Below are positions 1 through 64,000 of a stretch of 64,000 nt of DNA, one piece after another. The translations under genes and the position numbers were made by a program. The stretch lies in contig CAJQUW010005296.1 of the NCBI GenBank assembly GCA_907163375.1, positions 372,001 through 436,000 on the forward strand. Direction: 5' to 3'. The notes beneath the pieces were generated by a model. The model ran no database searches. It saw only the letters and a program-made list of their open reading frames with translations, and had not been told where the DNA came from. The first letter of the stretch is position 1; each line of letters starts with the position of its first letter. This stretch comes from Prostheceraeus crozeri (lineage: Eukaryota > Platyhelminthes > Polycladida > Euryleptidae).

Positions 1-1289
1 TGAATGATTAGTTGTAACATGCATTAAGTTTTTGTCATTCCATTTGACGAAAAGGATTTCGATGGATTCGTCAAATTTCACGTCCATCTTTCCACGTTCT
101 TTCAATTGTTTGTCTTCAGCAAAGGGAGCTTTATTGTTTCTATTCGAGCGAATAGTTCCCGTTGCACGTAATCCCAAATCGCGAAGAGTAATCAGTAGTA
201 ATGGGCTGGTAAAGAAATTATCGAAATAGAGTTCTTTTCCGTTCACATCATCAATTTTTGAAGCTAATTCCAAACAGACGCGTGTACCCAGTGGAATCCT
301 CTTTGTGCTTGAAGTAACTGACTTCCCTTGGTATAAAGAGAAAGAATATAAATATCCGTCCGATGCACACAAAGCCCACAATTTGTTATAGCCAAATCTT
401 ACTGGTTTACCCCGCATGAATTGCTTTAGTCCGTGATGACCATAGTATTTTACCATCATCTCGTCAATTGACAATTTCTGATGAAAATATCCAAATTTTT
501 GAAATTTTCCATTCAATAAATCAAAGAAAGGTTTTATTTTGAATGAACGATCGTTTTTTCAGGTTTGATGAGAGTATTATCTTGGCAATGCAGATATTTC
601 TTAATTTTAAGAAATGCTTTGACGGACATACTTTCACGGACAATCTTTACACCTAGGTCAGGATGAACCGACCAATAATGTTCTTCGGGAAGGTACTGAT
701 GGTATCCGGAAAACACAAGAATGCCAATGGAAGCTTTCATTTCAGGTATAGTCACACAAAAAGACGGATCATTGCACTGAGAAGCATAACGGTTAGTTTC
801 GTTCACAAGAAATTCTATAATATCATTGTCAAAAATTTTCTCAAATGTTTGTAAGGGAGATGCGTCCATAAATTCTTGAACGAGGATGTTCCGTTGATTT
901 TCATGATTATCACCGTCTGATGGTATCTTCGAATAATTTCCTTTGTGATCTTTCCATTCGGGAGATAGAGTTTCTTGATAATATTCAGACTAGTCATTCT
1001 TAGATAATATAGGGGTAGAATTATCGACAGAAACCGCACTGTTGCCATTATGAATGAGTTCCTCTTCATCAAAATTTCCAATGTGAATTTCAACTTCACC
1101 CGGTACATCATTCACAAACACCTCATTTCCAATTACATCATCTTCATTTTCTTCCGAGTCACTGTCGGTCTTATTATCCGGAGGGATGATGACCACATCA
1201 GGTCCATCGTCGAAATCACTGCCTTCTTCTTCCAGCAAGGCCGCAGCCTGTTCTACTGTCAGCAAACGACGCCGAGACACAACCGGCAA
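1..1289 (-). pseudogene. piggyBac-type transposase, broken, 3' end outside window
   Basis: DDE transposase of the piggyBac (DDE_Tnp_1_7) family, which cuts and pastes at TTAA. Reading leftward: an acidic N-terminus with RRRLLTVEQ and PDVVIIPPD (about 990-1289), the domain start with TFEKIFDNDIIEF and NETNRYASQ (534-869), then LSIDEMMVKYYG, RGKPVRFGYKLWALC, YFDNFFTS and ATGTIRSNR (1-530). The first two catalytic aspartates are visible (SIDE, YFDNF); the third lies off the left edge. An in-frame TAG near 990 and a 1-nt shift in an A-run near 545 break the frame. No good ATG precedes the first block, so the true start may be upstream or in another exon. Certain as family, nonfunctional as written. 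Confidence 0.9.
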
Positions 1290-1925
1290 TTGAATGAATG
1301 AATATCAAATTATCATTCTCAGTCTCAATCAAAGTGCGCGAGCGAGCCACATATGCAAAAAATTCAAATATGCGATAGACGTCAATGAGACGGAACTTGT
1401 GTTGACTACATTCAAAAAATTTGATAACATAGATATCTAGCCAGTCAGAATCGTAAACTTTATAGTCTACAAGCAAATCACAAATATGCGAAAAATTCAA
1501 ACATGCGATAGACGTCTACGAGACAAAAATAATGTTGACTGAAATAAAAAAAAAATTGATAAGTTTGATATCTATCCTGTCATAATCGTAAACATTATGC
1601 GTTGTATATTATATACAACTTCGTGTTAGCATTGTGGATTCCAAGCAAAGTACTATTTTTTATAATTATACAAGCCTAAATGCTAGGAACAGTCATATAA
1701 ATGGGTTGTGTTGCTTCCAGTCATCATTACAAATCGAACATTTTTTAGAAATTACAACTTATTCCGGCAGTGTCCTATCTATAGGACGGTCACAAATACC
1801 GGTAACACTGCCATTCATTTTCGAATAAATCAGCTTTTCTTTCCTTTTATTGGATATCTGACTGACATTTATGAGAAAATTTCAAAGAATATTTTTTTCT
1901 ATTATGTTGCCGGTTAATGGGTTAA
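1290..1925. other. putative upstream terminal region of the piggyBac element
   Basis: No gene. The stretch ends in GGG followed by TTAA at 1922-1925; read outward-in this is TTAA then CCCATTAACCGGC, the expected form of a piggyBac terminus. A subterminal hairpin, GTCCTA-tcta-TAGGAC, lies at 1772-1787. The opposite terminus is outside the window, so pairing cannot be verified. Confidence 0.4.
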
Positions 1926-1986
1926 TATGAGTTGGTTGCACTTAGTCAAACCGATGCGTGCAAAATGAACATATTGAAGTTTAAAT

Positions 1987-2714
1987 CAGGGCTGGGGTGT
2001 CGTGCTTTTTGACCGACACCGACACCGGGTTCGAGCACGACACCGGATTTTGAAAAGCACGACACCGACACCGGATAATAATAATAATAAAATTGACTGA
2101 ATTGCCCGACTTGTCTTTACTTTTGCTTTGTTTTGTGTCCCTGACTTTCTTTTTTTCGTTGTGTATTGATGGAAATAAAGGTTATTTCTCATAATAATAA
2201 TAATAATAATCCTCGAAACACTACAGGTCATACACTTCTTTCAGGAGACCTATGATCACGAAAAAACATCATCTTCTAAACAAACTACTTTTCTAAAAAT
2301 AATGACAACAAAATGACTCTGAAATTGAAAGTGATGCGATGAATAATGAACAATGCTTATGAAACGTGGTGAGACAATGGATATGATGACTAATTGAATA
2401 AACAGTGAATGATGACAAAAATGAAGATGCTTATTATGATTACATGTGATAAGGTGATACCTTATCACTCAAAACAATTGATAGGCTTAAAACAATCAAA
2501 AACACTCAAAACAATTGATTCAGCAATCCACTCAATTCATTCCCAATTCGTGCGAAGGAAGAGCCTTCCAGTCCGTTTTAGTGAAAATATGACTATTTGC
2601 AAAGAGAAGGAAATCCTTGTGCGATAAAACAATTTACTTTTCCAGCTAAAATTTAAGGTCGGTGTCGATGTCGGCCCTAAAAATCACGACACCGACACCG
2701 ACACCCCAGCCCTG
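1987..2714. mobile_element. hAT-type MITE with CCGACA repeats (728 bp)
   Basis: Begins CAGGGCTGGGGTGTCG and ends with its inverted partner ...CCCCAGCCCTG. It is flanked by perfect 8-bp direct repeats GTTTAAAT (1979-1986 and 2715-2722), the hAT target-duplication length. Just inside both ends the motif CCGACA/CACCGA is repeated several times. The interior includes ATA-rich microsatellite and no transposase, so it depends on an autonomous hAT. Confidence 0.9.
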
Positions 2715-2722
2715 GTTTAAAT

Positions 2723-4097
2723 GCAGACGAAGGGGTCCCCGCGATAATTGTAGTTTTCAAAATTTATTTGGGTGGTAGTGTCCGAAATTAAGAAAGAAAA
2801 TTTGCACAATTCAAATGCAGGCAACACTGGCCTAATGATGTCACAGCAGCAGCACAGGCGCAAAAGACATGCTTCGTTCAATATCAAAACCGTACTGAGA
2901 ATGAAGCATAATGGCAAGCTCAAAAATACTTGTTAAATTATGAAGTTAACTATGATGATTGGCAACAGGCACGAAAGTGTTTAGGCAGTTCCTCATTTTT
3001 CAATTCGCTTGCCTATGATGCAACTTTCATTTGATCATTGACCAAAATATCACAGTTTAAGCAGTCATGAGGGAGCACAAAACGACACGATTTTATCTGA
3101 ATATAAGCGCTAAAATCTTCTAATGCCCTGAATGTGGAATCACGCAATATGCAATTTATTGGAATATCATGTCATATGTAGGCCTGCTATCTAATACTTC
3201 AATTCTTAGACGAAATCTCATAGCGTTTCATCGCTCGTGGTTCACAAGCTTCAGGAAATGTGGTCACGGACGAACATTGTCTTATTTCACAAGAAATAAT
3301 TCCTTCAGCACATTCGTTTGCATAGATATGAAGTTTACATATGAAAATCATTCTTAAAATTCTTTCGTGTCGGGCATCGAATGTCTACTGGCATTTATCG
3401 TTTTAGCACAGGCCCCTTAAATTTATTCACGAAAGTTAGCTCAACTGGTACATATTTGCAAGCTAAGGCATGCAAGTTGGCTTCAATTCTCATACTGATT
3501 GCGTGAAAGTTATTTCTCAAAAGTTCCAGGGAATTCCAACGTTTACAAATGTAAAAATTCCCCAAAGCTTTGGCCGAAATATAGTCTTTATAAAATTAAA
3601 AATTGAAAGTCTGATTTCACTCTATAATTTAAATGTCTTGCGACCAAAACTTTAGAGATTTTTCTTCTGTTTTACACTTGATGACTTTGATTTCCGACAA
3701 GTAAATTGAGTCAAATCGTTGCTAGAAAAAATAGCTGCTGCTTCCAGGAGACCTCGGAGAATCGATTACACAATTCAGTGCCTGTGGCTTTGACGATGCG
3801 CTTGTTTCTGGCACCACCATGAAAAATAACTTGCCAGTTGGATGGAAATTGAACCTTAACGCCGCGTGAAGATCACAAGGCTAGCGAAGGACACTCCACG
3901 ATTGCTTGAGGAGCAGACATAGATTCGAGCCATTTTTCATGGTGATGCCCTGAAGACGGTGCATAGAAATATCTTTCCGACCTCGTAAAGGCCATCAAAT
4001 TGTGAAGCCAGAAAAATTATGAAGAAAACTGAACTGTCCGAAATCTTGCAAAAAAAACGCGTAGTCTTGTCACGAACGAGTATAATAGCTGAGTAAT
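2723..4097. other. no gene recognised
   Basis: Unassigned DNA of ordinary composition. Only short incidental open frames; no repeat ends, RNA genes or family motifs seen. Confidence 0.5.
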
Positions 4098-4105
4098 GAG
4101 TGAAC

Positions 4106-6351
4106 CAGGGCTGTGGAGCAGGAGCCGAGCCGGAGCCTTAAGGAGCCGATGGTTTTGGTCGGAGCCGGACCCGGAGCCGATTTATGACAAAGGCTCCGGC
4201 TCCGATAGTTTGAGCTTTGATATAAATCTAAAATTTTGAAAGGTATTAATTAGCATCATAAAAAAAATTAAATCATTTGAAATCTAAAGATATGTCTTTT
4301 AAGTATACCAATGATCTGTCCTCCACGATATCTTTCTTTGCAGTTGCCGCCTTCTTTTGTATTATATGTATTATATTTACACACATGTGTAATATTTTTT
4401 TATTACATATGTTTCGTAAGACTAATTTCCATAGCTTTTAGTGACAACGTATTCTCCAAAATCCATTAATTTGAAGACTTTTTATATGCATGCTAACTAC
4501 ATGATTGTAGATTCCTAGAGACAAGTCGCCAGTCATTTATGTACACATTTCCAGTTCAGTCAGCATTTGATATAGCTACATTTCTTGCGCGATGTCTTAT
4601 ATCTAATACGGTTACTATGTAGGTTACCATCCATCGGTATGGCTACTGGCAGAAGCTACTGGCATCTGTGACAATGCCATTTCCTTAGATTGTATTGTAG
4701 GCTCTTGTGCAGTCCCCCACCTACATTTTTCCAAACAATCGATTATTCAATTTGATCAATTTTGATTGGAGGGATAACTCTTCACACTCACACGAATGAA
4801 CTGACTACAAGTCCTCGCATGGCTATAGCAATAAGCGACCAATCCACTTCTAGTAGCACTTTATTATTCTACATGTAAAGGTATCTCATTCACAATGAAT
4901 TTCCTTTGACTTCAAAATTCAAAGGGTCTATTTCAATGCGAAAAAACCCGAAGGCAAATTACAATGTTGACTTGCTGACGAAGTTTGCGACTATGACATC
5001 GCAATTACCCACGTAGATTTTTACAACAGCACGGAATCATTCACTCAAACCGGTGATGCTGAAACGGACATCCAATGGTGCTGCATCTTTTGACCAGAGA
5101 AAAACGGGGGGGGGTGAGGACTGCACAAGAGCCGTATTGTGCAATAATATTTCCCCCAAGTGTCATAGACCTGTGGATTTCAAGAATTTTCATTATTATT
5201 TTTCCGTCTGTCAACACTTTATGCTGATATCATGTTGACTTATATGTAAGCAATAAAAAAGGACTGTGACGCTCTCAATAAAAGCGCCTTTTGACCTCCC
5301 TTTTCTATTGTCTATGACATTAAACCGCACGTGCATTCGAAAGCTAGCAAAGTCGATGGGATTTCTGCTCGGTGCTCGCAGTCAAATTTTTATTATACCT
5401 TGCACCCTGCAATGCCATTTTCATTACGCCCTAATGAAAAATACGAAATTAACATAATGTAAGTTAAACCTAACCTTATTAAGTATGCTGCATAGATTTA
5501 CAAAACTCGTCCTAAATTAGATATTTTTAATTTTTTTAAGTATAATTTTCAATTGTACATTTCTAGTCTACACTGCAATGAGACTATCTAAATTACAATT
5601 TCTACAGATGAGTCGTGGGCTACCCACCGATCATATTATTCATGGACCAACAGACTATTGGATAAAGGCAATAACAAATAGCAATAACTACCTAAGCTAG
5701 CCTATATACACTTTGATATTCAATAAAGCAATTGACATCTTTATTGATACGGTATATTTGGCTATATAATATATACCCTTTCCATGTTCGAGTAGATACA
5801 GGCCCTATAAGCTATTTAGAGGCATACGCTATCCAGTTTCATGTTCAAGCTTTGTTAAAAAGCTTATACTACTATTCGGCCCTGTGCTAATTAGGTATAT
5901 CATCATCACTTATGTGGTCTTATTTAATGTAGTCTCGTAGTAGACTGGTTGCAGGCTAGGCCAATTTATATATTATGTGTATTTGTATTATATGTATTTA
6001 GCCAGTGCGGGAGATCTTTATCTAATTTAACCAATCCAGGCTATCATTTTATTCTATCTTTCAGAGATAGTCAATTCATGCAAAAATATATGAGAAGTAT
6101 GTTATTTATCATTATATTAGGCTATTATCATTTTTATTATTAACTTAAGTCGTTGCTTGTTAATGAAAACTAATTTGATGATTGTAGCAAGCCTCTAAAG
6201 GCCACACCGTCATCCAAAAAACCCGTTCAACGGATCCAGGATAGCCAGCATAGATAGAACCTGAATTTGAAGTCGGAGCCGAGCGGGAGCCTTTCACATC
6301 AGTGTCGTGGAGCCGGAGCCGATGAGATAACGCATCGGCTCCACAGCCCTG
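4106..6351. mobile_element. hAT-type MITE with GGAGCC repeats (2.25 kb)
   Basis: Starts CAGGGCTGTGGAGC and ends GCTCCACAGCCCTG. Near-perfect 8-bp duplication: GAGTGAAC (4098-4105) and GAGCGAAC (6352-6359), one mismatch. GGAGCCG(A/G)-type repeats occupy both subterminal zones. No transposase inside; the interior is AT-rich noncoding DNA with a short G-run near 5107-5115. Confidence 0.87.
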
Positions 6352-6359
6352 GAGCGAAC

Positions 6360-7935
6360 ACACGGATTTGTTTCCGAAGGTCGTAAACATCAACCCCTTC
6401 ATATTCAAATTTAAGTCAACGTTAACGGCAGCCTATGTCATCATTTACATAAATGTCAACATGTACTAGACGCAAGTGATGCAGCAGGAGAGAAAAACAT
6501 TAAAAATTTGGCCACGAACGAGTATTTTCACCAACTTATTAAGCATGAAAAATGGAAGTAATGAAGCCACGGGAAAAATACTGTTTCAGCAGAGTCGGAA
6601 TTCATTGACATATTTATGCACGGTACATTTAGGCTTCAGGTCCTAGAGAAAATCTTAAGTAATAAAGGCCAAGGCCTCACTTTGTCTTTCAAAAATATTA
6701 TTTCTTCCAGCAAAGTAGAATTCACTTCAACTAAATAGTTATGAGAATTGCTGAGTTGAAGCCCATGTGAATTTCGCGATGCAGAAGGCAGAAGACATTT
6801 ACAAAGCTGTTAATCATCTGCAATCTAAGGAAGACCAGCCATTCACCTGATATAGGCTACTTAATGTTTTTATTCAATCTCTTCTAATTTATCCGCATCC
6901 TCAATTTGAAAATTCGTCTTCATATTTGAAAGATAAACTATTTCGCTAAGAGCGGCGCCCGCTTAGGATTGTGGGCGTATCATGCGACATCTATGATACA
7001 TGACAATCTCATTTCACTTTCGATGACACTACTTTTAAAGGATTACTTGCAAATATCATATCTGCTAAGACCACACCTTTTGGGAAAGTTTGATGAGGTT
7101 ATCAGACGAGGTTACAACAAGCATGCCCTGATGCCATCACTTGCAAAACTGAAGGGATTAAAATCCTTCATAAAAAAAACTGGGCGGCATAATCTGTCAA
7201 TCTTTCCTGACATTTAAGGCATGTACTTTGGGAGGAACCAAGTATGTTGAAATGTTGATGCTATGATGAAGATCTTAATTTCATTGTTTTGATATATTTC
7301 GATATCATAGCATACTCATCGTAAGACAGTAGTTGAGGCAAACATTAAATTCAAGGAAAGGCAATGTCTATGGACAGGAACGAAAGGAATAGCAGAACAA
7401 TATAGAAATAGACTGTATATTATTACAATTTAGCGATGGTAGAGAACAAGCTCCAATCTGACAGTGAAGTTAACAAATTTATATGAAAAAGAAATCACTT
7501 AATTGTTCAGGCTCTCTTTTGCTGCTAATTTCAGGTTTTAATTTCTAAAAAAAGTGTAGGGTGTGTAGTTTTCTCAAGCAACGTTGTACTGTCATCATCA
7601 CATGCTCAAAATCAAAAACATTCAATTTTAATCAAATCATCAACATCCTTGGTTCTTCCCAAAATCTGCTTAAAATGTCAAATAAAGGTATTTTCACATT
7701 ATCCTGACGTTGTTGCATGTCACATGTTTTTTTCATTCTTTTCTTAGATGTTGTAGGCCTACACTGTTTGCAATACGTGTAGGCCTGGCGCAATGTCATG
7801 CAGCAATAAAGCTTTTCTATTTTATTCTCTTATATTGATATGGATTTCCACTTTGGAATGAAATCTGGAAAGTATTTAGCTCTATAGATGCGCAACGGTA
7901 AAATTGCCATGCGCAAGCCAGCTGGAGAAGCCCGT
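6360..7935. other. no gene recognised
   Basis: Unassigned. An 82-codon open frame at 6969-7217 (+) has no recognisable family or supporting context, so I do not call it. Includes the frequent vertebrate/invertebrate-type word TAGGCCTA. Confidence 0.45.
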
Positions 7936-7943
7936 GTGGGTAC

Positions 7944-8734
7944 TAGGGATTGCAATCCCGACCCCGATTTTCCAAATCCCGGTTATCAAGGATTTATCCC
8001 GGGATTTTGGTCAAAATCCCGGGATTCAACAAATTAATCACGAAAGCCACACTATGTTAATGTAGACTACATATATATATGCTAAATTATATGGCGGCTT
8101 GTTACTGATGATTATAGTTCTAGTTTAATTTAGAGTAATCTTACTAAAGGCACTCAATCTAAGATCTGCAAGTGCGTTTTTTCGATCATTACAGAATTTC
8201 ACAGGAGCTGGATGGTAGATTGCATATGAGTTAACACATTGACAATTTTGATTTTGTCACTTTATACTTTCATGCTAAGTAATCTAGGGCTTACATGTAG
8301 CTAGGTCTATTTGCGATCTTCGTGCAGATAGATTTAGGGTACAAGACATAATAAATTGTATAGTTATTACCATCAAGAACGATGTATGATTACGAATTTA
8401 TTAATATGCTTATAACAATCAGCAAAATAACCATTACAATAAAATAGCACATCAAATTGAGAACCGCTATGAGAATTCTAACAAATTAATTTAGATTTTT
8501 AGAAATTTTTGTTATGATTCTAACAAATCCAATTCAATATAGTCTCACAGATCAAACTGAAATGCGCTATAAAAACCTAGCCAAGTCCGGATATCCGCCA
8601 ACAGCTCTGAAGAATTCTGAAATTAGGCCAATAAAATCATACTTTTAATTCCCGGGATCAAGCACCCTCTAATCCCGGGATTTCAATCCCGAAAAATGTA
8701 TGAAATTCCCGTGATCCCGGGATTGCAATCCCTA
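7944..8734. mobile_element. hAT-like MITE with ATCCCGGGAT repeats (791 bp)
   Basis: Ends TAGGGATTGCAATCCCG and CGGGATTGCAATCCCTA are inverted copies, with perfect 8-bp flanks GTGGGTAC (7936-7943, 8735-8742). ATCCCGGGAT-type palindromic words are repeated just inside both ends. The first base is T rather than the usual C of hAT ends. No coding capacity. Confidence 0.88.
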
Positions 8735-8769
8735 GTGGGTACTGCATGATGAGAAGATTCCAGTTCTAA

Positions 8770-8845
8770 TAATAAAGTAAGTAAATATTAATAAGTAAGT
8801 AAGTAAGTAATAAATAAGTAATAATAGGTAAGTAAGTAAACAATA
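8770..8845. repeat. degenerate TAAG microsatellite
   Basis: Runs of TAAG/GTAA interrupted by TAATAA. Confidence 0.85.
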
Positions 8846-9014
8846 AGATAGTAAAGAATCTATTCGATCAATTTGTGAATTGCATGCACGCGTGTGCCGT
8901 ATTGTCAAGAAGATCAACACAAATGCGATTGCTGCGTAACATTCTCTGAATAAGAAGACGAGACAACATCAGCATTGCTGGCATTCGTGAACACTGTATT
9001 TAACGGACAAATGT

Positions 9015-9125
9015 CATCAAGCAATTGTAGAGGATGAGGTGGCACGGGCATGTCATACGGCGTTCACATGAGGTTGTGTGAGCCGAAAAATGTAATCAGA
9101 TATGCATTCCGCGAACACTGGTGTG
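9015..9125 (+). pseudogene. LINE-type reverse transcriptase C-terminal relic
   Basis: A reading frame holds MRWHGHVIRRS, resembling the RWyGHv.R segment near the end of many non-LTR retrotransposon ORF2 proteins, then a stop. A related stretch lies at 17,935-18,055 in the same orientation (shared GACAAATGTCATCAA and a following GGTGG-ACGGGCATGT block). Short and degenerate; the surrounding 8.85-9.85 kb shows no other gene. Confidence 0.4.
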
Positions 9126-9856
9126 GATGGATCAAAGTGGGATGGATTTTTACATTGCTCACCAGGAAGTGACACTGAATACACTTGTCTTTGACGCACT
9201 TCCTAAGGATGTAGCTTTACATTCCAAAACAAACCAATTGTTCCAACAAAACATACTCTCATTTCAAATTAACATCCTTCTATGAATGATAGAACAATTG
9301 AGCAGCATATGAATACTTCGCACGATTAACCCAAAAGAAAGATATGAAATAGGCAAAAGTAGTTCAACCATTAAGTTTGACCGAATTCAGAAGAATTCCA
9401 TGAATTAATGACATCATGTTGATAAGACGCCGGCCAAAAATGTCACATTTTAGATATTGATAGATGGGACATGAGAAGAATAAGTTCTTCTAAATATCTG
9501 AGTAGTCACAACAGGGAAAATGAATTCAGGTGGATGATCAAAAGAATGGAGGTAAGAAAGCGTCGAGCATTTTTTTATTTTCGTTATCTCTGCGATTGTA
9601 TCAGGCATACGTGTCATTTTACAAAGTCACGCGACAGATGTACACAGTTAGAAAATGTGCATTGACACTCTACACATTTCCACTGACTGAGCAGAATATT
9701 CAAGTGTCATGCAGACTGGCCTTAATATCTGCAAAGTAGGATAATTTTTTTCGGAAATCGAAAAGTCATTTACTGACAGAAATGATGAGATGTAGCCAAT
9801 GTCTCTCAGTGCCCTAAAAAGGCGAATCTGATAGCATTATAAGCTCAAAATCTGCC

Positions 9857-10529
9857 ATGATGACTGATGTGCGATGTGAATTTCACCATAGGCACCAATC
9901 CATATCCACCAATTGGAATCTATTCCTTAATGAATGTAGTAAAATTACCAATATCTTAAGTAGAAATGGTTATCCATTGCAATTAATTCAATCAACAATT
10001 AACAAATTTATAGGTGGTAAATTAAACAATTCTTCACGCGTAACAATTGATAATGACTTCAATAAAATAATCAAAATCCCCTTCGTGGGTTATGCATCAC
10101 AGAAATTTAGTAATAAGTTAGTAAAAATGTTTCGTAAACTTAACTTGGAATGCAAGGTTGTTATGACCTCGTTCAAAACTGGAAGATATTTCTCCCTTAA
10201 AGGTAAGTTAGGTCGAAACATGCAATCGCGTCTTGTCTATTGCTTTCAATGTCAGGTTGATCCTGATTGCCAATATCTGCAAAACCAAAGGACGTCTGCA
10301 TCAACGTAAACTTGAACACTTAAGTGGCAATAGTGCCATTGCAAAACACATGGAACAATGTAACCATTGTTTTCGTAACTACAATGATTGCTTTAAAATC
10401 ATTTACCGTGGAAACTCGGACTTTGAGATTAGTATTGTTGAATCTATAAAAATTTTTAGTAGCAACCCATTGCTTAACCGAACATTAGGTTATAATGGTA
10501 GATCTTATTTCTTAAAGATATTTAACTAA
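9857..10529 (+). pseudogene. Penelope-like element, RT tail plus GIY-YIG-type endonuclease, broken
   Basis: C-terminal part of a Penelope-like reverse transcriptase: the block SRNGYPLQLIQSTINKF, then IPFVGYASQKFSNKLVKM, FKTGRYFSLKGKL and SRLVYCFQC, followed after a frame change near 10,250 by a GIY-YIG endonuclease-like module (KTKGRLHQRKLEHL, SAIAKHMEQCNHC, DFEISIVESIKIF). The conserved YIG at the module start reads NIC, so the nuclease would be impaired. The 5' part with the polymerase active site is absent. It ends 35 bp before the convergent THAP gene. Family assignment comes from motif order; an RT clade cannot be assigned. Confidence 0.72.
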
Positions 10530-10563
10530 CATTACCTATTGCTTAATTGTTTATACGTAGTAT

Positions 10564-11609
10564 TTAAATAACCTTTTCTTCGTTGCAGATTGTAACCACG
10601 TGATTTATTGAACAATTATAATAATCAAGGAGATCTAGATAATACATTAACGTACAGGAGTGGAAACTCATTTTTGACTTGACCACATAGGGCTGACAAA
10701 GCATAACTGTGTGAAATGACTCAGAATGTAATTGTATCACATGTGTACCTTCTGGCGTTTTTATGACAAGAAAGTAACTGAATTTGCTCAGATAAAAAAA
10801 ATTCATGAAGTCAGTATGATAATCTCTTTCGATCAAATGATTTAAGGCATCAACTACTTGATCAACAAGAACGTCAATAACAGTCTGGTCGTTATCCTTG
10901 GTGCACCATGATTTAACCAAAGAAAGAATGTTGCAAATATCCGTTTGAGATTTAACAAATCCTTCGTGTGTAAGCAGATGATTTATCTTGCGTACAGGTA
11001 CTTCTTTTCCATTGAAATGGAGGTCAACTGATAAATCCTCATTCAAAGTCACACTGGCAATAATGCAAGAAACTTTTTCATCCGTGTAGATGTAAATAAT
11101 TTGTGAATTTTTACGTATTTTGTGAAAACCACTTGGCACAACAAATTCACCAGTGTCTATGTCATTCAGATCACTTACTTGGTCTCTCTCTCCATCATGT
11201 CAACTTCCATTTGTTGCAAATGATTCGCTTCTTTAATTCTCCGATCGATGGATGTTGACGATTGCGATCTTTCAGCAGGCTGCTCTCTGGTGAAATATGT
11301 AGGTTGGCCAGGAAAGATAGATGGCACTGCTGAATCTTTCAAAATTTTCCGCTCAAGGCCTGACGATGTAATTCGATGCTTTTTTCGAGTAGAGTTTGAG
11401 TCACTGGAAACTGGCTTATAATCCGATGCTTGGAAATGGAGGCTGGAAACACGTGAATTCTTCGTAATGATAAAATCCGATCGATGAATCGCTCGAAGCC
11501 AGGCCGAAGTACGCTCCCGATCAGATGGAAACATGTGAAAAGATATTCCTGAAGAGGTACTGTTATCATACCCTGATTTATAATGTGGTACACTGCATTT
11601 GTTGACCAT
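10564..11609 (-). pseudogene. THAP-domain gene, decayed zinc site, split by GA-repeat slippage
   Basis: N-terminal THAP-like DNA-binding module: MVNKCSVPHYKSGYD, HMFPSDRERTSAWLRAIHR, SRVSSLHF and AVPSIFP. Of the C2CH zinc ligands, the second Cys (normally in VPGCKSGY) and third Cys (normally SRVCSLHF) are replaced by Tyr/His and Ser, so zinc binding should be lost. The downstream 191-codon part (10,564-11,139) is in another frame; the break falls in a short GA run near 11,185-11,195, consistent with a 2-nt slip. An alternative is a splice donor, since GTAAGT sits there. The C-terminal part matches no family I recognise, but part of it recurs inverted at 17,590-17,710. Confidence 0.7.
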
Positions 11610-12455
11610 TGTCAGGTTTCAAACTGGTTGATGAAGTCGTAACAACTAAAATAAGGTCACATTCACAGGACGACGAGTGAGCGAAAGCAACATTCACGCT
11701 ACAGAAGCAGTAAACGAATGGCGAACTGGTGAGACCACAGAATTAAATATTTTGTTTATCTGCTTCGGTTTGCTAGAAGTGTGATTAATACGAAATGGAC
11801 GGCACATTGAGGAACCTATTAGGTGGGCAAAAAGGAATTCCTAATACCTTACATAGATAGGAAAAAAAGTCGTGCGTCGCTTGCGGATTAATGTGAGTTC
11901 CAGCAAAGTGCTTCGATTGCCAAAATTCCTTCAGATTCGAAGAATTCAGATCATTGCGCACAAGTTTTCTCCATAATGTTGACCCTTCCGATCATTATTG
12001 AAGAAAATAGTAGGCGTACGAAAATTAGTTCAGGTGATGATTTCACATCCTCTCCTCGGCATTGCTCACTGTATAGTGCATACATTGAATCGAAACCACA
12101 CATCGATGTGTGTTTTGGTGTGTGCGAAGTGATAGCACAGCACGCACGCATCTCTCACTGGCTCTGGTGTCCTTTGCTGACAGCTTGTTTGTCATTTCCA
12201 ATAGCAAGCGATACACGAATTATCCATTCGAGAAGGAGCAAGTTGTCTAATTCTGTGATGTGCCATTTCGATATTAAGGTTACATACAATTCTTCCTTTC
12301 TAGGAAACCGAAGCGCGCGCAGATGATTCTAATTCTGTGGGTGAGACAGTCTGCAAGTCAACGCTGTTTGACACTCATGCATGATGACTCAGTGCAGTAC
12401 GGTCGGAGTCGACAGGATTGTTTTCCCTGAAGCTAATCAATAAGCATCAACACGC
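11610..12455. other. no gene recognised between THAP relic and P-like element
   Basis: Noncoding as far as can be seen. A 116-codon frame at 11,976-12,326 (+) has no family features. Confidence 0.45.
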
Positions 12456-12495
12456 TTACTCGCTAGCATAGATAAGAGATAGAATAGATGGCCAT
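12456..12495. repeat. left inverted-repeat arm of the P-like element
   Basis: Reverse complement begins AATGGCCATCTATT and continues TTATCTATGCTAGCGAG; it matches 17,468-17,509 imperfectly in inverted orientation. Its position just beyond the transposase stop fits a P-type subterminal repeat. Confidence 0.5.
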
Positions 12496-13113
12496 TCATC
12501 AACAATTACAACGCTGCGAGGCGTTACCAAATCTGCATTGAGAAAACAGCACTCGTTTAGGGAAGATAGAATAATCGATAAGTGTTACGCACCGCAGGTT
12601 TTGATACTGTATTCCCGTTTGTATTGTGATCTGCAAAATATCAGGACCAGCATGAAGAAGTAGCTTACGGAAGGCAAAACGGAATTGTCGTGGTGATGGG
12701 TTAGGATTCCAACCTCCCCGTAATCGTACGGCACTAAAGAAAATTTCTAAGAAATCCTGACATAATTTGTAAGTCAAGAGAAACTGAAACTCATTTGTCG
12801 CGAATAATTCTTTCGCAAGGGTTACCAAAGCATTACAGTTACTGAAAAATCCGAGGAAGCCTGTCTTCTTAATGGAAGTAATTATTTTCTTGCCATCAAG
12901 ACCCTCCAAAGAACCCAAAATCAGTTTCGCTCGATCCATGAACTCTAACCATTCCTGCGCATTGTCCTTCTTTATAAGGACTTTGTTACCGTAACTAATA
13001 AGTCGCTGGGAGTTGAAAAAATCAAACAAGTCATTCATGAATTCAATGAAATCTGCCGCAACAAGAACATCAGATTCCTAGAAACCAGCAGTATTGTTTT
13101 CGTGCAACCATCG

Positions 13114-14835
13114 CACAGTGGGCCAGATTTCGCTGTAGCTGGCCAAAAATATTTTCTCAAATACTACCGTAAATATTAATGAGGTTCATGTTTATCTCCA
13201 CTAAATCGACCACGAGGATTTCAATGGTGATATTTTTCCATAGCAACGGTTGCTAGGGGGCCCATTTCTGCATAGCAACCAGAAAACTAAGCAAGCTACG
13301 GTCTCCATTCTTACACCTACCCCCACTAAATCGACCACGAAGATTTCAATGGTGATATTTTGCATAGCAACGGTTGCTAGGGGGTCCATTTCTGCATAGC
13401 AACCAGAAAACTAAGCAAGCTACGGTCTCCATTCTTACACCTACCCCCACTAAATCGACCACGAGGATTTCAATGGTGATATTTTTGCATATCAACGGTT
13501 GCTAGGGGGCCCATTTCTGCATAGCAACCAGAAAACTAAGCAAGCTACGGTCTCCATTCTTACACCTACCCCCACTAAATCGACCACGAGGGTTTCAATA
13601 GTAATATTTTTACATAACAACGGTTGCTGGGGAACTTGTTTACGTTTTAGTAGAAAATGATTTCTTACATGACTGTATAGAGTAGGCCTACATAATGTAG
13701 GTAAAGCTTATTTCCAATTTACTAGGCCTATATCTAATGATAAAACGTCCATTCAAAATAAAAACCATTATGTATTTACATAATCTTTCTTTGCTTACCG
13801 AACGGTATCAGGTCACAAGTCTAAATGATGCGGGAAATTTGGTTCCTTGAACAAGGCGATTGCCTCCGAAGAAAATGGGGTACGTGTCTGTCCGAGTTTT
13901 GGTTTCCGGTAACTGCTTATGATGGGGTCGGATGAGCAGATCAAGCGCCTAAAGATGTCCTCATTTGTGAAGATAATTTATCGAAATTATTAAGAATGAA
14001 AGGAGGAAGATTAAAGGAAGGTTCTTACAAATTTCAATCATTTTTATGCTGTTTTAAGGCCCATCCTACTCAATGAATTTGCTCTAGTTCTGGCTTATAT
14101 GGAACCATATCCAGTTTGAACAAACGTTCCTATGATAAATAGTGCGCTTAAAGCCATTATATTTAATATAGTAGAGGTTGTCTGCAGTTTTAATTTGATT
14201 TTTGTTGAATACATTTTTGCAATTTAATTGAATGAGAAAAATGTTGACTTTCACCTTATCACACTACTTACATGTATTAATTAACTGAGCTGCCACTGCC
14301 ATGGGGGCAAATTCGAGCAAAATTTACACTTATTTTCTGAAAGTAGACACCTCATGGAGTACTTCGATGCGTATTAGGACACGAACATTGAAAAACATCA
14401 ATAAATTCTTGTACTATCTTTACCAAGCAAGTTTTTGAAAAATAAGCGTATTTTCCTATCAACACATATACTACTTACGGTAATGATATAAGGTACTTGT
14501 AAATATGGTACATGGATGTGATTACACTTACACAAAGCTTATACCCATATAAATGTTTGGTAAAAATTACAAATTGATAGAGTGAATACTTTTATAGGTA
14601 TAGCATCATTAACAATCACTAATATTATTTGGATTATTTTTTTTAAGAAAACGGATTTTCAGATATTATTAAAATGTGGATTTTGCTCGGATCCTACACC
14701 ACAACTGAGTAAAAAAAGCGAATTTAATGCCTCATTCCAGAGGTTCACGGGTATTATGAACAAAAAAAATCGTAAAACCAATTGAATTTGCGAATTTCGA
14801 TTTTCGTATTTTTGGCCACCCTCTGGCCCACTGTG
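13114..14835. mobile_element. Transib-like non-autonomous element with CACAGTG ends (1,722 bp)
   Basis: Inverted ends start CACAGTGGGCCAGA and share TGGCCAAAAATA further in. A 5-bp duplication CATCG flanks it (13,109-13,113; 14,836-14,840), and removing element plus one copy restores the host P-like transposase frame, confirming the boundaries. Five-bp duplications and CACAGTG-type ends are features of Transib and of RAG recombination signals. From heptamer to the A-rich block CAAAAATA is 23 nt on the left and 14 nt on the right. No transposase inside; contents are a minisatellite and AT-rich noncoding DNA. Confidence 0.78.
13198..13640. repeat. minisatellite, about 125-bp unit, 3.5 copies
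   Basis: Each unit starts CACTAAATCGACCACGA and contains CATAGCAACGGTTGCTAGG (a near palindrome) and a GGTCTCCATTCTTACACC segment. Starts near 13,199, 13,324, 13,448 and 13,573; the last copy is partial and more diverged. Lies wholly inside the Transib-like insert. Confidence 0.93.
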
Positions 14836-16585
14836 CATCGTAGGCTACATGCGACAGACCTACTGAATAATTGACTCGCTAAGTAGACTTTCATCTTTTG
14901 ATTTTTGAAATGGACGTGTAGCTCAGATAATTTATTTGCTAGTCTAAGTCCATGATGCGTTTGCAAATTCACTAGGTAAACCACGTATTTCAATTGAACT
15001 AACCCCTTTCCAGGCCAAACAAATGTCTGTAAAGCTTCCCATGTGTTTCTAATCAATTTCAATATATGAGGACTGTCCAAAAATGCGGAAACAGACGTGC
15101 CATTAGAAGAAGGGTGAGGAAAGGTAGGCTTGTTATCTGAAACACTGAAATTACATCCCATCATCTGAAGTGCCGTTATGTTATGTGAAGTTCCGTCACA
15201 TGTAGTTGAAAGAACCTGAATCCCACTTTCATGTAGTCGAATGAGTGATTCTCTGATTAACCAGGAAAGAAACTTACTGGAAACACCATTCACAAAAAAG
15301 TATCCTATGGGAAGCTTCCAATAATTCTTCAAACCCACTACCATCAGAACCATTACTGATGTCGCTTCGTCACCGTCATGTTCAATACAATTATCCACTG
15401 CGGATCCCTCAACAAAGCCGAACATTCGGCCTAAGTGTCGGTCCCATTCTATCAATTTCTTTAAGGACATTTCATCGAAAACTAGATTCGCAAATTTGTA
15501 TTTAGAACCATCTTTTCCACCTATCCTTCTTTTGATTTCTTGAAAGGATTCTTTACAAAATCCAGGAAGGCAACTTATACTGGAAGTCCATTCACGTAAT
15601 GTGGAAGGCGCTGGCAACTGGAAATATTTCCTAACGTAGGAATATGCCTTTGGACTGTAGTAGTGTAGAGTGCTAGCAAATTTTTGCATTTCATCAGAGT
15701 ATTGTTTTACAACTTTTCCCTTACGGACCAATTGATTTACAAGTGTCTTATCATCTTCTTTATAAAACTTAGATAGCTTGATACACTCATCTTCGCGAAG
15801 AACCTGCTGATGTTTCAGATCGGATATTATCATTTCAAGAGAATATTTTTTTCTCTTCAACCGTTTGTTACTCGCGCGTATGTTTCGCAGTGCTCGGTTT
15901 CTTTTTTTAATTCTCTCACTCATACTTGCTTTGTTTTTCAGCTATTCTTTCATGTCATTTGTCGACCTACGAATTTTTAAAAAGCGTCTATTCAAATTAC
16001 GATATTTCCGTCGAAGGATGGCGATTTCAGACTGACAGGATGAATGATCTACTGAAGAACTGGTTGTAGTAGGCCTATGATCTGTGAAGTTCTCTGTCTT
16101 CTCAGGTACACTTAAAATTTCAGGACTTTGTGTATCTGGATATGTTTCATGAAAGAGCTCACTTGCTTTTCTTGAGTTTTCTGTCTTTCGCAATTTTGGC
16201 GGTGGAGTTTGCAGATGTTCTGGGAAATTGAATTTTGATGGTACAGCATTTCCATGAAGTCGGCGGCGAATATTCGACGAAAAAGATACTGATGCGTCAA
16301 TGAAACAACTTTCAGTGAAATGCTCACTGCACAGAAGAGAGTTATTAGAAGGTATGAAATTTTCTCGACGTACAGCAGCAATCCATTTTCTCCGCATTTC
16401 GATATCCTTGGGAAATCGGTGAAAAGAATAAGGTGATTCTTTATTTTGGATGTTTTTGCATCCATATGCAGCACACTTTTTTCGGTATCTTGTACTTGTA
16501 GTCCTATTCACTGATGCTGGCGGAGCTGAATCAGAAGTTGAAGACAAGTCCATGTCAAGATCAACGTCAACTTCGGAGCTCATTA

Positions 16586-17269
16586 GGCTGGAGTTACATA
16601 GAACGTCACGTTTCACGTTGACGTGTCACGCTTCACGTTTCATGACTCATCGCTTCACGCTTTGCGACTCACGATTCACATAGGCATCACGTCATTTCCT
16701 TTTCACGCCGGTTGTCATTTTATCACTGTTGTGTATGCGAAATGGACGTCTCTCCTGATGAAGCTATTGTCATCTATTTAGGCGAATATATCGAAATCAG
16801 AGCAAACCATCACTTACCGTCAGTAGTGGGGAGGCGCTGATCAATTGCCTCCCACACTTGCTTCCGCTGGTCCTTGTTCTTATAATCGGGATGTGTAGGA
16901 TCCCACAGCAGCTCATTTTCCAGCACTTGGGCACACAACTCTTCCTTGCAAGCGTCCATTTTTTCACGATCAGCAAATACAGATGAAAGCCTGTACTGCT
17001 TCAAATTGTCCCCATTATAAAACATCATCCAATCACATTTCAGTCTGTGATGCTGACATACAATCTTTTCTTTTTCACGTCACTTTTAATGGTCGGAATC
17101 ATTCTTCCTTTCACGCGTGAAACAGGAATGGCAGAGTGAAGACACGTGAAAAGTGACACATGAAACTCTATGTAAACGATTTCTATTCTGGCAATGCATC
17201 CATTTTTCCCTTCACGCGTGACCAGTGAAAAATGAAAAGTGAAACGTGACGTTCTATGTAACTCCAGCC
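16586..17269. mobile_element. Harbinger-like MITE with TTCACG repeats
   Basis: Inverted ends GGCTGGAGTTACATAGAACG and their complement; inside both ends are many TTCACG/CGTGAA words. It encloses a MADF-domain exon, which PIF/Harbinger elements commonly carry as accessory protein. A 3-bp target duplication is not convincing (TTA versus TGT). It sits 2 bp upstream of the P-like transposase start codon. Confidence 0.65.
16810..17028 (-). CDS. MADF/Myb-SANT-like DNA-binding exon
   Basis: Seventy-two codons including LWDPTHPDYKNKDQRKQVW, the hallmark of MADF domains (LWd..hpdYkn...r..W), preceded by KEELCAQVLENE. The frame ends at a consensus splice donor, GACG then GTAAGT, so this is probably the first exon of a longer gene now missing. 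In Harbinger elements the MADF/Myb-like protein assists transposase import and binding at the ends; that role is inferred from the family. Confidence 0.7.
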   Translation of the reverse strand: MMFYNGDNLKQYRLSSVFADREKMDACKEELCAQVLENELLWDPTHPDYKNKDQRKQVWEAIDQRLPTTDGK

Positions 17270-17467
17270 TGTTCGTGTGAATAGAGCGAAGGCAGTCAAG
17301 AAACTGACAACGGCAAAGTGCCTTTTATCTAGTGACCGAGCATATTTGCCATTCACTGTATGTAAAGCATTCGTCATCCGTCAACCGCGCTACCCTTATT
17401 GATTATTCATCTTCCCTACGACTGAGCCATTCTGCTGCAGTGAAAGTGGTAACGCGTGAATCCAGAC

Positions 17468-17710
17468 AATGGCCATCTATTTCCTATATTATCTATGCTC
17501 GCTAGTCGCTATTGTCATACAACAGCGCGTTAATCGTCCTGTGTGAGACTTCAGGTCACAGTAGTCCTTTGTGCTGATCTGAAATCATTTTCCATGCATG
17601 AAACAACTTCTTACACTGTCAGCCCTATGTGGTAAATTCTGCAGGATAAACAGCCGAAGTTTCCACTCCTGTTCGTATCTAGATCTCTTTGATAATAATG
17701 AATTATAATT
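17468..17710. repeat. right inverted arm: P-like end plus copy of THAP-gene 3' part
   Basis: 17,468-17,509 pairs with 12,456-12,495. About 80 bp further out, 17,590-17,710 is an inverted, diverged copy of 10,600-10,720 (shared GTCAGCCCTATGTGG, TTTCCACTCCTG, ATCTAGATCTC). The arms are thus collinear but the right arm lacks roughly 1.8 kb present on the left. Confidence 0.6.
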
Positions 17711-17762
17711 AATTAATATATTATGATATTAATAACAATAATTAATTATTATTCATTATCTA
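17690..17762. repeat. AT-rich imperfect palindrome
   Basis: GATAATAATGAAT at the left pairs with ATTCATTATC and ATTATTATT at the right around an AATTAATTAATA core. Likely to form a cruciform; no function assigned. Confidence 0.65.
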
Positions 17763-17934
17763 TCGCCTGACGACGAAGTAGGGTCCTTCGACACGTTGCG
17801 GAAAATAAACTTACTTCTGGCAGATTGGTCTATTTTTCTATATTTAATCTATCACGCCTTAATAAAGTCACAATCGTTTGCTGGTCCTGCAAATCTCAAG
17901 ATGAAACCTCAAGGCATATCTAAGGTAGGAGATC

Positions 17935-18055
17935 TGTATTTCACCGACAAATGTCATCAACCGGTGGTACGGGCATGTTAAATTGTGTCAGTATGAAGGT
18001 TCAGAAAGCCGAAAGATGCAATGAGGCATGCATTCAACTAATATTGGTGTAGACC
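17935..18055 (+). pseudogene. second LINE C-terminal relic
   Basis: Diverged direct copy of 9,015-9,125, with a frame holding RFRKPKDAMRHAFN, a sequence style seen at the end of non-LTR ORF2 proteins. Isolated fragment. Confidence 0.35.
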
Positions 18056-18056
18056 A

Positions 18057-19445
18057 GAGGCTTCCACACTCCGGACCGAGGCTTCATTTTCGCGGACCGC
18101 CATTATCTCGGATGAACACGCTGCATATGATTTCCCTGGAGGTTTATTTCGTCATCAATTAGACTTTATATGTCCTATAGGATGTGAGTCATAGACCAAA
18201 TTTGAGCCAGACACAACAAAGAATAAGTAATATAGACTTCAACATAGATATAAATGTAGGTTTTGGTATCTACTGTACATTGTCATGGGTCAGATTCACA
18301 TTTCATAATAGTTGGTTTCAATAAGGCTCATTAAAAAATAATGTCACTTGAGCATTTACAATGAATATACAGTGTTGCATAGGCTACTGTACGTACAGTG
18401 TGTGAACAGTGAGATTGTTGATATCATCAATGAGAGCGACAAAACAAGCCATTTCCGATTTTCCCAAAATATACAGAAAATGAAATGTCCTTTCTTAAGA
18501 ATTTGTCAAGTAGCCCTTATTGCTCCTCTTTATTATGTATCTATGCACATTGAAGCTAACGATTGTGATTCATGAGGCATCTTAAAATTCGAGAAATGTT
18601 GCATATAGAATACCTATGATCGGGAATGATACCATTTTATTTTTAAGATGATATAAAATGACATCATTTTACGAATTTTACAAAATGATATAGAATGATA
18701 TCAATTTAATTTTTTGTAATGAAAATATACCATAAAAATAAGCCATACGATATGAATTTTTCGATTTACAATGCTACCATGCTACTTTTACTGCTCTTAG
18801 AAATGAAATTAAAATTAGATTGCATGCAGCATCGATATATTTCAAATAATGAAAGACCGAAGAAAGCAGTTTAGTCATATAAAGCTTCTTGCATATCAAA
18901 ACTTAGGTAGGGCCTAGGCCCTATGCATTAAACATCGCAAGGTTTGATTTAAGCTTTATACATTCGAATTACAACTATGCTTACAATATGCAGTTGGTTA
19001 GACCAACAGTATTTAAAGTACGAAAAAGGCTAAAAATTTTTACATTACAATCAAGACTTCAGAGACATCAAGACAGTTATCAATGATTTCAAAGTTCAAT
19101 CATAGGAAGCCTACTGGAAGTCTCACGTAACCAGCAACATGTGAGATAAACACTGTACATGTATAGCTAATCCCAGAATACGGTGGTCTTTATCAACCAG
19201 AATCTTAATTATCCAAGTCCGAAATGTCGAGCTTTGACCGTATTCGTATTTTCAAATTTCAATTGTGAGTCACATCTGTTTCGTAGTGTAATAGACAGAC
19301 TGACAGAGAATAGTCTGCTGCTTTTCGCTACCTGAATCAACCAGTGGGGAAGGACATGGGTAGAATAAACGAAAGAGTCTGAATCTGCTTCGATACAAAA
19401 TGCAAAGAATCCATGATTAAAAAATATAATGAAACAAAAATTTTT
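18057..19445. other. unassigned; possible hAT left end at its start
   Basis: Near 18,056 the sequence CAGAGGCTTCCACACTCCGG followed by ACCGAGG resembles Charlie-type hAT ends, but no inverted partner or duplication was found. The rest is AT-rich with no gene. Confidence 0.3.
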
Positions 19446-20810
19446 GGTACTTATAGGTTATCTCCCCCCACCAACGTTTTCAAATTTGTCTAAAATCCGT
19501 AGAAATGAATTCATCGTCACAAAACTTTATGTACGCGTCGGTGAGGATATTTTCTACCTACATACCAAAATTTGTGCAAATCGGACAAGTACTTTTTGAA
19601 TAAGGGGCGATAAGTTGAAGTGCAGCGATGTCTGGAACCTGATTTGATTTCTTCTGACCTCACCGTCTGAGCAGAAAGCATATGAGGTCAACAAAGTCAT
19701 TTCGCGACAGCTGGTGAAGTGATGATGACCAGGCCACATCCCTTATACCAAAATTTTAACATTAAAAAGGTAGTGGTCGTGGAACGATTTCAAATAGTAG
19801 TGGAAGAGACGAAGAGGGAGAGAGAACAATGCCACACGACTAACAATAATGCGTCGAACAGACGAAGTCAGATCAAGTTGCAGACTTCGCTGCACTTCAC
19901 GTTATCGTCTCTAATGCAAAAAGTACTAATTTTCGCGTAGTAAGTAAGAGAAGAAGACGTGAGGAAAACCTATACGTTATTTATACATGCAGTAAGGTTT
20001 TCAATCCCGGGATTCGATAACATCTGTTTTTCAGCAGTTAAGCTGTATGAAGATGGCGTAGCAATGCTCATCATTCCGTGTAATAATAAGCATGAACGTC
20101 TGTGACCCATTTATGGTGTGTGCTGTACAAATGCAATTAGTGAAATGTGAATGTTGAAGCGCTGCAAGAACTAAATATAGACTTCCCACGATCAGATCAC
20201 CGTGACATTATGCCAGAAATTATTTACTTTTACTGATGTCAAAAAATAGAATTATGTTCCGGCAGTATAGAGAAAGAAGGAAGCGCTATGCATTCAAGCG
20301 AAGCTTAATGAATTTTTGAAGCGATTATTCTGCAATATCGGGCTTCCACCAGAAGTCAGAGAAGTCGCTGGATTTGCATTTCGATTTGAAAATTATAGAC
20401 AGGTTTTAATGCGACAACGCATATCGTGTACTGTGCGCTAACCAGATCAATTTATTGTTATACAGGGATTGTCAAAAATTAATTGACCTCAATTAATTTT
20501 CAATTAATTATAAGCAATTAATTGATTGGTTTATAAGTCATTTTCAATTAATTAATTGATTAGAATAAACAATTTCTATTAATTGATAATTTTTCCAATT
20601 ACAATGAATAAATTGCTGCCTTTTCCAATCAATTAATTGTCATCTGTTAGTAGCCTAGATTGCTAATCTAATTTCGCCTCTGTAGCCTTTTACTTGTCTT
20701 TATTCACAATTATAGCAAGCATTTCAGCCTTGCATTTTAGGTTGGCAAGCAGCAACAAAGTTAAGATTTACGAGAGTCGCAAATTCATGTTTGTTTCAAC
20801 CAGAGTAGAC

Positions 20811-21382
20811 CAGGGATTGTAAATAATTGATTGGTAAATAGAAAATCAATTATTTTTCTATCAATCAATTAATTTTAATTGTAAATTTATCAATTAATTA
20901 ATTTCTAATTGGAAATTTATCAATCAATTAATTGCAATTGATACGACAAGCGATAGCTGGCTCAACTTGTTCCCTTATGCAGTGACTCATTGTTCTCGGT
21001 GGTGGAAAAAATTAGTTAAAGTATGTAGCGTGCATGCAATCCGTTAGCCTGCGATTTTTAATTGTCAAATGGAAGTTTGTCTCTAAGGAGTGTGTGTAGA
21101 CCTATATGGAGTTTGAATGTACAAATCAAAGTGTTTAAATATGTAGCTTACTTCCCTTATATAAATGGTGCAAATGCTTAAGGTGAATTCTTATAAACAT
21201 AGGAATACAGCTAAGTGCTAGCATAGGCTGAATTTATGGACACTTATCCAATTGATTGACAATTAATTGCAATTAATTTTAATTATTCAATCAATTAATA
21301 ATTGTATACGAATTATCAATGAATTAATTGGTCCTATTAAATTGCAATTAATTTTTAACCAATTAATTTTTTACAATCCCTG
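20811..21382. mobile_element. hAT-type MITE, 572 bp, nested
   Basis: CAGGGATTGTAAATAATTG ... TTTTTTACAATCCCTG with perfect 8-bp duplication GAGTAGAC (20,803-20,810; 21,383-21,390). Closely related in ends and subterminal AATTAATTG repeats to the element it lies in. Confidence 0.93.
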
Positions 21383-21479
21383 GAGTAGACCGCGCAGCCC
21401 CAAAAAACAGGCAAAATTTCTTCAATCAATCGTCACTGATGAAAACAATGGAGAGAATCACGAACGCCAGCATGAACTC

Positions 21480-23261
21480 CAGGCTTGCCGTTGGGATTGG
21501 GATCCCAATGGCTATTGGCATTGGGTTGGGATTGGGCTACCAAAAATCCACCCCAATCCCAATAGATCCCAAAAGCCCTCTCCCAACAAAATATACATGT
21601 AATCGTTGACATTAGCCAATACGTTACAAATGTTTTCGAGTTGTACTGAGCAGCTCATCTTGCTGTGTCTTCAGTCTGACCTTGCCTCTCTCGAATTCGA
21701 GCATTGAGAGCAAATTGACACAGTCAGCTTTAACCCTATGGCTTTAACTTTCCTAGTTGTTAAAAATAGTGGCTTAATTCGGAGGCCTTCTTATGCCTCG
21801 ATTCGCGCATTTTGCGTGCGTATGAGGCATTGACTGAAACGGGTAATAGCATGACGCTGTACAACAGTGTCACACTGCGCAGGAGCAATGGATTCAAAAA
21901 GAGCCCGAGTGGCGAGCAGGGGTCAGCAAAAATTTATTTGTGAAAAATTAATTGCAATTAATTGATTGTTTAGTTGATGCAATTACAATTAATTGATTTT
22001 GGAGGATGAAATTATTGCAATTATTTTCTTGACAAATTCACGTAACTATGGCTACAACAAGTAACAATGCTTGCTTTGTCCAGCTACAGAAATCACACGA
22101 GTACACGACACAAAAAAAGCTTAAGGTCTTAAAAAGCTCGTTCACACTGTATTTCGTTTTCGAAGGGTACAGTACATAATATCAATATTCACAACTTGTC
22201 CTAAGTTTCACCTAAGAGGTTACTAAATGGTATAATCATTGAATATAAAATTATAGAATGAAGAACTAGTTTCAAAAATCGTTTCAACTAGTCCCTCATC
22301 TTGACTCACTCTTGAGACTGACAGTGATAGTGACTCCGATTGAATTTTAGCTTTTTAGAAAATGTTTAGCCTATCAAAGATAAATAAGTTTTTCAATCGA
22401 TACTGGCTTTAATTTTAAGTGTTATCTGGGTTTATTTATCTTGTCTTCTCACGGTTTGAAATATTTCTTTCATATCATGGCATATACAACATTATATGTC
22501 CCACCATTATGTCCCACGCTTTTATAACATGACGATGTGTTTAAATATCTATATGATTTCAAGCTTGCATAATCTTAAATTTACAGACTAACCAAACGAT
22601 TAGCCTATTCAGTATACCGAAATGTTGTGGTTGAAGAGGCTCTTAATTCCACATGACATAAATCTTGTATATACTAGGATAAAAGTGAGGTCAACTTCAG
22701 CAATATCAGAATTTAACTCAGAAAATAATTGCAATTAATTGCAATAATTGATTGTAGTGTATCACCAATTAAAAATAATTGATTTCTACCAGCACAATTA
22801 ATTTCGAACATCCCAATTAATTTTTGCTGGCCCCTGGTGGCGAGTTGTTTATTAACACCGCACTATCCGATATATGCTTAATTAATGCCAGGTGTGGTAG
22901 CTCGTACATACATATCAGCTATACATGTAGACCCCTATAAGCTCTTAGGTGAAGGCAGTCTCGGTGCAAAATTTAGTCATGCAGTAGGCCTATTATGCAT
23001 AATTGTGTAAAATCAATTAAATCCCTTAATGCTATTAAAGCCAGTATAGTCTTAGGCCTACGTCCGTGGCCTTCGTCAATTCAAAAGTATCACATATGGC
23101 AGGCCTAAGCGGTAAGCCCCGAAACACCTTGGGGTCAACTTGCGTACGCTTTTAGCACTAAAGCTGGCTATTGGGATTTCTATTGAGATTGGGATCCATT
23201 GGGATCCCAATGGGAATTCTCATTGGGATCGGGATGGAAATTCATCCCAACGGCAAGCCTG
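21480..23261. mobile_element. MITE with TTGGGATCCCAAT repeats, nested
   Basis: Ends CAGGCTTGCCGTTGGGAT and ATCCCAACGGCAAGCCTG are inverted copies; ATTGGGATCCCAAT-like words are repeated just inside. Adjacent 8-bp flanks (ATGAACTC, ACTGTATG) do not match, so a duplication is not shown. hAT membership is inferred from the end style. Confidence 0.72.
21917..22836. mobile_element. hAT-type MITE, 920 bp, innermost
   Basis: CAGGGGTCAGCAAAAATT ... AATTTTTGCTGGCCCCTG, perfect 8-bp duplication GTGGCGAG (21,909-21,916; 22,837-22,844). Subterminal AATTAATTG-type words again. It interrupts the 21,480-23,261 element. Confidence 0.93.
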
Positions 23262-23885
23262 ACTGTATGCCAAAAGATCTCTGCGTCTGTGACAGAGAAT
23301 TCAAAGGAAATCATCCGCTTGTCTGATTGGTCTGACTAATCGCAGTATTGAAGCACAAAAAATGGTTGGCATTGTTGCTATGTTAGCGATATAGCCTACT
23401 TTCATGCCCAGGAAATTTCTAAGACCACAGGTTGTTTATTGCTGTGTAACATGTGTATAGTTAAACAAATCTTGGATAAAGTAAATTAATTAGTTAACGC
23501 TATCAAGTTACAGATACTGTTCGAATTTTGAATTCCAATGTCAATTAATTGATTTGTTCGAATTCCAATTAATTGATTGATGTTTTCCAATTTCAATTTA
23601 TTAATTTCTTTGTACAATTAAATTAAAATCAATTATTGACAATCCTTGTTATAGCTTGTCTGTATGTGAAAAGAAAACGAAGTCATGAACATTTGGGCAC
23701 ATGTCTATCTGAAAACGTAAGTTGTACCGGGTATTGTACGCTCGTACAGTGCATCGTTCAAAACACTCGTCAAAAAAGTTAAAACAACGCCTAGTATTGT
23801 TAAGCATACGTTAGTCTAGGAATCAGAAAGTCGGGATTTTGAAAACCTTACGTAACATGCAGGTTAAAGTACTGAATTTGAATCT

Positions 23886-24754
23886 TATTAATTAATTCAC
23901 CCCCAAAATACGTAAGTCCCTCTAGACGCCGTTTAAATGAACCGATCGCCAAGAAAATCGAGATAAGAGTAATTTGCAGTACTTCTATTCTTTCCCACCC
24001 CACATTCCTGTTGTTGACACCCGGGAGTGTTGCATCTTCAACGATCTTCTCTTGCCCCCACCTGTTCTCACTGACGTGGCATAGCGCTGAGTGTGTAAAA
24101 CTCCTCTTATCTGACTTGTAGAACATTTACAGCCTCAGAATTAGACAACTGCTCGTCATTTGTGAGTAGACAACAATCACACGAAGTTCATGCTCACAGC
24201 TGTACCCTGCATTCTAACTGAGTATCCTAAGTATCAATCCTTCATCCCAGGGTTCAAGTAAGACCTCTCAGTCTTGTTGTAGTGTCACTCAGTGACAGAT
24301 CAAGTCTATTCTAAACCCGATGTGACTAACTGTGGCGAAATTTGATGATTTTGGAAAACTTAAAATATGTGGGGGGAAAGAATAGAAGTACCTAATTTAG
24401 TGTATTACCTGACGGGTAGCGACCAGTTAACCAATGACGCGCGCGCATTCGGGTCGCTAAGTTGAATGTCATGTGACACTGTTCCCCCGCTAGCAAGTGT
24501 TGTTCTTGATATCAATAGCGTTGCGTCTACTCGCGTGGAATGAATCTCTTTATCATTATTATATACGATAAGTACACTTTTCATATACCTTAACGATATT
24601 GCCTACAATTCAAATTCTATATGTGCTATTATAATGAAATTTGGTTTATAGGTAAAGCATACACTGAATTACTCGCATCTCGATTTTCTTGGCCATCGGT
24701 TCAGTTAAACGACTTCTGCAGGGACTTACGTATCTGGGGGTAAATTAATTAATA
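23886..24754. mobile_element. MITE with TATTAATTAATT ends (0.87 kb)
   Basis: Inverted ends share TATTAATTAATT, ACCCCCA, ATACGTAAGTCCCT, GAACCGAT and GCCAAGAAAATCGAGAT over about 90 bp. A further inverted block (GTACTTCTATTCTTTCCC) lies near 23,975 and 24,375. Target duplication is not clear; TTAA or TA are possible. Confidence 0.65.
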
Positions 24755-25201
24755 GATCCCCGAATTTCACTATGCAATTGAATTGTTGACACCTCAGTAT
24801 GAATTCAGATAAATTTTCCTACTCACCGTTCAACACACTAATATATACGTCGTTATAATATGAGAATGATGCGATCGTCGAGTCAGCAAAACAAGTTTCA
24901 CTAAACAATAATGTCGATATAGCCACCAGCGTGTGAAGTCTGTTTCCAACAGACAGGCAAACATATTTATAATGCAGCTGGAAGTCTGTATTCAATGCTC
25001 TTGTGGGATCAACCAGCGATCTAAAAATAACCTCATTCTTGGAAATTCTCTTTTCTGCTATATCTGCGCATGAACGTTCACGTGATCATGACGTCCGGAT
25101 AATGCAGAAGCTGCAGAGGTGCGTCAGAATTAGTTCATGTGATTGTCGCTGTCATGCAGTGTTGTTCAGACGCAGAAAAGTATACAATCCGATTCTGTGA
25201 C

Positions 25202-26336
25202 CAGGGGCAGGCGACACGAAACGCTGTTAGGGCTGACAGGTTATTAGTGATCCCTAATACCCTGAAGTCGACGACTCAAAATTCTGTTAGGGACTCGGCT
25301 ATTAGTGTAACAGGAAAGTCAGCGACACAGAACTCTGCTAGCGTGATCGGGTATTAGCTTAATAGAATGTCAGCGTCTCGAACGGCTGTTAGGGAAAAGT
25401 GCAGCCCGCCGTCAGCGAATTTCTTAACGGGTATGAGAGGCACCTTTAGTGATTCTGTTAGTCGTTTATTTTGTCTTGAAACACATATAGAAGCTTAGAA
25501 TAATATCATAAAGAAATGTCAATATGTGTTTCACCATTTACCAAAAAACAAGGGACTCCGCATACGCTACCTAAGCGATTTATTACGTAGATCTACTGTA
25601 GGCCTATGTCTAACTACAGTGATATGAAATAGCCTAAATGAAAGGACGCTTATTGAATTATTTACAAATTAGTTATCGACTTGGAATAGATGCGCAGTGA
25701 TTTAGCCTATCCCTGCAATGTATCAGGCATTGTCATATTCCCTCATGACGTCACTAAAAAAGGCGTGTTCGACCAATGTAACTTATCTAAGTGAACACTG
25801 TCTAATCGAATAAAAGTGCGTAGACATTTGGAGACGCCACACACCATTTTTACAGCATGTGGAGAGTGCAATTCGACGCCTCAGCAGGCAAAATGAGATT
25901 GTTTAAACCCCGAATCAATCCAATCGAAGACAGCGGGATGAGGATTTTCAATAAATTTTTCAATTAATTGTGTTACTTCTACGGACGCGTAGTCCTTCTT
26001 CCGCTGCCTTTTCGCCATGTTTGCCTCCTTGCTTCGTGTCAACATAGACTTAATATTATACTGTGTCTTGTCTCAACGACTGAATTGAATGGCTGATACA
26101 TGATTTGATTGGTTGCTGCAGGCGTTGTTACGATAACGCTAGATCTAATAAAAGCGAACAACAATTTTATGGGAAATCCTACATAGATATCCGACTGCCA
26201 CCTTTGCTGGCATTCACTAATAAACATTCTAGCTAACAGAGGTTTCGAGTCGCTGAAAGTGTAGCGTCTATTACCGAGTCATCTGGTTCTCACTAATAAC
26301 GCTTTCACCAACGGCGTTTCGTGTCGGCTGCCCCAG
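25202..26336. mobile_element. MITE with CGACACGAAACGC ends and subterminal repeats
   Basis: Ends share GGGGCAG(G/C)CGACACGAAACG inverted. From 25,205 to 25,440 a unit of about 40-50 bp recurs: GTC-(A/G)(A/G)CG-AC(A)C-(A)AA/GAAC, then CTGTTAGGG or CTGCTAGCG, then a TATTAG word; weaker copies stand near the right end. No matching flanking duplication. No gene inside. Confidence 0.6.
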
Positions 26337-28453
26337 ACGAAAAATTTTCCATTCTAGAATTCTATTCCATTACAGTTTATTGTAGTACAAAGACAAATAT
26401 TTGCACACATTTTCAGGCAAGAAAAGTATGTCCTTGCGCAGAAGCTTACCCAACATAGAGAATGACTTTCTACTTCCTGCAATCTTATTTGTCGTTGGAG
26501 TGACGATAACAGATTGGTCCTTTACGATAAGCAAGATCCATGTCCACTACTTTACGTCGAATTGGATGAAATCAGGATAATTTCTTCCCTATCCAAGTAG
26601 GGGATGCAGAGTCTCCAACGACAAGAAAGTTATACAACAGCCGCACAAAGTTAAAGTGCATCACAGCAGGTGTCAGGTGCTAGAAAAGGCAAACCAGCCA
26701 GTGTTAGATATAGGGACGGTCGCAATCGCGATTAAAACTGTCTTTCTTTTAGCTAAAATCTTACAATCATAAATTTTGACCTTTTTTGACAAGTCAAAAA
26801 AAATTGCCCTGAGACCAAACTTCAAGTAGACGAAATTAAGCATATTTTCTACCCACATACAAATTTTATGCAGATCAGACAAGACAAGACATTAGAGATG
26901 ATAACGTAAAGTGTAGCGATGTCAACAGCTTGATCTGACTTCGTCCGTTCGACGCATCATTGCTGCTCGTGTTTGCATTGTTCTCTCTCCCTCTTCGTCT
27001 CATCCACTGCTATTTCAAATCTTCGCACTACCTTGCCACACCTTTTTAAGAAGCATATTAATGTAAGGGATGTGGCGTGGTCATCATCACTTCACGAGTT
27101 GTCGCGAAATGACTTTGTTGACCTCAAATGCTTTCTGCTCAGACGATGAAGTCCTGACAAGTTAGATAAAGCTGCCGGCATCGCTGCACTTCCAGTTATC
27201 GCTCCTAAATTCAAAAAGTGCTTCTCCGATTTGCCTAAAATTTGGTATGTGGCTAGAGAATAACCGCACTCACGTATGTTTAAAGTTTTGTGACGATTGA
27301 TTTATTTCTACGGATTTTAGACAAATTTGAAAACGTGGGGGTGAGATAACCCATAAGTACCGGGAATCCTCCGTGGCATTGAAAACAAGGTTCCCACGCA
27401 CCCGGGAAACCGGGAAAACGAAAACAAAATTCCCGGCCGGGAAAAACCCGGGAAAGCGAAAAATATCAACGATATCCGGGAAAAACCCGGGAAAATGGAA
27501 ATTTCTTAAAAATGGTATAAAGTTTTTTTCTTCATTCCATGTAATACGCTTCCTTCCAGACATCTTTGGATTCATGCTGGCCGCTAGAGAAATGGCGAAT
27601 TTTTTGCAAGGAATTGATAATGCCTCAATGCGGGTGGATCAATGACGAATGTTGCTATACTCATCATCGTGCTTAAATGTATCCTTATTGTTTAATCAGA
27701 CTTTTACAAAATGAGAGTTCTAGTTTTTTCTTCGCGACTTTTTGGAGGCATTCATGTCTAAAGATTGATGTGAGTTTGTGTGTGTCTGTTACCCTGCTTG
27801 TTAATGATGAATCATGATGCTGATGTATTTTGCGGTATTTTCATTATACCGGTAACGTTATTTATCTGACCTATCTAGAGAAAGTATTTTTTTTTTATTT
27901 TAACATAGCAAAATTCCCTTCCCCTGAATGTCATGCAGAGATTTTTAGTATTTTTGACCTTAAACCTGAAATGTTGTTGAACTTTCTGAAGAAATATATG
28001 TCTTGTCAGTGGCGGCTCGTGACATTTGGTCCAGGTGGGGCATGAGCATGAAATTTTTACATAATCAAAAATCTAGTTTAAAAGGATCTTATTTTGTAAA
28101 TGAAAAGCGCAAATGAATATGTGTAGCGCAAACTTTGCAATACATGTGTTTAAAGTAGTAAATTCATCTGGCATTTTAGTTACACGTTGAAGCAACATTT
28201 GTTGTCTATCCAATCAGGCTTTGAATTTAAAGATTACAGATACATAATGTGAATTTAGTTTGAACCTTGTTTCAACGCGCTGTACTCTTGGCATGGTGTG
28301 TCAAGAAGGGTGAAGGTTGATCACACGGTATAGCTCATTCATGTCAGGCACATTATCGATATTCTATACTTTTCCTGTTGCAAAAATTTTTAAAGGTGAG
28401 GAATACATGTGCAATAGGAAAAAACAATGCATTTATGGAAAACAACTATTTAA

Positions 28454-30631
28454 TCAATAAACTCTCAGTAATATTTTGAAAACAGAAAAGTTATTTGTAA
28501 AGAAAATCTGCTCGCCTGTTTTTGGCGTTGCGGAAAGTGTCCAAGTAAACTTTATCAATAAATAGAGAATCATCTTGTATAAGTCCTTTTCCAACGAAAA
28601 ATCGACAGCGAGAGCAGTTAGGCGATCTTCTACCATGCTTTGTTTCTTAAACAGGCTTTGATTCGCTTAAGAGTTGAGAAACCTCGCTCAGCCTCTGTAC
28701 TCGTAACTGGAGAACTTAAAAGTGATTTGGATGTCATTTTCGTGGTCTCGGACATAGTCCTCAGTCAAAACAATTAGCCATATACAAAAATCGGAAGAGT
28801 TCAGTACACGTCTCATATTACCAATATCGGAATCTTTCGAAATGACTTTCAGCTCAGTTTTTAGTTTTAGATACCTTGTATCCCCATAGGGTAGGAGAAT
28901 TCTTTTACTGCCCTGAAACAATTCTCTAAGCGATCAGGCTGATCAGTGTAGGAATCAAATAGTTTTGGATCTACAATTTGCATGGCACAGATGTGGTTTT
29001 GCGCATTGAACCGCTGTGTTATTTGATCCTGTATTACGTCAATGCATTGTAGCAGCACTATCGTTTGTTCAAATTTTCACGACATTTCTGCTATCACGAA
29101 ATAATCTCATTCATCAGAATCTTCAATCGAATTCGGCAATATGCTGCAATGCTGATTGAAATTTTGTAATACGATATAAAGCCTCACTAGCCTGAATGCC
29201 ACGTTTTTGAAAGGAAGAAAAGAGGCCATCCACATGTGGCAATTATTTCCGAGGAACCAATATCAAAAAGAAAATGGAATTAGCTTACCTAATAAAAGGA
29301 ACACCTCTGCAGTTTATGAAGCATTCTGCCTACAGTAGCAGAATTATCCAACAATATTGCTTCCTCAAGAATACGATTCCAAACATGAAGCTAAAATTTC
29401 GCTAGTTTCATTCACTAGAATTCAACAACTCGACTTGTTGAAATTCCAAAGTAGTTTTTTGATCCTTTGGGCAAGCGCTTTCCAGATTCCTCATCTAGCA
29501 AATCCATTCTTTTTGAAGACTTGGAGAAAAAATTGGAAAAACAATACAAATTCGTGAAAAAGATCTGAATCCTAGGTTCGACTTGCTGCAGGCTTGAGTG
29601 CAATACTAGATTAAGCATGTGTGCGTAACAGTGCACATAGATGGGCATTTGGAAAAGTTATTTTAAGTAGTTTCTGTACACCACCCTCACTTCCTTTCAA
29701 GGATATTCGCGCCATCATAAGCTTGCGCAATGAGTTGTTCGCGCTTTTACATCAAATTTTTCTTAGGATGCCGAGGATACATTCAGCAAGCCCCTGAGCA
29801 GAACGATCTTTTACTTGCGAAAACTGAATAAAGCGTTCAGTGACAGTATTTGATGAATCCAGATAACGAAAAACAGTTACATTTTGACATTGAACACTAA
29901 TATCAGTAGTGTCATCGCTGATAACCGTGACAAAAGGAACGCTTTTATCTCGGCTTTAATTGTCTCAATATAAACGCTATAGATCGCATCTAAGAGCTCG
30001 TTCTGTATTGTTTTGGAGGTTCCTTTAAAAACCGTAGCATTTTGAAGATGGTCTCTTAGAAGTGAATCATAATTCCCGGTGTGTCTTACAATACTTTAGA
30101 AGACACCAGGATTTGGTGACGAATCGTCCTCTCGATGACGCTCTCAAAGGAAGTTCCTCGTTCCACACAACAAGATACATTCCACTACTCTCTTGAAGAA
30201 TGTCCCATTTACGGCTCACCTTGTCATTAAATGCGCTGTATTTTCCCAGTTTTCGGCCTTTGTCGAATAGATCTCTGATATCTGATTTCCCAAATTAATG
30301 ACCATCTCATTGAGTTTGAAATGTGAACTCTCGCAAGTCTCATGTTTCGTGACTTTTTCACTTAAATGCTTCAGATCATGTACACCTCTTTCAGTCCACG
30401 TCCTATCGCTTCCATCGGAAAGAAGCAAACACGGAAAACAAAAAAGCGTATTGTGCTCCTCGCTAGCCGTGAGCCAAACCATTCTCGATTAAAGGTTCTT
30501 GTAATTCTACCATCCTTCTGAGTTAAAGCAATATTTTCGGGAGTATGCCTCCCTAATCTCTTCACCTCGGCCTTTTCAGCATCAGTTAAGTATCTAAAGG
30601 GCCTTTTCAATAAAAAATCTACAGTATTCAT
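28454..30631 (-). pseudogene. hAT transposase, ZMYM1-like (TTF zinc finger, DUF4371, hATC), shattered
   Basis: Reading leftward: DFLLKRPFRYL and LGRHTPENI, TTF-type zinc-finger segment TLFCFPCLLLSDGS with HDLKHLSEKVTKHE (30,216-30,482), a catalytic-domain stretch with YVHCYAHMLNLVLHS and FSKSSKRMDLLDE (29,415-29,648), and the C-terminal dimerisation motif STEAERGFSTLKRIK followed by VEDRLTALAV (28,560-28,690). Many frameshifts and stops separate these blocks. It is the likely former transposase of the surrounding element. Confidence 0.83.
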
Positions 30632-31055
30632 TCGGCGACCTTTGGGAGTTAGGTACGTACTTTAAAAAGAGATAAATCTCGTGTACTTGGAACCGAAGGG
30701 TATTGTATGCTGATTCATGGACTGATCGCTGGTGCTAACCTCACATCACCTAACTCAGTTACAAAAGGGAATCACAATGCATTGTCTTTGCATTGACGTT
30801 TAACCAATCAAAGCGTTAGGGCTCCCTCTCAGTGCCCATTCTGTGACGCATTCATCGCGTGTTAATTCTGTCAATTTCGCTCAGATCGTGAAATGAACCA
30901 CTCTCACGTCATCTCAATCTCGATGCTTGGGCGCGCCCATCAGTCTTGAAAACGATTGATGGATTCTGCTAGCGTCACTGTCGCGCAAATGGAATAGATG
31001 TACATGAAGTATAGTCGTATTTATGATCAAGAAATGGAGTCTACTGCTGATGTTG

Positions 31056-32727
31056 GGTTAATGATTTTTTACTATAGAGCCAAAGTAAATAACATCACGA
31101 AAAAAAGAACACATCGAGCCAAAACTTCTACACATCTTTGCGGAAAACGCAATAGAGCCAAACTTAAGCTCTACACTACCTCACTCACCTTCAAGTAAAG
31201 TTTCATCAAAATCCATCCCATACCCTGTCCTACACAACCTTCACAATCAGACGAAAACGACAAAAATTCAATCCTTAAAACACACATCGAGCCACAACTT
31301 CTGCGCATCTTTGCAGAAAACGCAATAGAGCCAAACTTAAGCTCTACACTACCTCACTCACCTTCAAGTTAAGTGTCATCAAAATCCATCCAATACTCTG
31401 TCCTACACAGACTTCACAATTTTGAAAATATGGCCTATTCAGAGACATTTCAAATCTTCAAACACACATCGAGCCACAACTTCTGCGCATCTTTACAGAA
31501 AACGCAATAGAGCCAAACTTAAGCTCTACACTACCTCACTCACCTTCAAGTAAAGTGTCATCAAAATCCATCCAATACTCTGTCCTACACAGCCTTCACA
31601 AGTTTGAAAATATGGCCTATTCAGAGACATTTCAAATCTTCAAACACACATCGAGCCACAACTTCTGCGCATCATTGCGGAAAACGCAATAGAGCCAAAC
31701 TTAAGCTCTACACTACCTCACTCACCTTCAAGTAAAGTTTCATCAAAATCCATCCAATACTCTGTCCTGCACAGCCTTCACAAGTTTGAAAATATGGCCT
31801 ATTCAGAGACATTTCAAACTTTCAAACACACATCGAGCCACAACTTCTGCGCATCTTTGCGGAAAACGCAATAGAGCCAAACTTAAGCTCTACACTACCT
31901 CACTCACGTTTTGTGCAATGATGCGCAGAAGTTGTGGCTCGATGTGTGTTTGAAGATTTGAAATGTCGCTGAATAGGCCATATTTTCAAACTTGTGAAGG
32001 CTGTGTAGGACATAGTATTGGATGGATTTTGATGAAACTTTACTTGAAGGTGAGTGAGGTAGTGTAGAGCTTAAGTTTGGCTCTATTGCGTTTTCTGCAA
32101 AGATGCGCAGAAGTTGTGGCTCGATGTGTGTTTGAAGATTTGAAATGTCTCTGAATAGGCCATATTTTCAAACTTGTGAAGGCTGTGTAGGACAGAGTAT
32201 TGGATGGATTTTCATGAAACTTTACTTGAAGGTGAGTGAGGTAGTGTAGAGCTTAAGTTTGGCTCTATTGCGTTTTGTGCAATGATGCGCAGAAGTTGTG
32301 GCTCGATGTGTGTTTGAAGATTTGAAATGTCTCTGAATAGGCCATATTTTCAAACTTGTGAAGGCTGTGCAGGACAGAGTATTGGATGGATTTTGATGAC
32401 ACTTTACTTGAAGGTGAGTGGGTAGTGTAGAGCTTAAGTTTGGCTCTTTTGCGTTTTCCGCAAAGATGCGCAGAAGTTGTGGCTCGATGTGTGTTTGAAA
32501 GTTTGAAATGTCTCTGAATAGGCCATATTTTCAAACTTGTGAAGTCTGTGTAGGACAGAGTATTGGATGGATTTTGATGACACTTAACTTGAAGGTGAGT
32601 GAGGTAGTGTAGAGCTTAAGTTTGGCTCTATTGCGTTTTCCGCAAAGATGTGTAGAAGTTTTGGCTCGATGTGTTCTTTTTTTCGTGATGTTATTTATTT
32701 TGGCTCTATAGTAAAAAATCATTAACC
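31056..32727. mobile_element. foldback element: 5+5 inverted array of about 180-bp units
   Basis: Ends GGTTAATGATTTTTTACTA are inverted copies flanked by a perfect 8-bp duplication TGATGTTG (31,048-31,055; 32,728-32,735). The left arm has five direct copies of a unit containing ACACATCGAGCC, GCGCATCTTTGCGG, AAACTTAAGCTCTACAC and GAAAATATGGCC (starts near 31,109, 31,282, 31,465, 31,646, 31,827). The right arm has five copies inverted; the axis is near 31,907. The whole can fold into one long hairpin. Eight-bp duplication and long arms fit MULE/foldback or hAT types. Open frames across it are repeat by-products. Confidence 0.9.
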
Positions 32728-33867
32728 TGATGTTGCTAGTTATTTAAGTTAGACAACATTTCAATAGGTGGGGCAGTGCCCCACATGCCCAAATGGACGA
32801 GCCGCCACTGCGTGTATATAGCTTACTGAGATTCCTGTCGAGACGTGGTATGTAGCATGTGAATGACAGCATTTGCCGTATAACATATCTAATCAGACAG
32901 CTATTCAACTGACCAAGTTGTATAGTTGCTGCTTGATGCTGCTTCAAACTTGCTACATGATTTTTGTTTTTATCGAGCATGTTCATTGTTGGCATTCTGG
33001 CAAGCAACATGCTTAATACGATCTAAATCATGCAGTCTATTCATTAATCAGGTCTTTGTTCCGATGTTGCGTCTGCTATTGTTTTTGATGCTGTCATTGC
33101 CACAAGCTGTATGCTGTAGCCTGTATGCCACGCTGGTGTGAAAACCGTCTTAAAGATCTGTTTTTATAATAATAATCATTGTTTTACATGCGATTAAAAG
33201 TCAGTAATTTCCAAAGATTCATGATGTGATTTTCAAGAAAGAGTTGAGATTTTGAAACTTGTTTTGTTTTTTACGAATATACAGTTTTTCGATACTATAG
33301 TCTTCTACGTGTTGGTGCTATATTGAGCAAATGGGGTAAAATTATCAACAGCAATTGAAATGTATTATAATACCGGTACGCTAAAACGTCATTGCCGTGA
33401 TTAATCCACTATTCACTACGAAGATGATAGATGACTAAATGGCGAAATTTATTGCCACGTCGACTAGGCTGTTGATGCACGTAGGCTTATTGCTGCGCGA
33501 ATTTCGTATTATACAACTTCAACGGACAATATATTACCCGGGAAAAATCCGGGAGAAACCCGGGAATTTCGTTTCTCAAAAAGCATGGGAACCCTGTGAT
33601 AAGTGAGGAGATCCGCCCATGTAATCGATAATGCTCCGACTAAGGGGGATCATAAAATATCTTCACCAATGATAACTGTATCCCTTTCCAAGCGGTATTG
33701 CGTGAAATTGTAGCGTCTTTACTTTTTTCCATTTTCTTCTGCAGTTTTTTCATGAATTAACACAAACAAAATCATCCCAATTTGTTCTTGCTCAATGATC
33801 CCATCTCCTCAAGGAGGGCAGGCCGGAACTCCGTTCCCAAGCGTTCCCCCTCGACGACAGCCCTGCG

Positions 33868-35235
33868 TAAATGTTCGGATTAGGCTATCGGGAAATCATC
33901 AGTGTATAGGGCATCATCATAAGTGTTCGACTTGATGGTTGAATCATCAATTATGTTCGGATAAGCAATCAAGAATAATCGAAAAAATCAAAGGGATCAT
34001 TTAATGCAGGGATGCGGAGTCGGAGTCCCGGAGTCCTATCATTTTTGCTGGAGTCGGAGTACTCGCACTCCGGCCTATAACTAGACCCTAAAAATAATGC
34101 AAACAAAATACTTGTACTCGTGTATATCTGTCACTGGCTTGATGTCAACTTTCTCCGTCAAACAAAAGTACAGAGACACCAGTGCACGCAAAGATTGTAA
34201 TAGTTGAGGGAATGAACCGTGATAGTGAAAAAATTCTTTTCACTCAGTGATTTTGTAGAAAGTCAAACCTTCCTAGCCTCGATCACAGCTACGCACCAAG
34301 GGTCACATCAGAGACAAAAATGAAATACTAGTCTGTTTGAGAACATTACCCTCACGTTAATCGTGTGTGTGCCTCCTCCAAAGCGCATATTAAAATCGAA
34401 AGTGTACTCATATTTTTTGGAGAAGGATGGGGATTTTCCTGCTTGGTAGAGACTGGAGAAAAACCGTATGAAGCACACATCAACAAGATGGGAGGAGCCA
34501 AGTCGCATGCATCCAACTGAAAGCGACATTTGATAAACTTTCATCGAAAATGATTGATAATTGATACAGCAATGATCACTAAAAATAGGTTCAGGTAAGC
34601 TTGTAATGATCTATGATGTGTCACCAGTTAATTTTTCAAAAAAACTAGGCTATATATACTTGCCACCCGGAGTCGGAGTCCTATCAACCCCCGGAGTCGG
34701 AGTCCTATCAAAATGACAGGACTCGGCATCCCTGATTTAGTGTTCCGATTATCGCGGGAAGCATGAAATAGTTGGCTTATAGGAGAATCATCAAATGCAC
34801 GGATTACCGGGAGAAGCACCAATTGTTCGGATTTGTCTGCCAGGGAGGCATAAAGACAGAGTTCGGCATTTCGGAGATTAAATGGCTGCATTGTCAGGGT
34901 AGCATTAAATGTTTGGAGTTCGGGGAGGATCAATGGATGGGAAAGTATCCAACATTCAGATTAACGGTGGAATCGTTGAATAATCGGATTATTGAGAGAG
35001 CGTCAAATGCTCGGATTATGGAGGAAAGATCAAATTGCAGAATATATCATGGAGTGTTCGACTTCTCGGAAGAGCTGGTCAAAGAGCAATAAGTCGGAAA
35101 ATGCATTAAATGATTGAATTATCAGAGGATCAATCAAATGGGGTCAGATTATCAGTCGAAGCATCATGTACTCGGTTAATCGGGGGAAGCAGCAAATGGT
35201 CGGATTATCTGGAAGGAGGGGGAAAGGGGGAAGCA
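33868..35235. repeat. degenerate minisatellite, about 30-bp unit, split by a MITE
   Basis: Variants of a unit combining ATCAAATG, TTCGGATTATC and GGGGAAGC recur through 33,868-34,006 and 34,735-35,235. The hAT MITE at 34,007-34,734 interrupts the array. Confidence 0.75.
34007..34734. mobile_element. hAT-type MITE with GGAGTC repeats (728 bp)
   Basis: CAGGGATGCGGAGTCGGAGTC-like left end and GACTCGGCATCCCTG right end; duplication ATTTAATG (33,999-34,006) versus ATTTAGTG (34,735-34,742), one mismatch. GGAGTC words are repeated in both subterminal zones. Confidence 0.87.
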
Positions 35236-35956
35236 TCATATGAATCGATCAGTTATTTGCTGAAAAAGGGGTGCATTATCAAAAAGGATGTAAAAGTATA
35301 CTTTTATCTTGGATCACAAAAGTATATAGACTTACTAATGTGATGATTTCCTGATCATAAAAATGTCACTGTAAAACAGCACCATTCGATAACACAATTA
35401 AAGCTCATCTCATACTAAAACTCTAAAAGTGCAGCTTCTGAGGCAAGCAAACGATGGATCGGCTAATTGGTAAAAAAAGTTAGACACCGCTAGCAATTAT
35501 CGTCGAAATGGTCGATTAATTCCCCTTTGTAGACGATATTTCTAATCAATGTGTCTATTAATTAAAGTAAATTAAAGGAAGATTCTAATTTTATTTTTCC
35601 CACTAGCGTGGAAAGCGCATGATGGATGAATCGAAAATTCAGTTTAAAGGTGTTTTTTTAATAGAATGTGAACCTTAATTAATATGTTATTAAAAGCATG
35701 ATTTTGTGATTTGATGCTTATCCCTCCAAAGCTGAACATAATCGATAAAAAGTGGCCGCTTCATTTGCCCTGGCTAATTTCACTCTATCATCACGCCATG
35801 GCTACATGAAAGTTTGCGCGGAAATTCTAGTTTGTAGGCTTCTTAGTTAACTGAATGTTAGAAATCCATCGGTTTCAAAGATCTGTCAGCCTACTCACCA
35901 GTCAGATTATTTGTAAATTGATCTGCATCGCCATGTGTCACACTAGGTGACATGCC
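35236..35956. other. no gene recognised
   Basis: AT-rich unassigned DNA. Confidence 0.4.
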
Positions 35957-36355
35957 ACGCGTAATTACGGAACACCCCAAACATCCTTGGTTAAGGACAT
36001 TCTATTCTTCTACGCACGTACATACGCGCTGCACTAAGAGTCAGAGATCACTTGATCTGACGCTGTTAAAACATGGGGAATGTTTATGAATACGCGCGAA
36101 CGAGCGTTTATAGTTTGCGCGTCGTCTACGGTTGTCTGCGCTGCCGCTTGAACCACGGATGAACCACAAAGCATGTTCTGTCTTCCCTGAGCATGAAATT
36201 GAGGTCCTATCACATGGTTTAGCCTCTGATACATGCAGACACATGAGACGCAAAGTCTATATAACAGGACTGCCAACTGTACTAACTTATATAACAGATA
36301 TTGCAGCAATGTCCCGCATAGCCACGGATGTTTGGGGTCATGTGTAATTACGCGT
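35957..36355. mobile_element. small MITE with ACGCGTAATTAC ends
   Basis: Inverted blocks at 35,957-35,990 and 36,322-36,355 share ACGCGTAATTAC, CCCCAAACATCC and GTGG/TTGG. No clear duplication. Open frames inside are short and unassigned. Confidence 0.55.
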
Positions 36356-36793
36356 AGTTCTTTTAAAATGCAATACATGGCAGGGACTCAAGAAGTTTCG
36401 TGTCTGACAGTGGCCGCGATTTAAATTCGCGGTTCCGCCTTTATTCACGATTGCAGAAATATTTCATTTACGATGAATCAGGATGAACGATTTATATTGA
36501 TCAAGATATGTAAGTCAGTGCCGAGAGTTGTCAATGTTTCTAACCTATGACGTTCTGCTGAAGTTGCACATGCACCATTCTGGCAGTGGAAAGAGAGAAT
36601 AATGCACAGATTGGTTTTCGGCATTTAGTTTTCATAAGACGTAACTGCTTACTATGCCCAAATGAATGCCCCCTATATCATAAACTTTTGAAAGTATAGA
36701 GAACTAGCATCTAATACATTAATGAATGACCGTTTTGAATACACAATTTTCGGACTTATATTCAAAGTGAATATCCATTTGAACACAGCTGTC

Positions 36794-37161
36794 AGTAGTA
36801 TATAGTGTGACATCCGGCGCGACGCTTCGCTTCGCTTTGCTTCGCTTCGCTTGCGCCGGATGTCACACTTTTGCGGGTTTTTTCAAAAAAACAAAATTTC
36901 AAAAATTTCAAAAATTTAGGTAGACTTCAAATTTCACGTGGCCGAAGGCCGAAGGGCGAAAATTTAAGCGTTTTTAAAAATACCCAATTTTTCAAATTTT
37001 TCAAAATCTCAAATTTGAGAATTACAATTTTTACCTTGAAAATCATGACCGTTCCAGGACACCGAAAATCATAAAAGTTGAGAATTTCAAATTCATGAAT
37101 TTTATCCATCTTTCAGGTTTTTAAAATATATCATGTGACTAAAAATATTTCTTTAAGAATG
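36794..37161. repeat. Polinton left terminal inverted repeat (368 bp)
   Basis: Matches the right repeat with few visible differences, except that it has one copy of a 78-bp segment present twice on the right. Contains a GC-rich hairpin 11 bp from the end and AAATTTTT-type tracts. Confidence 0.95.
36805..36868. repeat. GC-rich subterminal palindrome, left
   Basis: Perfect 16-bp arms GTGTGACATCCGGCGC (36,805-36,820) and complement (36,853-36,868) around a 32-nt loop of GCTTC-type pentamer repeats. It is mirrored at the right end. Confidence 0.95.
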
Positions 37162-37429
37162 TAACACAATCTCTTTGTATGCCCGTTATTGTTACTAAGC
37201 TTTGCACTCTGATGAACCACCCAAATTGTAGGGAACAGCTGCTCCCGCATACATGATATAATTGCAGCTGCTTATCGCATTCCTGAGCCATTGAATTACA
37301 GAGCAAGCAACCCGTATTAAAGATTAAAGATTAAAATGACGTTGAATATATTGCAGCATGTAGGAAGTAAGACTTCATTTACAATTCCATTAATCATAAC
37401 TAGTGACTGTTTTCTTTCTTCATTGCAAA

Positions 37430-38033
37430 ATGCCAAAACGTACTGCCGCGGAAGCTTTTTCGTTTTACATGCCGATTTTACTAAACTTAATTAAGAAGAG
37501 CAGAAGGAAACTGCGAATAAATACTTTGAAGAGTGGAAGTTAGAAATTCAATCGAGAAAGAAGAACAAATTGGACTCTCAAAAACAAGTGGAGGATATTA
37601 CAGTAAAAATAGAACAGTATCTGACCACTACTACAATTCCTCAGTTCAATGTTACAAAAGAACATTTCATTACCATCGAAGATAGTGCTACTATGATTTC
37701 AAAACTGATTGCAAGTGATAAAGTGCACCATGGGTCGTTGCTGAGAAGTGCTGCTTATCAAGGTTATGGATTTAAAAGAATTCTGGAATTGAGTGACAAT
37801 AAAAAAACAGATTTGTGGAAAACTTGGAACTATTTAGAATTTCCTATAACGTAAGTTATTGTTATTTCTTGATGACCTTATCAGATCTAAATCTACCACA
37901 CGTATTATTTTTAAATTCATCAATGCCCATTAGTTTTGTTAGAAAACATTTTAAAGAAATCAAAATTTATATAGAAAAATTGTATCAACCGACAACTATA
38001 GAAGAAATGAGGTTTGGTTCCCAAGAAGAATGA
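37430..38033 (+). pseudogene. Polinton gene of unknown function, predicted intron, broken 5' part
   Basis: An ATG at 37,430 opens MPKRTAAEAFSFYM, then the coding signal moves to another frame with an in-frame TAA near 37,490, continuing through KYFEEWKLEIQSRKK and LDSQKQVEDITVK. At 37,851 a consensus donor GTAAGT and at 37,942 an acceptor TTTTGTTAG define a 92-bp intron whose removal keeps the frame into KHFKEIKIYIEKL and a stop at 38,031-38,033. The product would be charged and helical, lying first in the element. The N-terminus faintly recalls HMG-type boxes, but I make no functional call. Confidence 0.55.
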
Positions 38034-38469
38034 ACATTAACTGTGTTGTTTCACTTTTTAAGATATGTGCAATGTACATACATATTTGATGTATACATAT
38101 TTATGAATACTTCTTTATAAGTAGTAACACATTTTGGATTATTTTGAAATGTAATTCTATTTTCTTTTGTTCTCCAGTCTCATGGTAGAAGACTGACATT
38201 GTATAGATCTATATTTCAGTATGTAACATAATCTTTGGTATTTAAGAATGATTCATGGAACTTAGTAGTATTGCATTTTGGATTATTTTGAAATGTAATT
38301 CAATTTTCTTTTGTTCTCCAGTCTCATGGTAGAAGACTGAGATTGTACAATTGTATGATAAGATTGATTGTTGTATTATTATATTTGATGCAAAATACAC
38401 TGCCGTTGTTTTCATTTTTCTGTACAAGAAGTAGACATTATTACAGTTATTGGAATTTATTTCATTTAA
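38034..38469. repeat. noncoding stretch with a 144-bp direct duplication
   Basis: 38,129-38,205 and 38,273-38,349 are near-identical (TTGGATTATTTTGAAATG, TTTTGTTCTCCAGTCTCATG, AGAAGACTGA). No gene. Confidence 0.8.
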
Positions 38470-38680
38470 AATGAATGATGAAAATCCGACAGTTATACTG
38501 AGTAATATAGGCGATATATGTCCTCAGGTTAATAACATGACTGAGTTTTTAAAAATAAACAGCAAACAAAACCACGTCAAATTTCGATTTAAATGAGATT
38601 GCTAAGCAATTGGGAATAAAGAATTTTCACATATTGATGAGTAATGAATTACTATTGATTAAAGATGTACGAAACAATAA
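38470..38680 (+). pseudogene. truncated duplicate of the protease gene 5' part
   Basis: Encodes, in two frames, a version of the start of the protease at 38,977: MTEFLKINSK then TTSNFDLNEIAKQLGIKNFH, compared with TTTNFDLKKIAYELGIKNFH in the intact gene. The match stops before the catalytic His; a 1-nt shift separates the two blocks. Confidence 0.85.
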
Positions 38681-38776
38681 CTCTACTAATAAAATGTACG
38701 AAACACTAACTCTACTAATAAAATGTAACAATGTAACGTTTTAATTTAGATTAAATTAAATCATTTCAAAATCGAA

Positions 38777-38937
38777 TAAGTAGTAAGGAAAGACATCATT
38801 AGAGAGCAGTTTTAAATCAATACCCCCCAAGTAGTAAGGAAAGTCATCATTATGAAACAGTTTTAAATCAATACCCCCCAAGTAGTAAGGAAAGTCATCA
38901 TTAGAGAACAGTTTTAAATCAATACCCCCTCCCTTCT
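38777..38937. repeat. three direct copies of a 51-52-bp unit
   Basis: Units contain AAGTAGTAAGGAAAG, CATCATTA and CAGTTTTAAATCAATACC followed by a C run. They end about 40 bp before the protease ATG and may be leader or promoter sequence. Confidence 0.88.
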
Positions 38938-38976
38938 GTCTTCTAGGGGTCCCTTAAGAAATTTTATTATTATAAA

Positions 38977-39468
38977 ATGAGCAACATAAAGGAGTTTTTT
39001 AAATTATATGGAGCGCAAACCACGACAAATTTCGACCTAAAGAAAATCGCATATGAATTAGGAATAAAGAATTTTCATGTTCTAATGAGAGCCGAATTAC
39101 AATTCCTAAAAAATAAGCCAACAGGAACCTTCAGTTCCCGGAACAAAGTTCCATCAATAACTATAAATTTCATAACAAATCTTCATACGTCAGATGAAAA
39201 AGGAATACATTGGTCTGCAGGTATCTTTAATAAAAATCGAGATAATTACTATTTCGACCGCCCGGAGGCTGAGAATTATTATTTTGACTCATACGGACTT
39301 CCACCTACAAACGAAGTCAAAAAATTACTTGGCAATGGTATTTATAATGCATTTCAAATTCAAAAACCAGGAACTACTTATTGTGGTCAATTATGTCTTT
39401 ATGTTTTATTTAAATTACAGGAAGGAGTACCATTTCTAGATATTATGTTAGAATTGAACGAACCGTAG
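38977..39468 (+). CDS. adenain-like C5 cysteine protease (virion maturation)
   Basis: 163 codons, open. The catalytic order of the adenovirus/Polinton protease is present: His in HWSAG (about residue 78), Asp in YFDSYGLPP (about 108), Gln in FQIQ, and the nucleophile in TTYCGQLCLYVLFK (about 138). Length is typical for Polinton proteases, shorter than adenain. It would cleave capsid precursors in assembling virions. A pair of GC-rich hairpins (39,124-39,152) lies in the segment before the catalytic His, and another pair follows the stop. A truncated duplicate precedes it at 38,470. Confidence 0.93.
   Translation: MSNIKEFFKLYGAQTTTNFDLKKIAYELGIKNFHVLMRAELQFLKNKPTGTFSSRNKVPSITINFITNLHTSDEKGIHWSAGIFNKNRDNYYFDRPEAENYYFDSYGLPPTNEVKKLLGNGIYNAFQIQKPGTTYCGQLCLYVLFKLQEGVPFLDIMLELNEP
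39124..39152. repeat. paired hairpins inside protease gene
   Basis: GGAAC-cttca-GTTCC (39,124-39,138), then GGAAC-aaa-GTTCC (39,140-39,152). Translated as part of the protein. Confidence 0.85.
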
Positions 39469-39475
39469 GTTCTAT

Positions 39476-39505
39476 GGCTACGCCTAACAAGGGAATTTCA
39501 TTCCC
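39476..39505. repeat. paired hairpins just after protease stop
   Basis: GGC-tac-GCC (39,476-39,484), then GGGAAT-ttc-ATTCCC (39,491-39,505). Same two-hairpin, 3-nt-loop plan as others in this element. Confidence 0.8.
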
Positions 39506-39542
39506 GAAACGTTAGTTCCGATAATAATGATAATAATGATAA

Positions 39543-40372
39543 TTAAAAATCAGTTCGTTGTAATTCATTTTGATAAAAACGGCCTCTGATATCCTCATTA
39601 TCTAAATCTTTAATTTCATAAGTAATCGGATAAGTTTGATTTATTTTAAAAATTTCAAATATTTCTTCAGTCCAATAGCCAACAAAGCCTTTTTCAAATT
39701 TATTCTTATATTTAAATATTCTAACTCTATCTCCAATTTTAAATTTCGGCTTAAGTTTCTGCAAATTTGGATTACTCTCATTCGAATAATTATTCTCGAA
39801 TATTTTTTTTCTTATCAAATCAGGGTCGTCAGAAGCATTCTTTGGAGTTTCTTCAATACCAGAATGAACTTTATTATTGTACTCTTCTACAACTCCTGGT
39901 AATATCTTCAACCATTTCTGATTTCTTTGCTCAGTAAATTTCTTGAATAATTTATTTTTTAACGTCCGATTGAATCTTTCTATCACTACAGCTTTTCCAG
40001 CGTTTTCAGTTGAATAAACAGTTTCAAATAGTGGCTGAACGTTTCTGTTATAAAATTCCGACCCTTTATCAACAAACAATTTCCTTGGCTTTCTATTACT
40101 TTCTTTAAAGATTTCTTCAAACGCATATTTAACTGATAGACCACTTTTATTTTTTAAAGGCTTTACCCAAGCATATCGGTGTATATAAATCTATAACGGT
40201 CAATGCGTATTTGTAGTCCCTTTCATTCGGCATATGAATAAGATCAGCACTCCAAATATCATCTTTATTAAATACTTTTACTTTCAATAAATATTTAGGC
40301 CTTCTGTATTCTTTATGAATTTCAGACGCGTAGGTTCGAGCGTTGCTCTCAGACAGCTTTTGCTGTCAGTTT
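39543..40372 (-). pseudogene. retroviral-type (rve) integrase, frameshifted, no ATG
   Basis: DDE catalytic core: Asp in DIWSADLIHM (about 40,245), Asp in FVDKGSEFYN and Glu in VIERFNRTLKNKLF, followed by HSGIEETP and a C-terminal chromo/SH3-like segment (FKIGDRVRIFKYKNKFEKGF). It would insert the element and make the 6-bp duplication. A 1-nt shift near 40,179 splits the core. The frame opens at a stop near 40,372 with no ATG before the core, and its start coincides with the paired hairpins that also end the PLA2 frame. An N-terminal zinc-binding domain is not visible. Confidence 0.88.
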
Positions 40373-40850
40373 CATCTATCCCCTGACCGAATAATATTTT
40401 AGCTTGTAAAGCTTTCTTAACAAACATTCTTTCAATTTTTTCTCTAAATGTAGGATTTCGAATACTATCTAATTCTTGAATCATCTTCTTATCAGCTGCA
40501 TGACGAGAACTTAGATCATGATTTCGATAAGCTAAATCATGCCTGTAAGCTGCGGCATCTACTCTATTTATTGTTCTTCACCTGGTTTCGGATTATTATT
40601 CTCATCTAGTCTTATATCTAGTCGAGTTCCTGGACCGGTATATGAATGACCAGGAAGATTTTTTTCTTTCGAATATTTACTCCAAATAAATCCAGGAAAG
40701 TTTTCTAATGTTTTTTGTATGTCACCTCCAATATGCTGACAATTTGAGTTTTTATTTTTGTTTAATAGATAATTCAATAAATCTAAATTACAAATTTTTA
40801 ATTTAATTAAATTTTCGGAATTTGTAGAATTCTTTTTAAAAGATAAAAAA
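40284..40850 (-). pseudogene. parvovirus-type phospholipase A2 domain protein, frameshifted
   Basis: Calcium-binding loop in HSYTGPGTRLDIRLDENN and catalytic dyad in AAYRHDLAYRNHDLSSRHAA, the signature of the PLA2 domain of parvovirus VP1 (Phospholip_A2_4). In parvoviruses this enzyme breaches the endosomal membrane during entry; a similar virion role is inferred here. The two motifs lie in different frames, shifted by 1 nt near 40,575. No ATG precedes the domain; the open frame reaches back toward 40,850, close behind the upstream gene's stop, so fusion to that gene cannot be excluded. The C-terminus is encoded by the hairpin pair at 40,338-40,367. Confidence 0.87.
40338..40367. repeat. paired hairpins at the PLA2/integrase junction
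   Basis: GAGC-gtt-GCTC (40,338-40,348), then GACAGC-tttt-GCTGTC (40,352-40,367). Translated in the PLA2 frame and, in another frame, at the head of the integrase. Confidence 0.85.
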
Positions 40851-40865
40851 AAGGTCCTGAGGTTA

Positions 40866-41348
40866 TTACCGAATCATACTAGGACTTAGATATATTCCAG
40901 AACCATCTTTAGTTTCTTTAATTTCAATTAAATCATCAACATTGTGGAGAATATTTTTAAGAACTCGTTTTCCTTCATCAACTAATTTTAATTTACTAAT
41001 AAAATTATCTACTACTCCTTCACCCCTAGCAACTTTCACTAACTCTCTATTATTACGTTTTTGTTCTTCTAATGCTGCCTTCTCTGATTTATTTTTATTT
41101 ACTGCTTGGACAATACCAGCTGTCCCACCTGCAACACTTCCTGCAGCTGCTATGCCACCTATTATTAGTGGAATTAATGGGAGAATCCCGCCAATCTTTT
41201 CTTCTTGTAATTGAATATTCTCTATCATTGGTTTACTTATGTAATACTTTTTTTTGTTAATCGTAATAGTTTTAGGTGTATTTTTGTCAACAATATTACG
41301 TAATTTTAATTCAACAGTTTTATTATTATTACTTCTCGCTTGCGACAT
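40866..41348 (-). CDS. minor virion protein with glycine-rich hydrophobic segment (pVI-like position)
   Basis: 160 codons, open. A basic N-terminus (NKKKYYISKP) precedes a long hydrophobic Gly/Ala segment (IGGILPLIPLIIGGIAAAGS, residues about 52-75), then a charged helical part and a C-terminal GSGIYLSPSM. Polintons and adintoviruses carry comparable small membrane-active virion proteins next to PLA2; I infer that role from position and composition, not from a recognised domain. Confidence 0.6.
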   Translation of the reverse strand: MSQARSNNNKTVELKLRNIVDKNTPKTITINKKKYYISKPMIENIQLQEEKIGGILPLIPLIIGGIAAAGSVAGGTAGIVQAVNKNKSEKAALEEQKRNNRELVKVARGEGVVDNFISKLKLVDEGKRVLKNILHNVDDLIEIKETKDGSGIYLSPSMIR

Positions 41349-41353
41349 TTTTA

Positions 41354-41490
41354 ATAAAAAAATTTTAAGTTATCAAAAATTTTAATCTATTCTAGTTATG
41401 AAAAATTTTAAGTTAAGAATTTTTAATCTATTCTAGTTATGAAAAAATTTTAAGTTACCAAAAAATTTTAATCTATTCTAGTTATGAAAA
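41354..41490. repeat. three direct copies of a 40-50-bp AT-rich unit
   Basis: TTTTAATCTATTCTAGTTATG recurs with TTTTAAGTTA spacers between the capsid gene and the next gene. Confidence 0.85.
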
Positions 41491-41503
41491 AAATTAATTA
41501 ATC

Positions 41504-41525
41504 GACGAAGTCTTGGGCTTTAGCC
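41504..41525. repeat. paired hairpins over the capsid gene stop codon
   Basis: GAC-gaa-GTC (41,504-41,512), then GGCT-tt-AGCC (41,516-41,525). The stop codon lies within the second stem-loop. Confidence 0.7.
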
Positions 41526-42854
41526 GATCCTAGCCATCTTTCCATTAAGAATTTCAATAGAATATTTTACAAAATCTAGCAATAAACCATAAGCCATCAA
41601 TGAAGTTGTGGAATCTTTTTTTTCAATATTAATTGTTACATCAAAACCAGTCTTGATAATATCTTCAGATTGTGCACTTAAATCGAAACAGAAAACAGGA
41701 TATAAATGTCTCCAATCTCCAGGAGTTAATTGTGGTTCAACTCCAAATTCTATACAGAGATTTTGATAAGAATCATATCCTTCCATAAATTGATTATTGG
41801 TATCATCGAATCTTAATGGATCAATTGGATATCGGGTTTGATTTAATGAAACTTGTAAACTTCGAATTGTATTAATATGGAAGAGATTATTGTTCTTATC
41901 AAAACTTGGAGAATTATTTCTTTGAAATGTTAGTAATAAATATCTTGGAGTATTCGCAGTTCTAGTAAAATGCCAGTTAAATCTTTGTTCGGAAAAAGTT
42001 ACTGAACTAGCAGTACGCTTTAGAAAATTAACTGGAATTGGCTTGTTAGTATTTAATCTTTTTGCAATAGCTGTTTCAATCTCTAAACTAGGAGTAATAT
42101 GCTTAATCCACCATTCAAGTCTATCAATTTTTAGATATGCTTTTTTTTAGTCTTACCAAAAAAGATTAATTCATTATTTGCTGTCCGATGAATTACTAAT
42201 TTAAATTTTAATTGATAAGATATTTTATCATAATCTAAATATCTGAATAATGGAGACAATGACCAATTTACTGTCTGTTTACTTTTATTGTTAAATTCAC
42301 GTCTTTCTTTATATGCATCATTATTTGTTTTATTTAAATGTTTTGCAATATTTTCTACATCTTTCGCAATTCCTGCTGCATCTGTTCCAGCGTGAGTTAA
42401 ATCATCAACAATTATACCATCATTAGTATCAGGAAACCAACCTTCGATTTCATACTTTTTATTATTTTCACCAATTGTTACAAATCTAAGCATTGTATCA
42501 ATTACACCTGGAGAATCACTTATTGTTTCTATATTTTGAGTTGCAACATCTAAACGCATTTGTGTAAATAATTTTTGGAAAAAAATTATTCTCTAATGCA
42601 ATATTATCGGTATCTGGCAATGGTGTTGTAAAATTGGCATCACTATATAAAGAATATTCACAGTGTAAAAATGAATCAGGTAGATATAAAAAACTCTGCT
42701 GATTATCAACTTCAAAAATTAAATCACCTCCAGTATTTACTCTACTGGAAGATCCGGGATTCATAGCAATTCTTATATAGTCATTCTTTTTTTGATTGTA
42801 ACTGACGAACGGAGGATCGTCTAATCTAAATTTATTTTCAATTAGCGAAGACAT
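41520..42854 (-). pseudogene. predicted major capsid protein, two homopolymer frameshifts
   Basis: About 445 codons in three frames. Start MSSLIENKFRLDDPP at 42,854, then YIRIAMNPGSSSRVNTGGD and YLPDSFLHCEYSLYS; later LEWWIKHITPSLE, TARTANTP-like and FMEGYDSYQNL segments. The pattern of an early aromatic-basic motif, a DLIFEV strand and LPDSFLHCEYSL resembles the double-jelly-roll capsid proteins of Polintons (order: charged start, ..YI.., I.F.V.., ..YLDL..). Assignment rests on this, on size and on gene position; structure prediction is needed. 1-nt shifts occur in an A/T run near 42,575 and a T8 run at 42,141-42,148. Confidence 0.62.
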
Positions 42855-42970
42855 TTTTATAAAAAATAATTTGACTTTTTGTTTTTTCTCACACACAGAA
42901 AAAATTTTTGCTAAAACATAATTTTACTAAAAAAATTTTACAAAAAAATAATTTTACTAAAAAATATACT

Positions 42971-43540
42971 TTAGAATTTTGCTAGACCAGCTCCGTTACA
43001 GCTTTGCTGGTTAAACCGAAGGTTGCTACTCACGCCATTTCCTCTTATTTCTTCAATGGAACGTTTTATGGCTACGCCTGATTTCTTCTTATGTTTACTA
43101 TCAGACGGTGCTCCGCTCCTCAAGGTTTCACCCCCTACAGCTATCTTAGCAATTTTATTTTTTGTTTCCTCTGAAAATTTTTTTAAATTTTTTAGTTCTT
43201 CAGAATAATTTCTAAGTTTACGAATAGCTTCTAGTTGTTTTAATTCGCTTTGAGACTTAACAGCATTTGATATTGCACTAGCTGTACTACCTATAGCAGC
43301 TGCTCCTTTTGCAGCAGATGAAATCAAATCTTTATTATTTTTAATTAAGTTAACGATACTTCCAATACCAGAAAAGATGCCAGCTCCTTCTTTTTGAACG
43401 GCACCTGCGGTGGCTAGGAACTTTTGTGTTCCGATTGTTTCTACACTGTCATAATGGTAAACAGATTTCATAGATGGTTCATGAGCAATTTTTTGATTTG
43501 AAGCAAAATGTTTAAGATTGTGTTTATAAATTATAGGCAT
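42971..43540 (-). CDS. small virion-like protein with Gly/Ala amphipathic segment
   Basis: 189 codons, open. Contains GAGIFSGIGSIVNLIKNNKD, a Gly/Ala-rich GAAAIGSTASAISNAV segment, a long charged helix and a basic tail (KHKKKSGVAIKRS). The first half could be membrane-active like adenovirus pVI or VP-type small proteins. No domain recognised. A hairpin pair at 43,402-43,432 encodes part of the N-terminal region and GGC-tac-GCC recurs at 43,070-43,078. Confidence 0.55.
   Translation of the reverse strand: MPIIYKHNLKHFASNQKIAHEPSMKSVYHYDSVETIGTQKFLATAGAVQKEGAGIFSGIGSIVNLIKNNKDLISSAAKGAAAIGSTASAISNAVKSQSELKQLEAIRKLRNYSEELKNLKKFSEETKNKIAKIAVGGETLRSGAPSDSKHKKKSGVAIKRSIEEIRGNGVSSNLRFNQQSCNGAGLAKF
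43402..43432. repeat. paired hairpins inside small virion-like gene
   Basis: CACC-tgc-GGTG (43,402-43,412), then GGAAC-ttttgt-GTTCC (43,417-43,432). Confidence 0.75.
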
Positions 43541-43581
43541 TTTTATGATTAAATTTGACTTTTGGGAAAAATATCTACGTG

Positions 43582-44469
43582 TTAAGATTTACGTTTGTGA
43601 ATGGACAACAACTTCGAGATAACTTTATTAATTGACTGCTGTACTTTATCTATTGCGTCAAGCAGCGTGTGATGTATTTTAATTTCTTTTCTATTAACTT
43701 GCATTTTCTGCTGATTAATCTTCAATGCCGTTTTAAGAGCATTTAACTTTCATTTATGAACATCTAATTGTCTTTTAACAGCATCTAACTGTTCTTTATT
43801 TTCTTTAGAGTTTTCTTGTAAATTTTTCTTTAATTCATTTTCTAAATTGATTTTAAGAGTTTTCATTTTATCAACTTTTTGATTAAGTGAGTTTACTTCA
43901 TTTATTATTCTATTCATCTTTTTCATTTGTTGAGTAATTTTAGAACTTAATTCATCAACACTTTTTTGGAATGTAGCTTGTAACTGCTTTAAATTTTTTT
44001 TAATTCTTTCAGGTAGTTTTTCTATTTCATCTTCTAATTGTTCTTTCAATAGTTGTATCTGATGTTTATTTTTAATGACTGCCGATTTTAACTTTATAGA
44101 AAGTAATATTAAAATTTTTGTTTGTTCAGAAATCTTTTTAAATAGTTTTGCTATATCTGCTTCTAGCTCTCTATCCTTTTTATCAAGTTTTAATAATTTT
44201 TCGTTTAATGATTTGTCATTAAGTTTAAGCAACTTTAATTCATTCATCAGTGGAACCAAAACATCCTTTATATAGTTTTCTTTTAAGTCATTGATTTGTG
44301 TATCAACATATTGTTTATTTGTCAACTCTGTATTTTGTTGCGGAAGAATAGAAAGATGCAATGGACCAGATAAAACGTCTCCAGTTTTCATAATATAATT
44401 TTCTATCTCTATTTCTAATTCACGATTATTCGGGATATATGCACCTCCACCAACATTTGGTAACATCAT
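43582..44469 (-). pseudogene. fibre-like coiled-coil protein with in-frame TGA
   Basis: Start MMLPNVGGGAYIPNN at 44,469. Residues about 30-58 hold MKTGDVLSGPLHL and ELTNKQYVDTQI, the motif of phage tail-fibre shafts (G..MsGpL.L...p....a.nK.YVD). About 200 residues of charged heptad-like coiled coil follow. A TGA at 43,750-43,752 is followed in the same frame by another 56 coiled-coil codons ending at 43,582, so the stop is likely a lesion. By position and motif this is a trimeric receptor-binding or spike-shaft protein; receptor and head domain are not identifiable. Confidence 0.72.
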
Positions 44470-44543
44470 TTTATAACAATAAAAAAAATAAAATTTTTTC
44501 TAATAAAAATAAAAATAATTTTTTTTCTAATAAAAATAAAAAA

Positions 44544-45816
44544 ATGGAAAAACCAAATTTAAGAAAATTATATTCGTCCGCATCATCCTGTTCTTATTAT
44601 TCGACGAGATCAACGGGATTTGATAATAAATGTTTTGATAATAATAATAATAATCCATGTATAGATGTTAATATTTTAATTCAATTACAAGCCGAAATAT
44701 TTAGAGAACAGACTAAAGGTTTACCTTCCATAGAAACTAACTATTGTTTATTTCCAGGAGACCCTTTTATAAAATTTATGGAGATTGTAAGCAAATATAA
44801 TGATGTAGCTTATGTGGAATTAAATAAAGAAAATATGGTTATAATAGGTCATAATAACGTTTATGGATTTATTAGAGCAGTGTTACCAATTAGTAATACT
44901 GAATGGATAGAAAATAAAATTATTAGTTATATCAATATTAAAGAATTAGTTAAAAAATTAAAATCTTTTTCGAAGGAAAAAATTAGATTATTTGTTGATG
45001 AACAAAATTAATATAACATTCACATAGAGAGTAAAAAACATAATGAAGAATTATTATGTTAGGTATATTATAGAGACACAATTTATAAACAAGAAACATT
45101 AGAAATGCCCCAAAGATATGATGATGATACTTATATAGGATTATATTCCAACTTAAATATTAATTTATTAAAATCTTATATAAATGGTTTAACTCAACAA
45201 GAGAAAATTTATATGTGGACTACACCTTATACTATTAACAATGACCATAATCATAATCATAATAATCCTCTGAATCATATTGAAGAATCTTATGATAATA
45301 ATGATGATTCTGAAACACCTGAAAAAGGTGTAAATGGTAAAAAAGATTATAAAAATATTAGTAATTATAAAAAATTTATCTAAATTTCATTTTCTTACAA
45401 TTGAAAATAATAATGATGGTATAGTTGAAGATACTGTTAGACAACTATGTGTCGGGTCTACAAAATTTAAATTAGGATTTACATCTAATCAATTTAAAAT
45501 TTTATCATCTTTAATAAAAACTAAAACTGATTCAGATTATGGTGGTGTTATTAAATTTTCCAAAAGAGATCAAAGACCAATATTTTTCTCTATTATATTA
45601 TTATCAGATAAGAAATGTAATTTAGAATTAGATATTCCTATCAGGGAATGGTATCCTATCAGGGAATGGCATCCTATACCAAAAAGTGTAATTTATGATG
45701 TTGAAGAAACAATTTATGATGATGATGAAGAATCAATTGATGATGATGATGAAGAATCAATAGTTAGTGAAAAAAAATTTAAATTATCTTTTGATAAAAC
45801 TTTGATTAAACTATGA
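44544..45816 (+). pseudogene. unknown Polinton gene with two stops and a shift
   Basis: ATG at 44,544 in an A-rich leader (AAAATAAAAAAATGGAAA) also found before the polymerase gene. 156 codons to a TAA at 45,009, then TAG at 45,060, both in frame with the following MPQRYDDDTYIGLYSNLN segment; a 1-nt shift near 45,350 leads into VRQLCVGSTKFKLGFTSNQF and a repeated REWYPIREWHPIP. The C-terminal part is very acidic (DDDEESIDDDDEES). No family recognised; probably one gene of about 420 codons. Confidence 0.5.
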
Positions 45817-45875
45817 TTAAACTTAATATGATAAAACTTAATATGATAAAACTTAATATGATAAAGAAAATAAAA
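45815..45875. repeat. 17-bp direct repeat, about four copies
   Basis: AACTTAATATGATAAA repeated head to tail at the end of the preceding gene. Confidence 0.85.
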
Positions 45876-46231
45876 TAACTTAGGAACGTGAAATATATAA
45901 TAATATAAAATAACACTCAAGTCCTTGATATTAGAATGTTTATATCTAAAATTAAAACACAATTTTTTCCTTAAAAAATAAAAAAATGGAAAATACCAAG
46001 TTTTATTGTAACTTATGTAAAAAAAAGTTGCAAACAAAAAGAAGTTATCAATCTCATTTGAATAGTAAATTGCATTTACAAAATGTAGAACGAGTTGATG
46101 AAGGAAATATATTAAAATTAAATAGTTATAAAAACTATCTAGAAACATTGCCTACTGATATAAAAGTTAAAAAAATGTTTGATGATTATTCACATTTGGA
46201 ATATAAAAAAGTTTTTAATAGTGAAGATGAA

Positions 46232-46273
46232 CATGTACATGGGACATCGGGGATGTCTTCCAGGGCTTCGCCC
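46232..46273. repeat. triple palindrome in polymerase gene, copy 1
   Basis: CATGTACATG (46,232-46,241), GACATC-ggg-GATGTC (46,243-46,257), GGGC-ttc-GCCC (46,263-46,273). Confidence 0.92.
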
Positions 46274-46391
46274 GCACCAGATGGAAGATATTTATTTAGC
46301 GATACTGATGAATTTAACGAAATAGATGAATTTGATGAAATTAAAAAAACCGATGAAGCGGTAACAGATATAAAATATTTATTTAAACAGT

Positions 46392-46432
46392 CCGTGCACG
46401 GGACATCAAAGATGTCTTCCAGGGCTTCGCCC
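46392..46432. repeat. triple palindrome in polymerase gene, copy 2
   Basis: CCGTGCACGG (46,392-46,401), GACATC-aaa-GATGTC (46,402-46,416), GGGC-ttc-GCCC (46,422-46,432). Same layout and orientation as copy 1; the first palindrome differs by paired changes. Confidence 0.92.
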
Positions 46433-47960
46433 GTTGAACATAATGAAACCGATGAAACTTTTTATAATGTATTAACAAACTTTTATAATATATTTAAGAA
46501 ATCTTTCAAATGTTATATGAATGTAGAAGTACTTTATACAAAAAATGGACATGATGGAATTCCTGAAGAAAAAATACAAGGACATTTTACAAATTCGCAA
46601 GAAATTCATAATGTAAATGATATACAACCCATATTTGAATCGATGATACTTAAATTAGAAAATTGTATAATTGAAGCCCAGTTACGTGAATCTGGTTGGA
46701 GATTTGTTAAAATACTATCTAAGAAAATAGTAAATGATAAATATAAAAATAACACTGTTGGTAGTTATGTTCCTTTGCCTTTCAGTTCACCGCAAATAAT
46801 CAACATAAAAAATGAAGATGATTGTTGTTTTCTGTGGAGTATTATAGCACATTTACATCCTGCAGAATATCACAAAGAAAGACTAAGTCATTATAATAAA
46901 GAAGAATACATAAAGGAATTTAATCTCTCTGATGGCTTACATGAATTTCCATATGATTATAATAGGTTAATAAAGTTTCATAAAAAGAATAAAAATTTAA
47001 TAGAAGTAAATGTTTTTGAATTAAATGTGAATTATGTTTCTATTGGTAAAATTACTCCACTTTACTCAGATTCAAAAAAATTTTATTTGAATAATAAAAA
47101 TTTATGTCAATCAGAAATAGTACATAATGATAGGGGAAATTACATGCATCATAATATTTTTTACCAAGGAAATTTAATATGTACTGAAAAATTTCAAATT
47201 GTTAAAACACTATCACCAATAATGATTAATCATTATAATTATAAAGGACGTAATTATAATTATGATTATGATTCCGATTATTTATCTTTATCTTTAGAAT
47301 ATCAATAAAAATTACAAAATTTAAATGAAAGTTTACAAAAATGTAAAACAGATTATCAACAACAAACAAAAATATTAGTACAAGAATATGGCCATAAATA
47401 TCAAAATAAGATAGAAACGATTCAAAAATTAAATGAAGACAATAAAGAATTAAATAATGAGGAAAATGAAACCAATCAAAAAATAAATGAATCTTTAAAA
47501 AAATGTCTACAACAATATAAAGAACAATATGAATAAAGAATTAGTTATCAGCTACAAATATTAAATCAAAATTTTCATCGAAATACATTTAATCTTGCAA
47601 AAGAAATTGATGAAACACATGAAATATATCAAGATAAATTTGAAAAACTAGAACAGACAAAACAGCCGGCACAAGCGAATATTTTATATTATCAGGGTCA
47701 TTTTATATTGTGTAAAGATGTTTCTATGTTTACAAAAACTTCAGATAATACAAATTTTCCTTGTCTTCAATGTATGACAAGTTTTAGAACTAAAGAAGAA
47801 ATGAATAGACATTTGGAGAATTGTCAACAAAATGAAGCAGTCAGAAACACATTTCCAAAAGATGATTATTTAGAATATAATAAATGGTATTTTAAAAATA
47901 AAGTACCCTTTACTATTTATTGTGATTTTGAAGCATATAATGTTAATATGACACAAAATC

Positions 47961-47986
47961 GAACGGAAAGTTCCAGGGCTTCACCC
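47961..47986. repeat. degenerate hairpin pair in polymerase gene
   Basis: GGAA-ag-TTCC (47,965-47,974), then GGGC-ttc-ACCC with one unpaired position. Confidence 0.6.
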
Positions 47987-49040
47987 GATTCTGAAAATGA
48001 TAATTCTGAAAATGATAATTATGAAAAAAGTGTAGCTGAACAAAGTAAAGAAAAATATTTATTTGAACAAAAACCATTATGTTGGGGAATGTACATTCAT
48101 TCAAATTATCCTGAATTATTTAAATCAGAATATTTTCAATACTATGGTGAAGATAGTTCAGAAATGTTTACAAAGAAAGTAGAAGAATTACAAAATTATT
48201 TTTCACAATTGCTTGAAACAAATATACCAATGATGCCATTAACAGAAAAAGAAAAATTAAATTTTGTTAATGAAACAAATTGTTATTACTGTGGAAAAGA
48301 ATTTGCAAAAAATTATAAAAATGGCAGAGGTAGATATATTGATAAGGTAAAAGATCATGATCATCTAAATGGATTATATAGAGGTGCAGCACATAATTCT
48401 TGTAATCTTAATGCTAATAAATTTAAATATAACTTTTGTTCCTCTATATTTCTATAATGGTTCTAAATATGATTTCCATCTAGTAATGAAAGATTTATTT
48501 CATCTGAAAAATTACAACTACAACAAATAAATGTACTATGTAAAACAGAAGAAGAATATTTTTCAATGCAATTAGGTTGTATTAGAATTTTAGATGCATT
48601 TAGATTTTTTACTCCTTATTCATTAGATGTAATGGGAAAAACTTTGAAACCTGAACAATGTAAAATATTAAATAAATATAATTTAAAACCTTTAAAAGGA
48701 ATATTTCCGTATGAGTACATAACTGGAGATTTTAATTCTGTGAATAAAATTATGGAAGAAAAACAACTTCCTCCAATAAATAAATTTAAATCAACATTAA
48801 AAACAATCACAATTATCTAAAGAAGACTATGCAGAAGCTGAAAAGAATTGGAGAGAGTTAAATTGTAGAACAATGTATGATTATACAATGAAATATCTTC
48901 AGATAGATGTATTAATACTAGCTGATCTTTTCGAAAACTTTCGTGATATGTGTTTAGAATATTACGGAATAGATCCATGTTATTGTTATTCTACACCAGG
49001 TTTAACATGGCTAGCAGGATTAAAACATACTGGTGTTCAA

Positions 49041-49064
49041 GCCGATGGCTCTAGGACAAAGTCC
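49041..49064. repeat. paired hairpins in polymerase gene
   Basis: GCC-gat-GGC (49,041-49,049), then GGAC-aaa-GTCC (49,054-49,064). Located where related polymerases read straight from a GLTWLAGLK-type motif to the next conserved block, so it looks inserted. Confidence 0.78.
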
Positions 49065-49402
49065 GTTAAACTTAAACATTATAAAGAAAATACATATGAT
49101 AAATTATTATTTTTTGAATCTGGAATTAGAGGTGGAGTTTCATCAGTTTTAGGTAATAGATATGTTAAATGTTATAATAAGAAAGTAAATCCACAAGAAT
49201 ATGGAATAATGAAACCTTTATCTCCAGAAGAAAAAGAAAAAATATTAGAAATTTTTCGAACGAAACGAGAAGGAGTAGAACGTGAAAATGCAATTGATGA
49301 ATTCATGAGAGAAAACTATTTGTTATATTATGATTTTAATAGCTTATATTCTTCTTGCATGATACAAGAATTACCAACAGGTGAGATGGAATGGTGTAAT
49401 AT

Positions 49403-49439
49403 TCGTACGACATCAGAGATGTCTACTAGGGCTTCGCCC
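49403..49439. repeat. triple palindrome in polymerase gene, copy 3
   Basis: TCGTACGA (49,403-49,410), overlapping GACATC-aga-GATGTC (49,409-49,423), GGGC-ttc-GCCC (49,429-49,439). Lies just after polymerase motif A. Confidence 0.9.
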
Positions 49440-50622
49440 GTTCTAGATTATCAAAAAACATATGATGGAAAATATAATCATGGTTATATATATGAAGTTG
49501 ATTTAGTATACCCTGATGAAATAAAAGATAAAACAAAATATTTTCCTTTCTGTCCCGAAAACAAAATTCCTAATATAGAAGATTTTTCAGATTATCAAAA
49601 ATCTTTAATTCCTAAGAAATACAGACCAACAAAAAAACTAATGTTAACACAAAGTAATAAAGAAAAGTATGTTGTTGAAGGAAGAATGCTAGATTGGTAT
49701 TTAGATCATGGAATGATTCTCACAAAAATTCACCGGAAACTAGTGTATAGAAAATCTAGGTGGTTAAAAAATTATATAGAGTTCAATATTGAAAAACGCA
49801 AAATAGCTAAAAGAAATAAAGATGATTTTGGAAACGTGTTCTTCAAATTAATGAATAATGCATTTTACGGTAAGACTTTAGAAAATGTGCGTAATAGACA
49901 AAATATTGAAATAGTTTATGATAAAGATAGGTTTCAAAATTTAACAAGGAAACCTACATATAAAAGAACTACTAGATTTAGTGATGAACTATGTGCTGTA
50001 CATTTACGTCGAATCAGCGTAAGACATGATAAGTTTAATTTTATTGGATTCACTATATTAGAATTAGCTTAACTATTTATGTATAGATTTATATATGATT
50101 ATTTAGCACCTGCTTATGGCAAAAACTATAAATTACACTTTACAGATACCGATACACTTGTTAAAAAAATAGATAAAATAAAATATATCATTCATCCTTC
50201 TGATTTATGTAAAGTAAAAGATGAATTAGAAGGAAATGAAGATTTCATAACAGAAGCTATATTTTTAAAATCTAAATGTTACTGTTATGATACAACTAAT
50301 AATATTAAAACACATAAAACATTAAAAGGAATTTCAAAGGCATCAGTGGCTAATCAAATAACATTTCAAGATTATAAAAATGCATTATTTAATAATGAAA
50401 TAAAAACAGCATGTAATTATAGACTTAATTCAAAGAAACATAAAATGTATTTAAAAGAAGAACATAAATTAGCATTAGATCCATTTGATGATAAAAGAAA
50501 AATTTTACCTGATGGAATAACTACTGAACCTTTTTAATTTTCTAATTTCTAAGATAGACAAATTTGATATATACATAAAATAAAAAAAAAATATTATAAC
50601 ACTATATTTGTATATTTTTTTA

Positions 50623-51390
50623 TCACTCGGTAAACAAATCTTCTATAACTCTATCATGAATTTTTTTATCAATATTAATTGTAATGAAGCCATAATCTTT
50701 TGACCAAGCATTGTTACACGATTGTTTAAATTCATCTTTATTTCTTACACATAAATCTCTTAACAAATCACTTAAGTTTCTTGCATTTATTTCAAATAGT
50801 ATAAATATATTTGCATTCTTTCTAATAACACTTCCGTCTAATGAATACATACTTTGTGTTAAATAAAAAACACTACAGTTATTATGTCTACCTCTTGTGA
50901 AATAATTTCTCTGAACTGACTGATTTCTATCATTAACACAATCATCAAAAATTACACAATGTTTCATTGTTTTATCTAGTTTACTAGGATCTTGCATATT
51001 ACCACTATCATCTATTAATTGTATCTTTATATGGTTATTTTTATTAGATTCTACTAACTGATTATTTTTTGCTGCTTCTTCACACCACGAACTTATTTCT
51101 TCTTCATCTTCAGATTTTTCATATTCTTTGAATAATGAAGCAATTGCTGTTTTTTAAAGATTATTTTCAAATCCATATTTTAAAAATTGATAGACGAGTT
51201 GTTCTGCTGTTGTTGTATAAATTATAAGATTGTTATAATCCAAAAAATTTGGAGTAGTTAAAATTTTAAATAATAGATATGTTTTTCCACATCCTGATCT
51301 TCCACAAATAACTGACAAAACTTTATTAGATAAATTTGGATGATGATTAAATTTAAGTTTTTTTTATTTAATGGTAGTACTTCACTCATT
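50623..51390 (-). pseudogene. genome-packaging ATPase (FtsK-HerA/A32 type), two lesions
   Basis: Walker A GRSGCGKTYLL (about 51,300), Walker B HCVIFDDCVND (about 50,950), then FTRGRHNNCSVFYLTQSMYS, the conserved arginine-rich and sensor region of Polinton and NCLDV packaging ATPases. It would pump DNA into capsids. Start ATG at 51,390; a 1-nt shift lies in an A8 run near 51,365, and an in-frame TAA at 51,154-51,156 separates Walker A from B. Otherwise the frame is well preserved. Confidence 0.88.
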
Positions 51391-51439
51391 TTTTAATAAA
51401 AAAATTTTATTTTTATTTTTTTTGTTTCTAAAGAAGAAG

Positions 51440-51495
51440 AAGAAAATTAAACTTCTCTTGCTTCGCGTAGGAGTTTATACCTCTCGAACGGGAGT
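51440..51495. repeat. 25-bp direct repeat between ATPase and penton genes
   Basis: GAGTTTATACCTCTCGAAC occurs twice in tandem (about 51,470-51,519), the second copy inside the 3' end of the penton-like gene. Confidence 0.8.
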
Positions 51496-52284
51496 TTATA
51501 CCTCTCGAACCAAAAGATCTATCATAATCTCTTCACCTCCAAAATTTATTTCTTGTCCTTTTTCATCAGTGATTCTAATGTTAATGTTGTTAATAGTTTT
51601 TCTTGTAATAGGGAAATATATTAATGTTTGTGGAATTACATTTAATCTATAACCAATGGGTACAGTAAAAGCTGGAAAACTGAATATTAAATTTGACAAT
51701 TTACCATTTATATATCCTCCTTCAATAATGTCACAATGTACAACAATTGAATTTATTTCAGTTATTTTTGGAATCTTCTCACCTAAATGATAACCTTGAC
51801 TATAGGTTTGTTTATTAAATCCTAATAGCTTTGACAATGATCTATCATGATTAAAATCAACTTGATGATTTTCGTCTAAAGTAAGAGAAAATTTATTAAC
51901 TGCCGGTTCAACTGCGAAATGTAATTGTTTCTTATCTTTAAATGGTATACCTAAATGTCTCTTAATTTCATTTGATATTGTTTCAACTTCGTAAGAACCA
52001 GGAAGAAAAGTTAGTATTTTCCATGTTTTGCCTTTATCAGTAGAATATCTAAATTGATCATTCACATCTTTTATAACATTTTGAATAGTGTTAAATGTAA
52101 AGAAACTAGTCAATGCAATTTGATAATTTTTATTTTGTTCCAAATGTAGAATGGGTTCTAAATTACAAGTGTGTGATGAAGTAGTTGTTATAATTTCTAA
52201 CGTCGTACTAAATTTTGATGAACCCAAAATCTCTGTCAATTTTTCTAAATGATTATTAATTTTGTCTAAATCTGCTGAACACAT
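51496..52284 (-). CDS. penton-like minor capsid protein
   Basis: 262 codons, open. The Polinton penton-like (single jelly-roll) pattern is clear: YQIALTSFFTFNTI, FLPGSYEVETISNEIKRHL, LSKLLGFNKQTYSQGYH, INSIVVHCDIIEGGYINGKL, FTVPIGYRLNVIP, and the closing INNINIRITDEKGQEINFGG. The family forms the pentameric vertices of virions. Start MCSADLDKINNHL at 52,284. Upstream lie tandem AGATAAAAATCAT repeats (52,310-52,380). Confidence 0.88.
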   Translation of the reverse strand: MCSADLDKINNHLEKLTEILGSSKFSTTLEIITTTSSHTCNLEPILHLEQNKNYQIALTSFFTFNTIQNVIKDVNDQFRYSTDKGKTWKILTFLPGSYEVETISNEIKRHLGIPFKDKKQLHFAVEPAVNKFSLTLDENHQVDFNHDRSLSKLLGFNKQTYSQGYHLGEKIPKITEINSIVVHCDIIEGGYINGKLSNLIFSFPAFTVPIGYRLNVIPQTLIYFPITRKTINNINIRITDEKGQEINFGGEEIMIDLLVREV

Positions 52285-52309
52285 TTTTTAGTTAAAATTT
52301 TGAATAAAT

Positions 52310-52380
52310 ATTATAGATAAAAATCGTAGATAAAAATCATAGATAAAAATCATAAATAAAAATCATAGATAAAAATTAGA
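52310..52380. repeat. AT-rich 16-bp direct repeats
   Basis: Five variants of ATAGATAAAAATCAT directly upstream of the penton-like gene (on its strand); perhaps promoter sequence. Confidence 0.85.
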
Positions 52381-52399
52381 AACAACATATTTCAGCTAC

Positions 52400-52433
52400 G
52401 GGCGAAGCCCTTAAAGACATCAGAGATGTCCGG
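52400..52433. repeat. paired hairpins at the 3' end of a minus-strand gene
   Basis: GGGC-gaa-GCCC (52,400-52,410), GACATC-aga-GATGTC (52,416-52,430), then CCGG. It is the reverse complement of the polymerase-gene copies, matching the opposite direction of this gene. Confidence 0.92.
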
Positions 52434-53243
52434 TTATACTTTTATAATCTTCTTCATTTAGAATCTTCTTTTGTAACAGTCTTTTCAATATAGCATGAGT
52501 TTCATTGAAACTAGAATTATGTCCTTCTTTTATTGCAGATATTAAAATATTTAATCTATTTAGTAATTCTTGTGGATCATCTGGTAAAAATATGGTTGTT
52601 TCTGTTTTCTGTTTTTCAGATAAACCTTTTCCTACTTTAACTCCCGTTGATAATAAATTTTCTAATTCTCTATAACGTTTAAGAGTTTTTCCTGCTTTAA
52701 CTCTATCTAACATAGCTTTATATTTTATGAGATCTTCTACAGCATAATTATTTAAATCTGCTCCTCTTAAAAGATCAACAAAATTTCTATCTAAACTAAA
52801 AGGAGATTTATCTGGTGAAAAAATTAAACCTCGAAAAGGTTGTGGAAATATTTCTTTTTGTCCGAGATAAAATCAAGGTATTGTTTTTCCATCTATAAAT
52901 GAAATAGAATGTTCAAATTACATAGACTTTGGTAATTTCTTATTAATGTTTGATTCTAGTAATCCATAGTCATCTAATATAGATTTTGTGCTCTGGATCT
53001 GTTACATCAATTTGTTTATCATTATTTGTACTTTCTTTTTCAAGAGTTTTAAATGGTTTTCATAGTTTTCTCAAAATCAGTTTTAACTTGCTCGGTTTGC
53101 TGCATTTTTTCAAACATATCAGATTGAATACCAGCTTTTATCATTCTATGTTGAAGATGATTTTCTTTCATAATATTTCTTTGTTTTATTAACTCTTCTA
53201 ATTGTTTTATTCTTTTAAAATTATCAGCTCTAATTTTATCCAT
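52420..53243 (-). pseudogene. unknown conserved-looking Polinton gene, stops and shifts
   Basis: Starts MDKIRADNFKRIKQLEELI at 53,243 with a coiled-coil first part; after shifts near 53,050 and 52,990 it continues in one frame through NFVDLLRGADLNNYAVEDL and ends in a 97-codon open part (MLDRVKAGKTLKRYRELENL). In-frame TAA at 52,918 and TGA at 52,873. The C-terminus and stop are encoded by a hairpin pair. Polintons often hold an unassigned gene here whose product has a G..K..G-type and D...Y...L pattern; I cannot assign function. Confidence 0.55.
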
Positions 53244-53364
53244 TTTTAAAATATAATATTTGAATTTTGTGGTAACATTGGAATACAGCAAAAACATTTT
53301 ACTGTACAAATTATTTTTTTATTGCTTTGTTGTCTGACATCTTTTCGTTTAAAGTTTTCTCGTT

Positions 53365-54081
53365 TTAAGTTTTGTTTAATAAAGTTTTGTTTAATAAAGT
53401 TTTGCTTAAATTTTCGCTTAAAGTTTTTAGCTCTTCTAAAAAAAATTTGTCATTTTCTTCATTAGAAATTTTACCATCACTAGAAATTTTGCCATCCTGT
53501 TTATTCTTATCATCAACTTTTTCGGACTGTAATTGAAAGGTTTGATTTACTTCATTAGCTATTTGATCAAATTTTTCAATCTCATCTAACGTAATAACAT
53601 TATCATCACATACTCTTTGAAAGTAGTAATGTAGTTTATCATAGACTTCTTTAATATGTAAATGCTTAGTTTTTAATGATTTTCGTTTCTTAGTTATTAA
53701 AGATTTATCTAACATTGTAACAAGTGAAGTTGCAAAAACACCCGTACCTGTTAAAGCTGTAGCAACTACTGGAATTACTAAAACACCTGAAGATATAACA
53801 ATAGTGAGAGCGCCTAAACTTATTGTTAAACATGCTCCAACGCCTTGTGTCACATTCTTAGCTATCGTCCATCTCTTTCTTAATTTTTTATAATGCTCTA
53901 ATCTTAATAATAATTGAGATTCCTTATCTTTCATATACCTAACTCTATCTTTGTGTTTTTCTTTGTTCATTTTTTCAATGTCCATTAAAGTAGAACTACG
54001 TTCATATGATAACGAAGGATATATTCCTGCGGTTTCTTCCACTTTTGTTTCTTCCATTTTTAAAGAAATATTTTCAGTCAC
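53365..54081 (-). CDS. two-helix membrane protein, start inside right terminal repeat
   Basis: 238 codons, open. A charged N-terminus (SYERSSTLMDIEKMNKEKH) precedes two adjacent hydrophobic segments (ACLTISLGALTIVISSGVLV; PVVATALTGTGVFATSLV) and a charged helical tail with VCDDNVITLDEIEKF; the end is a tandem LLNKTLLNKT. This layout is a recurrent Polinton protein of unknown role, presumably membrane-active. The first nine codons lie within the right terminal inverted repeat; an alternative start is the Met at 54,057. Confidence 0.72.
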   Translation of the reverse strand: MTENISLKMEETKVEETAGIYPSLSYERSSTLMDIEKMNKEKHKDRVRYMKDKESQLLLRLEHYKKLRKRWTIAKNVTQGVGACLTISLGALTIVISSGVLVIPVVATALTGTGVFATSLVTMLDKSLITKKRKSLKTKHLHIKEVYDKLHYYFQRVCDDNVITLDEIEKFDQIANEVNQTFQLQSEKVDDKNKQDGKISSDGKISNEENDKFFLEELKTLSENLSKTLLNKTLLNKT

Positions 54082-54500
54082 ATGATATATTTTAAAAACC
54101 TGAAAGATGGATAAAATTCATGAATTTGAAGTTCTCAACTTTTATGATTTTCGGTGTCCTGGAACGGTCATGATTTTCAAGGTAAAAATTGTAATTCTCA
54201 AATTTGAGATTCTTAACTTTTATGATTTTCGGTGTCCTGGAACGGTCATGATTTTGGGAGTAAAAATTGTAATTCTCAAATTTGAGATTTTGAAAAATTT
54301 GAAAAATTGGGTATTTTTAAAAACGCTTAAATTTTCGCCCTTCGGCCTTCGGCCACGTGAAATTTGAAGTCCACCTAAATTTTTGAAATTTTTGAAATTT
54401 TGTTTTTTTGAAAAAACCCACAAAAGTGTGACATCCGGCGCAAGCGAAGCGAAGCAAAGCGAAGCGAAGCGTCGCGCCGGATGTCACACTATATACTACT
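54055..54500. repeat. Polinton right terminal inverted repeat (446 bp)
   Basis: Inverted copy of 36,794-37,161 with one extra tandem copy of a 78-bp segment (starts at 54,139 and 54,217, TTTTATGATTTTCGGTGTCC). The GC-rich palindrome is at 54,426-54,489. Confidence 0.95.
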
Positions 54501-54506
54501 GCTGTC

Positions 54507-57111
54507 AATCATACTTGAATCACCGATAATCATATCTGAAGCTTCCAAGCAAGCTCTCAAGAAGCCTGCATTTTGATCAGAATTAAAGCACCATTCATAA
54601 TCTCATAGACACCATCTAAATGCTATTTATATAGTAAGTGTGTCTTCATATTCGTAGACATGCGTATTCATGATTCGAAATATGCAAGGGCAGGTTTGCT
54701 TTTTATACTGTAATTATGAGTTCAGTAAAGAAAATTTTCATGTTTTTAATTACTTGTCCCGCCTAAAAAATAGGGAGAGAAAATCATGACGCATGTCGCA
54801 GAATGCGATCTACATGTGATGTGAAGAACACTCAGGTCATTCAATCCATTGATAGAATCTTTCTTAGGCAGACGATTATGCCTGTGTGTGTGTCATGGAA
54901 GCTCATATCCCGGCAATGTCCGATGATATAAATTTGTGTTCGTCTTGACTGCAGCTCAGACTTAAGCTCGACTGTGTATTTACGCATTATCAATAAAGGG
55001 CCAAGTTTAAGAGGGCGTCAAGGATAAAAGTATCTTAAAAATCTCAAACAGATATTAATCAAGTTAGATTTTAACTATTTTTAATAATTTAGCAACTTTA
55101 ATTCTTCCCAACTTGAAAAAAGTTTGTATAAAGCCCAGTCTCGTTTTCCAATCTGATAGACTCTATCCGCTTGTTCGATAGCTAGCAGTCGCAAGAATGA
55201 AAATGCAAGCGAAAAAGTCAATCATAATAATTCGTGACTTTAACGCGACGAAGATTCCAATTGTGAAAGACTGATGCAGCATTCAATCTTTATCTAGGAG
55301 GATCGCTATACCTTCAGTAATAACGAATAGTTCTGTTTATTTTTATCTGATGTGAGGTTCATGACCTTTTTAAACTTTCTAGCATTGTCCCTGTCGGTGC
55401 ATGAAGTAAAGAAAAACGTCTCCGGGCTGCAAACGATCAAACAAAGTTGTGTATGCAGTGAAGAGCCAGAGCAAGTTCATGTCCGAGCAAACTAGGAAAA
55501 AACAATACTGTTGAAATATGCTACTCGTACACAAACATCAACTCAATGTTGATCTTTTCTTTGCAGCAAACATTGTGAGCTTGTTCTGATGTTATGAATC
55601 GCAAATTTCTGGATGTTCTTTAGGGCATACTTCAATATTTCAATTCTTTAGTTTAAGTCAATTGGAGCGCTCTTTAGTTATGCGTAAAAGAATTTAACAA
55701 TAAATTACGATTAAGTAATTTAAATGTTTTGTGAGAAGATTCATTTGTAGACCACGCATTTCGTATTTAGAAAAGGACAATAAAATTCAGCAGGTTCAGG
55801 GTCCGATCAATATGAGCCCCTAGAATGAATTTCTCGCCATAAGATTAAGTCTGAAGTATACTTTGACTGAGCGATGGACTAACAAGGCATCAAAGATGAA
55901 AGATTTTCCTAATCATTTTTCGTAGTTAAGAGTATGGTCAATTATATTCCGCTCTGACTGAGAAAGCAAAAATGATATTGCACACGCTTTTGTAGGATTC
56001 CCTTGCTATAGGATTTTCAGTTCATTGGCGTGACAGCTCGCTTTACTGTTGTTGAGCAATAAGATTATATATTTCGCATGACGTAGCATCCATGGGCTTC
56101 TCCCACTCAGCATCCTGAGTTTTGGAAACAAAGAAGAATTAAAAGAAGATTGCATTTCAAAGGCAGCATGATGGCTTGCATTAGTTCATCGACTCAGTAA
56201 ACAAAGGAGGACATAAGTTAATGAAGGAATTCAATCTCCGAGCAGTGCACTGTTCGGGAAAATGGTCCATGTCAAAGGTATGACACGGTCCGTATAACAA
56301 GGCCTTCTGAATTGCAGATTCTTTGTAAGTTATTTGTCTAGATTTTACAAGAAAACAGATAATTGTGCAATGTAAAAAAAAATCTTATGCAGTGCACTTC
56401 CGCATAAAATCTGGATAAGATCCGTATTTTGATGATATAGGTAAAAGTGCGAATAAGAAAATATAGTCCACATTCTGGACAGGTGCTATTTGAGGTGCAA
56501 AAGAGAAAACGGGTCCGATGAGCTTATGAGCAGTGGCGTGAGCATATTTCACAGGTGCCAAAAACTTTCTTTTAAAATTGAAATGACAAACAAAGTTATT
56601 TATGGCTCATTTCATCAAGTGTGACATATATAATTATCAAATGATTAATATAATTAAAAAATCTTAAGAAAAAATAAAAAGTCATTTTTTCATTGGCAAT
56701 TTGAGTTGCAAACATTTTGCATGGCACCTTGTATGCATTGACAAATCAACCAAGGTAGGCATTGTGATAGAAATTCTCCTTCTGGTACATTGGTAGAAGC
56801 TGATGAATGCGTTTATATCATGGTCCCTATACAGTGACTGTGCGGACATTTGGATGCGAGCCCTTATGTACCTTCGATAAGTACCATTTAGCTAAACCAA
56901 ATCAGGACCGTGCGTTTATCTTGCATCGTAGGACCTAGGGGTCCACCTCAAATGTTCCCTGTTCCGATAGATAGAACCTTTTGGAAACAGGGCTACTATA
57001 CAATCTGTCCCACATTATTAGTCACCCCCTACTTTTTCATGCATTTGTCTATAAATGAAGAATGATTTCTATTTTCAAGTTATACAATGATATGATGTCT
57101 ATCATATGATA
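54507..57111. other. no gene recognised
   Basis: Unassigned flank of the Polinton; its left end carries the GCTGTC duplicate. No terminal repeats or coding families seen in 2.6 kb. Confidence 0.45.
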
Positions 57112-58620
57112 TTAAGCCCCTCTATAATTATATTTATTATTCATAAGCAACAAAAAACAGCAAGTTTCCATCAAATATGTACTTGTAATAGGACATACAT
57201 GTAATTGCATGCAAATTATAAAATTATCGGGAAAACATGATAAAAATGAGTATTTTGTATGTCCACCTTTCTCTAGAATGAGAGCAGCAATTCTATCAGG
57301 CATGGAATCGACGAGACGCTGACATGTCCTGATGATAGTAGGGTCTTGGTGCCACGCCTTGATCAATGCTGCAATTAGTTCCGATTTCGTCTTCAGGGTT
57401 TGGTGCTGGAGCCTTTTATTCACAATACCCCAAAGCATTTCTATAGGATTCATGTCTGGACTGTTCTCAGACCAATCAAGTACAGTGACATTATTGGCCT
57501 GGATACAGCTCATTGAGACCTAGATGTGTGGCATGTTGCCCCGTCTTGCATAAAAATCCAGTTAGGGGCCATCCATAAAGGACGTCCGCAGCGGGGGGAA
57601 GGGGGGGTCAGTCAAATGCGGACAGTTGCGGACGGGGAGAGGGGGGAGGGGGCAAGAAAAAGCGGACGTCCGCTTATTCACAAGTTAAATCACTTTTGAC
57701 ACCGGATGGTTAGCGTTTTAAGTTCATCTCTTCATTGTGAAGGAATGGTAGACTAATGACTTGTTAATCTGCGATCCCACGAAACAGATGATGTTTTATT
57801 ATTACAGATGAGTTTGAATAAAGATGTTTACGTTTGACAGCATCTCATATTTTTGTTGACAAATTCTGATGAAAATTGATTAATGAAATTAAGATAAGTA
57901 ATATATGTAAACCGATGGACTATAAAAGAAATTAGTACATCAAATCGTTGACTAGTTTATAAAATCGTATAGATCTATAAATGTGCTGTCATGTAGTATA
58001 TAGTATTCAAACGGGAGTTTGGCTTTTCTGTTATTAAGCTTTATAGTATATGTTACCAGAGTGTATGTTGTGAAGGTGTTTAATCTGTCTTTTAAGAATG
58101 TAAAATTTAAAAATTTGAAGATTGAGCAAGAAAATCGGTTGAAATTATTCCGTGGCTGACGTAGGATCATCACAAAAAATCTGACAGACTCTGTTATAAC
58201 ATGTACGTTTATCAAGAAATAATCTAATAAATTATGTAGGTTAAGGACATATAGGCCTATGTACCAAAACGAAAAATAAGATGCAAGCAGGGCTAAGATG
58301 CAACGAGACTAAATACCTAAGTGATAGTAACTCAGTTTCATAGCTAATACTGAAGGCTTATAAATGCGGACGTCCGGGGGGGAGGGGGGGTTCGAAAATC
58401 CGGACACCTGCGGACAGAGGGGGAGGGGGGTCAAAAATAGTCCATTTTCTGCGGACGTCCTTTATGGATGGCCCCTTATGGTTGTCGCCAAACAAATCCG
58501 TTGCTTGGGGGATCAGCCCAGTCTCGATAACATGCTTGTATTTAATACTGTTCATCGTTCCTTCAACGAGGAACTTCGGTCTGTTACTTTTGAAGTCTGC
58601 CTCTTCGGACCACATTTACC
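57112..58620 (-). pseudogene. Tc1/mariner transposase, interrupted by Harbinger-type MITE
   Basis: Right part (58,476-58,620): MWSEEADFKS and RPKFLVEGTMNSIKYKHVI, the first-Asp/Glu region of Tc1-type DDE transposases. Left part (57,112-57,560): FMQDGATCHTSR and VTVLDWSENSPDMNPIEMLW, the second Asp and final acidic residue regions. A MITE with a TTA duplication lies between; removing it and one TTA joins the frame immediately before the FMQDGA motif. One further 1-nt shift lies near 57,520. The N-terminal paired helix-turn-helix is missing. Confidence 0.87.
57565..58475. mobile_element. Harbinger-type MITE with GGACGTCCGC ends (911 bp)
   Basis: Inverted ends GGGGCCATCCATAAAGGACG; perfect 3-bp duplication TTA (57,562-57,564; 58,476-58,478), as in PIF/Harbinger. 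GGACGTCCG and G-runs are repeated near both ends. No gene inside. Confidence 0.9.
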
Positions 58621-58719
58621 AATTCTGTGATTTGGAATACCTCTCCCACAGAATTAGACAGGTTGTCTCTTCTTCCGTTTGACTACACCATTTCCATGTT
58701 AAGTTCAGAACTCTGAATT

Positions 58720-59215
58720 TATATTTGCGACTTCATCATTTCTTTATGCGAATATGTCATTTTAATTTCAGATTTATTCAAAACAGTTTACTAATTGATC
58801 ACTTATTTTTAATCACTTAAGAATTGGTCACTTTAATTTCAGTGTTCATCACATATATTTGATCTTTCAATTCTTATATTTAAGATAATAGAAAATATTT
58901 CAGAATAAATCACTTATTTTCAAGAATTCAGCATTTATATATCATCATTGAGAATTAGTCATTTATAATTCAGATATCATCATTTATATTTCAATTACCT
59001 AATTTATATTTAAGAAAAGGTTACTTAATTTTTTGATTAGATCATTTATATTTCAGATAAGAATTGAAGTTGCGACTCCATCATTTATATTTCAGATAAT
59101 CAGCATTTCTATTTCAGAAAACACGATTTAAATTCCATTCTGTCAGTTTTATATTGAGAAGAAATCACTTTAATTCGAGAGCGAAATTCATGACACAACA
59201 GTTATCCGAGATCAT
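58720..59215. repeat. degenerate tandem repeat, about 20-25-bp unit
   Basis: Variants of TCATTTATATTTCAGATAA recur many times, with unit spacing that drifts. No gene. Confidence 0.7.
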
Positions 59216-59270
59216 TTATAAGTGGCCTTTGTAATCAAAGTCAATGATTTCATACTGAAGGTCTGCAACA

Positions 59271-59660
59271 ATGGAGATGTCAGAGAATTGTGCTATCTGT
59301 CTTCGGACAATGTTGAAGGACAGCTTACGTCTTTTACTGCCTTGTTTTCATTACCTGCATCAACAATGTTCTACTCAAATAGTAGAAGATAATAATCCGA
59401 GGTGCCCCATTTGACGTGAAGACATAGAAGATTCTGAAGTGGTCGAACATCGAAATTATAAGAAATATCTACCAAAAGACAGAGAACGAATAGTCGAATG
59501 TGGAGACAAAGGTGGAGACTGGCGTGGCCTAGCAAAATCACTCAATGTAAATATGAAGACTGCCTACGGATGGGTTCGAAGTGGCGAGACAAGTGGAAAA
59601 GCTCGAGGTGGATATAAGCAAAAAATCCTGAGTGATGAGCAGATGGCTGTGAGTAGTAAG
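59271..59660 (+). pseudogene. RING finger joined to helix-turn-helix segment, TGA at last RING Cys
   Basis: Start MEMSENCAICLRTM: a C3HC4 RING follows (CAIC, PCFHYLHQQC, RCPI) in which the codon expected for the last cysteine pair is TGA (59,408-59,410 region). The same frame continues through EHRNYKKYLPKDRERIVE and DWRGLAKSLNVNMKTAYGWV, a transposase-type helix-turn-helix, then RGGYKQKILSDEQM. Coding resemblance ends at about 59,650 where GTGAGTAG could be a splice donor; the remaining 60 open codons are GC-rich and unconvincing. Possibly a ubiquitin ligase with DNA-targeting part; inference only. Confidence 0.62.
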
Positions 59661-60157
59661 CAAAACTCCACTTCTGGACCGCGCAAGATGGCCGCCATCG
59701 CTGCGTCCCCCCCCTCTGGCACGGCAGAGTGTCGTGGTCGGCCGCCGTGGTGCTTCGTGTCTGAGTCCCCCCCCCTCTGGAACGATGGAGTGTCGTGGTG
59801 GACTTGGGCGACCGCCAGGATTAGTCTTGAGGCTATAGTGTGTGATGCTTTTGGTGCAATCTGCTGAATGTTGGGTTGTAAAATGGGTTGTTTCGAGTGG
59901 AAGGAGTGGTCGGATGAGAAAACGGAGGTCGGATTCGTGTTCAGCGTGAAATTCTGCATCGGTAGGGTGAGTTTCAAGGCAATCGGTGAGAAAAAAATTT
60001 CAACATTTTTCGAAAAACGACAGAGTTAGAATTTGGGACGTTTTGGTGTGTAGCGCCCAAACGAAGCATCGGATGAGAAAACGGATGCCAGATTTGGAAT
60101 CAACTTGATGTTATTGTCCAATGAGGATCATCATCCAATGAGAATCAAGCATTTCTT

Positions 60158-60165
60158 TATAAATA
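60158..60165 (+). promoter_or_regulatory. TATA box of the spliced gene
   Basis: TATAAATA lies 108 bp upstream of an ATG that is directly followed by an intron donor; a start-site-like TCATTCC lies about 30 bp downstream. Confidence 0.6.
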
Positions 60166-60265
60166 GCGAGCCTTCCACAGCGAGAATCATTCCATCGTTG
60201 AATCACACGAGTGACGGACGCACATTTTCTCTCTCCCTAGTTCCCTGTTCTATTATCCAACTAAA

Positions 60266-61040
60266 ATGGTAAGTCGCTACTTCCCTCCCTCTCCTCCTTT
60301 GAACGTAAACTTAATACAATCTTTTTTCATTTTCAGGCATCTACTCCATCTACTGCACTAGTAGGACAAAATGGCGGTCAAACGTTACAAGGTTCGCTAC
60401 GGTCAGATCATCTACAACTGAGGCCAGTGGAAGAAACAACCAAGGTACATAATCCTACACCGCTACAGCGTAAATTTAAACAAGCCTTGCGTTATGATGA
60501 TCATAGCGTAGTACTCCAAACGGGAATGCTCCCTTCCACGGATGTCAAGATAATGCACAATCAGTATGGGGACTACATACTGATCCCCGTGAGTCCGTAC
60601 ATTCGCCACCAACTGGATATTATTGAGGAGTACGTGACATTAAATATGGACATTCCTACTCCTCTTGCTCAAGAGTGGAAGGCGAGAGATGACAAGGATA
60701 CTCCCTAGAGAAAGATTTGGGATGGTAATCACATTTGCCTACCGGTATCACATTGGTGTACTTACTATAAGAAGGATGGAGATCATTCAATACCCATCAG
60801 ATGTGATGAGCTCGGAGAAGGTACTTGGGATATCCTTTTCAAAGTGAATGGGCTATATTATGGTCGACACAAGGATAATAAAATAGCCTCTCTCTCCATG
60901 CATATGGCCATCCATCCTATATATTCCGAAACCACCCAACGTGGACGACATAATTGATCAAATCCTTAACAGCAGTGGTACGAAGCGCAAGTCGGAGAAG
61001 AATGCTACATCAAAACGCAAATCAAAGAAGGAGAATTGCT
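60266..61040 (+). pseudogene. spliced unknown gene, start codon in its own mini-exon, broken
   Basis: ATG at 60,266 is followed at once by GTAAGT; a pyrimidine tract and TTTTCAG end a 68-bp intron at 60,336, and the frame continues ASTPSTALVGQNGG, VVLQTGMLPSTDVKI, GDYILIPVSPYIRHQLDI. An in-frame TAG at 60,706 is followed in the same frame by IWDGNHICLPVSHWCTYYK and GTWDILFKVNGLYYG; a shift near 60,940 leads to a basic, nuclear-signal-like tail (KRKSEKNATSKRKSKKE). The beta-rich middle could be an OB-fold single-strand-binding protein, but I do not recognise the family. Confidence 0.58.
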
Positions 61041-61076
61041 AGTCCTTTCCTAACTCTACCCTATGACAATTCGCTT

Positions 61077-61222
61077 ATGTGCTTTGAGTGTCGTATACGT
61101 GGTCTTATTAGATACATTTTACTTCTTCGTTGCCATCATATCATTTGTGTATTTTGTCGTGAAAAGCATCGATGTAATTCTTCATTTTGTAATATGTTAA
61201 TATGTTATAGAACGTTTCCTTA
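61077..61222 (+). CDS. small RING-like zinc protein
   Basis: From MCFECRIRG the spacing CFEC, then LLRCHHIICVFC, then HRCNSSFC and ICYRTFP gives a RING-like C3HC4 arrangement in about 48 residues. I take the Met directly before the first cysteine as start; an upstream Met at 60,954 would overlap the previous gene's tail. Probably a minimal E3-type or structural zinc domain. Confidence 0.5.
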
Positions 61223-61262
61223 GATGTGTAAATTTCCGTTTTAGGCTTCTATCATCATTTTT

Positions 61263-61794
61263 ATGGATTGTGAGGGTGAACCTGTACAGGAGCTCAGTGC
61301 TATTGCTATGAACAATTGGACATATCAGATTGTTAGTGTCTATCATCAACATGCCAACTGCGATCCCAATGTTGATCAATGGGCGAGAAAACACATTCAT
61401 GGACTTAATCTGAAATATTTGCAAGACTATGGCTTTTCTTGTGAAAGTGCTCTTCTTATTGACTTTAAACGATGGTTAGCTGCTTTCAATGTTATACGCA
61501 TCTTTTGTAATAATCCTGGTAAGGAGAGGAAAGTATTTCCCAATCTAATCATTGATGATATTTTGCTCCGCCTTTGGGATAGTAGAGTGAATCAACATTA
61601 TCATGAAGTCACGAAACGTTTTAAGGATTTGTGTGTTCCTATTTTGTCTGTTCGTTGTAGTAGCTACGTTCATAACCAATGCTTTCTTTCCTCCTTACCT
61701 CAACACTGCCAAAGTCCTGTATGGTTATCATTGCTCGCTGTATGATAGTTATCAGCTGTATCTATTTTATCTCTTTCAAACCATTGATTTATAA
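61263..61794 (+). pseudogene. DnaQ/DEDD-like 3'-5' exonuclease, one frameshift
   Basis: MDCEGEPVQELSAIAMN supplies the DxE pair of DEDD exonucleases; IHGLNLKYLQDYGF and LIDFKRWLAAFNVIRIF follow, then NPGKERKVFPNLIIDDILL with a further acidic pair and a HYHEVTKRFKD segment. After about 61,690 the coding signal moves frame into YGYHCSLYDSYQLYLFYL and stops at 61,792-61,794. Such exonucleases accompany some virus-like elements, probably for proofreading or end processing. Family call is from motif order. Confidence 0.6.
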
Positions 61795-61881
61795 TGCATG
61801 CTTGTTACCGTTATTCAATAAATGTTACTATGAGAAGAGTTGTTGTTTTCATGCAATGGATGGGATAGATAAAGGGCGATC

Positions 61882-62293
61882 ATGTCTTTCTCAAACGACT
61901 GCGGAACATTACGTTTTCATAGGCAAAGTTTAAAAGGAGCTGTTCAAGATTATGTGATAAAATTTCATAAAGATGAGGACCGACATCGAAGCAGGGGTCG
62001 ATGATGCTAGCACTCTCTTTCTAGAGTTAATGAATACATTCTCTGATAGCATTATCATGGCGCGATTAGTTGCGAAAATTAAGTTTAGTCATTTTGGAAA
62101 GGAAGAGGTGGAAAGTCGCTCTTTCCATTTTGCTTCTTATTCAATGGAAGTGGTAGATCACCCCCAAGAATTTTTTAAAAGACATATGATAAAAATTGCT
62201 GAACGTTTTAACGCATTTAACCATCATGGTAGCAGTCTAGTGATTGAAGCGATTTCAGATATTCACATTCAACTTTCCATAAAGAAAAATTGA
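61882..62293 (+). pseudogene. unknown gene resembling an N-terminal polymerase-associated segment
   Basis: First part LRFHRQSLKGAVQDYVIKF, shift near 61,975, then DDASTLFLELMNTFSDSII and an alpha/beta pattern ending FKRHMIKIAERFNAFN and HHGSSLVIEAISDIHI. The last part recalls the segment before the insertion/finger region of protein-primed polymerases (GSGW..v.i..l.i), but the polymerase itself does not follow. Function unassigned. Confidence 0.45.
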
Positions 62294-62450
62294 AAATGCA
62301 GTGGTACTTGATTGTAGCACAACTGGTTTTCGAGCTATGTCTGCTCACTCTCGAAGTATATTCCTTCTGTACATGCGTCTATTATTTAGAAAAGGCTAGC
62401 AATTCATATCTTCAAAAAGACTTGCTATAGACATCAGTAACGGTGAAACT

Positions 62451-62650
62451 ATGTGTTGCGATGTATGTAAGCGAAAGGATGGAAATGAAAAGCGCATCTT
62501 CAAGAGATGTAAGCATGCTTTTTGTCAACGCTGTTTCATACGTAATTGCATTCAACTTTGCCAATGTAACCACTGTGATATTGCTCATTTCGAGTGTCAC
62601 TTATGTCGCAATAGTTAGTACCTATGCAAATGTGGTAAAGATAGGTTTTA
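62451..62650 (+). pseudogene. third RING-like protein, C-terminus after a TAG
   Basis: MCCDVCKRKDGNEKR, then RCKHAFCQRC, CIQLCQCNHC and FECHLCRNS: a cysteine-rich RING-like domain with extra pairs. A TAG at 62,615 precedes ten further codons in frame (YLCKCGKDRF). Small, probably cytosolic; role inferred as ubiquitin-related at most. Confidence 0.55.
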
Positions 62651-62669
62651 GCAAAGACTAACACGGAAA

Positions 62670-63059
62670 ATGGCGAAACGTAAAATGGCGAAAACGTAAA
62701 AAGTCAAAAGTTTTCTTCAGCCATTCAAAGCTCTCCGACGAATGAAAGCAAATCAGCGATACAATGCTATACGACATGCTAACGATAAATTCATTTGTGA
62801 AATTATTTCTCATGTGAGGAAGTTGAGGACGAAGAAATTAGCGCCAAAACAACGAAAGTTACTTAAGCGATATGCTACGAAATTGCGTTTCATCTCCAAT
62901 CCTAAAGTCACCCTTCAAAGAAAGAGGAAAACTCTAACACAAAAGGGCGGTTTCCTTTCAGCAATACTTCCAATGATAGCTCCTGCGTGGGCAACCTATT
63001 TGTTAATATCTTTGGCTCTAAGCGTTATTTATGAAAATGTTGAATCTCAAAGTGATTAA
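62670..63059 (+). pseudogene. basic protein with C-terminal hydrophobic segment (Polinton pX/mu-like), TAA near start
   Basis: MAKRKMAKT then an in-frame TAA (62,697), then an uninterrupted part from 62,742: a helical start, LRTKKLAPKQRKLLKRYATK, QRKRKTLTQKGGFLSAILP and a hydrophobic end. Short proteins with a K/R-rich helix followed by QKGGFL and a hydrophobic run sit next to the packaging ATPase in many Polinton-like elements and are thought to be virion core or membrane-lytic proteins. Translation might start at the Met at 62,742, avoiding the stop. Its stop abuts the next ATG. Confidence 0.6.
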
Positions 63060-63680
63060 ATGGATTTCAGACTTCAATGTGATAAAGTTCTGACTGTATC
63101 AGGTCCATCTCATGCAGGTAAAACTGTTTTTCACGCTGAATTTATTGGATAAAAGAAGGGAGTTGTTTAAGGAACCTATCAATCGAGTGATTTGGTGTTA
63201 TGGTATTTATCAACCGTCGCTGTTTCAGGAATTGCAAAGTCGCAACTTTATTCGACATGAAGGAATTATTCCAGTGGATAAACTTCAGTCTAATGATGTT
63301 GTTGTATTGGATGATTTATTCAAAGAAAGTAAGAATTCAAAAGATGTTACAGATATGTTCACTCGCGCAGCACACCATAAAAGGTGTTTTATCATCTATA
63401 TTACACAAAATTTGTTTCCTGATGGAAACGAAGCTCGTACACGAAACCTGAATACACACTATTATGCTATTTTCAAGAATCCGCGAGATAAAAGTCAATT
63501 TGAAATTTTAGCGCGACAAGTTGCACCCAGAGGATCAAAAGCCTTAATTGAAATTTTTCAAGCAGCTACTGAAAAACCATTTACTGTTACTTATTCATAG
63601 ACTTTACGCAAGAGTGTCCGGAAGAATTTAGATTTCGAAGTGATATTTTGAAAACTCCCATGATTATCTACAAACTATGA
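63060..63680 (+). pseudogene. genome-packaging ATPase, two frameshifts
   Basis: ATG directly follows the previous stop. Walker A VSGPSHAGKT (63,092-63,121), a shift at about 63,130, then INRVIWCYGIYQPSLFQEL, Walker B NDVVVLDDLFKE, FTRAAHHKRCFIIYITQNLF and YAIFKNPRDKSQFEILARQV, the strongly conserved core of Polinton/adintovirus A32-type ATPases. Another shift at about 63,598 leads into FTQECPEEFRFRSDI, the usual C-terminus. It would package DNA into capsids. Distinct from the ATPase at 50,623. Confidence 0.9.
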
Positions 63681-64000
63681 GTTCTTATTCTCGCATGATT
63701 GTTATTCCTCAGGATGAATATGTACAATAGACTGCCATGCAGCAAGTAAAGCAACCTCTTGCAAATCAAATGTATAGGAAAGAAATAGATTATCAGCAAA
63801 ATGTTCACATCAAAGATCCACATCGTCCTTACTTCTTCACCAAACTTAACCTGAATCAATTGAAAAAATCTCCCATAATCCTCCACCTCATAAACACCAA
63901 TACATCTTACACCAAACTCCACAATCTCTCCATCCACACCCAAATCTCAATAACCCTACATAATATATCCCCCAACCACATAAATCACTCTTCTCCCACC
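63677..64000 (+). pseudogene. gene following ATPase, TAG, runs off window
   Basis: MSSYSRMIVIPQDEYVQ, then TAG, then MQQVKQPLANQMYRKEIDYQ. Polinton-like elements often have a short gene after the ATPase starting with a similar ...LiviP.eey pattern, so this is plausible. Its ATG overlaps the ATPase TGA by 4 nt (ATGA). Beyond 63,862 the sequence lacks G and the reading is unreliable. Confidence 0.5.
63863..64000. other. 138-nt tract with no G
   Basis: From 63,863 to the last base there is not one G, in sequence that otherwise has normal C, A and T content and no repeat unit. Confidence 0.9.

Follow-up and report, generated by a model that had tools for sequence, protein, structure and literature searches.

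Short GC-rich double hairpins of 28 and 37 nt, dispersed through a Polinton in the window (the whole 64,000-nt stretch of Prostheceraeus crozeri DNA analyzed here), are most probably non-autonomous mobile DNA elements whose repeated insertion has dispersed them within a single Polinton family. This reading, based on sequence comparison, has a probability of roughly 0.8. The carrier Polinton (36794..54500, 17.7 kb) was recognized from its inverted repeats, end sequences, and a DNA_pol_B_2 match. It has terminal inverted repeats of ~300 bp and is flanked by a 6-bp target duplication, GCTGTC, read directly at 36788-36793 and 54501-54506; these features, on a 436-kb contig, place the elements outside mitochondria. 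The family comprises thousands of copies (~4,500) within one genome, and no relatives of its polB gene were confirmed among viral contigs. A P-element-like transposase gave 12 hits, of which the best with a name was from Macrostomum lignano, at 43%.

Structure of the Double-Hairpin Elements

In both element types, two short-looped, GC-rich hairpins lie side by side, the main form (type 1) being 28 nt and the GACATC form (type 2) 37 nt in length. A 22-nt form (s48330) has one stem of just 2 bp. An identical 28-mer occurs at sites D, s46362, and F, and versions with one difference occur at sites A and B and near 45,277. Comparison of copies shows that the left hairpin has been exchanged between elements and that some elements are nested. 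A preliminary description of this DNA listed adjacent hairpins at eleven places; all eleven are present in the sequence, with weak stems at three. A scan of the Polinton for clusters (at least two hairpins, gap of at most 8 nt) returned eight, all among those eleven places, with 39,476, 41,504, and 47,961 falling below the threshold. Shuffled sequence yielded on average 0.015 clusters (200 global shuffles) or 0.04 (200 local shuffles) and never more than one, so that eight were reached in 0/200 of either kind. The host flanks are at chance level, with two clusters in 36.9 kb and none in 9.6 kb.

The pattern GACATC-nnn-GATGTC followed by GGGC-ttc-GCCC is indeed common to 46,232, 46,392, 49,403, and, reversed, 52,400. 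The variable first palindrome, said to differ among these places with pairing preserved, did not survive comparison: it is mostly flanking DNA, arising from the flank, the target duplication, and the initial letters of the element, and other Polinton copies lack it at these sites (GGTACACGGG at site B, ACCATACATGGG at site A). Only at 49,403 does it (CGTACG) lie inside the element. A three-hairpin architecture was rejected after the same comparison.

Pairing is kept across sites in 92 of 99 cells, which was matched by 0/5000 shuffles. The number of pairs with changes on both sides (3/9) is not significant on its own (790/5000 shuffles). Fold energies are mildly unusual (z -1.2 to -2.7). A GNA loop is found on one strand in 15 of the 26 three-nt-loop hairpins in a list compiled by hand (p 6e-8 against an expectation of 1/8); a figure of 14/19 stems was set aside, as it depends on listing order. 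Loops of the GNA type are described as exceptionally stable in DNA (PMC4686876).

Filled and Empty Alleles

Alleles were compared among the 36 Polinton copies of this genome that could be aligned, 95.0-97.6% identical over the stretch compared; the tables exclude the poorly aligned L036, L051, and L052. At least 11 sites are polymorphic among the 36 copies, the hairpin element being either present or cleanly missing. Exact filled/empty pairs exist at eight sites, six of which show a 2-bp duplication (TT, AT, TT, AT, AT, AA), whereas at the other two four letters are able to slide (ATAT, AGTC). The duplicated dinucleotides are thus A/T, not AG. The comparison turned up no exactly matching empty allele for 6/15 core strings.

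Sites A and B, both holding 37-nt GACATC-type elements in the window, lie at 46238..46274 (+ strand; N-terminal part of polB) and 46397..46433 (+ strand), and both elements are absent in the related protein P0121. Site A carries type 1 in 27 and type 2 in nine of 36 scored copies (L040 unscored), and site B holds a 28-nt element in copy L026 (L040, L041, and L044 unscored, the last two for an unmapped flank); neither site is empty in any scored copy. The 28-nt element at site D (47960..47987, + strand) lies within an AT duplication (47958-47959 / 47988-47989), is missing in 9/37 copies, has an exactly matching empty allele in seven copies, and is absent in P0122, close to the end of that protein. 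At site E (49038..49065, + strand; 28 nt, CAAGCC..GTCCG, TT duplication) 18 copies are filled, 18 empty, and one unscored; an exact empty allele was found and the element is absent in P0001. Site C (49404..49440, + strand; 37 nt, TT duplication) is filled in 16 copies and empty in 21, again with an exact empty allele. Site F (52399..52433, - strand) holds a reversed GACATC-type element; among other copies, some carry the 28-nt type there and some no element at all (13 unscored).

Further sites, not visible to the preliminary description since the Polinton copy in the window has no element at them, also exist. These include s48015 (48014..48016, + strand), with a reverse-oriented 28-nt element in 21/37 copies; two places within 48717..48730 (+ strand), where 11/37 and 10/37 copies hold 28-nt elements composed of AGCCtgcGGCT or AACCtgtGGTT plus CAGTCgaaGACTG; and an intergenic place at 50645..50646 (+ strand), where 10/37 copies hold a 28-nt element and five of these ten have a second nested within the first. 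Three further double hairpins are described from the window sequence alone: 24 nt with weak stems and AT/AT flanks where the capsid gene region ends (41503..41526), 27 nt resembling type 1 with AA/AA flanks where the protease ORF ends (39459..39485, + strand), and one with TT/TT flanks in the integrase region (40337..40369). The paired hairpins in the ranges 39124..39152, within the protease ORF, and 43402..43432 do not fit an insertion model.

Reading Frame, Peptide, and Direction

Since an insert of 28 or 37 nt together with its 2-bp duplication adds 30 or 39 nt, the reading frame is kept. Insert lengths within the polymerase gene are 24, 30, and 39. Judged by eye, eight inserts in sense orientation fall into a single codon phase, with the 22-nt insert as an exception. 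The added peptide is hydrophilic (..GSRASP or ..SSRASP). Alignment with related proteins shows the peptides to be missing in the relatives compared, identifying the hairpins as insertions; P0023 (95% identical over the compared part) conversely has a peptide at a place without one in the window. These alignments, the clean alleles, and the in-frame position of the elements favor the initial suggestion of mobile hairpins resembling in principle the Rickettsia palindromic elements.

The claim that GACATC copies follow the direction of their gene also held: 44 of 45 type-2 copies placed in regions of single gene direction are sense, a hand count from approximate positions in which recurrent sites are counted repeatedly. 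Two further placed type-2 copies lie outside genes. None of the six reading frames of the type-2 37-mer contains a stop.

Abundance and Recombination

The exact 25-nt type-1 core occurs 7,150 times genome-wide (3619+3531) and the exact type-2 core 2,231 times (1147+1084), with none for either reversed control. From 100 listed type-2 places, 59 were used for the direction count and 40 for proximity to Polintons; inspected places were the first in contig order, a non-random sample. Polinton landmarks were nearby at 87/100 inspected type-1 and 36/40 inspected type-2 places, against ~5-10% expected by chance. Of these assignments, 13 (10 of the 87, three of the 36) rest solely on a single Polinton end no more than 18.5 kb away. 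With further evidence, 90 of the first 100 and 38/40 lie in or beside Polintons, leaving 10/100 and 2/40 without assignment. Neither the exact GACATC pattern nor the type-1 core matched any viral contig (0 matches each), and 11 scattered matches to the GACATC pattern in prokaryote contigs were taken as chance.

Site C is filled at 493 and empty at 1,803 places genome-wide, and 93 of 100 listed filled places have the 39-nt insert length. Presence at site C does not track the local tree (13 changes against a shuffled mean of 12.2), and linkage among copies fades within ~100 bp; much of the present filled/empty pattern is therefore attributable to recombination between copies. At four sites two element types share identical position and orientation, which is not simply explained by independent insertion.

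Relation to Known Mobile Hairpins

Mitochondria are the known setting of mobile double hairpins, the mechanism of which is still unsettled there. No report of hairpins in Polintons was found in a literature search of titles and abstract openings. The byp elements of Magnusiomyces mitochondria are mobile hairpins within coding sequence that the ribosome bypasses, unlike the Polinton inserts, which in the polymerase gene have lengths divisible by three. Yeast mitochondrial GC clusters are described as short, GC-rich, palindromic mobile DNAs, polymorphic in AT-rich surroundings; GC42 and others share with the Polinton elements flanking direct repeats (2-3 nt) and the merging and shuffling of hairpin units (PMC4478555). 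The GC clusters so described differ in being mitochondrial, with AG or ACT repeats and 42 nt in the case of GC42, whereas the Polinton elements reside in a nuclear virus-like transposon, often in reading frames, beside A/T dinucleotides. Adjacent GC-rich hairpins with sporadic distribution are likewise described for the double-hairpin elements of Allomyces and fission yeasts and for sponge RHE, whose copies differ by complementary substitutions (PMC10085805; PMC2800124). These accounts place them in mitochondria, mostly intergenic or in rRNA genes, and give one to 14 elements in fission yeasts, in contrast to thousands of identical cores here. Rickettsia palindromic elements also insert in frame within protein genes (PMC10969869); being bacterial and, as described, ~150 bp long, they differ in host and size from the 28- or 37-nt Polinton elements. 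Submariner MITEs of Pandoravirus salinus are similarly short, non-autonomous, and spread within a virus with a 2-bp TA duplication, but are reported to be 243 bp long, to end in inverted repeats of ~100 bp, and to have an autonomous relative among the transposons of Acanthamoeba (PMC4495683).

The nuclear virus-like carrier supplies hundreds to thousands of filled/empty alleles in one genome, and these, together with exact boundaries, a known size of the duplication, and rules for frame and loop, make the mechanism testable. A layer of parasitism inside Polintons would be shown, and if the parasite reading is true the 28-nt element would be among the smallest mobile DNAs.

Alternative Explanations and Possible Mechanism

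It is improbable that the hairpins formed in situ, when replication of AT-rich DNA switched template (snap-back synthesis), and spread by recombination only. Snap-back correction yields palindromes with compensating stems and recombination among copies is intense, but the same 28-mer recurs at several sites, its 25-nt core is found thousands of times, and filled/empty pairs differ by a 2-bp duplication. Least probable are functional Polinton signals, such as marks for packaging, recombination, or regulation, that selection maintains: the common structure, GC-rich in AT-rich DNA and mostly in one direction relative to genes, and the lack of empty copies at sites A and B would suit them, yet closely similar copies include empty alleles at every other typed site, and the compared relatives lack the peptides. 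The recombination or packaging marks and RNA structures offered in the preliminary description are accordingly less well supported as the primary nature of the hairpins, because closely related copies differ in the presence of a hairpin at most positions and the loops favor stability as single-stranded DNA.

Movement through RNA, either by reverse transcription of hairpin RNA or by insertion tied to the transcribed strand, would explain the near-uniform sense direction of type-2 places despite a 37-mer open in all frames, and RNA-mediated spread is described as suspected for yeast GC clusters (PMC4478555); it is nonetheless unlikely, given the common reverse element at s48015, loops of a kind known to stabilize DNA, and selection on the peptide, which could equally produce a sense bias. 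Equally doubtful is the view that the elements are extremely short MITEs mobilized by a conventional DNA transposase of the host or the Polinton. The 2-bp A/T duplication resembles that of some class II elements, and the Pandoravirus MITEs with TA duplications offer a described precedent (PMC4495683), but no terminal inverted repeats span the elements, which are two separate hairpins lacking an end-to-end repeat, and the near confinement to Polintons also counts against it.

Against the favored reading, of double-hairpin elements mobile as DNA, stands that the analysis encountered neither a transposase nor an excision product nor a new insertion. Single strands become exposed during protein-primed strand displacement, and the elements may be copied or moved as single-stranded DNA during Polinton DNA replication, a state in which GNA-type loops would stabilize the hairpin. 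A trans-acting nuclease could cut the target in a staggered fashion, and the hairpin would then be joined into the break. Genic insertions would then be filtered by selection for reading frame and a hydrophilic peptide, and the carrier genes would therefore still be in use after insertion; such an in-frame filter implies that these Polintons were using their own genes during the spread of the hairpins. More tentatively, the 28-nt element may be a parasite of a virus-like transposon that moves only as a nuclease-resistant single-stranded hairpin, and is hence Polinton-restricted, via a Polinton-encoded branched-DNA nuclease, with length, loops, and peptide tuned to keep the carrier genes usable. 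A speculative candidate for acting on the hairpins is an Endonuclease VII-like stretch of the polB ORF (48239..48415, + strand; PF02945), whose match (E=2.9e-4, 21.1 bits) lies under the 23.6 cut-off. The relative P0121 also has PF02945 in its precomputed annotation.

Hairpin Clusters in the Polinton

Comparison among sequences shows that short double-hairpin elements have inserted, with target duplication, into the single Polinton (a virus-like transposon) of the window and into its relatives, and that they are polymorphic and nearly confined to Polintons. Read from its ends, this Polinton runs from 36794 to 54500 and is bounded on either side by the 6-bp duplication GCTGTC; inverted-repeat search places its repeats at 36793-37101 and 54193-54501 (96%). 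THAP/P-element transposase genes lie in the flanks of the 64-kb window, which makes an animal source probable. The Polinton's polymerase part has a match to DNA_pol_B_2, and the polymerase ORF is disrupted in this copy. A stretch of that ORF resembling Endonuclease VII falls under the Pfam cut-off in the window and is annotated in the related protein P0121. A fixed scan of 37300-54050, with two or more hairpins taken as a cluster, found 29 hairpins and 8 clusters. The preliminary description had allowed that shuffled sequence might yield as many paired hairpins; this is not so, as none of 200 whole-sequence and 200 local shuffles exceeded 1 cluster. The same scan found 2 clusters in the left host flank (36.9 kb), against 1.3-1.9 expected, and none in the right.

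Filled and Empty Alleles

In the same genome, at least 39 other places match the initial 1.3 kb of the polymerase region at 92-97%. Thirty-nine stretches of 6.8 kb were fetched, of which 36 align well (95.0-97.6% identity). Gap and insert tables together with allele lists place hairpin inserts at A (46238), B (46397), s46362, s47484, D (47960), s48015, s48330, s48717, s48728, E (49038), C (49404), s50645 and F (52399, reverse), the s-names giving window positions; at s50645 a second element is nested in the first. Filled and empty alleles, counting the window, number 16 and 21 at C, 28 and 9 at D, 18 and 18 at E (one copy unscored), 21 and 16 at s48015, 20 and 17 at s48330, 11 and 26 at s48717, and 10 and 27 at both s48728 and s50645. 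All 36 copies scored at site A are filled (27 type 1, 9 type 2), and no copy scored at site B is empty. Two of seven upstream stretches (L014 and L017) carry one more element near 45,277. Tandem repeats, larger deletions and a 22-nt replacement near 49,240 also occur, so hairpins do not account for every length difference. The interval 48290-48360, within the Endonuclease VII-like domain, is hypervariable; 20 of 37 copies carry a 22-nt hairpin insert there.

Related proteins agree with the view that the hairpins are insertions, as alignment of the host proteins had been proposed to reveal. The peptides at 49,041 and 49,403 are missing from P0001 (77% identical), those at 46,232 and 46,392 from P0121 (60%), and that at 47,961 from P0122 (92%, covering 40%), near the point where the latter's own frame runs off. 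Conversely, P0023 (95%, covering 32%) carries RSSEMSSRALPV at a place without an insert in the window. This place is empty in all 36 fetched copies, and 9 of 47 placed type-2 copies in the genome-wide listing lie near it (window-equivalent 50,344-50,352).

Structure and Ends of the Elements

Type 1 is C-GAACC-gaa-GGTTC-TA-GGGC-ttc-GCCC-G (28 nt) and type 2 is CACGGGACATC-nnn-GATGTCTTCCAGGGCTTCGCCCG (37 nt). Elements at E, s48717 and s48728 keep the type-1 layout with other stems, sharing 19, 12-14 and 14 of 28 letters with it, respectively, and s48717 holds two forms, AGCCtgcGGCT and AACCtgtGGTT. Across 11 representative sequences 92 of 99 stem cells are paired, a figure reached by 0 of 5000 shuffles. 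Three of nine pairs differ on both sides, a number that taken alone 790 of 5000 shuffles equal. A strict 28-nt scan gave 46 matches in ten copies, where one element may count on both strands; after the letters of the copies were shuffled, in three rounds, it gave none. As single-stranded DNA the predicted fold is two hairpins, whose energies are only slightly more favourable than those of shuffles (z -1.2 to -2.7).

Exactly matching empty copies were sought for 15 core strings, and pairs were obtained for 9 strings at 8 sites. These give target duplications of TT at C and E, AT at D, s47484 and s50645, and AA at s48330, with four slidable letters at s48717 (ATAT) and at the nested insert (AGTC). 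An exact empty partner was lacking for s48015, for type 2 at D, for the second of the s48717 forms and for three F forms; by eye, a TA duplication fits s48015 and F. At 11 of 11 sites in the polymerase gene the insert totals 24, 30 or 39 nt, a count behind which stand only three distinct lengths and in which those at A and B, where no empty copy exists, derive from element length. Intergenic and gene-end inserts measure 30, the nested insert 31 (35 in copy L047), and those at F 31 or 38.

Abundance and Confinement to Polintons

Exact matches in the genome number 3619 + 3531 for the type-1 core and 1147 + 1084 for the type-2 core, with none for the reversed-sequence control of either. A polymerase landmark, allowing up to two mismatches, has 2305 + 2197 matches, or about 4,500 Polinton copies, and the terminal 16-mer 3154 + 3171, most listed ends giving two. 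By our arithmetic, that many copies would make up to roughly 4% of the 2.05-Gb genome if all were full length. Among the places listed (the first 100 for type 1), 64 of 100 type-1 and 47 of 59 type-2 places lie inside the span of a Polinton copy bearing an exact landmark. When end landmarks are included and 2 kb of slack is allowed, 87 of 100 and 36 of 40 are near Polintons, and five more places within 3.2 kb of polymerase matches bring the figures in or by Polintons to 90 of 100 and 38 of 40, leaving 10 and 2 not placed; proximity by chance is about 5-10% by coverage. Site C is filled 258 + 235 times and empty 928 + 875 times genome-wide; the filled pattern fixes flanks and length range only, and 93 of 100 listed places have the 39-nt insert length.

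Orientation, Exchange and Possible Mechanism

On each strand two of the three frames of type 1 are open; in type 2 all six are. By eye, one codon phase (that of SRASP or its equivalent) is common to inserts at A, B, C, D, E, s46362, s48717 and s48728. By a hand count, 44 of the 45 placed type-2 copies of the genome list that lie in regions of one gene direction are sense, representing about ten distinct sense places and a single antisense place (42,857). The simplest interpretation is selection for a hydrophilic peptide; a strand-linked mechanism may also apply. At A, B, D and F both types occur at the same position and orientation and share their right half, and in copy L026 the element at B combines the left half of type 1 with the TTCC right half typical of type 2. 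This calls for exchange of hairpins or for one site being used repeatedly. Element presence is not ordered by the local tree (at C, 13 changes; shuffled mean 12.2). Among the 36 fetched copies and the window (45886-52686), SNP linkage has an r2 of 0.45 within 30 bp and of 0.064 at 101-300 bp, against a background of 0.046; even with the nearest SNPs, which are few, the presence of an element shows hardly any linkage. Linkage thus fades over some 100 bp, as it would under free recombination. The copies behave like a recombining population, and the present mosaic thus does not need one insertion per copy.

Polintons replicate by protein-primed strand displacement, and Endonuclease VII acts on branched DNA. 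The elements would move via a single-stranded DNA intermediate. On one strand, 15 of 26 hand-listed 3-nt-loop hairpins have a GNA loop (expected 1/8, p 6e-8); GNA loops with G-C pairs lend DNA mini-hairpins extreme heat and nuclease stability (PMC4686876). In their working the elements are similar to mitochondrial GC clusters and double-hairpin elements, and in lying within coding sequence they resemble Rickettsia palindromic elements; by the features tested they are a member of none of these. Yeast GC clusters show merging and shuffling similar to the mixing of halves at A, B, D and F (PMC4478555). Among the open-licence papers listed, none was seen to report such elements in Polintons.

Type-1 elements also form mirror pairs across the two end regions of other copies (C33 and C134, for example, at window-equivalent positions of about 37.3 and 54.3 kb), which suggests that the two Polinton ends are kept alike. 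Each end of the window's Polinton (36805-36868 and 54426-54489) bears a GC-rich palindrome, GTGTGACATCCGGCGC..GCGCCGGATGTCACAC, paired at most ends listed. A 21-nt tandem repeat at 51466-51512, GGGAGTTTATACCTCCCGAAC, is itself a hairpin and varies from 1 to 7 units among copies. The protease ORF start has a partial copy 448 bp upstream (38569-38666 and 39017-39114, 73% identical), and the left flank at 31056-32727 contains dense nested inverted repeats that reach 514 nt (96% complementary) and show strong GC skew of opposite sign.
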